Positions 1 to 47,100 of a DNA stretch of 47,100 nt are shown here, piece after piece. The first letter of the stretch is position 1; each line of letters begins with the position of its first letter. The translations under genes were made by a program, and so were the position numbers. Below the pieces are notes generated by a model, which saw nothing but the letters and a program-made list of their open reading frames with translations, was not told the DNA's origin and searched no databases. The DNA comes from Sphingomonadales bacterium (GTDB taxonomy: Bacteria > Pseudomonadota > Alphaproteobacteria > Sphingomonadales > Sphingomonadaceae): NCBI GenBank assembly GCA_017309275.1, contig JAFKLT010000093.1, positions 1 through 47,100 of the forward strand. The letters run 5' to 3'.

Positions 1-59
1 GCCCGTGGTGAGGGGGGCGAATGAGAGGGGCCTCCGACGGCCAGGTTTCGAATTTACAA

Positions 60-530
60 TCATGCGCGACGTCCGCTCGGCCGCGCGTAGCGGGACTGAA
101 CGGTCGTGCGGCGGAAATGCTTTTCGAGCGCAGCGTTTGAGCGGCGCAGGAACACCGCGCACGCGCGGCGCAGGAATGGATAGCCGAGCCACGAGAAGAA
201 GCCGCGGCAATCGAGCCGATGCGTCACCTCGACGCCTTGGCCTAACTTCTCGAGCCGATAGCTCTCCTCGATCACGAGCAGGCCGCGCATGCCCGTTCGC
301 CACGAAAAGCCCTTGAGCCAGTCGAGACCGGTGATCCGCCCTTCGGCGGCCAGCTCCGGCCCGCGCGGCCCACGCGGGGAATAGACATAGTCGATGCGCT
401 CCTCATCTCCCGGATGCTCCGATAAGCGCAATGTCGGATGCCAGTCGGCATAGCGCTCGATGTCGATGAGCAACCGCCAGACGCGGCCGATCGGGACCGG
501 CAGGCGGAGCGAGGTCCCTACCGAGAACAT
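60..530 (-). CDS. SRPBCC (START-like) family protein
   Basis: 156 aa. The N-terminal stretch, with RVWRLLIDIERYADWHP, has the look of SRPBCC/polyketide-cyclase-type ligand-binding folds, which open with a beta strand, a short helix and a W-P motif. No catalytic residues can be assigned and the ligand is unknown. The ATG at 530 follows a plausible ribosome site (GGGAG). It is the last gene of the minus-strand czc operon, 81 bp after the DUF190 gene. It has no signal peptide, so it is probably cytoplasmic. The family call rests on sequence pattern only. Confidence 0.7.
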   Translation of the reverse strand: MFSVGTSLRLPVPIGRVWRLLIDIERYADWHPTLRLSEHPGDEERIDYVYSPRGPRGPELAAEGRITGLDWLKGFSWRTGMRGLLVIEESYRLEKLGQGVEVTHRLDCRGFFSWLGYPFLRRACAVFLRRSNAALEKHFRRTTVQSRYARPSGRRA

Positions 531-611
531 CGGCAGCTCCCTCGCTCCGGCAAGCTGGTCCGCGACGCAGGCCGGGGACCTGCGCCGCGGTGGAAACCGG
601 CAATTTGCCGG

Positions 612-956
612 TCAGCTCTGGACATCGGGAGGCTCCACGGCGGATTTCCCGCCGAGGATGTCGACCGCTTCGAGCGTTATGAGCCCTATGTCCGGTATTT
701 CGGACAGCTGCGCCGCAAAGTCGCGGAGCCGCTGCTCCTCGTCGATGATCTCGATCACGACCGCCCGGTCATTCTCCAGCGCATGCTTGCGGTGGAGATG
801 TGCCGAGCGGCCGAAACCGAGGACCGCTTCGAGGACGGTGACCCCCGCCAGCTTTTGCTGGCGGGCGAGTTCGGAAATGAACTCGAAGACGCGCTGGTCG
901 CCGAAGAAGGCAGACTCGTCGGTATAAACGCGCAATAGCTTGGATGCTTTTTGCAT
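612..956 (-). CDS. DUF190 PII-like protein
   Basis: 114 aa. It matches DUF190 throughout: an opening LLRVYTDESAFFGDQRVFEF, the middle motif GVTVLEAVLGFGRSAHLH, and VVIEIIDEEQRLRDF near the centre. DUF190 proteins have a PII-like ferredoxin fold and are thought to bind small ligands; the ligand here is unknown. The ribosome site (AGGAGAGG) overlaps the stop codon region of czcA, so translation is probably coupled to the pump gene. DUF190 genes commonly accompany metal or ion transporters, which suggests a regulatory role for the efflux system. Confidence 0.88.
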   Translation of the reverse strand: MQKASKLLRVYTDESAFFGDQRVFEFISELARQQKLAGVTVLEAVLGFGRSAHLHRKHALENDRAVVIEIIDEEQRLRDFAAQLSEIPDIGLITLEAVDILGGKSAVEPPDVQS

Positions 957-965
957 GGTCCTCTC

Positions 966-3900
966 CTATTCCGTGACCGGCGCTTCGGCCGGCTCGGTTT
1001 TGCGTTTCAGGAAACCGGGCTGCCAATTCGCGCCAAGAACGACCTTCGCGATGGCCGGGAGCACGAGAAGCGTCAGGATGGTCGCTGCGATGAGGCCGCC
1101 GATGACGGTCGTCGCGAGCGGCTTCTGCACCTCGGCGCCTGTCCCCGTCGCGATCGCCATCGGCACGAAGCCGATCGCGGGCACGAAGCCGGTCATAATC
1201 ACCGCGCGCATCTTCTCGATCATGCCCTCGCGGATCGCCTCGGTGAGCGGCACGTCATTCTCGAGCCGCTCGCGGATCGCCGTCATGACGACGAGACCGT
1301 TGAGCACCGCGACGCCGGCGAGACAGATGAAGCCCACCGCTGCGGACACGGAGAAGTTGATGCCCGTAAGCGCGAGGGTGAACACCCCGCCTGCGAGCCC
1401 CAGCGGGACCGCAAGGAACACGGCAGTTGCTCGGCCGAAAGTGCCAAGCGCCATGTACAGCAGGATGAAGATACCCGCGAAGCAGAGCGGCACCACGATG
1501 GAAAGCCGCTTCGAGGCGGCCTGCAGGCTTTCGAACTGCCCGCCCCATTCGAGATAATAGCCCGCCGGAAGCTTCACATTGGCAATCTTCGCTTGCGCCT
1601 CGGCCACGAAGGAGCCCGCATCGCGGCCTTCGAGGTTCACCTGTACGACGACGCGCCGCTTGCCATTCTCGCGGCTGATCTGGTTGAGCCCTTCGGTCAG
1701 CCGGATCTGCGCCACTTGCGCAAGCGGTATCTGTCCGCGGTTCCCGCCTTCCGAGGGAAGGAGCACGGGAAGCGCGCGAATGTCGTCGAGATTGACGCGG
1801 GTCGCGTCGGGAACGCGCACGGTGATGTCGAACCGGCGATCGCCTTCGTAAAGGAGACCCGATTCACGCCCGCCAAGCGCCGCCGACACGGTGTCGGCGA
1901 CTTCCTGCACCGACAGGCCGTAACGCGCGATCGCATTGCGATCGAGCTTCACGTCCAGCGTCGGAGCGCCGCCGACCTGGTCGGCCTTGACGCTGCCCGC
2001 ACCCGGAATGCCCTGGAGCACCTTCACCATCTCGTTCGCGGCGAGCGACATCTTGTCGAGGTCGTCCCCGTAGAGCTTGATGGCGACGTCGCCGCGGACA
2101 CCCGCGATCAGTTCGTTGAAACGAAGCTGGATCGGCTGGCTGACCTCGTAAAGCTGGCCGAGCTGGCCGCCAGCGGCCTTCTCGATCCGCTCGACGACAT
2201 CGGCCTTGCTATCGACGCCCGCCGGCCACTGGTCCTGCGGCTTCAGGATCACGAAGCCATCCGAGATGTTCGGCGGCATCGGATCGGTCGCCACCTCGGC
2301 GGTACCCGTCTTCGAGAACATCAGTTCGACTTCGGGCAGGCTCGAGATCGCCGTCTCGACATTACGTTGCATGGCCAGCGACTGTTCGAGGCTCACCGAA
2401 GGCACGCGCGTCGAGGCGAGTGCCATATTCTTCTCGTCGAGCTGCGGAATGAATTCCGAACCCAGAAGCCCAAACGCGGGGATCGCGAGAAGGAAGAAGA
2501 CGAAGCCGCCCGCGATGAAGGTCCAGGGTTTCGCGATCGCCTTGTCGAGCAAGGGCAGATAGCGTTCCTTGGACTTGCGGATGGCCCAGACTTCCTTCTC
2601 GGCCACTTTGCCGCGGATCATCAGCGCGACGAGCGCCGGGACCAGCGTGATGGCAAGGATGAAGGCGGCGACGAGCGCGAGCATGATGGTGATGGCCATC
2701 GGCGAGAAGGTCTTGCCCTCGACGCCTGTGAACATCAGCAGCGGCGCGAAGGCGAGCAGGATGATCGCCTGGCCGAAGACCGTCGGTTTGATCATCTCCT
2801 GGCTGGCCCGCATCGTCTCCTCGAGACGTTCGCGAAGGTTAAGCAATCTCCCTTCATGCTCCTGCCTGTGTGCCAGTCTCGCCAGACAGTTTTCGATGAT
2901 GATCACCGCCCCGTCGACGATCAGACCGAAGTCGAGAGCGCCGAGGCTCATCAGGTTACCGGGGACCCGGAACGCGTTCATGCCCATCGCCATCATCAGG
3001 AAGGAGAAGGGGATGACGAGCACCGCGATGATCGCGGCGCGCCAGTTGCCGAGCAGGAAAAAGAGCGCGGCCGCGACGAGCAGCGCGCCTTCGGTCAGGT
3101 TCTTTTCAACCGTGCCGACGGTCGCGTTCACGAGCTTGGCGCGGTCGAGCACCACCTTCACTTCGACGCCAGGCGGCAAGGTTTTCGACACCTGCGCGAT
3201 CTTCGCCGAGACATCCTCGGCGACGGTGCGGCTGTTCTGGCCGATCAGCATGAGCACGGTGCCGATCACCGCCTCCTTGCCGTTCATGCTGCCCGCACCC
3301 GTTCGAAGGTCGCCGCCAATCTTCACATTGGCAAGCTGCCCGACGGTGACAGGAACCCCGCCGCGCGTTGCAACGACGGCATTGCGGATCTCGTCGACCG
3401 AGCGAACGCGCGCATCGACGCGGACGAGATAGGCCTCGCCGCCGCGGTTGTAATAGTTGGCGCCGACCGCGAGGTTTGCGCGTTCGAGCGCTTCGCCGAG
3501 TTCGCTGTAGGAAATGCCATAGCTGGTGAGGCGTGTCGGATCGGGCTCGACCACGAAGGTCTTGGCATAGCCACCGATCGAGTCGACGCCGGCAACGCCG
3601 CCGACCGACTTCAGCTGGGGGCTGACGATCCAGTCCTGGACTGTGCGAAGATAGCCCGACTTCGCGATCTCGTCGGTGAGGATATCGCCCTCGGGGGTCA
3701 GATAGCTGCCGTCGGGTTGCCAGCCCGGTTGGCCCGCAACCTTCTTGGCGCCCTTCCCGTCAGGATTTTTATAGCCGACGGTGTACATCACGACCTCGCC
3801 GAGACCCGTCGTTACGGGACCGATCTGCGGCTGCGCCCCATCGGGCAGATTTTCGCCCGCCTGGAGAAGCCGTTCGCCCACCTGCTGGCGCGCGAAATAG

Positions 3901-4208
3901 AGGTCGGTTTCATCGGAGAAGATGGCCGTCACCTGGCTGAAGCCGTTGCGCGAGATCGACCGTGTCGTCTCGAGCCCCGGAATGCCGGCCAGCGAGATTT
4001 CGATCGGATAGGTTACGAGTTTCTCGATTTCGACCGGCGAAAGGCGCGGGTCGATCGTGTTGATTTGCACCTGTTTGTTGGTGATGTCGGGAACGGCGTC
4101 GATCGGCAGCTTGGTGAGCTGCCAGACGCCGAGGCCCGCGATCACGAGGAAGAGGAAAAGCACCGCCCAGCGCGCGCGGACGGATAGCGCCATCAGTTTC
4201 GCGATCAC
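966..4208 (-). CDS. czcA: Heavy-metal RND efflux pump, CzcA family (copy 1)
   Basis: 1080 aa, the usual length for the HME-RND family. It is the inner-membrane proton/metal antiporter of a tripartite CzcCBA pump. Visible features are the N-terminal segment [18 protein letters not shown] and the TM4 motif [15 protein letters not shown], whose Asp residues carry protons. There are two large periplasmic loops and 12 predicted membrane segments. I chose the GTG at 4208: it has a GAGGA ribosome site that overlaps the czcB stop, and the frame opens with MIAKLMALSVRARW. The TM4 motif fits divalent-metal (Zn/Cd/Co/Ni) pumps rather than Cu/Ag CusA types. The exact metal cannot be read from sequence. 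Confidence 0.95.
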   Translation of the reverse strand: MIAKLMALSVRARWAVLFLFLVIAGLGVWQLTKLPIDAVPDITNKQVQINTIDPRLSPVEIEKLVTYPIEISLAGIPGLETTRSISRNGFSQVTAIFSDETDLYFARQQVGERLLQAGENLPDGAQPQIGPVTTGLGEVVMYTVGYKNPDGKGAKKVAGQPGWQPDGSYLTPEGDILTDEIAKSGYLRTVQDWIVSPQLKSVGGVAGVDSIGGYAKTFVVEPDPTRLTSYGISYSELGEALERANLAVGANYYNRGGEAYLVRVDARVRSVDEIRNAVVATRGGVPVTVGQLANVKIGGDLRTGAGSMNGKEAVIGTVLMLIGQNSRTVAEDVSAKIAQVSKTLPPGVEVKVVLDRAKLVNATVGTVEKNLTEGALLVAAALFFLLGNWRAAIIAVLVIPFSFLMMAMGMNAFRVPGNLMSLGALDFGLIVDGAVIIIENCLARLAHRQEHEGRLLNLRERLEETMRASQEMIKPTVFGQAIILLAFAPLLMFTGVEGKTFSPMAITIMLALVAAFILAITLVPALVALMIRGKVAEKEVWAIRKSKERYLPLLDKAIAKPWTFIAGGFVFFLLAIPAFGLLGSEFIPQLDEKNMALASTRVPSVSLEQSLAMQRNVETAISSLPEVELMFSKTGTAEVATDPMPPNISDGFVILKPQDQWPAGVDSKADVVERIEKAAGGQLGQLYEVSQPIQLRFNELIAGVRGDVAIKLYGDDLDKMSLAANEMVKVLQGIPGAGSVKADQVGGAPTLDVKLDRNAIARYGLSVQEVADTVSAALGGRESGLLYEGDRRFDITVRVPDATRVNLDDIRALPVLLPSEGGNRGQIPLAQVAQIRLTEGLNQISRENGKRRVVVQVNLEGRDAGSFVAEAQAKIANVKLPAGYYLEWGGQFESLQAASKRLSIVVPLCFAGIFILLYMALGTFGRATAVFLAVPLGLAGGVFTLALTGINFSVSAAVGFICLAGVAVLNGLVVMTAIRERLENDVPLTEAIREGMIEKMRAVIMTGFVPAIGFVPMAIATGTGAEVQKPLATTVIGGLIAATILTLLVLPAIAKVVLGANWQPGFLKRKTEPAEAPVTE

Positions 4209-4211
4209 GGT

Positions 4212-5381
4212 CTATTCCTCCTCGCCCGCGCCCTTGCCGAGTTCGGCCTTGAGCAGGAATGCGTTCTTGGTCGCGACAATCTGGCCGGGCTTCAGCCCGG
4301 AGAGGATTTCGACACGGCCCGCGCTACGCTGACCGACGGTCACCTGCTGCGCGCGGAAGCCGGTCTTCGTGCGCACGAACACCACGTCGCGGCCCTCGAG
4401 CGTCTGGAGCGCCTCGTCGGCGATCACGATCGTTGCGGGACCACCGGTCGCGGCGCCGCGGGTGGGAAGCAGGCGTACCCGGACCGCGAGGCCGGGCTGC
4501 AGCGCGCCGGGAACATCGAGGACGGCGGTTGCCGAGCGGGTTTCGCCCGAAAGGCCAGGCGTCACCGCGCGGACACGCGCGTCGATCGTCTGTCCGTCGG
4601 GCAGTTCTATGATCGCGCGGTCCCCCGGGGACAGCCGCTGCGCGTCGGCCGGACCGACCGCAGCCTCGATCTGCACCTTGCTCGGATCGGCAACCCGGAA
4701 CAATTCGGTTTCGGGCTGCACGAAGGCACCGAGGCTCGCGCTCTCGGCCGTGATCCGTCCCGAGATCGGGCTCGCGACGATCACACTACTTCCATCGCGG
4801 GTGACCTGCGCCGCGTTCGCTGCGGCGCGGGCACGTTGCGCTTCGGCCGCGGCAGCCGCGGCTTCGGCCTGCGCCTGCTCGTAATCGACGCGTGCCGACA
4901 CCTTCTGGTCGAACAGCGTCTTCTCGCGGTGGAGATTCTTCTGCGCGAGCGTCGAGCGCGCATCGGCCGCAATCCGTTCCGCCGCAATCTGCGCTGCGTC
5001 GCGGCTTTGCACGATCGCGATCGTTTCGCCGGCGCGGACCGGATCGCCGAGCCGTTTGAAGAGGCGGGTCACCGCACCACCTGCGCGGGCGGTGACGATC
5101 GCCTCGCCGCTCGGCGCGGCAGTGACCGTGGCCTGCGAGATGATTTCGGAGCCGAGACCGCCGGCGCCGATTGCCTCGACGCCGATTTCGGCGGCCTTGA
5201 TCGCTTCAGGTGTGATAGCGAGGCTGCTTGGAAGCGCTTCGCTTTCAGTTGCGGCTTCGCCTTCGGCAGCCGGCGCGGGGGCCGGATCAGCGGTGCAGCG
5301 GGCGACGCCGAAGCCGGTGACGGCGGCGAGGGCGATGGCGCCCGCGACAGTGCCGAGAAGGCGCTTGTCCTTGGTGATCAT
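4212..5381 (-). CDS. czcB: RND efflux periplasmic adaptor, CzcB family (copy 1)
   Basis: 389 aa membrane-fusion protein linking CzcA to the outer-membrane channel. It has an N-terminal signal or anchor (residues 1-28) and a lipoyl-like half motif (GGAVTRLFKRLGDPVRAGE). An Ala-rich coiled-coil hairpin lies at about residues 130-200, followed by beta-barrel segments (PISGRITAES...LGAFVQPETELF). It ends 4 bp before the czcA start. Unlike the CzcB at 9426 it lacks an N-terminal His-rich stretch, so the two adaptors are distinct paralogues and not a recent duplication. Confidence 0.93.
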   Translation of the reverse strand: MITKDKRLLGTVAGAIALAAVTGFGVARCTADPAPAPAAEGEAATESEALPSSLAITPEAIKAAEIGVEAIGAGGLGSEIISQATVTAAPSGEAIVTARAGGAVTRLFKRLGDPVRAGETIAIVQSRDAAQIAAERIAADARSTLAQKNLHREKTLFDQKVSARVDYEQAQAEAAAAAAEAQRARAAANAAQVTRDGSSVIVASPISGRITAESASLGAFVQPETELFRVADPSKVQIEAAVGPADAQRLSPGDRAIIELPDGQTIDARVRAVTPGLSGETRSATAVLDVPGALQPGLAVRVRLLPTRGAATGGPATIVIADEALQTLEGRDVVFVRTKTGFRAQQVTVGQRSAGRVEILSGLKPGQIVATKNAFLLKAELGKGAGEEE

Positions 5382-5490
5382 ATTCTATCTCCGCTGATGA
5401 TGCGGTTCGCGCGCCGACCGGCAGCGCACCCCTGTTGACTTGAAAGGACGGCGGCGAAGGCGCCTCCGTCCGCTGGAAGGATCGGCGCGC

Positions 5491-6798
5491 TCATGGCTGA
5501 TGGTCCGCATCGCCATCGGCGGCCGCCTGGCGCGAAAGGATCGCACGGGCCGCGGCCCGGGCTTGCCTCGCGGCGATCAGTTCGGCCTGCGTCGCCGCAT
5601 AGGCCTGCTGTGCGTCGATATATTCGACGAGCGAGGACTTGCCGGCGCGGTAGCTGAGCTCGGCAAGCCGGACCCCTTCGCGCGCCTGCTCGATGCCGCT
5701 GCCTTCGAGCGCCGCGAGACGCGCTTCGGCCGCCTCGAGTTCGGCTTGCGCATTCGCGATTTCCGCCTGGGCGTTGACCACGGCATTTTCGCGCCGAGCG
5801 ATCGCGGCGGCGACATCGGACTTGGCAGCCGAGATGTTGCCGCGATTGCGATCGAAGACCGGTAGCGGTACCGAGACGTTGGCGACGAGCGCGCGATCGC
5901 CGGTCTCGCGAAGCTGGCGCACTCCGAACCCGACCGATGGGTCGAGCCGGCCGTCGGCCCGCTGCCCCTGGAGCCGCGCCTCGGCAATGAGCTTCTCGGT
6001 TTCGGCAAGTCGGACGTCGAGCGTTGCGAGCGAGTCCACCGTCGCCGGTGTCACCCACAAATCGCCATCAACCAGTTCGGCCGGCGGGACCGAGCTGCCG
6101 AGGAGAGCCGCGAGCGAGCGGCGTGCGGTCCGCTCTTCGGCCTCGGCTGTGCGCAATTCAGCGGTCGCCTGCACAAGGGCCGCATTGGCGCGGAAGGCCC
6201 GCAGCGGCGGCTCGTTTCCCGTGTCGACCATCGCCTGCGCGACGCGAACAAGTTCGCGGGCTCGGGCTTCGTTCTCGCGCGCAAGCGCCAGATTGTCGCG
6301 GGCCGCGGTCGCCGTCGCGAACTGATTGCGCACGTCGAACGCGAGGTCCGCGCGGGCAATTTCCAGTCGATATTGCGCGGCCAGAAACTCCGCGTCGGCG
6401 AGCGTCATGCGGGCGCGGCGGCGCCCGCCTATGTCGAGCCGCTGGTTGACCGACACGGTCGTTTCGAGGCCATTGAGCCCCGAATAGGGACCCGTTCCGG
6501 CAAAATTCTCGACGTCGACGTTCAGCGTCGGGTTGTAGCGATAGCCCGCTTGGCGCTGGCGGCCGCGCGCGGCCTCCACTTCAGCCTGGGCGGCAACCAC
6601 GCGCGGCGACCGCGCGTCGGCTTCCTCCATCGCCTGGGCGAGGGACAATCGGGCGGGAAGCGGGCCGGTGCGGACCGCCTCGTCGGATGAAGAAGGCGGA
6701 CCCACGAGCTCCGTTCCTGCCAATTGGGCAGCAACGGGCGCGGCATTTGCGCCTGCAACGAGCGCCGCGAAAGTCGCGGCGACAACTATGGATTTCAT
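5491..6798 (-). CDS. czcC: RND efflux outer-membrane protein, CzcC/TolC family (copy 1)
   Basis: 435 aa with a signal peptide (about residues 1-24, ending NAAPVAAQ). Two OEP repeats are rich in Ala, Glu and Arg, as in TolC-type trimeric channels: LSLAQAMEEADARSPRVVAA opens the first and LDVRLAETEKLIAEARLQGQ the second. It forms the exit duct of the pump. The ATG at 6798 follows an AGGAG site about 10 nt upstream. A 109-bp gap separates it from czcB. Confidence 0.92.
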   Translation of the reverse strand: MKSIVVAATFAALVAGANAAPVAAQLAGTELVGPPSSSDEAVRTGPLPARLSLAQAMEEADARSPRVVAAQAEVEAARGRQRQAGYRYNPTLNVDVENFAGTGPYSGLNGLETTVSVNQRLDIGGRRRARMTLADAEFLAAQYRLEIARADLAFDVRNQFATATAARDNLALARENEARARELVRVAQAMVDTGNEPPLRAFRANAALVQATAELRTAEAEERTARRSLAALLGSSVPPAELVDGDLWVTPATVDSLATLDVRLAETEKLIAEARLQGQRADGRLDPSVGFGVRQLRETGDRALVANVSVPLPVFDRNRGNISAAKSDVAAAIARRENAVVNAQAEIANAQAELEAAEARLAALEGSGIEQAREGVRLAELSYRAGKSSLVEYIDAQQAYAATQAELIAARQARAAARAILSRQAAADGDADHQP

Positions 6799-6863
6799 GA
6801 AAAGGAGACTCCTGACGTTTCCAGGGAGAGGCGCGCGCAGAGGGCGCGCGCAAACCTAGAGCG

Positions 6864-7226
6864 TCATGCGATTGGAGGGCGGAATGTCCCGATGTAGGCG
6901 ACGGGCGGCAACGTGGCCGCGGGCACGAGCGCGTGCGACTGGCTGCAAGGCACTTCGGTCGATGCGGTCAGCGTCTCCGCCGGTACACCCGAGTGATGCC
7001 CATGGCAGCCGTGAGGGGCAGCCGGGAGCGGCTGCTGTTCGCCAGAAGACGACTTCTTCTTGTCGGTTTCGGCGCTTTCGGTTGCCGGCGCGGCGACACA
7101 GCCGGCTTCGATCGCGGCGACCAGGAAGCTCGTCTCGGCCCGTTCCTCACTCGCATGCGCGAGCGACCCAGCAACCGTTCCGGATGCAAGGAGAATGGTC
7201 AGCAGGAAGAGGATCACCCGTCGCAT
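6864..7226 (-). CDS. Small His-rich exported protein, CzcI-like (copy 1)
   Basis: 120 aa. It has a clear signal peptide (MRRVILFLLTILLASGTVAGSLAHA), a Lys/Ser-rich middle and a metal-ligand cluster HGCHGHHSG, with a further cysteine downstream. It is the first gene of the minus-strand efflux operon. Small His-rich periplasmic proteins such as CzcI sit just before czcC in other czc operons and modulate metal-dependent expression. The position and ligand cluster support that analogy, but sequence similarity to CzcI itself is not evident by eye. Confidence 0.7.
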   Translation of the reverse strand: MRRVILFLLTILLASGTVAGSLAHASEERAETSFLVAAIEAGCVAAPATESAETDKKKSSSGEQQPLPAAPHGCHGHHSGVPAETLTASTEVPCSQSHALVPAATLPPVAYIGTFRPPIA

Positions 7227-7790
7227 TGGAACAGGCCCCTAGCATCGAAACGGCAGGATGAAAAGTAGAAGATTTTCAATCTACTTCGAGACACCCTGCT
7301 GGCCGCCCAACGCTATCTGTAATGTTATCACATTATCAAGCCAAAATTCATGTATTGAATATTTTGATACTTATTAGAACCCGAGCCAAATCAAAGCACT
7401 CATCGAATATCATCGTCACAATTAGAATATTTTTGGGAGAATGCTTCATATTCCTATGAAACCATAGCATGGGCCCGAGACTATTGCAGACCAATAGGTT
7501 CCACAGGACTCTGGTTCATCGCGTGAGATTGGAACGGACCGCGCTACGTACCGGCCTGCGACATGAGCCGCCGATCCTATATCTACTATAGATTGCTAAG
7601 TCGGTTCGAGGAGATGGCAGGCAGAATGGACGCCAATCGGGTTCGGAACCCCGTCCTCTGCGCCCGGGCTGAACGCAAGCGCGAAGCGGAAGTCCATTGC
7701 CACGTGCATCATGCATGCGATGGGCTCGCAGCACCGGTTGCGCCCGATTTGGACTTTCGGAACAATCCATTCGCTGTTAGGGGCGCACCG
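7227..7790. promoter_or_regulatory. AT-rich divergent control region between the two czc operons
   Basis: About 560 bp with no convincing gene. The segment at about 7260-7500 is much more AT-rich than its surroundings. It contains several short dyads: 7263-7286, 7320-7335 (TAATGT, 4 nt, ACATTA), 7346-7360 (ATTCA, 5 nt, TGAAT) and 7577-7591 (CTATA, 5 nt, TATAG). Divergent promoters and operators for both operons must lie here. No metal regulator gene (CzcRS, ArsR or MerR) adjoins, so the controlling protein is encoded elsewhere. Confidence 0.6.
7263..7286. promoter_or_regulatory. Inverted repeat upstream of the left czc operon
   Basis: 7-bp arms AAGTAGA and TCTACTT around a 10-nt spacer that itself contains AGATT and AATCT. 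It lies 37-60 bp upstream of the start codon at 7226, a typical operator position for the minus-strand operon. In AT-rich DNA such dyads also arise by chance, so operator function is inferred. Confidence 0.35.
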
Positions 7791-8129
7791 ATGTCCGGCG
7801 CTCCTTTACGCCTTCTGCTTGTGATTATCCTGCTTCTGAGCGGGCTCCACAATGCTGCGCCGGCGGCGGCGGGCATGACGCACCATGCCACCGATTCGCA
7901 TCTCGCTCACCATGCGGAATCGGGTCATGCCTCGGGCAAGGATTCGTCCAACGGTCAGCAGGATGCCGACATCCACGGCAGTCACCATAATTGCCCGGTC
8001 GCATCCGACCAGGCCCTCGCAGGCCATGACGATCTGTCCTGTTTTTCCGGCGGCCTCCTCTTTGTGCTGCCCGCGACGCGCCTCGCTTCGCGCGCTCTTG
8101 CTCCCCCCCTGAACCCTCCCCTCGCCTGA
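7791..8129 (+). CDS. Small His-rich exported protein, CzcI-like (copy 2)
   Basis: 112 aa from the ATG at 7791. A longer frame is open upstream but lacks coding character; the ATG is followed directly by a signal peptide (PLRLLLVIILLLSGLHNAAPAAAG). The mature part is packed with His: MTHHATDSHLAHHAESGHAS, then HGSHHNCPV. Two Cys lie in the C-terminal half. It is the first gene of the plus-strand efflux operon, mirroring the protein at 6864-7226. Both probably bind Zn, Co or Ni in the periplasm and tune the pump; that role is inferred. Confidence 0.7.
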   Translation: MSGAPLRLLLVIILLLSGLHNAAPAAAGMTHHATDSHLAHHAESGHASGKDSSNGQQDADIHGSHHNCPVASDQALAGHDDLSCFSGGLLFVLPATRLASRALAPPLNPPLA

Positions 8130-8193
8130 ACCACGCCTGCCGCGCGGCCCTTTCCGGCCTGCGCTCAGTCGTCTCGTTCAGGAGTGAGAATTT

Positions 8194-9425
8194 ATGCATA
8201 TCCATATGCGCGCCGCCCTGTTGGCCGGGGCTGCGCTGCTGGCGGGGTCCGTTTGGGCCCAGCCGCTAACGCTCGACCAGGCGGTCGAGCGGGCCATCGC
8301 CGCATCGCCCGAGCTTAGAGCGGGCGAAGCGGGGGTCGACGCTGCGCGCGGCGATCAGCTGCAAGCCCGTGTCCGTCCCAATCCGACCGTTTCGGTCGAT
8401 ATGGACAATGGCGTCGGGACAGGCGGCTATGGCCTGTTCCGGCAGTCCGAGTTGACCGTCACCTATTCGCAGCCGCTCGAACGCGGCGGCAAGCGTGAGG
8501 CGCGCATGGCGCTTGCCGAGCGCGGCGTCGTGCTGGCCGAAGCGCAATGGCGGATTGTCCGGCTCGATATCGCCCAACAGGTCCAGCGCGCCTACATCAA
8601 CGTCCAGATCGCCGAACAGATGGTCTGGATCGCCGAAGACCGCGTCAAACTCGAAAAGGAGATACGCGCCGAGGCCATCCGGCGGGTGCGCGGCTACAAG
8701 GACCCGCTGTTTGTCGAAACAAGGGCCGATGCCCGCATTCTCGAAGCCGAGCTGGCCCTGAAGGAAGTCCAGGCGAAACGCCAATCGGCACGCGCTCTGC
8801 TCACGTCCTTCTGGGGCGGCGCTCCCGACAGCCTCGTTATCGCGGAAGGGATCGAGAAGCCCGATCCGCGTGACCCGCCGCTGGCCGAAGCCGACGCCGC
8901 AGTCTTCGATGCTGCCGTCGATCGCGCCCGGGCACAGGTCGTCGTCGAGCAGAGCCGTGCGCATCAGGATTATACGGTATCGGGGGGGACCCGTTTCCTT
9001 CGAGAGACCAATGATGTCGCCGTCCTCGGCGGCATCTCGATCCCGCTCGGAAGGTTCGACCGCAATCAGGGCAATATCGCGCGGGCACAAGCGGAGCGGC
9101 GGCAGCTCGAATATCAGTCCGAGGCCAACCGTCTCGAGCGCTTGCGGCGTCTCGCCTCGCTTCGGGCGGATGCCGATGCAGCCCGGGTGCGCGCCGAGGG
9201 CATCATGAACACCGTCTATCCCAAGGCGGTGAAGACACTCGCGCAGGTGCGCGAAGGCTATGCCCGCGGCGGTTTCCTGTTCGCCGACGTACAGGACGCA
9301 GCCGACGTCATCATCCAAATCCAGGGTCAGTGGGCCGATGCCATGACGAGTTACCGCGATTTGCTCGCGGAGATCGATCGCCTGACCGGCCGCTTCGATG
9401 CGGCTCCCCTTGCGGAGAATATTCC

Positions 9426-9429
<4 letters not shown>
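8194..9429 (+). CDS. czcC: RND efflux outer-membrane protein, CzcC/TolC family (copy 2)
   Basis: 411 aa. A signal peptide (residues 1-22, ending SVWAQ) is followed by OEP repeats (LTLDQAVERAIAASPELRAG) and long Ala/Glu/Arg helices. An AGGAG site lies 8 nt before the ATG at 8194. Its stop overlaps the next start (ATGA at 9426-9429), so czcB is translationally coupled. It is clearly divergent from the copy at 5491-6798. Confidence 0.93.
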
Positions 9430-13867
<4,438 letters not shown>

Positions 13868-13984
13868 GACCTTCCCGGATGGCCGTCACTCCCCCCTGTC
13901 GACGGCAACCGGAAGTGCTGACTGGGACGGAACCCAAAAGGGTTCCGCCTCCTCTTAGGGATGGTGAGGATTGAGGAACTTGCA

Positions 13985-14581
13985 ATGAATGAAAAAGCAT
14001 CCGGGAGCGAACGCGAAAAGCGAACGCTCCAGATCGTTCTCGTCCTGAACGCGGCTATCGCGATCGCCTTCCTCGTGACCGGCGGGCTCGGCGATTCGAG
14101 CGCGCTCATCGCCAATGGGCTCGACAATCTGTCCGACGCCGCGGTCTATGCCTTGAGCCTCGTTGCGCTCAGCCACGGCCTGAAATGGAAAACCCGTGCT
14201 GCCACGGCATCGGGCGTCATGCTGCTGGTCTTCGCGGCCGGCGTCCTGTTCGATGTGGGACGCCGCTATTTCGAAGGCAGCGAACCGATCGGTCCGACGA
14301 TGATGATCATGTCGGCGGTCGCTGCGGTGGTGAACTATGCTTGCCTGAAGCTCTTGCAACGCATTCAGGATCCGGACGTCAACCTCAGAGCCGCGACAAC
14401 CTTCAGCTACAACGACTTCATCTCGAACGGCGGCATCCTGATCGCGGGTGTCCTCGTCTGGTGGCTCGGTACGAACTGGCCGGACCTTCTGGTTGGATTT
14501 GCGACTGCGCTGATCGCTATCAAGGGCGGGATCGAAATCCTCCGCGACGCCCGCCAAGAGACCAAACAGCAGAGAGGCTAG
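13985..14581 (+). CDS. Short cation transporter (cation diffusion facilitator type)
   Basis: 198 aa from the ATG at 13985 (GAGGA site about 9 nt upstream). Five to six membrane segments are visible and there is no C-terminal cytoplasmic domain, so it is much shorter than CzcD (about 310 aa). TM2 carries NGLDNLSDA, giving Asp47 and Asp51. TM5 has SYNDFISNGG, where the usual HxxxD reads Asp144-xxx-Asn148. The zinc site is therefore altered. It lies 117 bp after czcA and is probably the last gene of that operon. It likely moves a divalent cation, but the altered site leaves substrate and activity uncertain. Confidence 0.8.
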   Translation: MNEKASGSEREKRTLQIVLVLNAAIAIAFLVTGGLGDSSALIANGLDNLSDAAVYALSLVALSHGLKWKTRAATASGVMLLVFAAGVLFDVGRRYFEGSEPIGPTMMIMSAVAAVVNYACLKLLQRIQDPDVNLRAATTFSYNDFISNGGILIAGVLVWWLGTNWPDLLVGFATALIAIKGGIEILRDARQETKQQRG

Positions 14582-14598
14582 AGCATGTGAGGCGTCTC

Positions 14599-14646
14599 GG
14601 ATCGGCGGATTAATGTTCGAACCTCTGCGAACAACGTCGCCGATCC
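14599..14646 (+). terminator. Two-tier hairpin after the czc/CDF operon
   Basis: The outer arms GGATCGGCG (14599-14607) and CGCCGATCC (14638-14646) are a perfect 9-bp match. Inner arms GTTCG (14615-14619) and CGAAC (14628-14632) nest inside. It begins 18 bp after the CDF stop codon. There is no following T-run, so it may be a processing or pausing hairpin rather than a classical intrinsic terminator. Confidence 0.5.
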
Positions 14647-14681
14647 TGCCCTAGAGGCACCCGACAGCTCGCTCTCATCAT

Positions 14682-14754
14682 ATTACGTCCTTATTACGCG
14701 AGGCAAAAATCGAGCCCGCGTAACGACGCATATTACGCCGCCATTCGGCGTAAA
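14682..14754. repeat. ATTACG motif cluster next to the attachment site
   Basis: ATTACG occurs at 14682-14687, 14693-14698 and 14732-14737. Related CGTAAC and CGTAAA lie at 14719 and 14749 in the opposite sense. The last pair forms a perfect 8-bp dyad, TTACGCCG (14733-14740) and CGGCGTAA (14746-14753). The cluster sits 25-95 bp from the tRNA-Gly fragment, where arm-type integrase or excisionase sites would be expected. Function is inferred. Confidence 0.4.
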
Positions 14755-14776
14755 TGTCGGAAATTGTTAGGAAAAC

Positions 14777-14821
14777 TGGAGCGGGCGAAGGGATTCGAAC
14801 CCTCGACCCCAACCTTGGCAA
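14777..14821 (-). other. 3' half of a tRNA-Gly(GCC) gene: attachment-site (att) scar
   Basis: Read on the minus strand from 14821, this is TTGCCAA (anticodon loop with GCC), GGTTG, GGGTC, a T-arm GAGGG-TTCGAAT-CCCTT, the acceptor strand CGCCCGC, T and CCA. It matches the 3' part of a bacterial tRNA-Gly(GCC). Beyond 14821 the pairing strand of the anticodon stem is absent, so this is not a functional tRNA. Such 3' fragments are the crossover product of tRNA-targeting tyrosine integrases. The island side should be the 5' side, that is rightward, where the integrase lies. Confidence 0.85.
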
Positions 14822-14998
14822 CTTGACCTTCAAACTTTTCTATCGTTTCCGAAACTACTCTATCTTCTTATTTTGCTAGTTTTCTTGCGCTTCTCTTTCA
14901 CCTGCTATATCCTGCAATTGCCTCCGGTTTCCACCAAACGGGAGACATTTTGGAGACACTGGCGATTTTCGAAGTCGTGTCTCCAGCAGGAGTTTTGT

Positions 14999-16267
14999 AT
15001 GCCGACCGCAAAGCTGACAAAGCGGGCCATAGACGCCCTCGTTCCGCCAGAAACCAAGCACCTCATTCTATGGGATTCAGAGGTGAAGGGCTTCGGCCTG
15101 AGGATCATGGCGTCTGGGCTGAAGACCTTCGTCGTCCAGTATCGAAACGCCGAAGGCACCAAGCGGCGCATGAACCTTGGCCGATTTGGCGTTCTAACCG
15201 TCGATCAAGCCCGCGATTTGGCGAAGTTGAAGCTCGCCGAAGTCATTGTCGGAGAAGATCCTGCCGACAAAGTTCGGCAGGATCGCAAAGGCATGACCGT
15301 TGCGGAGATGTGCGATTGGTATCTGGTGGAGGCGCGCGCGGGCAATATCCTCGGCCGCAAGAATCTTCCGATCAAGGAATCGTCGCTCGGGATGGATGAG
15401 AGCCGCATTCGCACGCACATCGCGCCCCTGCTCGGCAATCGAATCGTCAAACATCTGAAAATCGCCGACGTCGAGCAGATGCAGACAGACGTGAAGAATG
15501 GGAAGACCGCCAAGCCTCGAACCGGAGGCCGGGGCGGCATGGCTACCGGCGGACCCGGCGTCGCAGGGCGGTGCGTCGGCACGCTGCAGGCCATCATCGG
15601 ACATGCGAAGCATAAGGGGCTGCTCGAAACGCATCCGACAGAGGGGGCGAGGAAGCTTGCCAGCAAGAAGAAGACGCGCCGGCTGAGCATTGCCGAAATA
15701 GAGATGCTCGGAAAAGCGATCGCCTACGCCAAGGCTATTGGGGAAAACCCTGTCGCGCTTGGCGTGCTGCGCACATTACTGCTCACAGGCTATCGGCGCC
15801 AAGAAGGTCAGGCGATGCGCCGCAGCTGGCTACATGCCGAGCGCGGCTACGTCGCCTTTCCCGATACGAAGGGCGGCGCACAGATCCGGGCGATCGGACC
15901 CGCCGCCGTTCGTGGGCTCGAAGACCAGACAGAGATAGCGGGTAATCCGCATCTGTTTCCGTCCGCTGTTGGGAATGGTCCGTACACCGCGGTCAGCGAC
16001 TGCTTGCGGCGCGTGTGCAATTTGGCTGGAATAAAAGGTGTGACGCCTCATACGCTTCGCCATACGTTCGGAAGCGTCGCCGGAGACCTGGGATTTTCGG
16101 AGCTCACGATCCGTGCGATGCTCGGGCATGCTTCGCAGAATGTAACGCAAGACTATGTCCATATCGACGAAGCACTGAAACTGGCCGTCCGGCGCACCTC
16201 GGACGAAATCGAGCGACTGCTTGCCCTCGGCGCTGCGAAGCTGGAGACGATGCGCCACGCTGCATGA
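14999..16267 (+). CDS. int: Tyrosine-type site-specific integrase (P4/DUF4102 family)
   Basis: 422 aa from the ATG at 14999, chosen because AGGAG lies 6 nt upstream and MPTAKLTKRAIDALVPP is the usual start of the DUF4102 arm-binding domain. The open frame begins 126 bp earlier without coding character. The catalytic set is visible: Arg266 (LLLTGYRRQEG), His351 and Arg354 (HTLRHTF), His377 (LGHASQ) and nucleophile Tyr386 (QDYVHID). The gene reads away from the tRNA-Gly fragment. It would integrate or excise the element at tRNA-Gly. No excisionase gene is evident nearby. Confidence 0.95.
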   Translation: MPTAKLTKRAIDALVPPETKHLILWDSEVKGFGLRIMASGLKTFVVQYRNAEGTKRRMNLGRFGVLTVDQARDLAKLKLAEVIVGEDPADKVRQDRKGMTVAEMCDWYLVEARAGNILGRKNLPIKESSLGMDESRIRTHIAPLLGNRIVKHLKIADVEQMQTDVKNGKTAKPRTGGRGGMATGGPGVAGRCVGTLQAIIGHAKHKGLLETHPTEGARKLASKKKTRRLSIAEIEMLGKAIAYAKAIGENPVALGVLRTLLLTGYRRQEGQAMRRSWLHAERGYVAFPDTKGGAQIRAIGPAAVRGLEDQTEIAGNPHLFPSAVGNGPYTAVSDCLRRVCNLAGIKGVTPHTLRHTFGSVAGDLGFSELTIRAMLGHASQNVTQDYVHIDEALKLAVRRTSDEIERLLALGAAKLETMRHAA

Positions 16268-16294
16268 TCGGCAGAGACCAGGGAACGTTCGGTG

Positions 16295-16720
16295 TTAAGC
16301 TAGACGGCGTCCGGTCGTGCGCACCGTTGCGCAGGCGGGCGTACCGTCTTTGCCAGTGCCATTGACCGAAATCTCGATCCGGTGCCCACCCTTTGCTGCA
16401 GCATCGAGCAGCTGCTGATCGATATCGTGGATGTCGATCTTCATTCGCCGGGTCCAGGGCGACGCCGGGTCGCCGGCCGCTTGCCCGACACGAATATAGA
16501 CAAACCGGCGCTCGGGACCTTCGCGCCGCACCTGGTCGCCGAAGAATTTCGGGCCGGGGCCGACGCGGATGACAAAATCGAACGGAAGCGCCTCGCCAGT
16601 CTTCGAGTATTTCGGATCGAGCGGACGGTCGTCCTTGGCTTGCAAGCTGTGGAGAACGCCCACCACCGGCTGTTCGATGACGATCCGCATGGGGATTTCG
16701 ATCTGACTTTCGCGTGCCAT
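16295..16720 (-). CDS. DUF5990 family protein
   Basis: 141 aa from the ATG at 16720; a TTG two codons upstream is possible. The pattern fits DUF5990: an IPMRIVIEQPVVGVLHSLQ start, LPFDFVIRVGP, RRFVYIRVGQAAGD, WTRRMKIDIHDID and a GTGKDGTPACATV end. The family's function is unknown and there is no signal peptide. It is divergent from arsR and shares its 100-bp upstream region, including an ArsR-like operator at 16768-16783, so arsenite control is possible. It ends 27 bp from the convergent integrase gene. Confidence 0.75.
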   Translation of the reverse strand: MARESQIEIPMRIVIEQPVVGVLHSLQAKDDRPLDPKYSKTGEALPFDFVIRVGPGPKFFGDQVRREGPERRFVYIRVGQAAGDPASPWTRRMKIDIHDIDQQLLDAAAKGGHRIEISVNGTGKDGTPACATVRTTGRRLA

Positions 16721-16767
16721 CTGCAATCTATAGCCTGATTGGCGGATCGCTCAAATTGCGCTGGTCC

Positions 16768-16821
16768 ATCGGATATTCCCGATAGAATTTGACGAATGCC
16801 TATTCATCGGATAATCCCGAT
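16768..16821 (+). promoter_or_regulatory. arsR promoter with two tandem 16-bp operators
   Basis: Two near-identical dyads, ATCGGATATTCCCGAT (16768-16783) and ATCGGATAATCCCGAT (16806-16821), differ at one base and are spaced 38 bp apart. Between them is TTGACG (16789-16794); 17 bp on, TAATCC (16812-16817) lies inside the second dyad. Transcription would start near 16824, the arsR ATG itself, which suggests a leaderless message. Bound ArsR would cover the -10. The dyads are seen directly; promoter function is inferred. Confidence 0.75.
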
Positions 16822-16823
16822 GC

Positions 16824-17153
16824 ATGAATATGGATTTGGCACTACCCGCCCTTGCCGCGCTGGCGCACCCGACACGCCTCGAAGCCTTTCGCCTTCTTGT
16901 CCGGCACGAGCCCGAGGGACTTTCGACCGGTAAGCTCGTCGAAGCATCCGGTCTGTCTCAAAGCACCTTCTCGACCCATCTCGCGGTGCTGGCGAAAGCG
17001 GGCCTCGTGCGATCGGAGAAAGATGGGCGCCAGATCATTCAACGCGCCCATATTGACACGTTGCGCGACCTGATGCTCTTTCTTGCCAAAGACTGCTGCC
17101 AAGGCCGGGCGGAACTCTGCGAGCCGCTGCTCGCCGAACTCGCCTGCTGCTGA
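16824..17153 (+). CDS. arsR: ArsR/SmtB-family arsenic-responsive repressor
   Basis: 109 aa winged-helix repressor. The recognition helix region is LVEASGLSQSTFSTHLAVLAKAGLV (about residues 39-63). The C-terminus carries Cys91-Cys92, Cys99 and Cys108-Cys109. The CC-x6-C arrangement resembles the As(III) site of Acidithiobacillus ferrooxidans ArsR rather than the CVC site of plasmid R773 ArsR. It starts directly after the second operator, without a ribosome site. It precedes arsC by 14 bp and should repress its own promoter until arsenite or antimonite binds. Confidence 0.92.
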   Translation: MNMDLALPALAALAHPTRLEAFRLLVRHEPEGLSTGKLVEASGLSQSTFSTHLAVLAKAGLVRSEKDGRQIIQRAHIDTLRDLMLFLAKDCCQGRAELCEPLLAELACC

Positions 17154-17167
17154 GGGAGACTGGCTCC

Positions 17168-17608
17168 ATGACCGACATCATCATCTACCATAATCCCGAA
17201 TGCGGGACGTCGCGCAACACGCTCGCGCTGATCCACAACGCTGGCATCGAGCCGCATGTCATAGAGTATCTGAAGACGCCGCCGGCGCGAGCCCTGCTCG
17301 AACAATTGATCGAGCGCGCCGGCATCACCGCGCGCGACTTGCTCCGCGAAAAGGGCACACCTTATGCCGAGCTGGGCCTCGGTGACCGGGCCCTTACCGA
17401 CGAAACGCTGATCGACGCGATGATAGAGCATCCAATCCTCATCAACCGGCCCTTGGTCGTCTCGCCGCTCGGCGTGAAGCTTTGCCGCCCCTCCGAAGAA
17501 GTGCTCGCCCTCATCCCGGCGCGCCAGCGCGGCGCCTTCGCGAAGGAAGACGGCGAACAGGTTGTCCGCCGTCAGCACCAATGGCACAGATTTGAGGTTG
17601 TGATTTAA
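17168..17608 (+). CDS. arsC: Arsenate reductase ArsC, 3' end replaced by an IS
   Basis: Glutaredoxin-linked ArsC (Spx/ArsC fold) that reduces arsenate to arsenite. The catalytic motif is HNPECGTSRNTL with Cys12. Family Arg positions occur in INRPLVVSPLGVKLCRPSE, and the near-terminal GAFAKEDGEQV is present. The IS left end begins at 17563, inside codon 132. The last 15 residues (RRQHQWHRF...) and the stop are IS-encoded, so about 8-10 native residues are lost. The core is intact and activity is possible. No arsenite exporter (ArsB/Acr3) follows, so the operon was probably cut short. Confidence 0.88.
   Translation: MTDIIIYHNPECGTSRNTLALIHNAGIEPHVIEYLKTPPARALLEQLIERAGITARDLLREKGTPYAELGLGDRALTDETLIDAMIEHPILINRPLVVSPLGVKLCRPSEEVLALIPARQRGAFAKEDGEQVVRRQHQWHRFEVVI
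17563..17588 (+). repeat. IS left terminal inverted repeat
   Basis: Begins TGTCCGCCGTCAGCAC and pairs with 19060-19085, with 20 of 26 matching. The matching blocks are TGTCCG, CGTCAG, AC and GGCACA. Confidence 0.8.
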
Positions 17609-17665
17609 GGAGGATCTGGGCTTCGTCGTAGTGACGAAGGAACGAAGATGAAGCCCAGATCCTCC
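17609..17665 (+). promoter_or_regulatory. Long inverted repeat over the transposase start
   Basis: 16-bp perfect arms at 17609-17624 (GGAGGATCTGGGCTTC) and 17650-17665 (GAAGCCCAGATCCTCC). The orfA ATG (17648-17650) abuts the right arm. A competing smaller hairpin, CTTCGTC / GACGAAG (17621-17639), uses the left arm's end. In RNA made by read-through from arsC the long stem would mask the start codon. IS elements are known to limit transposase made from outside promoters in this way; its use here is inferred. Confidence 0.65.
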
Positions 17666-18034
17666 AATGTAAAATCGCCCGCCAAGGCCCCAGCAGAGCG
17701 GGTAGTGAAGGACATCCGCCGACAGACCCGGCGCCACTTTTCGGCCGAGGACAAGATCCGCATCGTGCTGGATGGCCTGCGCGGGGAAGACAGCATCGCC
17801 GAGCTATGCCGCAAGGAAGGCATTGCCCAGAGCCTGTATTACACCTGGTCGAAGGAGTTCATGGAAGCTGGCAAGCGCCGCCTGGCCGGCGACACCGCCC
17901 GTGCCGCGACCACCGGAGAGGTCCAGGACCTGCGCCGCGAAGCCCGGGCCCTGAAGGAATGCGTGGCCGATCTGACACTGGAAAACCGTCTGCTCAAAAA
18001 AAGCATGGTCGCGGATGGGGGCAACGACGAATGA
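17648..18034 (+). CDS. IS3-family transposase OrfA
   Basis: 128 aa. An HTH_Tnp_1 domain is visible in RRHFSAEDKIRIVLDGLRGE and ELCRKEGIAQSLYYTWSKEF. A Leu-rich helix lies near the end (LTLENRLLKKSM). It binds the terminal repeats. Its stop overlaps the orfB start (ATGA at 18031-18034), so OrfB is coupled by re-initiation rather than by the A-rich frameshift signal of many IS3 members. Confidence 0.9.
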   Translation: MKPRSSNVKSPAKAPAERVVKDIRRQTRRHFSAEDKIRIVLDGLRGEDSIAELCRKEGIAQSLYYTWSKEFMEAGKRRLAGDTARAATTGEVQDLRREARALKECVADLTLENRLLKKSMVADGGNDE

Positions 18035-19011
18035 GATATCCCGCATCCGAGAAGCTCGAGATCATCAGAACCGTCGAGCAGTCGCACCTGTCGGCCAAGC
18101 GCACGCTGGACCAACTCGGCATCCCTCGTCGGACATTCTACCGCTGGTATGATCGCTACCTCGAAGGCGGGCCGGAGGCGTTGGAAGATCGGCCATCGGC
18201 GCCGAGCCGGGTGTGGAACCGCATCCCGGCGGGCATCCACGACCAGATCATCGAGCTGGCGCTGGAACAGTCTGAGCTGAGCCCCCGGGAACTGGCCGTG
18301 CGCTTCACCGAAGGGCAGCGCTACTTCGTGTCGGAATCCACGGTTTACCGCCTGTTGAAGGCCCACGACCTGATCACCAGCCCGGCCTATGTCGTGATCA
18401 AGGCTGCCGATCAGTTCCACACGAAAACCACGCGGCCGAACGAGATGTGGCAGACCGACTTCACCTACTTCAAGATCATCGGGTGGGGCTGGATGTATCT
18501 GTCGACCGTGCTCGACGACTTCTCACGCTACATCATCGCCTGGAAGCTGTGCACCAACATGCGAGCCGAGGACGTCACCGACACGCTGGACCTCGCCCTG
18601 GCGGCTTCTGGTTGCGACAGCGCCACGGTGCTGCACAAACCCCGGATACTCAGCGATAATGGCCCCAGCTACATCGCGGGTGAGCTGGCGGAATACATCG
18701 AGGCCCGGAAGATGAGCCATGTCCGCGGCGCCCCGTGTCATCCCCAAACCCAGGGCAAGATCGAGCGCTGGCACCAGACCCTGAAAAACCGCATCTTGCT
18801 GGAAAACTACTTCCTGCCCGGCGACCTCGAAGCCCACATCGAGACCTTCGTCGAGCACTACAATCACCAGCGATACCACGAGAGCCTGGCCAACGTGACG
18901 CCTGCCGACGCCTACTTCGGCAGGGCTCCGGCAATCATCAAACTGCGCGAAAGGATCAAGCGACAGACCATCGAACATCGGCGCTTGCAGCACCGCAAGT
19001 TCGCCGCCTAA
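18031..19011 (+). CDS. IS3-family transposase OrfB (DDE integrase)
   Basis: 326 aa from the ATG at 18031. An N-terminal helix-turn-helix (KRTLDQLGIPRRTFYRWYDRY) is followed by the rve-type catalytic core: first Asp in MWQTDFTYF, second Asp in ILSDNGPSY, and Glu in TQGKIERWHQTLK. The length and DD(35)E spacing look intact, so the element may still be active. The longer frame open from 17806 overlaps orfA and is not used. Confidence 0.92.
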   Translation: MRYPASEKLEIIRTVEQSHLSAKRTLDQLGIPRRTFYRWYDRYLEGGPEALEDRPSAPSRVWNRIPAGIHDQIIELALEQSELSPRELAVRFTEGQRYFVSESTVYRLLKAHDLITSPAYVVIKAADQFHTKTTRPNEMWQTDFTYFKIIGWGWMYLSTVLDDFSRYIIAWKLCTNMRAEDVTDTLDLALAASGCDSATVLHKPRILSDNGPSYIAGELAEYIEARKMSHVRGAPCHPQTQGKIERWHQTLKNRILLENYFLPGDLEAHIETFVEHYNHQRYHESLANVTPADAYFGRAPAIIKLRERIKRQTIEHRRLQHRKFAA

Positions 19012-19059
19012 CATCAACCCCCTGACGAGGTCCGCACTCGGCTAATCTACGCCGCGAGT

Positions 19060-19085
19060 TGTGCCGACTGTTCTGACGACGGACA
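19060..19085 (+). repeat. IS right terminal inverted repeat
   Basis: Ends CTGACGACGGACA. Its reverse complement, TGTCCGTCGTCAG, matches the left end at 17563. Confidence 0.8.
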
Positions 19086-19372
19086 CCTATTTAACCGACG
19101 GCCTTCCCTGAGTGGAGCGAGAGCCACATAGACCGTCGCGATCATTTGGCACGGAGCGCCGCCGCGATCGATGCGCGAACAGAAGGAAGCCGCGCCCACG
19201 GTAAGCCGGTGACGGTTAAGGTGGCGCAACACAAGAGGAGTGAGTCCGACAAGGCTGAGGGGAATGTGATTTTTGCGTATATCAGAGAATGACGATCCGA
19301 ATGAAGGCGAGTTGCAATCATGCCGCCTGGTGAAAGGCGGTTGAGCTGGAAATCTGACAGGAGCTTCTGACA
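19086..19372. other. Gap between the IS and the copper ATPase gene
   Basis: 287 bp with no gene I can support. It should hold the ATPase promoter. Small minus-strand frames cross it but show no recognisable domain. The left part does not continue arsC, so it marks the far side of an ancestral junction. CAGGAG at about 19358 is the ribosome site of the ATPase. Confidence 0.5.
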
Positions 19373-21654
<2,282 letters not shown>

Positions 21655-22104
21655 TCCGTGCGGCGCTTCGCACATTGCGTATACGGGCGAGGAACAGCGA
21701 ACAGCATCTCTCGGGCAAGCTCGGTTTGATGAGCGAAACCAAAGTCCCTCTCGGGAATATGCGCGAGGCTCACGAACGCGGGGCGGATCTTCGGGTGTGT
21801 CGAGGGGCGGTTGCTGAGAGGGAAACAAGCGAGCCCAACGACAACTTATGACCCGCTTCGCACCCTCGGCGGGCCATTCCCCAACCGGCTGCCTCGGTCG
21901 CGACCCGCCGGAGAATCTCGGGCATCCGGACCCGGACTGGTCGGTCAGGATCATGAAACGGCCTGACCTCGGACGAGGATCCAGTCGCATGATCCGTGCG
22001 AATACCGGGCCGCTCCAGAGTGGATTCGTAACTTACGTATATTGAAGGGACGGTCGGGACGGCATTGAGGCGATCTAGCTCAAGACAGCTAATGGAGCGC
22101 GATC
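21655..22104. other. Gap before the aldehyde/alcohol dehydrogenase genes
   Basis: 450 bp with no supportable gene. A small hairpin (GTGCG/CGCAC, 21658-21673) follows the ATPase stop. Near the right end GTAACTTACGTATATTG (22028-22044) is a local AT-rich block with a TACGTA core and a TATATT -10-like hexamer, and is probably the promoter of the following genes. GGAG at about 22093 is the ribosome site for the next start. Confidence 0.45.
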
Positions 22105-23625
22105 ATGTTCGAACAGGCCTTCAGCACCATCAATGCCGCGCCGTCCTTCCGGCATCGCTATGACAATTTCATCGGTGGTCGTTGGAGTCCCCCCGCTGCG
22201 GGAGAATATTTCGCCGATACGAGCCCGATCAACGGCGCCCTGATCGCCGAGTTCGCGCTGTCAACACCGGAAGATGTCGAGCGCGCGCTCGATGCGGCGC
22301 ACGCGGCCAAGGATCAGTGGGCCAAGATATCACCAGCCGAGCGTGCGCGGTTGCTCAACCGGATCGCCGACCGGCTGGAAGACAATCTGGAGCTGCTGGC
22401 CTTCGCCGAGACGATCGACAACGGCAAGCCGATCCGCGAGACGCGTACCGCAGACGTGCCTCTGGCGATCGACCACTTCCGCTACTTCGCCGGCTGCATC
22501 CGGGCGGAAGAGGGCGCGATCTCGACGATCGATGCCGACACGATCGCCTATCATTTCCGCGAGCCGCTTGGCGTCGTCGGGCAGATCATCCCGTGGAACT
22601 TCCCGCTGCTCATGGCAGCCTGGAAAATCGCTCCGGCACTTGCCGCGGGCAATTGCACGGTGATCAAACCTGCGTCCCAGACGCCTTTGACATTGCTGAT
22701 GTTCGCAGAGCTCACCGCCGATATTCTGCCGCCTGGCGTGTTCAACGTCGTGACGGGACCTGGACGCACCGTTGGCCAGGCGATCGCCGCCAATCCACGG
22801 ATCGCCAAGGTCTCCTTTACGGGCGAGACGGTCACCGGCAAGCAGATCATGCATGCGGCCGCCGACCATCTCATCCCCCAGACGATGGAACTTGGCGGCA
22901 AGTCGCCCAACATCTTCATGGCCGACGTGCTCGACGAGGAGGACGCCTTCTTCGACAAGGCGCTGGAGGGCTTCACGCTCTTCGCGTTCAACAAAGGCGA
23001 GGTCTGCACCTGTCCCTCGCGCGCGTTGATCCACGAATCGATCTTCGACCGTTTCATCGAGCGCGCCGTGGCGCGTGTCACAGCGATCCGCCAAGGTGAT
23101 CCGCTCGACCCTTCGGTCCAGATCGGCGCCCAGGCATCCGAAGATCAACTCCACAAGATCCTCGGCTATATCGACATCGGAAAAACCGAGGGCGCGCAAT
23201 GCCTGACCGGCGGCGCGCGGGCGCTCCCCGGCGGCGAACTCGATCGGGGCTATTTCGTGCAGCCCACCGTGTTCCTCGGCGAAAATCGGATGCGCATCTT
23301 CCAGGAAGAGATCTTCGGGCCGGTGCTGTCGGTGACCACATTCAAGACAGTCGACGAGGCGATCGCGATCGCCAACGATACCGCCTACGGCCTCGGCGCG
23401 GGCGTCTGGACCCGCAACGGCAACACGGCCTACCGGCTCGGCCGCGCGATCGAGGCCGGGCGGGTCTGGACCAACTGCTACCATCACTATCCCGCACATG
23501 CCGCTTTCGGCGGATATAAGGCGTCGGGTTTCGGACGCGAAAATCACAAGATGATGCTCGACCATTATCAGCAGACCAAGAACCTGCTCGTCTCCTATGA
23601 CGAGCATGCGCTCGGCCTGTTCTGA
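22105..23625 (+). CDS. NAD-dependent aldehyde dehydrogenase (ExaC/AcoD-like)
   Basis: 506 aa, typical for acetaldehyde-type dehydrogenases of the ExaC group. The catalytic Cys lies in [12 protein letters not shown], the general-base Glu in MELGGKSPN, and the NAD-binding segment is [18 protein letters not shown] with SFTGET. It oxidises short aldehydes to acids in the cytoplasm. The ATG at 22105 follows GGAG. It lies 24 bp before adhP, so alcohol to aldehyde to acid oxidation is encoded together. This may also detoxify aldehydes made under metal or oxygen stress; that is inferred. Confidence 0.93.
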
Positions 23626-23649
23626 TCCCTCCCGGAAGGAGAAGCAGAC

Positions 23650-24675
23650 ATGGCGAAAACCATGAAGGCGGCGGTCGTCCGCGAATTCGGCAAGCCGCTG
23701 GTCATCGAAGAGGCGCCGATCCCGACGGTCGGACCCGGCCAGATCCTGGTAAAGGTCGCGGCGGCCGGCGTATGCCACACCGACCTGCATGCGGCCGAGG
23801 GCGACTGGCCGGTCAAGCCCAACCCGCCCTTCATTCCCGGGCATGAAGGCGTCGGACATGTCGCCGCCGTCGGATCGGGCGTCACTCTTGTAAAAGAGGG
23901 CGACCGGGTCGGCGTCCCCTGGCTCTACTCCGCCTGCGGGCATTGCGTGCATTGCCTGGGCGGCTGGGAGACGTTGTGCGAGAGCCAGCAGAATACCGGC
24001 TATTCGGTGAATGGCAGCTTCGCGGAATATGTCCTCGCCGATCCAAATTATGTCGGGCATCTTCCCGACAATGTCGACTTCCTCGACATTGCGCCGATCC
24101 TCTGCGCCGGCGTCACCGTCTATAAAGGGCTGAAGGCCACCGAGGCGAAGCCCGGAGAGTGGGTGGTCGTCTCCGGGATCGGCGGGCTCGGCCACATGGC
24201 GGTGCAATATGCCCGCGCGATGGGTCTCAATGTGGCTGCGGTCGACGTCGACGACCGCAAGCTCGATCTCGCGACCCGTCTCGGCGCGGCGCTCACAGTC
24301 AACGCGCGTGAAGAGGATCCGTCAGCCGCCATCAAGCAGGCGATCGACGGTGCGCAGGGCGTCCTCGTCACCGCGGTCTCGCCCAAGGCCTTCCAGCAGG
24401 CGCTCGGCATGGTCCGGCGCGGTGGTACGGTCGCGCTCAACGGCCTTCCACCGGGCGATTTTCCGCTGTCGATCTTCGACACCGTACTCAACGGCATCAC
24501 CGTTCGCGGTTCGATCGTCGGCACCCGGCTCGACCTTCTCGAAGCACTGGCCTTCGCCGGCGAAGGCAAGGTGCATGCGACGGTGCACGCCGAAAAGCTG
24601 GAGAACATCAACGACGTCTTTGCGCGTATGCGCCGCGGCGACATTGACGGGCGGATCGTTCTCGATCTGGCCTGA
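23650..24675 (+). CDS. adhP: Zinc-dependent alcohol dehydrogenase AdhP
   Basis: 341 aa, class-I-like bacterial medium-chain ADH. Catalytic zinc ligands are Cys42 ([10 protein letters not shown]) and His65 (PGHEGVGH). Structural-zinc cysteines lie in [17 protein letters not shown], and the Rossmann motif is [10 protein letters not shown]. It interconverts ethanol and other primary alcohols with aldehydes using NAD. AAGGAG precedes the ATG. It is 26 bp upstream of the copper oxidase gene, so co-transcription with copAB is likely. Confidence 0.95.
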
Positions 24676-24701
24676 CCATCTTCTGGCGAAAGAAACATTC
24701 A

Positions 24702-26396
24702 ATGCCCCTCCTTCATAGCTTGCCGATCGCACGGCGGCGCTTCGTTCAGGGGCTGGCGATTGGCGGAGCCGTCGCGGGCTTCATCCCGGCACTGCAGGCG
24801 AAATCCCTCTCCGCGTCGACGGCTGAGTTGAGCGGGACCGAATTCGACCTCGAGATCGCCGAGATCCCGGTCAACTATACCGGCAAGCGCCGGGTCGCGA
24901 CGGCAGTGAACGGCGCCGTACCCGCGCCGATCCTGCGCCTGCGCGAGGGCGACACCGTCACGCTGCGCGTTCGCAACAGCCTCAAGGAGATGTCCAGCAT
25001 CCACTGGCACGGGATCATCCTGCCCGCAGAAATGGACGGCGTGCCCGGCATCAGCTTCGCCGGTATCGCCCCGGGCGAGACCTTCACCTATCGATTCGAA
25101 GTGCGCCAAGTGGGCACCTACTGGTATCACGCCCACACGCTCGCCGAGCAGACCGGGCTCTATGGCGCGATCGTCGTCGAGCCGAAGGTGCCGACGGGGC
25201 CTGTTCCCCACCGCGACTATACCATCATGCTGAGCGACTGGTCGGACGAACCACCGCTCCAGATCTTCACGAACCTCAAGAAGCTGAGCAGCTATTATAA
25301 CTTCGCGCAGCCGACCGCCGGCGACTTTCTAGAGGATGTGAGCGAGCTGGGCCTCGCCAAAGCCCTCGAACGGCGGCGGATGTGGAACGGGTCGCGGATG
25401 AATCCGACCGACTATAGCGACCTTTCCGCAGCGACCTACACTTATCTTATGAACGGGACGACGCCTGCGGGCAACTGGACCGCCGTCGCCGCGCCCGGCG
25501 AGCATGTGCGCCTGCGCTTTGTGGGCGCGGGAACGGCGACCTTCTTCGACGTACGGATCCCCGGTGTGGAGCTGACAATCGTTTCTACCGACGGGCAGCC
25601 GGTGGTGCCGGTGACGGTCGAGGAGTTCCGGATCGGCCCGGGGGAAACCTATGATGTCGAGTTCACCATGCCCGACGGCAATGCACGCACGATCTTCGCC
25701 CAGGCGATCGATCGGACCGGCTTTGCCCGCGGCACGATCGCGCCTGCTCCCGGCATGTCGGCACCGGTCCCCGCCCTCGATGCGCGGCCCTGGCTCGATC
25801 CCGTCGACATGATGGGGGCGATGATGACGATGGGCGGCGGCGAGCACGCCGGGCACGGCCTGACGGAGATGCCGCCGAAGGCCCGGCATGCCCGCACCGA
25901 ATATGGCGCGAACACCGATATGCGCGTCGACTATCCCCGCGCCAATCTCGATGATCCCGGCGCCGGCCTGCGCGACCGCTCATGGCGTGTCCTGACGCTG
26001 GCGGACTTGCGGACACCCAATGGCGATCCCGATCCGCGCGAGCCCGAACGCGAGATCGAGCTCCACCTCAACGGCAATATGGAGCGCTTCATCTGGGCGC
26101 TCGACGGAATCAAGCTCAATGACTCGCGGCCGCTCCACTTCAAGCCGAACGAGCGACTGCGCATCATCTTGGTCAACGACACGATGATGTCCCATCCGAT
26201 GCACCTCCACGGCATGTGGAGCGATGTCGAAGGATCCGATGGCGCCTTCCAGGTCCGCAAGCATACGGTGGTGGTCCAGCCTGCCCAGAGGGTGAGCTTC
26301 CGCGTCACCGCCGATGCTATGGGTCGATGGGCGTTTCACTGCCATCTGCTCTACCATATGGCGGCCGGCATGTTCCGGGAGGTCGTCGTCGCATGA
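24702..26396 (+). CDS. copA: Periplasmic multicopper oxidase, copper-resistance CopA/PcoA family
   Basis: 564 aa. A Tat-type signal (RRRFVQG, residues 11-17) exports the folded enzyme. The copper ligand motifs are all present: HWHG, YHAHT, HPMHLHG and the type-1 site HCHLLYHMAAGM. A central Met/His insert (VDMMGAMMTMGGGEHAGHG) is the copper-binding region seen in this family. It oxidises Cu(I) to Cu(II) in the periplasm and sequesters copper. Its stop overlaps the copB start (ATGA at 26393). Confidence 0.96.
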   Translation: MPLLHSLPIARRRFVQGLAIGGAVAGFIPALQAKSLSASTAELSGTEFDLEIAEIPVNYTGKRRVATAVNGAVPAPILRLREGDTVTLRVRNSLKEMSSIHWHGIILPAEMDGVPGISFAGIAPGETFTYRFEVRQVGTYWYHAHTLAEQTGLYGAIVVEPKVPTGPVPHRDYTIMLSDWSDEPPLQIFTNLKKLSSYYNFAQPTAGDFLEDVSELGLAKALERRRMWNGSRMNPTDYSDLSAATYTYLMNGTTPAGNWTAVAAPGEHVRLRFVGAGTATFFDVRIPGVELTIVSTDGQPVVPVTVEEFRIGPGETYDVEFTMPDGNARTIFAQAIDRTGFARGTIAPAPGMSAPVPALDARPWLDPVDMMGAMMTMGGGEHAGHGLTEMPPKARHARTEYGANTDMRVDYPRANLDDPGAGLRDRSWRVLTLADLRTPNGDPDPREPEREIELHLNGNMERFIWALDGIKLNDSRPLHFKPNERLRIILVNDTMMSHPMHLHGMWSDVEGSDGAFQVRKHTVVVQPAQRVSFRVTADAMGRWAFHCHLLYHMAAGMFREVVVA

Positions 26397-27364
26397 TCCG
26401 CATGGCCCGCCCCCGCCCCGCGCCGTTCCTGGTTGTCCTCCTCTTCTCGACTGCGATTGCATCACCCGCCTCGGCGCAAGAGCCATCTTCCACGGCGCCG
26501 GACGCCTTCCAGGCGGGGCAGGTGCCTCCACCGGAGGAGCACATCCATCCCGCGTCTCAAACCCAGGACCATGCGGGAATGGACATGCCTGGCATGGATG
26601 TGCCGAGCACCGGTATGAAGATGGACATGGGCCGCATGCAGGGCGGCAAGGCCCCGCCGGACGCGCGCGATTCAAATGACTATTCGGACGGCTACCGCAA
26701 TTCGACACTGCCCGGCTATGAGATGGCCGACAAGCTCTCGATTCCGAAGGTCCTCGTCGACGAGCTCGAGTTCGTCAGCGGCAATGAGGGCCAGGGGGTG
26801 GGCTGGATGGTGCTCGTCACGAAGGGGCAGGACAATGACAAACTATGGCTGCGCAGCCAGGGCCTGAAAAACTCGCGCGATCGTCTTGATGCTGAAAGCA
26901 GCGTCGAGGCGCTCTGGTGGCACGGCAAGAGTCCGTTCTGGGGCACGGTGCTGGGCGTTCGCCAGGATCTCGGCAAGGGAGCGACGACATGGCTTGCCGC
27001 AGGCGTCGAGGGATTGGCGCCCTATTGGTTCGACGTGCAGTTGACCGCCTATGTGGGCGACGATGGCCGCATCGCGGGGCGCGCCAAGGCCGGCTACGAG
27101 GTTCTGTTCACCAATCGGCTGATCTTGACCTCCCAGGTCGAGACCAACCTCTATTCCAAGCGCTCGGTCGACCGCGAGCTTGGTGGCGGGTTCAGCAATG
27201 TCGAGCTGAGCGGCCGACTAAGCTACGAGTTGTCGCGCAAGTTCGCACCTTATGTCGGCTTTGTCTGGGAACGCGCGCTCGATGGCACCGCCGCCTTCCG
27301 GCGCGCGGACCGCGAACTGACAACCGAGCGTCGCGTGGTCGTCGGCCTCAGATTGTGGTGGTGA
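26393..27364 (+). CDS. copB: Outer-membrane copper-resistance protein CopB/PcoB
   Basis: 323 aa from the ATG at 26393, which overlaps the copA stop; the frame is open further upstream but inside copA. A signal peptide (ending SPASAQ) is followed by a Met/His/Asp-rich segment (HAGMDMPGMDVPSTGMKMDM) and a CopB beta-barrel with alternating strands. It closes with the aromatic terminus GLRLWW typical of outer-membrane proteins. It works with the oxidase to bind or route copper at the outer membrane. Confidence 0.95.
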   Translation: MIRMARPRPAPFLVVLLFSTAIASPASAQEPSSTAPDAFQAGQVPPPEEHIHPASQTQDHAGMDMPGMDVPSTGMKMDMGRMQGGKAPPDARDSNDYSDGYRNSTLPGYEMADKLSIPKVLVDELEFVSGNEGQGVGWMVLVTKGQDNDKLWLRSQGLKNSRDRLDAESSVEALWWHGKSPFWGTVLGVRQDLGKGATTWLAAGVEGLAPYWFDVQLTAYVGDDGRIAGRAKAGYEVLFTNRLILTSQVETNLYSKRSVDRELGGGFSNVELSGRLSYELSRKFAPYVGFVWERALDGTAAFRRADRELTTERRVVVGLRLWW

Positions 27365-27977
27365 TCCCTGGACCCGAGACGGTAGCGAACGCGCAACGGT
27401 ACGATGGTGCGACCGGACGGCCATATCAGGCGGCCGGTCATCACCACCCAGGCGACGGTGCATGATGGACAATTGCATGCTTGAACGTGCGATCTTCATC
27501 CATTGAGTGCCGGATCGGAAATCTTGGACTGACCTCGCGTCACGGCCTGCTTGCACTGGCTATCGATCCGTAAGGCCTGCGCCATTGGCATGCGAACTCC
27601 AAGGATCGGCTTCTGCGACGCTTGCTCGCAATGGCTATCGGTCTCGTGTGTTGGCTGACTCGCAGCATCGGTGCTCGCGGGACGGTTAGCCGCGGCCATA
27701 TCGACGTCGAGTATCGGTCACGCCAGCCTGGAGCAGCGGCCCGCAAGCAATGGTCTCGAGTGGCGCGGCGGCGAACGATGATCGATCCCGACAAGGCGGC
27801 ATTACTCCGGAACTCCCACGCCGGTGCAGCGCTCAGGCTGGATCGCGCGAGAAATTTCGAGGGGTATCGCGCCGAGCTGCGTATTTGACTTAGTGCCCGT
27901 TCCGATTGGGGGATTCCGACGGCCATGAAACCATTGCCCTGTCGCCTACGCGCCCGGCCTGGACGGCTGGGGATGAC
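27365..27977. other. Gap between copB and fixL
   Basis: About 610 bp with no gene I can support. GGTGGTGAT at 27357-27365, over the copB stop, pairs with ATCACCACC at 27440-27448 and may form a long-range stem. Two related segments, TGCTTGCACTGGCTATCG (about 27547) and GCTTGCTCGCAATGGCTATCG (about 27620), look like a degenerate repeat. An 88-codon plus frame (27622-27888) shows no recognisable domain. The fixL promoter is expected near the right end. Confidence 0.4.
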
Positions 27978-29522
27978 ATGATCCCCGAAGACAATTCGGT
28001 AGCGTGGCGCGACGACGTCCGCGAAATCGAGGCGCTATCGGAGCTCATGCTTCGCGAGGCCAGCGGCTATGTCGTCGTCTTGCTCGATCCCGCCGGCACC
28101 ATCCGCGCGATCAATGGCGAGACCGAGAGGAAGGGACTTTGGTCGAGCGCCGATCTGTGCGGCCGCTCGCACGAGATTTTCTATCCGCCCGATGAAATGG
28201 CGAACGGCCGGCCTGAAGCCGATCTGGCGGCGGCCCTCGCGCAGGGTTCCCTCGAGCGTGAGGCTTGGCGCGTGTGCCGTGATGGAACCGAATATCTCGC
28301 CAGGCTGACGATCAATGCCCTGAAAGATCAAGCGGGTGTGATTCGCGGTTTCGGCAGCATCGTGCGCGACATCACCGAGGATGCGGCAATGCGCGGCTCG
28401 ATCGAAGCCCGCGAGCGACATCTGCAGTCGATTCTCGCGACCGTTCCCGATGCCATGATCGTCATCGACGAGCGGGGGCGCATAACCTCGTTCAGCGCTG
28501 CGGCCGAGCGATTGTTCGGTTATGGCGAGAGCGAATTGCTTGGCCGCAATGTGTCCTGCCTCATGCCGCGGGCGGACAGTATCAGGCATGACGAATATAT
28601 CGGCCATTATCTCGAAACGGGAGAGCGCCGAATCATCGGGATCGGCCGCATCGTGGTCGGGCAGCGCCGGGACGGTTCGACTTTTCCAATGGAATTGTCG
28701 GTCGGCGAGGCGGGGGGGCCGGAAGGGCGCATCTTCACCGGCTTCATTCGGGACCTGACGGAAAAGGAACATGATGAGCTGAGGCTCAAGGAATTGCAGG
28801 CCGAGCTTGTGCATGTCTCGCGGCTGAGCGCGATGGGAACGATGGCCTCGACCTTGGCCCATGAGCTTAACCAGCCGCTGACTGCCATTGCCAACTATCT
28901 GGAGACGACGCGGGATCTTGTTGACGGGGAAGGGGATATACCGCGGGATATCCTGCACGAAGCGCTGACGGAGGCCGCCAATGAGACCCTCAGGGCAGGC
29001 TATATTGTTCGCCGCCTCAGGGATTTCGTAGCTCGGGGCGAGGTGGAAAAGACCGTAGAGGATTTGCCGCGCCTGATCGACGAGGCAGGCAAGCTGGCGC
29101 TTATCGGTGCCCGGGAACGCGGGGTCCGCAGCTTTTTCACCTTCGACCCGGCCGCGACACCTACGCTCGTGGACCGCGTCCAGATCCAGCAGGTTCTGGT
29201 CAACATCATGCGCAATGCCATTGAAGCGATGGCGGACTCCGAAGTGCGGGAACTGCGCGTTTCCACCAGGCTGCGGGCCGACGAGATGATCGAGATTGCG
29301 GTAGAGGACAGCGGTCCCGGCATTGCGGAGGACGTGATACCGCGGTTGTTCCAGGCTTTTGTCAGCAGCAAATCGGACGGCATGGGGCTCGGCCTGTCGA
29401 TCTGTCGGACGATCGTTGAGGCTCATGGCGGACGGATCTGGGTCGAGGACGGTCCAGGCGGTGGAGCCGTGTTCCGATTTACCCTGGTTCACGCAAAGCT
29501 GGAGGAAGAACATGCAGGATAA
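27978..29522 (+). CDS. fixL: Oxygen-sensing haem-PAS histidine kinase FixL
   Basis: 514 aa from the ATG at 27978; a TTG at 27906 is in frame but less likely. A first PAS domain spans about residues 20-135 and a haem-PAS domain about 145-265. The latter has the FixL haem-ligand motif RHDEYIGHY (His204) and GIGR with distal-pocket Arg224, followed by RRDGSTFPMELS. The kinase H-box is TLAHELNQPL (His295). The ATP domain has NIMRNAIEAM, DSGPGIA and GMGLGLSI. Oxygen binding should inhibit the kinase. No TM segments are seen, so it is soluble. It overlaps fixJ by 11 bp. Confidence 0.94.
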   Translation: MIPEDNSVAWRDDVREIEALSELMLREASGYVVVLLDPAGTIRAINGETERKGLWSSADLCGRSHEIFYPPDEMANGRPEADLAAALAQGSLEREAWRVCRDGTEYLARLTINALKDQAGVIRGFGSIVRDITEDAAMRGSIEARERHLQSILATVPDAMIVIDERGRITSFSAAAERLFGYGESELLGRNVSCLMPRADSIRHDEYIGHYLETGERRIIGIGRIVVGQRRDGSTFPMELSVGEAGGPEGRIFTGFIRDLTEKEHDELRLKELQAELVHVSRLSAMGTMASTLAHELNQPLTAIANYLETTRDLVDGEGDIPRDILHEALTEAANETLRAGYIVRRLRDFVARGEVEKTVEDLPRLIDEAGKLALIGARERGVRSFFTFDPAATPTLVDRVQIQQVLVNIMRNAIEAMADSEVRELRVSTRLRADEMIEIAVEDSGPGIAEDVIPRLFQAFVSSKSDGMGLGLSICRTIVEAHGGRIWVEDGPGGGAVFRFTLVHAKLEEEHAG

Positions 29523-30144
29523 GCGCCTCATTCATCTGGTCGATGACGAAGAGGCCATCCGGAAGTCAGCCGGATTCATGCTGCGGACGGTGGGGTTCGA
29601 GGTACGGACCTATGCGAGCGGCGTGGAATTTCTGAAGCTGGCACGCACGGCCGAGACTGGATGTGTGCTTCTCGACGTTCGCATGCCTGAGTTAGATGGG
29701 CTTCAGGTCCAGTCGGAAATGGCGCAGCGCGGCATCAATATGCCGGTCGTCGTCCTGACCGGTCATGGCGACGTCACTCTCGCGGTGCAGGCGATGAAGG
29801 CGGGCGCAGTGGATTTTATCGAGAAACCCTTCGAGAAGGCATCGCTGCTTGAGGCTATCGACCGCGGATTCGCGCGTATCGACCGGGTCGATGTCCGAGC
29901 GACGGAAGAAGCCGAAGCGCAGGTCCGGATCGGCGTCTTGACGCCCCGCGAGAAGGAGGTTCTCGATGGGCTCGCGCGAGGCTATCCCAACAAGACCATC
30001 GCCTATGATCTAGGCGTTTCTTCGCGAACCGTCGAAGTCCACCGGGCAAGCCTGATGAGCAAGTTGGCTGTCCGCAGTCTTTCCGATGCGCTCCGGATTG
30101 CATTTGCTGCGGGCCTTGGTCGCAGCGAAGCCAAACTGGGATGA
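29512..30144 (+). CDS. fixJ: Response regulator FixJ
   Basis: 210 aa from the ATG at 29512, with GGAGG 8 nt upstream. A receiver domain (phospho-acceptor Asp55 in LLDVRMPELDG; switch Thr in VLTGHGD; Lys in EKPF) is followed by a LuxR-type HTH (LTPREKEVLDGLARGYPNKTIA...SSRTVEVH). It is the partner of the overlapping FixL. In rhizobia FixJ activates fixK and low-oxygen respiration genes. No fixK or cbb3 oxidase genes lie in this window, so its targets here are unknown. Confidence 0.95.
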   Translation: MQDKRLIHLVDDEEAIRKSAGFMLRTVGFEVRTYASGVEFLKLARTAETGCVLLDVRMPELDGLQVQSEMAQRGINMPVVVLTGHGDVTLAVQAMKAGAVDFIEKPFEKASLLEAIDRGFARIDRVDVRATEEAEAQVRIGVLTPREKEVLDGLARGYPNKTIAYDLGVSSRTVEVHRASLMSKLAVRSLSDALRIAFAAGLGRSEAKLG

Positions 30145-30152
30145 TTACGTAG
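30145..30152 (+). promoter_or_regulatory. FixJ-box-like site TTACGTAG
   Basis: Directly after the fixJ stop and 67 bp before the next receiver gene. It matches 7 of 8 bases of the GTAMGTAG core that I recall for Sinorhizobium FixJ. Similar TACGTA cores occur at 7544-7551 (exact, minus strand), 22034-22040 and 38408-38415. A 6-bp core can arise by chance in 47 kb, so this is tentative. Confidence 0.3.
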
Positions 30153-30218
30153 CGACTGAGATACGCGGTTCTGGAATGCTGCACTCACGGAGAATCGATT
30201 TTCGGATGCTCGCCACTC

Positions 30219-30617
30219 ATGTCTGTGCACATCGGGCAATCGTCCCGTCACCCCTTCACGATATTGGTCTCGGACGACGACCCGGGCGTTCGCCGTTCGA
30301 CGCAATTGATGCTGCGGGCCCAGGGATTTCGGGTCCGGGCCTATACAAGCGGCAGTGCACTATTGGCCGATCCGCGATCGCTTCATGCCGATTGCCTTGT
30401 CGTCGACTTTCGCATGCCGGACATCGACGGCCTGTCGCTCCTGGAACGCTTACGCGCGAAGGGCTGGTGCGGTTGCGCGATCATGATCTCGGCCTATCAT
30501 GACGACGCGCTGGAACGTGAAGCGAGGCGCGTTGGATTCGAGCATGTCATTCCAAAGCCGTTGATCGCGCGTGCACTGCTCGAGGCGATCGCTTGCTCCG
30601 CAAGGAATCATGGCTGA
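30219..30617 (+). CDS. Stand-alone receiver-domain response regulator
   Basis: 132 aa containing only a receiver: acidic pocket VSDDDPG (residues 17-23), phospho-acceptor Asp63 in VVDFRMPDIDG, Ser/Tyr switch MISAYHDD and Lys in IPKPLI. The closest style is the FixJ/NarL receiver group. There is no output domain, so it may act as a phosphate sink or adaptor (FixT- or CheY-like) for FixL. It is 74 bp downstream of fixJ. Its end overlaps the convergent MFS gene by 10 bp. Confidence 0.85.
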   Translation: MSVHIGQSSRHPFTILVSDDDPGVRRSTQLMLRAQGFRVRAYTSGSALLADPRSLHADCLVVDFRMPDIDGLSLLERLRAKGWCGCAIMISAYHDDALEREARRVGFEHVIPKPLIARALLEAIACSARNHG

Positions 30618-31834
30618 CTGGATCGATCGCTCGTCCGTCGCCCGCCTTGCCACAGGAGAGGCAGGCTGAGGGCGACGATCAGCGCCGCCGCCGCCAGGGT
30701 GAACGTGATCACCCACTGCTGCCCCACGCCCACGAGCGCAAGCCCGATCGGTGCCGCAGCCTGTCCGATACTCGCCGCTGCATGCTGGAGTCCGAGCCGG
30801 GCACCCGAAACCCGGGAACCGCGGCTGCTGATCCAGAAGCTGGTTACGAGGCGAAGGCTGGCGGCGCTCCAGCCGAGGAGGAAAGCGATCCCCGCGAGAC
30901 CGAGGATCGACCGGGGATTTTGCGAAGCCAACAGTCCGACTGCCAGAACGAGCAGCATAAGGCGTGTGAGATCGACCGGCCGGCGGACAAGCCAGCCCAA
31001 ACGGGCCTGCGCGATTTGGGCCGCGAGCATGCCGACGCCGCAAAGGCTCAGCATGAAGGCGATAGCTTCGCGGTCGAGCGAAAGGCCTCGGCCGGCCACG
31101 AGCAGACCGATGTGAAGGGCCGCCAGGGCAGCGCCGGCGATAGTGGTGATGACGAGGAGTGTCGCAGTCTTCCAGTTGTTGCCGCGATCGCTGCGGCGCG
31201 GGACGGAATGTGAACGAGACCGTTTGGGAAGTTGCGCGGGCGACAGAAGGCAACCGGCGAGCAAGAGTGCCAGGGCAAGAGGGAACAGCGGGGCCGACGG
31301 CAGCAGCGGGAAAGACAATTGTGTGAGCAGGGGGCCGGCCAGGTCACCAAGAAAGACAAAGCCGGTCAGCCATGTGAAGAGACGGGCCCGACCCACCCGG
31401 CTCTCGGCCCGGAAGCCCGCAGCAAGGAGTGAGAGAGGAATGATGGCCCCCGACGCCATGCCCGACAGAGTGCGCAGAAGATATAAGGTGGCGAGATCGG
31501 TACTACCGAACGCCAGTGTCGTCGCCGCGAGGACCAGAAGCGCGATCCGAAGAAGCACCCGATATTCCATGCGATCGGCCAACCACCCCCAAATGGGCGC
31601 AAGGCCGAGAGCGGCAAGCGGAAAGGAAGCCGAAAGGCTCACTATGTGGAAATCGTGGGTTGCGGCAACGGGGATCACCGCACCGCCCTCGATCAAGGAC
31701 GGCAGAAAGGCGAGGGCGGCCGTTTGCGTGGCCGACGTCGCGGCGACGGCAATCAGGAGGAGCATGAATCCGGAGCGTGATCCAGAAAAAACTGCGGATT
31801 TCTGGCTGGCTGCCGCAGAACCGAAAATGTTCAC
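30608..31834 (-). CDS. Major facilitator superfamily transporter
   Basis: 408 aa with 12 predicted TMs. The motif-A-like loop after TM2 is PIWGWLADRMEYRVLL, and a basic central loop (PKRSRSHSVPRRSDRG) separates the two halves. It is probably a drug or small-molecule exporter, but the substrate is unknown. The frame opens with GTG at 31834, inside a perfect dyad; an ATG at 31765 (MLLLIAV) is an alternative start that would leave no N-terminal cytoplasmic tail. It is convergent with the receiver gene. Confidence 0.8.
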   Translation of the reverse strand: MNIFGSAAASQKSAVFSGSRSGFMLLLIAVAATSATQTAALAFLPSLIEGGAVIPVAATHDFHIVSLSASFPLAALGLAPIWGWLADRMEYRVLLRIALLVLAATTLAFGSTDLATLYLLRTLSGMASGAIIPLSLLAAGFRAESRVGRARLFTWLTGFVFLGDLAGPLLTQLSFPLLPSAPLFPLALALLLAGCLLSPAQLPKRSRSHSVPRRSDRGNNWKTATLLVITTIAGAALAALHIGLLVAGRGLSLDREAIAFMLSLCGVGMLAAQIAQARLGWLVRRPVDLTRLMLLVLAVGLLASQNPRSILGLAGIAFLLGWSAASLRLVTSFWISSRGSRVSGARLGLQHAAASIGQAAAPIGLALVGVGQQWVITFTLAAAALIVALSLPLLWQGGRRTSDRSSQP

Positions 31835-31844
31835 GGGAACATTT
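31825..31844. promoter_or_regulatory. Perfect dyad over the MFS start codon
   Basis: Arms AAATGTTC (31825-31832) and GAACATTT (31837-31844) enclose ACGG and cover the GTG start at 31834. It could be a repressor operator for the MFS gene, for example of a TetR-type regulator encoded elsewhere. Confidence 0.4.
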
Positions 31845-31860
31845 GAGCTTGTCAGACAAA

Positions 31861-31889
31861 AAGCCCGCTGCCACGGGGGCAGCGGGCTT
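31861..31889 (-). terminator. Intrinsic terminator of the minus-strand copper genes
   Basis: 12-bp perfect arms AAGCCCGCTGCC (31861-31872) and GGCAGCGGGCTT (31878-31889) with a 5-nt loop. On the minus strand the stem is followed by a T-run (TTTTTGTC). It lies 25 bp after the stop of the gene at 31914-32252. This is the clearest terminator in the window. Confidence 0.88.
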
Positions 31890-31913
31890 CCGGGGGGATG
31901 GACCGACCGATGC

Positions 31914-32252
31914 TCACATATGCTCGTGCTTCATCGGCATGTCTTTCGGTTTGTCCGCAGGCTTCGAAGTCCCCATGCCGCCCGTGGCGGGCATGGGCTT
32001 GTCGTTGCCGCCGCATCCACCGCCGGACTGATCCGGCATCTTTTCCATGCCCTCGCGGTGATCTTTCATCATCTTGTCGTGCATCTGCTGTCCGCCATGG
32101 TCCATGCCGTGGCGATGCTCGTCGGCGGGCTTCTGGGCCGGCGCGGTCGCGGCCGGCTTCTTCGGCGGCCCTTTGCTCTCGTCGGCGAGGACCGGCATCT
32201 GGGTCAGGGCGAGGAGGCCAAGAACCGTCAGAACAGGGGAAATCTTGCGCAT
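31914..32252 (-). CDS. Met/His-rich exported protein, putative copper binder
   Basis: 112 aa from the ATG at 32252 (GGAG site). A signal peptide (MRKISPVLTVLGLLALTQMPVLA) is followed by a Lys/Pro-rich linker. A metal-ligand-rich tail follows, with DEHRHGMDHGGQQMHDKMM, DHREGMEKM, a GGGCGGN Cys and a final KHEHM. The composition resembles periplasmic copper-chelating proteins, but no named family is recognised. It sits between a Csp-like gene and a strong terminator, so it ends a copper-handling transcription unit. Confidence 0.75.
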   Translation of the reverse strand: MRKISPVLTVLGLLALTQMPVLADESKGPPKKPAATAPAQKPADEHRHGMDHGGQQMHDKMMKDHREGMEKMPDQSGGGCGGNDKPMPATGGMGTSKPADKPKDMPMKHEHM

Positions 32253-32404
32253 GATATGTCTCCATTCGAAATCTTTGCTTTGTATCGACGCCGAGTCGGA
32301 TCGGAGCCGCTGTGCTCGATATGCTGCACCGAACGTCCGGATCGAAATACGTGAAGCCCACATGCTGATCTCTCGGCCAAAGAAAATCGGAACGCCGTGT
32401 GCTG

Positions 32405-32845
32405 CTATGAAGACATGACCATCATGCCGCACCCCTCGGCACAGCGGCGGCATAAGTTCGCGCAGCGCAACAGTTGTGCGTCACCCGCGAACGCAGCGCA
32501 GTTCTCCGCGCACAATCGGCAGATCTGCTCGCAAGCCTGGCAAAGGACCCCATGGGCCGGAGAATTGCGAAGCAGCGATTGCGCGGTCGTGAGGCAAATC
32601 CCTGCGCAATCGGCAAGAACAGCCATGACCCCCGGAGCGGCCTTGTCGCCACCCTCTTCGAGGCAATGGCGCGCGGCTTCGATGCAGCTTCGATGCGTTT
32701 CCAGGCACAACGCCGCGCAATCGGCAAGCGGCATCGCATGGGAATCGGGCATTCCTCCGCCGGGAGGTGGGTCTTCGGCGCGCGCGGTGCCGACGAGCAT
32801 TGTCAGGGCAAGCCCGGTCTCCAGAATCGATCGCCTCTCAAGCAT
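32405..32845 (-). CDS. Exported four-helix-bundle copper-storage protein (Csp1-like)
   Basis: 146 aa from the ATG at 32845 (GGGAG 7-8 nt upstream). The N-terminus MLERRSILETGLALTM looks like a Tat signal. The mature part holds 15 Cys (43, 47, 54, 61, 80, 84, 102, 105, 109, 112, 116, 128, 132, 135, 139) spaced as CxxxC/CxxC along helices. This is the pattern of Csp proteins, which store many Cu(I) ions inside a four-helix bundle. An exported form fits the periplasmic copper oxidase nearby. It is distinct from cytosolic Csp3 by its signal. Confidence 0.88.
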   Translation of the reverse strand: MLERRSILETGLALTMLVGTARAEDPPPGGGMPDSHAMPLADCAALCLETHRSCIEAARHCLEEGGDKAAPGVMAVLADCAGICLTTAQSLLRNSPAHGVLCQACEQICRLCAENCAAFAGDAQLLRCANLCRRCAEGCGMMVMSS

Positions 32846-32932
32846 GAAAATTCTCCCATTGAATCGAGCCAAGCGGCCGAAGCCTCCATCCTTTCGGAAA
32901 AATACGCGCGAGCGTGTCGGATGACATGGTCA

Positions 32933-33337
32933 TCACCGGTCTGTTGCCGCGTCGAGACGGGCGCGCTCCATGCGCGTATTCTCCCAAGGCCAATGACCAT
33001 TGATCTCGACGCCCAGCGAAATGCTCAGGAAGGTGCGGACAAACACGAGGCCCGCGAGCACGAAAAGGTCGTTAAGCGTAGGGTTGATCACCAGTGACTT
33101 CACGATGTCGCCGGCTACGAGAAACTCAAGGCCGAGCAATATGCTGCGACCGAGTGTCGATCGGAACGGACGATAGGCTTCGGCATAGAGGCCTCGGCAG
33201 GCCTGACGGAGAAACGTCGCGGTCGCCAGCGCGGCACCCACCAGGATGGTTGCCGTGCCGCTCAGTTCCAGGATAACCACGGCGAGGCGGAACAGGCTCT
33301 CGAGCCAATGTCCGCTTCCGCCGTCAATGGTGATCAT
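32933..33337 (-). CDS. DUF1622 inner-membrane protein
   Basis: 134 aa from the ATG at 33337, with AGGAG 8 nt upstream. Three predicted TM segments carry the DUF1622 signature: LGRSILLGLEFLVAGDIVKSL, then VLAGLVFVRTFLSISLGVEI and GHWPW. The family's function is unknown. Its start overlaps the end of the heptahaem cytochrome gene by 14 bp, so it belongs to the same operon as the electron-transfer genes. Confidence 0.88.
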   Translation of the reverse strand: MITIDGGSGHWLESLFRLAVVILELSGTATILVGAALATATFLRQACRGLYAEAYRPFRSTLGRSILLGLEFLVAGDIVKSLVINPTLNDLFVLAGLVFVRTFLSISLGVEINGHWPWENTRMERARLDAATDR

Positions 33338-34037
33338 ACCAGCCTCTCCTGCGAATATTGTTGAAACTGTCAGTCGTGTGACAGGCATAGCATTGTTCTA
33401 CGGTCGCCCGCTCGCCTGCGGCGCGCTGCGAAACCATGCTGAAATGCTCCATATAGTGGCTCGGCGGCGCCCGGTGGCATTCGGAGCAGTTCCGGGAATT
33501 GGTCGAGGGATGCCGGTAGCCCTCGACGCGCCAGCTGTCGGTCGCGTGGCAACTCGCGCAGCGCGTTCCGAAGAGGCCCAGATGAGGGTCGCGAATGGAA
33601 TGGCAACCAGCACAGGCGAGCACGCCTGTCACCGCACCGCCCGCGGTTGTGGCGGCGGGGCGCTGCGACCATATTCCCGGTTTGAACAGGGCCTTGTGAT
33701 CCATGCGAATGAGGCTCTGTCTGCCCGCATGCTCGACGTGGCACGAGGTGCATTGCGAGGCCGAGGCGTGGAATTGGGTCGATTGCTTGTTTCCGAAGTC
33801 GGTCGCGGCATGACAACTCTTGCAAGTCTCCCCCGTCACACCAGCGATGGGGGTGTGGCAGTTTCGGCACGATCCTGCGAGGCTGCGGTGGGCTTCGGAC
33901 AGGGGGCCCGGCGAAACGAGCTGCGCGACCACGCCGGCCTGAGGCGGCGCGTTCGACCGCGACAGCGCCGGTAGCCCAAGCAGCACGACGAGCAGGCTGG
34001 TCGCAAAAAGGGCCGGAAGCAGCCAGTGGCGCATCAT
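33324..34037 (-). CDS. Heptahaem c-type cytochrome
   Basis: 237 aa from the ATG at 34037. An N-terminal anchor/signal (about residues 3-25) is followed by seven CxxCH haem c sites at residues 57, 72, 96, 142, 160, 184 and 216. Additional His (HxxEH, FHAS, RHPS, HYMEH) can serve as distal ligands, which suggests low-potential bis-His haems as in cytochrome c3/NrfH-type carriers. It faces the periplasm. It overlaps the upstream cytochrome b gene by 4 bp and DUF1622 downstream. It probably takes electrons from cytochrome b and passes them to a periplasmic or external acceptor. Confidence 0.88.
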   Translation of the reverse strand: MMRHWLLPALFATSLLVVLLGLPALSRSNAPPQAGVVAQLVSPGPLSEAHRSLAGSCRNCHTPIAGVTGETCKSCHAATDFGNKQSTQFHASASQCTSCHVEHAGRQSLIRMDHKALFKPGIWSQRPAATTAGGAVTGVLACAGCHSIRDPHLGLFGTRCASCHATDSWRVEGYRHPSTNSRNCSECHRAPPSHYMEHFSMVSQRAAGERATVEQCYACHTTDSFNNIRRRGWYDHH

Positions 34038-34759
34038 GGCCAGCGAAGACCAAAATAGACCGCGGCCGCGATATGGAGAATCACGAGCGCGTAAAGCAGC
34101 GAACCGGCCACGATATGAAACCATCGCCAGCGTGCGAAAAGTACTCCCGTTACTTCCTCTGCCCGCACGGCATATTCGGTGTCGGAAATGGCCGCGGCAA
34201 GCTTGATCGCATCCTGCGGTGGTGGTTCAGCGGGCTGGTTTGCGCGGGTGAAGACATATCGAAGCCAGCGTGGCGGCTCCTGCGTCTCCCCAATTTCGCC
34301 CGGCGCCGCCGGAATGTCCAGAAAGGCCGACTGGAGCGAAGCCAGTTCCGACTTGCGGCCGCGCAAGGCCCTTGCAAGTTCGCCGAGAAGATAGCGCCCG
34401 GCAAATCCGCTTGCAACGGTGAGGAGGAGGAGGCCGGTTAGCATGAGGCCCAGCGGACTCGCGAACTTGTGCGCGGTGTGAAGGAGGGCGAAGAAAGCTC
34501 CCAGAACGCCAGAATAGATATGAACGGCAAGGAGCGTCGGCTTACGCACATAGCGCGTAATCCGACGATCGAGCGGCGGGATATGTTTGGCCGCCACATA
34601 GGGAAGCGTCAGCAGCATGCACAGGGCCGCAAGGATGCCGAGCAGACCGCCGCCGAGGCTACCGGGGAAGCGTGGGGATGCGTGAACGAGAAATCCGGCC
34701 GGAAAGACCAGAATGAACCCCACCAGAAGCACCATCAATATGTCGCCGCGTTCGCGCAT
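34034..34759 (-). CDS. Membrane cytochrome b-like protein
   Basis: 241 aa with five predicted TMs (about residues 8-26, 38-56, 76-97, 103-121, 212-237). His80 and His94 (AVHIYSGVLG...ALLHTAHK), and His215 and His229 (WFHIVAGSLL...VILHIAA), are each spaced 14 apart, the arrangement used to ligate haem b across a membrane. Residues 122-211 form a soluble loop. No close named family is recognised. Its start overlaps the reductase stop by 1 nt (TGATG) and its stop overlaps the heptahaem gene. It likely carries electrons across the membrane. Confidence 0.75.
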   Translation of the reverse strand: MRERGDILMVLLVGFILVFPAGFLVHASPRFPGSLGGGLLGILAALCMLLTLPYVAAKHIPPLDRRITRYVRKPTLLAVHIYSGVLGAFFALLHTAHKFASPLGLMLTGLLLLTVASGFAGRYLLGELARALRGRKSELASLQSAFLDIPAAPGEIGETQEPPRWLRYVFTRANQPAEPPPQDAIKLAAAISDTEYAVRAEEVTGVLFARWRWFHIVAGSLLYALVILHIAAAVYFGLRWP

Positions 34760-36636
34760 CAGGCTTCAACCACGATCGGCTTGCCGCTGCCTTTGGCCTG
34801 GCAAGCCAATATATAGCCGTTCGCCTTGTCTTCCGGCGCCAGGCCCGCTTCGTTCGCCATCGTGACTTCACCGTCGAGCAGCTTGGTGACGCATAGTCCG
34901 CAGTCTCCGGTGCGGCAGGAATAGGGTATCTCGACGCCAACCCCCTCGGCGGCTTCGAGCACGGTCTGATCGCCAGCCAGGGCGGCGGACACACCCGACA
35001 GAGCGAACGTCACGGAAGCTTCGGCAATCCTTGTGGAAGGCGCGGACGGAGGCTGTACCGTGCGACTTGCATCGTTGCCGGGCGCGCTGGGCGCGTCGAC
35101 TGGATCGATGGGCAGCGATGCGGGCCCAAAGGCTTCGGTATGAAGTTGCACTTCCGGCACGCCGAGCTCGGCGAGCTCCGCCTTCATCGCCGCCATCATC
35201 GCGGGGGGACCGCACAGGTGGATGCGGCGGCGCGCGATGTCGGGGACGGCCGAAAGCAGCATGTCCCGCGTCAGGGGGCCGACGGCGCCATGCCAGACCG
35301 TCCCTGGCGAGCGCTCCATCGCGGCGAAGACATGCAGATTGTCATGAAGCCGCTCGAGTCGCTCGATTTCGTCACGGAAGACGAACTCGTCCGTGGACCG
35401 AGCGCCATAAAGGAAGAATATCTCGCCCGGCCAGGCGGTGTCTGTAAGATAGCGCAATACCGACATCATCGGCGTGATCCCGACACCGCCCGCGATGAGC
35501 ACGATACTATCCGCGGTCGTCCCAGTGAAGGTGAAGGAGCCGAAAGGGCCCGAGGCTCGAACAAGATCCCCGACAATGAGCGTGTCGTGCAGGTGGCGGG
35601 ACACCGCTCCCTGCTCCTCGCGCTTCACCGTCAGTTCGACATAGGCCCGCTGCGTCGGCGACGAAGCGATAGTGTAGGATCGGCGGGCACGCTTGCCGGG
35701 CTCGGGCTCGACCTCGATTTGCAGAAACTGACCGGGCAGGAAATCGAAAGGCAGCCGGTCGGCTGCGGGATCTGCGAGACGGAAGGTCCTGATGGTCGGC
35801 GTCTCCCGGATGATCCGCGTCACCCGCAGCGGTCCGGACCAGGGCCGGGGCTTGCGCAGCGAAGCACCGGCCGGGGCGGGCGCGTTGCTTGGCGCGAGCG
35901 CTCCGGCCGTAGCGGCCTGCATCTCCGGAGCTGCGGCCGGCGACGGTTGCGTGTTGGCGACCTTCGCGGTTCCTTTCCTGGCTGCGACGATCTGACGGAT
36001 GCGCTTGAGACGAAGTAGCTGCAACGCGGCGAGGCCGGTACTCAGCAAGAGGAGGAACAGCATCAGCAGCAGGTGGGAGGGAGACAGGCCGAAAGGATGG
36101 GCCGCGTGCGTCTCGTCCGGCTCGATCGACAGGCGATCGCGGAACCAGTTCATCGCGGCGCCCGCCGGCTTTCCGGTCCCGGCGAGGGCCATCCGGGCAG
36201 CCGCACCGCTATCGAGAAGATCGCTGCCTTCGCGAAGATTGCGCACGGCGGCGATTTGCTCGGTCGCCGTTTCGGCGTGCGCGGCTGCGCGGGCGGCCTC
36301 GGAGATCAGCATCAGCCCTCGATGCGACCGTTGCTCGGCTTGCCGCAGCAGGGCTTGCCTCGCCGCGTCATCGAGTGCCGGTAGCGCGAGCAATTGCGAG
36401 AAGAAAGGAGACTGGCGGCGGCCGCCATGCTCGCCTTCCATCATTTCGCCCATCATCGATTGCATTTCGCCCGCGGGCTTCATCCCGGATGACGCCATGC
36501 TGCCAACCGCCACGCCGCCAGGCGGCGAGGCACTCCCATGATGGGCGGCATGCTCGTCGGCGTCCTCCGCATGGACGATCGATGCCGTCAGAAACGTCAT
36601 CGCCACGCACAGGCCGAAGCGGAATGATTTCTGCAT
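34759..36636 (-). CDS. Membrane-tethered FAD/NAD(P)H reductase with C-terminal 2Fe-2S domain and periplasmic Met/His-rich sensor-like domain
   Basis: 625 aa fusion. Residues 1-23 are a signal peptide. Residues 24-185 are periplasmic and rich in Met and His (MQSMMGEMMEGEHGG), with a helical segment. One TM spans 188-208, followed by LKRIRQ, which places the rest in the cytoplasm. There follow an FAD domain (RRSYT, 319-322), an NAD(P) domain (GGVGITP 383-389; CGPPAM 475-480) and a plant-type 2Fe-2S ferredoxin with Cys574, 579, 582 and 612. It resembles dioxygenase or HCR reductases, but the N-terminal half is unusual. It heads the cytochrome operon and probably feeds it electrons from NAD(P)H. 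Confidence 0.85.
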   Translation of the reverse strand: MQKSFRFGLCVAMTFLTASIVHAEDADEHAAHHGSASPPGGVAVGSMASSGMKPAGEMQSMMGEMMEGEHGGRRQSPFFSQLLALPALDDAARQALLRQAEQRSHRGLMLISEAARAAAHAETATEQIAAVRNLREGSDLLDSGAAARMALAGTGKPAGAAMNWFRDRLSIEPDETHAAHPFGLSPSHLLLMLFLLLLSTGLAALQLLRLKRIRQIVAARKGTAKVANTQPSPAAAPEMQAATAGALAPSNAPAPAGASLRKPRPWSGPLRVTRIIRETPTIRTFRLADPAADRLPFDFLPGQFLQIEVEPEPGKRARRSYTIASSPTQRAYVELTVKREEQGAVSRHLHDTLIVGDLVRASGPFGSFTFTGTTADSIVLIAGGVGITPMMSVLRYLTDTAWPGEIFFLYGARSTDEFVFRDEIERLERLHDNLHVFAAMERSPGTVWHGAVGPLTRDMLLSAVPDIARRRIHLCGPPAMMAAMKAELAELGVPEVQLHTEAFGPASLPIDPVDAPSAPGNDASRTVQPPSAPSTRIAEASVTFALSGVSAALAGDQTVLEAAEGVGVEIPYSCRTGDCGLCVTKLLDGEVTMANEAGLAPEDKANGYILACQAKGSGKPIVVEA

Positions 36637-36664
36637 CTTTGGTCACCCCGCCCGGCGAATCTGC

Positions 36665-37024
36665 TTACATATGCTTCATCGGCGCCGACTGATCGGTCGT
36701 GGTCTGATCCGCGGGCTGCATATTGCCTTGCCCCGCCCCACCCTTGCGCATCTCGTCATGGTCCATTTCCTGACGATGATGGCGCATCATTTCCTCGTCC
36801 ATCGCGTCATCTTCATGATCCATGGCATCGGGCGCGGCTGGCGCGGCGGATGAGGCATCGGTGGACGGCGTGGAACCAGCGCCACCGGCGGTTGCGTCGG
36901 GGGTTGCCGAGGCGGCGTCCGCGGCCTTGTTCTCGGCCTTGTCTCCACAGCCGGCGAGCGCGAGTGCCGCTGCGAGCGCGACACCATATCCAGCCCATTT
37001 CAGGTCGATTTTTCGGTTTGTCAT
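36665..37024 (-). CDS. Met/His/Asp-rich lipoprotein
   Basis: 119 aa with a lipobox LAGC (Cys26), an Ala/Ser/Thr-rich linker and a metal-ligand tail: AMDHEDDAMDEEMMRHHRQ, MDHDEM and a closing PMKHM. The tail resembles that of the protein at 31914-32252. It is a probable periplasm-facing copper binder. It lies 28 bp upstream of the reductase gene, behind a strong hairpin. No named family is recognised. Confidence 0.75.
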   Translation of the reverse strand: MTNRKIDLKWAGYGVALAAALALAGCGDKAENKAADAASATPDATAGGAGSTPSTDASSAAPAAPDAMDHEDDAMDEEMMRHHRQEMDHDEMRKGGAGQGNMQPADQTTTDQSAPMKHM

Positions 37025-37047
37025 GGCATTATCCCTTCCTCGAACTA

Positions 37048-37074
37048 GTCCGGGTGGCCATCGGCCACCCGGAC
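37048..37074 (-). terminator. 12-bp hairpin between two small lipoprotein genes
   Basis: Perfect arms GTCCGGGTGGCC (37048-37059) and GGCCACCCGGAC (37063-37074) with a 3-nt loop, 4 bp after the stop of the upstream gene. There is no clear T-run on the minus strand, so it may attenuate or protect RNA rather than fully terminate. Confidence 0.6.
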
Positions 37075-37078
37075 AAAG

Positions 37079-37297
37079 TCATTTCGCGTCGCGCAGAATC
37101 CGCTGGCAGCGGCCGTGCGACAGGTTCATCGGATTGAAGCCCTGGCGTTTCATCTCGCCATGGTCATGGCGCTGATCGAGCCCCATCTTCTCTTCCATGG
37201 CCCGGCAGCTATCGACTTCGGCCTGAGTGGCCCGGGTCGTGACGCAGCCTCCGAGAAGGAGCGCGGGGGTGAGCAACAAAATGGAATATTTCTTCAT
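37079..37297 (-). CDS. Small lipoprotein, unknown function
   Basis: 72 aa with a lipobox LLGGC (Cys18). The short mature part has DSCRAMEEKMGLDQRHDHGEM and HGRCQRILRD, with His and two further Cys. AGGGG precedes the ATG. It is the first gene downstream of the CueR-type regulator (45 bp gap). Related short lipoproteins accompany copper genes, but I do not recognise a named family. Confidence 0.7.
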   Translation of the reverse strand: MKKYSILLLTPALLLGGCVTTRATQAEVDSCRAMEEKMGLDQRHDHGEMKRQGFNPMNLSHGRCQRILRDAK

Positions 37298-37342
37298 AAA
37301 AATCCCCTATTTTCAATGTTGTAATATGTTCCCCTGCGAACG

Positions 37343-37759
37343 CTATTTTTTTGGTCTTCGTTTTTCCGCCAAGAATGCGATTATGTTGCAGTCGGAGACC
37401 GGCGCCTCTCGCGGGCAATTGTCGGCGAGGTCCTGCAGCACATCCCGAATCTCAGTCAGCTTCCTGACCCGCGTTTCGGCCTCCCGAACCTTGTCGAGCG
37501 TGATCGCAAGCACGGCCGCCGCGGTGGCGGTATCCGATGCCTTGAGGGTGAGAAGCTGGCGCGCCTGTTCGAGCGTGAATCCGAGTTCCTGCGACGCGCG
37601 AATGAAGTTGAGCCGCTCAAGGTCCCCGTCGCTGTAAAGGCGATAGCCGGCCGCGGTACGGCCCGGGGCCGGTAGCAAGCCCGTCCGCTCATAATAGCGT
37701 ATCGTATCGCGCCCCACGCCTGCGGCTTCGGCGAGCTTTCCGATCTTGTAGCTTCCCAT
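37343..37759 (-). CDS. cueR: MerR-family copper-responsive regulator (CueR/HmrR-like)
   Basis: 138 aa from the ATG at 37759; the longer frame upstream lacks coding character. The winged helix is YKIGKLAEAAGVGRDTIRYYERTGLL, with RLYSDGDLERL and a long dimer helix. The metal loop has Cys115 and Cys124 (NCPREAPVSDC), matching the Cys-x(7-8)-Cys pair by which CueR-type proteins sense Cu(I)/Ag(I). It is the first gene of the long minus-strand set reaching to DUF1622. A perfect dyad with a TTGACC -35 precedes it. Confidence 0.9.
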   Translation of the reverse strand: MGSYKIGKLAEAAGVGRDTIRYYERTGLLPAPGRTAAGYRLYSDGDLERLNFIRASQELGFTLEQARQLLTLKASDTATAAAVLAITLDKVREAETRVRKLTEIRDVLQDLADNCPREAPVSDCNIIAFLAEKRRPKK

Positions 37760-37781
37760 GACATCCGCTCGCTTGTGCAGG

Positions 37782-37803
37782 TTGGACCATGGTCCAAGGT
37801 CAA
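37782..37803 (-). promoter_or_regulatory. CueR-type operator/promoter
   Basis: TTGGACCATGGTCCAA (37782-37797) is a perfect 16-bp palindrome. On the minus strand it follows TTGACC (37803-37798), the same layout as the E. coli copA promoter, where the dyad fills an elongated spacer. The expected -10 (about 37773-37778) is weak. It lies 23 bp before the regulator start, so autoregulation is likely. No plus-strand gene follows. Confidence 0.7.
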
Positions 37804-37955
37804 GAGACATTCGGCATTGGAGGCGGGCTATTGCCGGTTCATGCCTCCAACGCGGGTCCGACATCCGGGCCACGACGCGGCGTGGTCCTATCCGCGCGCG
37901 AGGAGGAGGGGAACATCTCCCCCGGTCCTCGCTCGCGCTACGGAAAGGGCCGGAC

Positions 37956-38318
37956 TCAGTCCTTGCGAAGCTCGACGATATCGTTCTTGGCCAGCTTGCC
38001 TTCGGCGATCGTGACATGGGCGAAATGGTCATCGTAAATATGGTCGATGGTCACCTGGCCGACCCGCTTGCGATGGAAGGGAGCAACATTGCCCTTCGAT
38101 GCCACGGGACCCGGATGCCGGACGTTTCGATAGACTTCGAGCGTCTGGCCGACTTCGGCGCCATCGGCCTTGCCGATGCAGACCACGGTATTGCCCGCGC
38201 TGGTCTCGACGATCGAGCCCCGCATGAAGAAACTGTGCCCGATGCCCTGGGCGAACGCCGGGGCGGCCGCGAACATCGAAATGCCTGCCGCCGCGATCAT
38301 GATGCTTTTCCTGATCAT
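37956..38318 (-). CDS. Small exported protein of unknown function
   Basis: 120 aa with a signal peptide (ending APAFAQ) and a beta-rich body: GSIVETSAGNTVVCIGKADG, GQTLEVYR, a basic HRKRVGQVTIDHIYDDHFAHV and LAKNDIVELRKD. The alternating pattern (glycine turns, vyR, vG.v.i) is reminiscent of SH3/FlgT-C-like barrels, which is only a structural hint. GAAGGAG precedes the ATG. It lies between the copper regulator and the nucleotide operon and is transcribed separately. Confidence 0.65.
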   Translation of the reverse strand: MIRKSIMIAAAGISMFAAAPAFAQGIGHSFFMRGSIVETSAGNTVVCIGKADGAEVGQTLEVYRNVRHPGPVASKGNVAPFHRKRVGQVTIDHIYDDHFAHVTIAEGKLAKNDIVELRKD

Positions 38319-38351
38319 CTTGAACTCCTTCGGGCCGCTGCCCTGACTGCC

Positions 38352-38376
38352 TGTCGAAGAATCCTGTTCTTCGGCA
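38352..38376 (-). terminator. Hairpin downstream of the PRPP synthetase operon
   Basis: 10-bp stem TGTCGAAGAA (38352-38361) with TTCTTCGGCA (38367-38376), one G-T wobble and a 5-nt loop. A second small stem, GGACT/AGTCC (38380-38398), adjoins. They lie about 55-100 bp after the PRPP synthetase stop and before the gene at 38318. There is no T-run. Confidence 0.45.
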
Positions 38377-38453
38377 ACAGGACTAGGGTCCAGAGTCCAA
38401 GCTCGACATACGTAGTGTTCGCAACTTCGGAAAATACCTAGATATCGGCCGCT

Positions 38454-39353
38454 TTATCGATCGGGTTTAGCGAGGAGGCGCTGCACGCCTTCCGCGACGA
38501 CCGGCTGCAGGCTGATGGCGTTGCTGGAATGAGCGACAGCATCGGTACTGACGATACGCCCCGCCTCGGCGGACAGTGCCGCGAAGGCGCCGCGAGCGAA
38601 TAACGGATGCACGATGACGCATTCGGGCGGCGGAAAACCAGCCTCTCCTATTCCCCGCGCCGCTTCGATCAGCGTGCGGGCCGATGACGCGATATCGTCG
38701 ACCAGAACCGGGGTGCGCCCTGTATGCGCCGAGAGATCGGGTAGCGCGATCCTGACGTCGCGATCGCCCAATCTCAGCTTGCTGCAAACGGCGTGAGGGG
38801 CACCGGCGCGGCGTGCGATCGCGCTCGCCCATTGTTCGCTTTCGCTGTCGGGACCGATGATGAGCGGCCGCTCGACATGGGTTCTGATCCAGTCGGAAAT
38901 CGGCACGGCGGCATGCACGGCCTCTGCCGGAATATCATAGATGTCGCCGAGCGAGGCATATCGATGAAGATGGGGATCCGCCGTGACCAGCCAGTCGACG
39001 GCGCCCGAAATGCGGCGCGCGAAACTGCGCGAGCTGATTGCCTCGCCATTCTGAAAGCGCCGGTCCTGGCGCATATAGGCAAGATATGGGGCTACGAGCC
39101 CTACGCTGAGGGCGCCGAGCTCGCGGGCCGCGTCGGCTGCGATAAGAAGCGAAACCAGCTTGGTATCGGGGCGATCCAGCGTGCAGACGAGCACGATGTC
39201 GCGGCCGGCAACCTCGGAACGGAGCCGCAGATAGGTCTCACCGTCCGGAAATCTGCGGGTTTCGATCCGTCCGACCTCGCCCCCGAGCAGGCCCGCGAGT
39301 CCAACCGCGAACTTGCCGTTACCGGGCAGCGGCAGGAACATCGGCGGGGTCAT
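38454..39353 (-). CDS. Ribose-phosphate pyrophosphokinase-like protein with altered ribose-5-phosphate loop
   Basis: 299 aa from the ATG at 39353, which overlaps the upstream stop (ATGA). It is a PRPP synthetase fold: RRFPDGE (33-39), DRPDTK, RQDRRFQNGEAIS (95-107), DPH (126-128), SKLRLGDRD (191-199) and the loop VDDIASSART (218-227). Standard enzymes read DDxxDTxGT in this loop; here the glycine is Arg226 and the preceding Asp and Thr are both Ser. It may make or use PRPP from a different sugar phosphate. It ends the RNase/phosphorylase operon. Confidence 0.85.
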   Translation of the reverse strand: MTPPMFLPLPGNGKFAVGLAGLLGGEVGRIETRRFPDGETYLRLRSEVAGRDIVLVCTLDRPDTKLVSLLIAADAARELGALSVGLVAPYLAYMRQDRRFQNGEAISSRSFARRISGAVDWLVTADPHLHRYASLGDIYDIPAEAVHAAVPISDWIRTHVERPLIIGPDSESEQWASAIARRAGAPHAVCSKLRLGDRDVRIALPDLSAHTGRTPVLVDDIASSARTLIEAARGIGEAGFPPPECVIVHPLFARGAFAALSAEAGRIVSTDAVAHSSNAISLQPVVAEGVQRLLAKPDR

Positions 39354-40894
39354 CGGTCGGATAGCTCGAGAATGGGGCCAACGGCCTCGGCATAGGCCAG
39401 CGCATAGGCCAGTTCGCCCTGGCTTTCGGCGTGCACTGTGAGGAGGGGCGTTCCTGTTTCGACCGCGGAGCCGAGCCGGACGTGCATTTCGAGGCCGGCA
39501 CTTTTCGCGGCTGGCGCGCCTGCAAGCTTGGCGAGCTTGGCGAGCCTGCGATTGTCGATCGCCGAAACGTATCCCGGGCGCTGCGCAGTTATCACATGGC
39601 GATGATTCGACAGGGGCGGTGTCCGCATGCCGCCCTGCGCCTCGCAGATTCGCTGGAACTTGCTCCAAGCCGACCCGTCGGCCAGCACTTGAGCGGCCAG
39701 GGCCGCACCGGTACCGGGGCTGGCGCGGCCCGCGAGTTCGATGAGCGCGCCTGCCAATTCGCAGGCGCGGCGGGCGAGATCAGGGGGCGGATCGCGTCCC
39801 TCGAGCACAGCCAGGATGTCGCGCGCCTCGAGGGCAGGGCCGATTCCCCGACCGATAGGTTCGCGACCATCGCCTTGCATCACCTTGAGGATCAGGCCGA
39901 ACTCCGCTGCAACCTTCTGAAGCGCCCCCGAAAGTGCGGCAGCATCGGCGGGCGAGCGGACCTTTGCCGTCGGTCCGATCGGCATGTCGACGACGAGGTG
40001 CGTTGCGCCCGCCGCGAGCTTCTTGGACAGGACCGAGGCGACCAGTTGGCCCGCCGCATCGAGATCGAGCACCCGCTCGACACCGATGATGATGTCATCA
40101 GCCGGACTGAGGGAGACGGCGCCGCCCCACACGATGCATCCGCCTTCGTGGTCGACGACACGTCGGATCGCGCCGACGTCGAGATTCACGGGCGCGAGCG
40201 TTTCCATGGTGTCGGCCGTACCTGCCGGAGAGGTGATCGCTCGGGACGATGTCTTTGGCATGATGAGGCCCAGCGCGGCGACAATCGCGACCACGATCGG
40301 GGTGGTCCGGTTTCCGGGCAGGCCTCCCACGCTGTGCTTGTCGACGACGACGTCCGAACCCCAGGCCAGCCGCTCGCCGGACGCGACCATGGCACCGGTC
40401 AGCGCCACCGTTTCCGCATGATCCAGAGGGAAGGCGGAGCAGGCCGTTACGAAGGCGGACAGATGGACGTCGCTATACCGGCCAGCAACGATATCGTCGA
40501 CGATCGACCGAAAGGCCGCGCCATCGAGACGATTTCCATACACGCGACCGCGTAATGCTCCGAAGGAATCGATGGGCGGTGCGTGGCGCACGCTGACGGC
40601 ATCGCCGGGGGCGACCCCAAGCGCCGCGGCGGCTGATTCCGAAAGGCCGATCTCCCCCGGCGCGATCATTTCGCCGGACGAATGCAGGAGCGAGGCCAAT
40701 ATCTCCCGCTCCCCTGCCTGGATCAGCACCTGGCTGCGCGCCGCAAGACCTTCCGAGCGGCATATGTAGCAATCGGTTCGCATGACGACGGCCGGTTGCT
40801 GCTGTGGCAGGAACAGGCCGAGGGGCCGAGCCCGTAGGCGATGGGGTGCCATATTCTCCGACGCGGGTCCGGTATCCGGGACGGGGTGGGTCAT
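39350..40894 (-). CDS. AMP phosphorylase / thymidine phosphorylase family enzyme
   Basis: 514 aa, longer than DeoA (about 440) because of an N-terminal domain (residues 1-105) like that of archaeal AMP phosphorylases. Active-site motifs are KHSVGG (186-191) followed by LPGNRTTPIVVAI, and KTSSRAITSPAGTADTME (214-231). This matches the archaeal NMP-phosphorylase group, which converts NMP plus phosphate to base plus ribose-1,5-bisphosphate. The ATG at 40894 overlaps the RNase stop (ATGA). Thymidine phosphorylase activity is the alternative; the N-terminal domain and operon favour NMP. Confidence 0.9.
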   Translation of the reverse strand: MTHPVPDTGPASENMAPHRLRARPLGLFLPQQQPAVVMRTDCYICRSEGLAARSQVLIQAGEREILASLLHSSGEMIAPGEIGLSESAAAALGVAPGDAVSVRHAPPIDSFGALRGRVYGNRLDGAAFRSIVDDIVAGRYSDVHLSAFVTACSAFPLDHAETVALTGAMVASGERLAWGSDVVVDKHSVGGLPGNRTTPIVVAIVAALGLIMPKTSSRAITSPAGTADTMETLAPVNLDVGAIRRVVDHEGGCIVWGGAVSLSPADDIIIGVERVLDLDAAGQLVASVLSKKLAAGATHLVVDMPIGPTAKVRSPADAAALSGALQKVAAEFGLILKVMQGDGREPIGRGIGPALEARDILAVLEGRDPPPDLARRACELAGALIELAGRASPGTGAALAAQVLADGSAWSKFQRICEAQGGMRTPPLSNHRHVITAQRPGYVSAIDNRRLAKLAKLAGAPAAKSAGLEMHVRLGSAVETGTPLLTVHAESQGELAYALAYAEAVGPILELSDR

Positions 40895-42312
40895 TCGAGC
40901 ACCACTCGATCACCAAGGCCGGGTATCTGGCACGGCCAGCCGAGCTCGTCGCCGATGCGCCGCGCAAGAGCGGCCGCGGCATCGGGCTCACCATGGGTGA
41001 TGAACGTCATCCGGGGCGCCCGTACGAACTGGCCGAGCCACTTCAGTATCTCGTCGGCATCGGCGTGCGCGGACAGCATCGAAAGATTGCGCACCTCGGC
41101 TCGCACGGGAACCTGTTCGCCATGGATCTTGACGCTGGGAGCACCCGCCACCATTGCAGCGCCGCGCGTGCCGGACGCCTGGAAGCCGGCGAACAGAATG
41201 AGGTTGCGGCCATCGGGCGCATAACGTTTGAGATGGTGGAGAACGCGGCCACCTGTTGCCATTCCGCTTGCCGAGATAATGACCTTGGGCACCGGACTCA
41301 TTGTGAGCGCCTTGGACTCTTCGACATCGCGAACATAGCGCGCGACCTTGCAAGCGGCATCGCATTCCGCTTCGGTCAGCCTGTGGTCGCCGGCATGGCG
41401 GCAGAAGATGCCGCTCGCGTCGATTGCCATCGGGCTATCGAGATAGACGGGAACATTGCTGATCCGCCCTGCGGCGCGCAGGCGTGATAGATGATAGAGG
41501 ATGGATTGGGCCCGGCCGACGGCGAAGGCCGGAATGACCACGGTTCCGCCGCGGCGAACACAGCGCTCGATGGCATCGCCAAGGGCCGCTACGGCATCCA
41601 GCGCCTCATGGCTCCGGTTGCCATAGGTCGATTCGACGATCAGATAATCCGCTTCCACGGGAGGCGAGGGATCGAGCATGACCGGATCGTTGAAGCGGCC
41701 CAGGTCTCCCGAGAAGAGGATCGTGCGGTCACGCCATTTGAGTTCGACGAATGCCGCCCCGAGTATATGTCCGGCACGATGGAAGCGAAGTTCGGCGCCC
41801 CCTGCCACCGAACGATATGCCCCGAAGCGGACCGGATCGAGATAGTCGAGCGCCACCTCGGCGTCCTTCTTCGTGTAGAGAGGAAGCGCGGGCTTGTGGC
41901 GCGAATAGCCGTGGCGATTGGCGAACGCCGCATCATTCTCCTGGAGAAAGCCGCTGTCGGGCAAGAGGAGGCCGCAAAGGTCCGCGGTGGCGTCGGTGCA
42001 TAGAATCCGGCCGCTCCAGCCTTCCTTCACAAAGCGCGGAATATAGCCTGAATGATCGAGATGCGCATGGGTCAGAACGATGGTGTCGATGGCCCGGTGG
42101 TCAGAGAGCGCCGGCTCCCAATTTCGTTCACGAAGCTCACGACCACCCTGAAACAGGCCGCAGTCGATCATGATCTTCGCGCTGCGATCTCCGAGAAGAT
42201 ATCGCGAGCCGGTCACCGTACCCGCCGCCCCGAGAAACGCGATCGAGATTGCCTCGCCGGCGTCCCGTTCGCCCGCGCCGCCGAATGGCGCTCGCCCTTC
42301 CCCTGTCTGCAT
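40891..42312 (-). CDS. MBL-fold beta-CASP ribonuclease
   Basis: 473 aa. The metallo-beta-lactamase core has HAHLDHSG (His82, His84, Asp86, His87), the later GHILGAA and SGDLGRF. The beta-CASP insert shows PAFAVGRAQSILY, SASGMATGGRVLHHL and a C-terminal LSAHADADEI then THGEP. This set is typical of RNA exo/endonucleases of the YSH1/CPSF-like group (COG1236). It probably degrades RNA to 5'-NMPs. It is first in an operon with the phosphorylase and PRPP synthetase, joined by ATGA overlaps. Confidence 0.92.
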   Translation of the reverse strand: MQTGEGRAPFGGAGERDAGEAISIAFLGAAGTVTGSRYLLGDRSAKIMIDCGLFQGGRELRERNWEPALSDHRAIDTIVLTHAHLDHSGYIPRFVKEGWSGRILCTDATADLCGLLLPDSGFLQENDAAFANRHGYSRHKPALPLYTKKDAEVALDYLDPVRFGAYRSVAGGAELRFHRAGHILGAAFVELKWRDRTILFSGDLGRFNDPVMLDPSPPVEADYLIVESTYGNRSHEALDAVAALGDAIERCVRRGGTVVIPAFAVGRAQSILYHLSRLRAAGRISNVPVYLDSPMAIDASGIFCRHAGDHRLTEAECDAACKVARYVRDVEESKALTMSPVPKVIISASGMATGGRVLHHLKRYAPDGRNLILFAGFQASGTRGAAMVAGAPSVKIHGEQVPVRAEVRNLSMLSAHADADEILKWLGQFVRAPRMTFITHGEPDAAAALARRIGDELGWPCQIPGLGDRVVLE

Positions 42313-42471
42313 CGTCTCTACCCAGCCTGTTGAACCATGGGCTGAGGAGATCGCCGCAAATGACCGGGCCGGGAATACGCAATAACCGCAAAGACGGACC
42401 CAAGCAAACCGGCGGTTCGCCAGCCATCCACCCTTATAATGCGCTTAATCCCTTGCCAGCGCGCCGCGCCG

Positions 42472-42771
42472 CTAGGCCAGCCGCATCGCGGCGATGATGG
42501 CGATGGCAGCGATGGCAACCCAGCACAGCCAATATCCCGCTCGCTGCCACCATGGGGGTTCATAGCCGCCTGCAGCGAGAAGGCGGCGTGTTCCGACCAT
42601 GGCAAACAGGTGGGCTATGAGGCCGATGGCCAGCAGCGGCCAGGCGATGGACCGTAGGGGCAGAGCCAGGAGCACACCGACGGCAGCGCCAGCGAGGGCC
42701 GCTCCGACGACCGAGAGCGTCGCGAGTGCCGACCTAGCCTGTTCGGTCCGTTGATGCGGTTCCTGGCTCAT
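42472..42771 (-). CDS. Small three-TM membrane protein, unknown
   Basis: 99 aa with a polar N-terminus (MSQEPHQRTEQAR) and hydrophobic segments at about residues 17-37, 42-60 and 78-97, separated by GTRRLLAAGGYEPPWWQR. No family is recognised. It precedes the RNase operon by 159 bp on the same strand. A TATAAG element at 42433-42438 (minus strand) in that gap could be a separate promoter for the operon. Confidence 0.6.
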   Translation of the reverse strand: MSQEPHQRTEQARSALATLSVVGAALAGAAVGVLLALPLRSIAWPLLAIGLIAHLFAMVGTRRLLAAGGYEPPWWQRAGYWLCWVAIAAIAIIAAMRLA

Positions 42772-42870
42772 TCATCCGCCCCCTGACACCCAAGGAATGC
42801 GTCCGGTCTGCGTCGTTCGGATCGGAAGTGCAAGTCCGGCATATAAAAAGACACGCGCGGCTACGCAGGC

Positions 42871-43092
42871 TCAGCGCCTCGAACGCAGGCGCGCAAAACC
42901 CCGATCGGCTGCGATGAAGCGCTCGACCATGGCAGGGATGAGCCGTTCAGGTGGCAAGGGGGTCGCGAGGCCGGTCTGCGCCGCATGGACGGCGGCATAG
43001 TCCGCCACATCGCGCGCCAGCAGCCCGGGCAATTCGAGAGTCAGTTTGACCGGCTTGTCTTCGGCGATCGGACCGAGCCTGAGCCGGGTCAC
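42871..43092 (-). CDS. DUF2274 protein of the trb operon
   Basis: 73 aa from the GTG at 43092, which overlaps the trbI stop (GTGA). The sequence TRLRLGPIAEDKPVKLTLELP ... LIPAMVERFIAADRGFARLR is typical of DUF2274, a short protein encoded after trbI in many alphaproteobacterial Trb operons. Its role is unknown. Here it is the last gene of the remaining conjugation block. Confidence 0.88.
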   Translation of the reverse strand: MTRLRLGPIAEDKPVKLTLELPGLLARDVADYAAVHAAQTGLATPLPPERLIPAMVERFIAADRGFARLRSRR

Positions 43093-44303
43093 CGTCCGCC
43101 TCGATCCAGAGGCTCGAGGATGATGTCCCGCGTCACAATGACGCGGAGGATCGCGCCTGACCGAACCGTGATGGTCGGCTTCACTCCAAGCTGGCGTTCG
43201 ACGAGTTGCCGTCCCGTCTCGTTGATGCTGTCCTGCGCGCCACGCCGCACCGCCCGAACGAGGCGATCCTCGTCGTCGGCGCCGAGTTCGGCGCCGACGC
43301 CCAGCAGCGTCGAAACCAGCGTGGCCTTCAGCATATGGCCCCAATGATAATCGGTCCGGTCGGCAAGCCCGGCCATGCCGGCCGCATCGGCGCCCGGCAG
43401 GCGATCGAGAGCAATCGAGCGCCCGCCCGGCAGGATCAGCCGGTCCCATGCGAGAAGGACCCGGCTCTGCCCGTCGGCGATCTCGCTGCCATATTCGCCG
43501 ATCAGCCGAGCACCCTGCGGAATGAGCAGGATGCGCCCGGTGGGGCTGTCGTAAACATTCTGGGTCACCTGCGCGGTGATCTGGCCCGGCAAGTCGGACC
43601 GGATGCCGGTGATGAGTGCCGCCGGAATCACGCTGCCCGCCTGGACCAGATGCGGCGATGAGGGCTGGACGAGCCGCGCCATGCTCTCTGCCGGACCGGC
43701 GCCATCACCACTGAGGAAGCCCTTGCGCTTGTCGGCCGCGGTCGGGTTGGCTTGCAGATTGTCGGGCGCCGGTCGCAACACGCCTTCGCCAAGCACCGGC
43801 AGCTGCGAGGTGACCGACGCCCCACCGCCGAGGAAGAGCTGGCTGGCGCGCGCGCTTTCGCGTTCCTGGGCCGCACGCGCGCGGGCTTGCTCCGCCGCAG
43901 CGGCTCGCGGGTCTGGCGGCGGAGGCGCGCCGATCGGAGGCACCGGGACGGTCTCGCCATTCTCGCGCGCGGCAAGGATCGGCCGCCCGAGATCGCCAGG
44001 GAGCGGCTCGCCGAGCTTCGGGATCTTGCCATAATCGCCCGGCGCTCCGGTCACGAGCTCGGACTTGTTCGCACGGTCGCTATCGTAGAGATTCTCGGCC
44101 ACCTTGAGCTTGGCGGGCTGCAGCGCATAGAGAAGCGCGCCGCCGATAGCGGTCCCCAATGCGGCGCCTAGAATGGCCAGCGCCTTGCGCGACAGGCGCA
44201 TGACGCTCGGCGGCTCGGCACCAAGCCGAAAGGGCTCGCCGCTTGCGGGAGGGACAGCGACGAGTTCCACCACCTCCTCCTCGTCCCGTTCCGGCGCGCT
44301 CAC
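43089..44303 (-). CDS. trbI: Conjugal transfer protein TrbI (VirB10-like)
   Basis: 404 aa. A short cytoplasmic N-terminus is followed by one TM (about residues 43-61, LAILGAALGTAIGGALLYAL), a Pro/Ala-rich periplasmic linker and the VirB10 beta-barrel domain (QAGSVIPAALITGIRSDLPGQ, then TGRILLIPQGARLIGEY). It spans inner and outer membranes as the scaffold of the mating-pair T4SS. It overlaps trbG (ATGA) and DUF2274. Confidence 0.94.
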   Translation of the reverse strand: MSAPERDEEEVVELVAVPPASGEPFRLGAEPPSVMRLSRKALAILGAALGTAIGGALLYALQPAKLKVAENLYDSDRANKSELVTGAPGDYGKIPKLGEPLPGDLGRPILAARENGETVPVPPIGAPPPPDPRAAAAEQARARAAQERESARASQLFLGGGASVTSQLPVLGEGVLRPAPDNLQANPTAADKRKGFLSGDGAGPAESMARLVQPSSPHLVQAGSVIPAALITGIRSDLPGQITAQVTQNVYDSPTGRILLIPQGARLIGEYGSEIADGQSRVLLAWDRLILPGGRSIALDRLPGADAAGMAGLADRTDYHWGHMLKATLVSTLLGVGAELGADDEDRLVRAVRRGAQDSINETGRQLVERQLGVKPTITVRSGAILRVIVTRDIILEPLDRGGR

Positions 44304-45151
44304 GAGCGCCCCCGCACGCGGCCGACGCGCTCGATAACCACCTCGCGCGCCGCGCGTCCGGCACCCATCCGAAGCTGTCCGCGTTCGAACAGGCGATCGG
44401 CGATCATGAAGCGGCCATGGACGCGGTAGTTGACGAGCTCGGCCTCGCCCTTTTCACCGACCGCGAACAGCGGGGGCATATCGCCCGTTGCGACGCCTTC
44501 GCCGAACTCGATGAAGAGCTGGCGCCCGTCATCGAAAACGCGCACCGGTCGCCAATCCGGCTTGTCGCCCGACAGCCGGTAACGAAAGTTGAGGGCGCCA
44601 AGGTCGAGCCCTGCCGCGACCGGCGCCGCCCGCTCACGCTCCACCTCCGCAGCACGCAGCGCGATCAGCTCGGCTTCCGGATAGGACCAGGACACCGACG
44701 CCATATAGGTCGCGGGCGTCGCGCGCAGCTCGATGTGATAGGTCCGGCGGCTCGTGTTGATGACGATATTCGTCATGATGTCGGCCCGCGTTGGCTTCAC
44801 GAGGATGTGCACGCGGCGACTCGCTCCGCTGCCGCTCACCGTGTCGCCGATGATCCAGCGGACCGTGTCGCCGGCAGCCACCGGCCCCGGGCCGACAAGC
44901 TCCTCGCCCTCCTGCAGCACGATGTCAGTGACCTGCCCCGGCGACGCATAGACCTGATACAGCGCGCCCTCGGCCCAGGCATATTTCTGGATCGCGTTGA
45001 GGAAGGTCGCGCGATCGGGCTGCACGCGCGCCGCGTCGTTGGCGCGCCCGACATTCTGTTTCGGATCGCGACCTTCAGCCCCGAGGGATGGCGACGCCAC
45101 GCCGAGCGCAGCGACACCCGCGAGCAGCGAGATACGGGAAAAGGCCTTCAT
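44300..45151 (-). CDS. trbG: Conjugal transfer protein TrbG (VirB9-like)
   Basis: 283 aa with a signal peptide (ending ASPSLGA). The VirB9 domain shows YQVYASPGQVTDIVLQEGE, WIIGD, HILVKPTRADIMTNIVI, and later FRYRLSGDKPDWRPVRVFDDG and TFIEF-like LFIEFGEG. It forms the outer-membrane core complex with TrbI. It overlaps trbI downstream and a short trbF-like end upstream, both by ATGA. Confidence 0.93.
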   Translation of the reverse strand: MKAFSRISLLAGVAALGVASPSLGAEGRDPKQNVGRANDAARVQPDRATFLNAIQKYAWAEGALYQVYASPGQVTDIVLQEGEELVGPGPVAAGDTVRWIIGDTVSGSGASRRVHILVKPTRADIMTNIVINTSRRTYHIELRATPATYMASVSWSYPEAELIALRAAEVERERAAPVAAGLDLGALNFRYRLSGDKPDWRPVRVFDDGRQLFIEFGEGVATGDMPPLFAVGEKGEAELVNYRVHGRFMIADRLFERGQLRMGAGRAAREVVIERVGRVRGRS

Positions 45152-45279
45152 TGGCTGAGCTCCTTCGACCAGGCGAGCGGCATCACAGAATAACCGGCGC
45201 TGGTTTCGATAAGGATGATCACGGTCATCATGGTCCGGGCGAGGTTCCAGCCGAGCGATTGGGCGGTGGTAAGCGGCAT
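45148..45279 (-). pseudogene. Short ORF whose end looks like the 3' end of trbF
   Basis: 43 aa from the ATG at 45279 (CAGGAG site about 9 nt upstream). The last residues, PLAWSKELSQ, resemble the W-S-(K/R)-(D/E)-L ending of TrbF, and the stop overlaps trbG by ATGA exactly where trbF belongs. The N-terminal 30 residues (MPLTTAQSLGWNLARTMM...) do not look like TrbF. This appears to be a deletion junction joining another small gene to the trbF tail. The trbF body and the rest of the trb operon are absent. Confidence 0.5.
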
Positions 45280-45747
45280 GGGATGAACTCCTGTCCTTGG
45301 GAGCGGGCCATTCCCGCTCGACAGGCGCCCCGCCGGAAGGGGACTGGCCGCAATCATCGCGGCAAAGCCGCGGCCCGAGCGCAGCGTGGGGACCCTTTAC
45401 GGGTTGATTGGGGGAGGCCAGGCCTCGGCCAAGGGATCAGCGGCAATCGAGAGCGGGGATGGCCCGCGCCCATGCGGCAGCCCCCATGCCGCCCCATCGC
45501 CCCCTTGCTTCCGCTTCCCGGCGCCTGACCGAATACTCCCCGACACGCCAAACCAGCGATCCACCACGCCGATCAGATCATAATTTTCGAAGCCCCGCGA
45601 CATGCGGCCCGTCAGGCAGAACCCCTGCGCAGTTCCCCAGTTGGCCAAGGGCCTGCCGGGCCAAACATGCCGAACGGCGGCCCGAAAACGGCCGTCCATC
45701 GACAGAAAGAGAAACCGGCTCCGCCCGAAGGCGGAGCCGGATGGCCG
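45280..45747. other. Gap between the trb remnant and DUF736
   Basis: About 470 bp. The first part holds the ribosome site of the short ORF. A minus frame (45397-45699) is open but shows no domain and has the skewed composition of a shadow frame. I see no gene or RNA here. CCGAAGGCGGAGCC-type short repeats near 45720 may belong to the end of the DUF736 transcript. Confidence 0.4.
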
Positions 45748-46068
45748 TCAGGCCGGCGGGTTCCAGATGATGACCTTCTTCATCGGATCATCGCCCGGCG
45801 CATTGGCGACATTGCCGTAGATGGTACCGAATTCGGGGGCCGACATGGTGACCGACACATATTCGGCGCCGTTGCTCTGCGAGAAACGCTTCCAACCGGC
45901 GCCGAGCTCGAAGCCGTTCTTGCGGCTGAGGATGCGGTAATCGGGCTCGTTTTCCTTGGTCTTGCGGCCATTCGGCACGATCGCGATCGGCGCGGTGACA
46001 TTGAGGGTGGCCAGCGTGCCTTCGAAGCTGCCGTCGGCCTTGACGTTGAGGTTGGCAATGGTGGGCAT
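45748..46068 (-). CDS. DUF736 family protein
   Basis: 106 aa from the ATG at 46068, with a strong AAGGAG site 8 nt upstream. It fits DUF736: MPTIANLNVKADGSFEGTLA, KENEPDYRILSRKNGFELG, GAGWKRFSQ, YVSVTMSAPEFGTIYGN. The family is common on rhizobial and sphingomonad plasmids and integrative elements near transfer or replication genes. Its function is unknown. It marks this end as mobile-element backbone. Confidence 0.93.
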   Translation of the reverse strand: MPTIANLNVKADGSFEGTLATLNVTAPIAIVPNGRKTKENEPDYRILSRKNGFELGAGWKRFSQSNGAEYVSVTMSAPEFGTIYGNVANAPGDDPMKKVIIWNPPA

Positions 46069-46677
46069 ATCAAATCTCCTTCGCTTGCTCGGGGGACATC
46101 CCCGATGGCGCCGGAAGAAGGGGCCGCGAGCTGCCGTCACCGAGCGGCACGCGAGGGCGAACCCCGCATGGGGTTGACGGCCAAAGGCGAGCCGGACCCG
46201 CAAACAGGCGAAAGGAGGGGGTGACCTCGGGCAGGCCAGGGAGCGTTGCCCACCGCTGCCCAAAACCAGCCGACGCGCGAAGCTCCGTCTGGTCCCGGCG
46301 GGCTCGGTCGCCGAGATCCCGCAAGGGCCTTTCCCCGCGACCCACAAGAGAAAGTGGTGCGACTCACAGTGCGACCGCGGACGGCGGAGAGGGCCGGATG
46401 TCTTGGAGCAAAGCAGGGCGACAATTGCCGCCCAGGCCCTGCAATCATTCCACAGGGCCTCGACGCCGGCGCGAAGCGCCCGAGAAGAAGGCGCTCTTGG
46501 CGAGCCCGCGGCCGGGCGGCGTGCGCGCGGGCCTGGGGGCCAGCCGCCGCCCGGCAAGGATAGCGAGCCAAGTGCGCCGCGCGGCCCAAAACAACGCGCG
46601 GCCCCTGGCGCCGCCCGGCGGCGCCAGAGCACGCCCAATTCAGCCGCGCTCGATTTGGCCGGCCGGATTCCGGACGT
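46069..46677. other. GC-rich gap upstream of DUF736
   Basis: About 600 bp of very GC-rich DNA. Open frames exist on both strands because stop codons are rare at this composition, but none has a recognisable domain, ribosome site or signal. It probably contains the DUF736 promoter and degraded element backbone. Confidence 0.4.
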
Positions 46678-46902
46678 TCAACCGTTGTAGCGGATGACCG
46701 GCCCTGGCTCTCCGCAGAGGCCGCAGGGGCCTCTCAACCGCTCGAAGCCTCCGGTCCCGCTCGCCGAACTGGTAGCGACACTCGCCTGTGCGATCGACGA
46801 AAGGTCGAGCCGGACGGCGATACATTCGTCGCAAAGCGGCGTCCCGTCCATCCTGCGGACCAGTCCTGCCACTCGCTCCGATATGGTGGGCCGCTTTGTC
46901 AT
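46678..46902 (-). CDS. Small zinc-ribbon-like protein
   Basis: 74 aa from the ATG at 46902; a longer frame starts at 46932. It has two Cys pairs, CDEC (about residue 25) and CGLCG (about residue 60), separated by a Ser/Ala-rich stretch, which could bind zinc like a short treble-clef or ribbon. GPVIRYNG closes it. No named family is recognised. Such small Cys-pair proteins are frequent in mobile-element backbones. Confidence 0.5.
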   Translation of the reverse strand: MTKRPTISERVAGLVRRMDGTPLCDECIAVRLDLSSIAQASVATSSASGTGGFERLRGPCGLCGEPGPVIRYNG

Positions 46903-47083
46903 GAATGCTGCGATAGTCAGGCAAATCGACAAACGGAAGCCCCTGCGAAATTGGCCGATGCACGAACCGCTGCGCGGATTGGTGCTAGCCTCGATGTAAA
47001 GCGGCCTAGCGAGCGCCGCGCCTGATTGAACGTAGGCTGCCAGAGGCGGACCCTCGCGACTCCTTCAACTTAGGAGTCGAACG

Positions 47084-47100
47084 ATGAACGAGCTTATCCA
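47084..47100 (+). CDS. Start of a gene running off the window
   Basis: ATG at 47084 preceded by TAGGAG 8 nt upstream, encoding MNELI before the window ends. Too short to identify. It is divergent from the zinc-ribbon gene. Confidence 0.4.

Follow-up and report, generated by a model that had tools for sequence, protein, structure and literature searches.

Four genes lie on the minus strand of the 47,100-nt stretch of DNA that was analyzed (the window) and overlap in order by 1, 4, and 14 bp, in agreement with an earlier sequence-only reading of this DNA that had put the overlaps at 1–14 bp. F (34759–36636) encodes a 625-residue protein that combines a putative signal peptide, a His/Met-rich domain predicted to be periplasmic, one transmembrane (TM) helix, an FNR-type FAD/NAD(P)H reductase, and a plant-type 2Fe-2S ferredoxin. 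It is followed by B (34034–34759; 241 residues, five predicted TM), which overlaps F by 1 bp; by C (33324–34037), a seven-CxxCH cytochrome c that carries a hydrophobic anchor or signal at its N-terminus and whose overlap with B is a 4-bp ATGA; and by a small membrane protein of family DUF1622 (32933–33337; PF07784, 3.4e-22) that overlaps C by 14 bp. The sequence-only reading had described the four products in much the same way. Pfam returned FAD_binding_6, NAD_binding_1, and Fer2 for F as well as DUF1622 for the fourth gene, and both of the His pairs claimed for B, 14 residues apart (H80/H94 and H215/H229), and all seven CxxCH motifs of C were found. The signal peptide and TM helix of F are taken from reading of the sequence.

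Upstream on the same strand are genes for two small putative lipoproteins, one Met/His-rich (36665–37024; called from its translation, with weak lipoprotein matches that all fall under cut-offs) and one containing His and Met (37079–37297; a homologue is found somewhere in the locus in 38/80 loci), and for a MerR-family metal regulator (37343–37762) that aligns with CueR and CadR in the PDB. The gaps between these genes are only 28–54 bp, and the three probably share a transcription unit with the operon. In MerR proteins, the presence or absence of a Cys at the position of CueR S77 tells the metal classes apart. The window protein has no Cys in this region, keeps the two C-terminal loop cysteines, and has a loop one residue longer than that of CueR; its cysteines are those of the CueR-like (Cu(I)/Ag(I)) class, but its scores fall under the CueR, ZntR, and MerR equivalog cut-offs, so these metals are candidates only. 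A MerR-type operator, TTGACC-TTGGACCATGGTCCAA-CC (37780–37803, minus strand), precedes merR and is the sole match in the window to a pattern that was drawn up after seeing the site and that gave 0 matches in 100 shuffles. Comparable sites lie upstream of merR in L022, L028, L035, and L072. Further upstream, a gene for a small secreted protein (37956–38318, minus strand) is preceded by a related GGACC..AGTCC dyad; all 32 matches to this dyad in the 92 loci described below precede homologues of the same gene, the pattern having been derived from such sites.

F joins an FNR-type reductase to a predicted periplasmic domain

The C-terminal part of F contains FAD- and NAD(P)-binding domains (residues 271–485; 35182–35826, minus strand; FAD_binding_6, 1.3e-15; NAD_binding_1, 4.7e-18) and a 2Fe-2S ferredoxin domain (residues 554–615; 34792–34977, minus strand; Fer2, 3.2e-16). 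These domains, with the four cluster cysteines, place it in the FNR-ferredoxin reductase class. Cys574, Cys579, Cys582, and Cys612 are invariant in an alignment of 28 sequences, as are FNR and ferredoxin residues. The best NCBIfam match is a GbcB-type reductase, at 225 bits and under the cut-off of 500.

After the signal peptide, F carries an EHAAHH motif (36538–36555, minus strand; H29, H32, and H33), each His of which is kept in 27/28 sequences as HxxHH and which may bind metal. A helical domain follows (residues 77–168; 36133–36408, minus strand). A Pfam search with the window protein returned no family for the periplasmic part, and Foldseek found no significant match in the PDB for the N-terminal part. 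The single TM helix (36016–36081, minus strand; AF2 helix 186–221) contains H188 (28/28) and M192 (24/28). On average 3.9 Lys and Arg occur in the 16 residues past this helix as compared to 2.0 in the 21 residues ahead of it, a charge pattern that predicts a cytoplasmic reductase domain; a periplasmic reductase had been named as evidence against the original proposal.

B and C carry invariant candidate haem ligands

H80, H94, H215, and H229 of B are invariant in 28/28 sequences, the sequence-only reading having made conservation of the His pairs a point on which its proposal would stand or fall. H26 and H97 are invariant as well, giving six invariant His in all. B is predicted to bind two b haems, one between H80 and H215 and one between H94 and H229. 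The AF2 model (mean pLDDT 84.7) and the charge pattern both fit a prediction of five TM. Mean K+R is 5.1 in loop 2 and 11.3 in loop 4, as compared to 1.3 in loop 1 and 0.9 in loop 3. Because loop 4 is long (86 residues) and has a net charge of only +0.9, the predicted orientation depends chiefly on loop 2. Foldseek detected no significant match to B in the PDB. B scores under the Pfam cut-off for PF01794 (22.6 bits against 28, with 1/28 members matching at E<=0.01), and its profile showed no similarity to MsrQ-type proteins when compared by hhalign with ten sequences drawn from PF01794 matches (probability 0.5%).

The seven CxxCH motifs of C and seven other His are invariant in 26/26 sequences, which predicts bis-His ligation at all seven haems; with multiple CxxCH motifs and bis-His candidates, C belongs with the multihaem cytochromes c (c3/c7-like). 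CcmE is found in the organism's own genome, so c-haem maturation is available, and on one plasmid ccm genes lie ~3 kb downstream of the module.

F, B, and C form a conserved core

The placement of B was compared in 92 fetched loci from several phyla (80 genome contigs and 12 plasmid regions). F lies upstream and C downstream of B in 92/92, a layout beyond chance; a search for co-occurrence of all four families had been proposed as a check in the sequence-only reading. DUF1622, which that reading had counted as a member of the chain, is present in only 54/92 loci; F-B-C is the conserved core and DUF1622 an optional accessory. The distance from F stop to B start ranges from a 4-bp overlap to a 5-bp gap in 81/88 loci and B and C overlap by 1–4 bp in 82/88, as measured with a script that picks the in-frame start nearest the previous stop and is thereby biased towards tight spacing. 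Pairwise identities of F, B, and C correlate across 22 sets (r 0.86–0.91; 0/2000 permutations as high).

When 72,556 plasmid records were searched by tblastn, B and C as separate queries each returned 52 records and 57 places, with identical tallies for the ten genera listed. Half of the B-bearing plasmids (26/52) are typed conjugative, and the module is often plasmid-borne, amid copper-resistance genes. Among 289 genomes of the class, B was detected at E<=1e-5 in 8, all of which have a C-like match near B on the same contig; the three with strong B are exactly the three with the full N-terminal part of F. A multihaem neighbor is also found in 30/30 fetched loci of distant B homologues (29 places, 28 genomes). 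These distant relatives keep B and a multihaem C, often with a short F that lacks the metal domain. What is reported here on gene content, linkage, conserved ligands, and context is computed.

The module is often found in copper islands

Beyond DUF1622 in the window is a Cys-rich four-helix protein resembling copper-storage proteins (32405–32872, minus strand; PDB match to RkCSP3, E=5.4e-12), with an N-terminal export signal recognized by eye. The plus strand carries a CopA-type multicopper oxidase (24702–26396; TIGR01480, 800 bits, cut-off 479) and CopB (26216–27364; PF05275, 4.4e-65), for which translation probably starts further into the ORF; CopB is an outer-membrane copper protein. These are flanked by aldehyde dehydrogenase and AdhP-type alcohol dehydrogenase genes (22105–24675, plus strand) and by genes for a FixL-like PAS histidine kinase, a FixJ-like regulator, and a single receiver (27906–30617, plus strand; PDB FixL haem-PAS, 2.6e-43). 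By NCBIfam, FixL scores 546 bits (cut-off 850) and FixJ 238 bits (cut-off 255).

Across the 92 loci, CopA is near B in 57, the copper-storage-like protein in 50, MerR in 48, and CopB in 29. Of 29 loci outside sphingomonads and Caulobacter (L081–L109), 16 have CopA and 9 have none of CopA, CopB, RND, YHS-ATPase, MerR, or the copper-storage-like protein (L085, L088, L089, L091, L094, L095, L101, L107, and L109; three are contigs under 7 kb). The copper marker queries also had no match in 13 wider regions around the distant relatives. Since these relatives keep B and C without copper markers, the chain itself is not copper-specific.

A proposed route for electrons and its alternatives

We consider it probable that F-B-C is an NAD(P)H-fed module for outward transmembrane electron export that is employed under copper stress. 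F would be anchored in the inner membrane, with its cytoplasmic reductase accepting hydride from NAD(P)H onto FAD and its 2Fe-2S domain passing on single electrons. B would move these across the membrane through two bis-His b haems, from H80/H215 near the cytoplasm to H94/H229 near the periplasm, and C, at the periplasmic face, would take them onto seven bis-His c haems and hand them to a periplasmic acceptor. Topology, cofactor loading, electron direction, regulation, and acceptor are what we infer here. A path from NAD(P)H across the inner membrane to the periplasm had already been put forward in the sequence-only reading; linkage (92/92), the His pairs (28/28), and the predicted cytoplasmic reductase agree with it, whereas a place for DUF1622 in the core is not supported. 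That reading's suggestions of Cu(II) as an acceptor and of gating by metal binding stay conjectural.

In copper islands, the module is probably turned on by the MerR-family sensor of monovalent-ion type and would act alongside the Cys-rich Cu(I)-store-like protein, CopA/CopB, and Cus/Czc-type efflux. Most likely it serves to control whether copper in the periplasm is Cu(II) or Cu(I). As physiological acceptor, Cu(II) is the leading candidate, a tentative assignment: if reduced at the His/Met-rich domain of F, it would become Cu(I) that can be stored or exported. A fuller version, which we regard as rather doubtful, makes F-B-C a mobile module dedicated to reducing periplasmic copper with NAD(P)H, as a reduce-and-store arm of copper resistance. 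F would both present copper on its HxxHH/Met-rich domain and feed electrons via the b and c haems, and at oxygen levels that no longer sustain CopA, the Cu(I) formed would be loaded into a storage protein of the periplasm or into efflux pumps. Against a copper role, periplasmic Cu(II) reduction generates more of the more toxic Cu(I) and would work against the neighboring CopA oxidase. This conflict would be avoided if CopA and the module act at different oxygen levels or if Cu(I) is captured at once.

It is unlikely that the module is instead a low-oxygen redox valve, discharging surplus NAD(P)H onto acceptors in the periplasm or outside the cell (humics, metals, or any other oxidant) at oxygen shortage, with copper genes as neighbors since copper becomes Cu(I) under those conditions. 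The FixL- and FixJ-like proteins in the window speak for such a role, as do BLAST matches in the 92 loci to FixL (8), FixJ (10), a related receiver (12), AdhP (36), Glu-type dehydrogenase (7), N-ATPase genes (5), thymidine phosphorylase (4), and [NiFe] hydrogenase (3), and the type II GAPDH and glucan phosphorylase that adjoin the Pontibacter copy. However, these low-oxygen genes vary by lineage whereas CopA recurs, a MerR-family regulator heads the operon, and the window contains 1 FNR-box match as compared to 2.4 expected, at 14510 and away from the operon. Less likely still, C could feed a separate periplasmic terminal enzyme encoded elsewhere (peroxidase, methionine-sulfoxide reductase, or metal reductase), with the module as an all-purpose source of electrons for repair during copper stress. 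Apparent bis-His ligation at all seven haems suits a conduit better than a catalyst. YedZ/MsrQ, as described in the accessible part of PMC3591440, operates comparably with a periplasmic partner, and the organism's own genome has no PF01794 match at E<=0.001 and hence no detected MsrQ; yet neither a peroxidase nor a methionine-sulfoxide reductase is listed close to the module in the 12 annotated plasmid tables, which are incomplete. In the MsrQ system, the periplasmic partner is MsrP.

Flow in the opposite direction, from a periplasmic donor such as Cu(I) or Fe(II) into C and on through B to either quinone or F, would detoxify Cu(I), and B is related to PCC3-type inner-membrane proteins for which the accessible text of PMC5566968 hypothesizes inward flow to quinone. 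We consider it very improbable: in 92/92 loci B is accompanied by a linked NAD(P)H reductase whose electrons leave one at a time, and the four-gene operon has no porin gene. Reduction of NAD+ by electrons from Cu(I) is also uphill, which counts against it. That the three genes are mere neighbors without a joint function is scarcely credible. The islands are indeed mobile, as the conjugative plasmids show, but linkage with start–stop overlaps is kept across several phyla and the multihaem neighbor persists in the distant homologues.

If the proposed electron export is correct, the module is a compact plasmid-borne route from cytoplasmic NAD(P)H to periplasmic redox chemistry in which the point of electron entry, F, is defined. 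Bacterial copper resistance is usually described in terms of efflux, sequestration, and oxidation; a reductive branch would join these, and the question of how Cu(II) is converted to Cu(I) in the periplasm would become directly testable.

Comparison with known systems

GbcB/PaaE-type FNR-ferredoxin reductases, the best NCBIfam matches, have the same order of FAD, NAD, and 2Fe-2S domains as F, to which F adds the signal peptide, periplasmic domain, and TM helix. They serve cytoplasmic oxygenases. In the ferric-reductase-domain proteins NOX, FRE, STEAP, and YedZ/MsrQ, electrons likewise pass from NAD(P)H via FAD and two b haems (HX13H in TM3 and TM5) to an acceptor on the outer side. The long bacterial forms retain the complete set of four His, and a figure legend in the accessible part of that work lists Ferredoxin/Fer2 as one of the domain extensions (Zhang et al, 2013; PMC3591440). 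All 28 B sequences have at least two HX13H, placed in TM3 and TM5 by model and alignment. F-B-C differs in that the reductase sits with a ferredoxin on a chain of its own that has its own membrane anchor, and in its 7-haem cytochrome output. CcoG, a bacterial cupric reductase, is likewise a redox protein of the membrane, and it has been proposed to provide Cu(I) and to increase copper tolerance. Its cofactors are two tetranuclear Fe-S clusters and its donor is described as not known in the accessible text (PMC7558416), in contrast to the FAD, 2Fe-2S, b haems, and multihaem c of F-B-C. Judging by the gene order orf1/cyt/orf2/hynD/hupH, we expect "Orf1" and "Cyt" of the Alteromonas HynSL hydrogenase cluster to correspond to B and C of plasmid pAM1A3; the accessible part of PMC3102683 reports them as unnecessary for maximal hydrogenase activity in E. 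coli and gives them no function.

The sequence-only reading could name no matching system. For B this no longer holds, since profile comparison relates it to the inner-membrane proteins of PCC3 and PCC4, putative porin–cytochrome clusters described in the accessible text of He et al (2017; PMC5566968). The PCC3/PCC4 protein has five TM, with SGxxG in TM4 and WX3HX13H in TM3 and TM5, and is encoded beside periplasmic multihaem cytochromes. B, with its five predicted TM, two HX13H, and neighboring C, resembles it in part: in our set, SGxxG occurs in 21/28, the TM5 WX3HX13H in 27/28, and the TM3 Trp in 0/28. The B profile matches three loci, G147 (5.8e-16), G042 (1.0e-14), and G246 (3.2e-14), that are PCC3-like by the criteria in the accessible part of PMC5566968 rather than by accession, and all three adjoin cytochromes with at least 21 haem motifs. 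The periplasmic cytochromes of PCC3 have a median of 21 haems there, as compared to 7 in C. Unlike PCC3/PCC4, the F-B-C operon has neither a porin nor an extracellular cytochrome; in the window no porin gene separates or immediately adjoins F, B, and C, and the 12 annotated plasmid tables name none there. The function of PCC3/PCC4 is itself hypothesized, and the electron partner of PCC3-type inner-membrane proteins is only hypothesized, whereas B has F. F-B-C adds an NAD(P)H–FAD–2Fe-2S reductase and a copper-island setting, and this dedicated reductase with its metal-type periplasmic domain is the part that is new relative to PCC3.

Gene layout and island content

The four overlapping genes proposed from the sequence alone were confirmed on the minus strand, with overlaps of 1, 4 and 14 bp. 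The first, F (34759–36636, minus strand), encodes a signal peptide, an EHAAHH motif, a Met-rich stretch, a helical domain, one transmembrane segment (TM), and then FAD, NAD and 2Fe-2S domains (Pfam 1.3e-15, 4.7e-18 and 3.2e-16). It is followed on the same strand by B (34034–34759), a five-TM protein with weak family matches only (Ferric_reduct 1.2e-4, under the cut-off), by C (33324–34037), a cytochrome c with seven CxxCH motifs, and by a gene that Pfam assigns to DUF1622. Upstream of F, the same strand encodes a MerR regulator and two small proteins that contain Met and His, with gaps of 28–54 bp. Downstream of the four genes lies a gene for a Cys-rich protein with a PDB match to the copper-storage protein RkCSP3 (E 5.4e-12), and beyond it one for a short secreted-looking Met/His-rich protein (ADEHRHGMDHGGQQMHDKMM..., 31914–32253).

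Elsewhere, the window encodes CopA, CopB, two CusA/CzcA-type pumps, AdhP, an aldehyde dehydrogenase and TrbI- and CagX-type conjugation proteins. A FixL-like kinase, whose haem-PAS matches FixL (2.6e-43), a FixJ-like regulator and a lone receiver occupy 27906–30617. Given this content, the term "copper island" is fair. The frame of a YHS/HMBD P-type ATPase (19373–20662) is only 429 aa long with E1-E2_ATPase matched at its end, and is probably interrupted. Upstream of the operon, genes for PRPP-synthase-like, thymidine/pyrimidine-phosphorylase-like and beta-CASP metallo-hydrolase proteins lie at 38454–42312; a Qipengyuania copy is likewise adjoined by thymidine phosphorylase and ribose-phosphate pyrophosphokinase genes.

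F, B and C are linked across loci

Of the 203 confirmed relatives found by scanning species genomes with a B alignment, we fetched the best 80. The 80 contig loci were obtained via one C-terminal peptide pattern of B, a selection that favours close relatives, and they are redundant, falling into 33 clusters at 90% B identity. One (L030) has a B identical to that of the window and is probably from the same genome, and L067 is the same record as L022. The co-occurrence expected by the sequence-only reading held throughout for F, B and C: F lay upstream and C downstream of B on the same strand in 80/80 contig loci, and in 92/92 when 12 annotated plasmid regions were included. These counts include four loci where F is truncated by the contig end (L036, L039, L068 and L091, the last with F also 2.2 kb from B), one where F is split over two reading frames (L069) and one where C is cut after six motifs (L032). 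F–B spacing ranged from a 4-bp overlap to a 5-bp gap in 81/88 loci, and B and C overlapped by 1–4 bp in 82/88. DUF1622 did not stand as a fixed fourth member; it is optional, being found in 54/92 loci. In L091, a Cyclobacteriaceae MAG, small His-rich membrane and isoprenylcysteine methyltransferase-like proteins are encoded between B and C (3774–4712).

We then looked at whole genomes of the class. The full N-terminal part of F was matched in 3/289, each with a strong B match at the same place, and B was matched at E ≤ 1e-5 in 8/289, all eight with a C-like match within about 2 kb on the same contig. Two more genomes (G416 and G505) matched the F N-terminal alignment (A6) over only about 70 residues and had no B. 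C-like matches occurred without B in 25/33 genomes, as expected for multihaem cytochromes. At genus level the module is rare, with strong matches in 3/36 genomes including the source genome.

In a tblastn search of 72,556 plasmid records, B was found in 52 records at 57 places, and 26 of the 52 were typed conjugative. Plasmid pSLPG of Sphingobium sp. SYK-6 is one carrier of the module. C gave the same numbers of records and places, with tallies equal to those of B for the ten genera listed. The N-terminal part of F alone, too diverged for a single-sequence query, was found in only 4 records. Searches of plasmids at the DNA level gave no match, and a scan of viral_contigs found no relative. The identity matrices of the three proteins are correlated, with r of 0.86, 0.91 and 0.88 over 22 sets and of 0.80–0.87 over the 17 sets outside sphingomonads, which argues that the three genes have mostly travelled together.

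Conserved ligands and predicted topology

Conservation was read from alignments of F (A3, 27 relatives of 34 non-redundant), C (A4, 25 of 34) and B (A5, 27 of 33), and from A6, which omits L081 and L085. The two His pairs of B seen in the single sequence proved to be conserved, as H80, H94, H215 and H229 are invariant in 28 sequences; H26 and H97 are likewise invariant in the 28. A pair of HX13H motifs, one on TM3 and one on TM5, has been published as the signature of two b haems (PMC5566968). Mean K+R is 5.1 and 11.3 in loops 2 and 4 of B and 1.3 and 0.9 in loops 1 and 3, so that loops 2 and 4 are predicted to be cytoplasmic; the net charge of the long loop 4 is only +0.9. On this orientation, H80/H215 would lie toward the cytoplasm and H94/H229 toward the periplasm.

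All seven CxxCH motifs of C are invariant (26/26), as are seven other His (51, 91, 104, 115, 153, 177 and 195 in A4 numbering, each one too high). Since these suffice for seven bis-His haems, C is better read as a conduit than as a catalyst. In F, the Cys of the ferredoxin domain and the FNR residues do not vary (A3). H29, H32 and H33 are kept in 27/28 sequences, and H188, located at the outer TM end, is present in 28/28. H188 of F and H26 and H97 of B sit at the predicted periplasmic edge. The b haems of B do not require these three His, which might instead make up a third haem site or a metal site.

The N-terminal part of F in the window protein matched no Pfam family, and a few other members gave weak, scattered matches; no PDB sequence match fell below E 0.006. 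Foldseek against the PDB gave no match at E ≤ 0.001 for B or for this part of F. Weak Foldseek hits such as duodenal cytochrome b (E 0.47) were set aside. We rejected an origin of the F periplasmic domain from Spy/CnrX-like metal sensors, for which 1/26 members gave a weak Metal_resist match (E 0.071).

Proposed electron route

The electron-export function suggested by the sequence-only reading is well supported by conservation and linkage. Electrons would pass from NAD(P)H to FAD and the 2Fe-2S centre within F on the cytoplasmic side, from there to the two b haems of B, and then to the seven c haems of C outside, which would deliver them to a putative periplasmic acceptor. The chain up to C is argued from the named families and the invariant ligands, and the outward direction from the linkage to an NAD(P)H reductase. 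Copper would be the favoured acceptor, given the conserved metal-type motif on the reductase chain, the presence of merR and the Cu(I)-store-like protein encoded nearby. CopA oxidises Cu(I), consuming oxygen, and the two activities would be in conflict; a division of labour, with CopA acting in the presence of oxygen and F-B-C in its absence, could settle this. FixL/FixJ-like genes are consistent with such a split, yet they occur in few loci.

Regulator and operator sites

Aligned with CueR and CadR, the MerR protein keeps two C-terminal Cys and has none near CueR S77. Two loop Cys with no Cys at S77 is the pattern of monovalent-ion regulators. The protein scores under the metal-specific NCBIfam cut-offs, and judged from its residues the regulator would be of the monovalent-ion pattern, with the metal not fixed by sequence. 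A MerR-type operator was found upstream of merR, and like sites precede merR in 4/12 other loci besides L030, a count made with a short pattern whose misses are not proof of absence.

Across the module loci (1.59 Mb), the pattern GGGAC[CT]N[ACT]AGTCC occurred 32 times against 2.4 expected from base shuffles; both this pattern and that of the merR operator were written after the sites had been seen, so the shuffle figures overstate rarity. All 32 sites lie before homologues of the gene for a small secreted protein at 37956–38318, the site in the window being at 38380–38392. We considered the GGACC..AGTCC dyad as a DosR/FixJ site. Its placement before one gene only, together with its resemblance to the merR operator site, makes a MerR-type site more likely. 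No FNR box was found near the operon.

Genomic context of the module

Neighbours were counted by BLAST (E ≤ 1e-12; queries taken from the window or from the loci), in flanks of up to 10 kb on contigs of unequal length. Among the 92 loci, CopA was found in 57, the copper-storage-like protein in 50, MerR in 48, AdhP in 36, aldehyde dehydrogenase in 34 and CopB in 29, followed by receiver (12), RND (11), FixJ (10), FixL (8), Glu-type dehydrogenase (7), N-ATPase (5), thymidine phosphorylase (4) and hydrogenase (3). A P-type ATPase lay near the module in 8/80 loci. In L023, a P-type ATPase gene is followed by those for a DUF2933 protein and an isoprenylcysteine methyltransferase-like protein. In the 29 loci from outside sphingomonads and Caulobacter (L081–L109), CopA was present in 16, and nine had none of the counted copper markers. 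The copper marker queries were unmatched in 13 wider regions around distant relatives. By the counts in the 92 loci, copper is the commonest context of this branch, with low-oxygen and energy genes second and patchier.

ATPase genes lie upstream of F-B-C in 5/5 Legionella loci fetched (L097, L100 and L104–L106) and appear, from gene order and sequence, to be of the N-ATPase kind. A Glu/Leu/Phe/Val-type dehydrogenase adjoins planctomycete, Nitrospirales and Legionella copies (for example L089:6477–7829 and L097:15218–16501; 7/92 loci) and is a possible NAD(P)H source. [NiFe] hydrogenase genes follow C in L027, L101 and L103 (Alteromonadales and Dasania). The L103 gene at 11503–12726, between C and the hydrogenase, matched no Pfam family at E ≤ 0.001.

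Relatives of B and comparison with known systems

We asked whether B belongs to a named family. Profile comparison of B gave 0.5, 1.6 and 6% against Ferric_reduct, b561-like and DUF4405 sets, respectively, and B failed the ferric-reductase family tests; distant B relatives reached 61% against the DUF4405 set. B was accordingly assigned to none of the three families. In two MAGs, of Hydrogenedentota (L085:2888–4450) and Planctomycetaceae (L095:6167–7801), B is extended C-terminally by about 270–290 residues, in what we take to be a resemblance to DUF547.

The B profile matched 28/299 genomes of the phylum at E ≤ 1e-5, and a frame with at least six CxxCH motifs adjoined B in 30/30 fetched loci (29 places; flanks of 1.5 kb). 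An F homologue was seen in 18 of the 30. Six of these (five places) are of the copper-island type, with seven haem motifs where the frame is not cut. The other twelve have a short F and a partner with 8–12 haem motifs, L205 and L215 being counted here on the strength of short matches only (41 and 69 bits). In the four short F proteins with a readable start, there is one N-terminal TM and the periplasmic domain is absent. In the remaining 12 loci, F was not seen within the 1.5-kb flank.

Among the papers listed by searches of one open-access library, none had a title or abstract that presents the F-B-C unit. From gene order, orf1 and cyt of the Alteromonas HynSL hydrogenase cluster appear to be B and C; in E. 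coli, hydrogenase activity was reported to reach its maximum without them (PMC3102683). The word "cytochrome" is absent from the main text of the pAM1A3 island paper and of the Alteromonas copper paper, and from the Sphingobium nickel transcriptome paper, which gives aldehyde dehydrogenase, AdhP, CopA and CopB as a probable operon and CopA and CopB as up-regulated.

Among the rows without F, the genomes of L110, L119 and L120 have partners with at least 21 haem motifs and fit the published description of PCC3, the hypothesised porin-cytochrome cluster (PMC5566968). Because distant B relatives pair with multihaem c proteins, with a short F or with none seen, the copper-island module belongs, as one branch, to a wider five-TM cytochrome b/multihaem c family, and what this branch adds is F with its metal-type domain.
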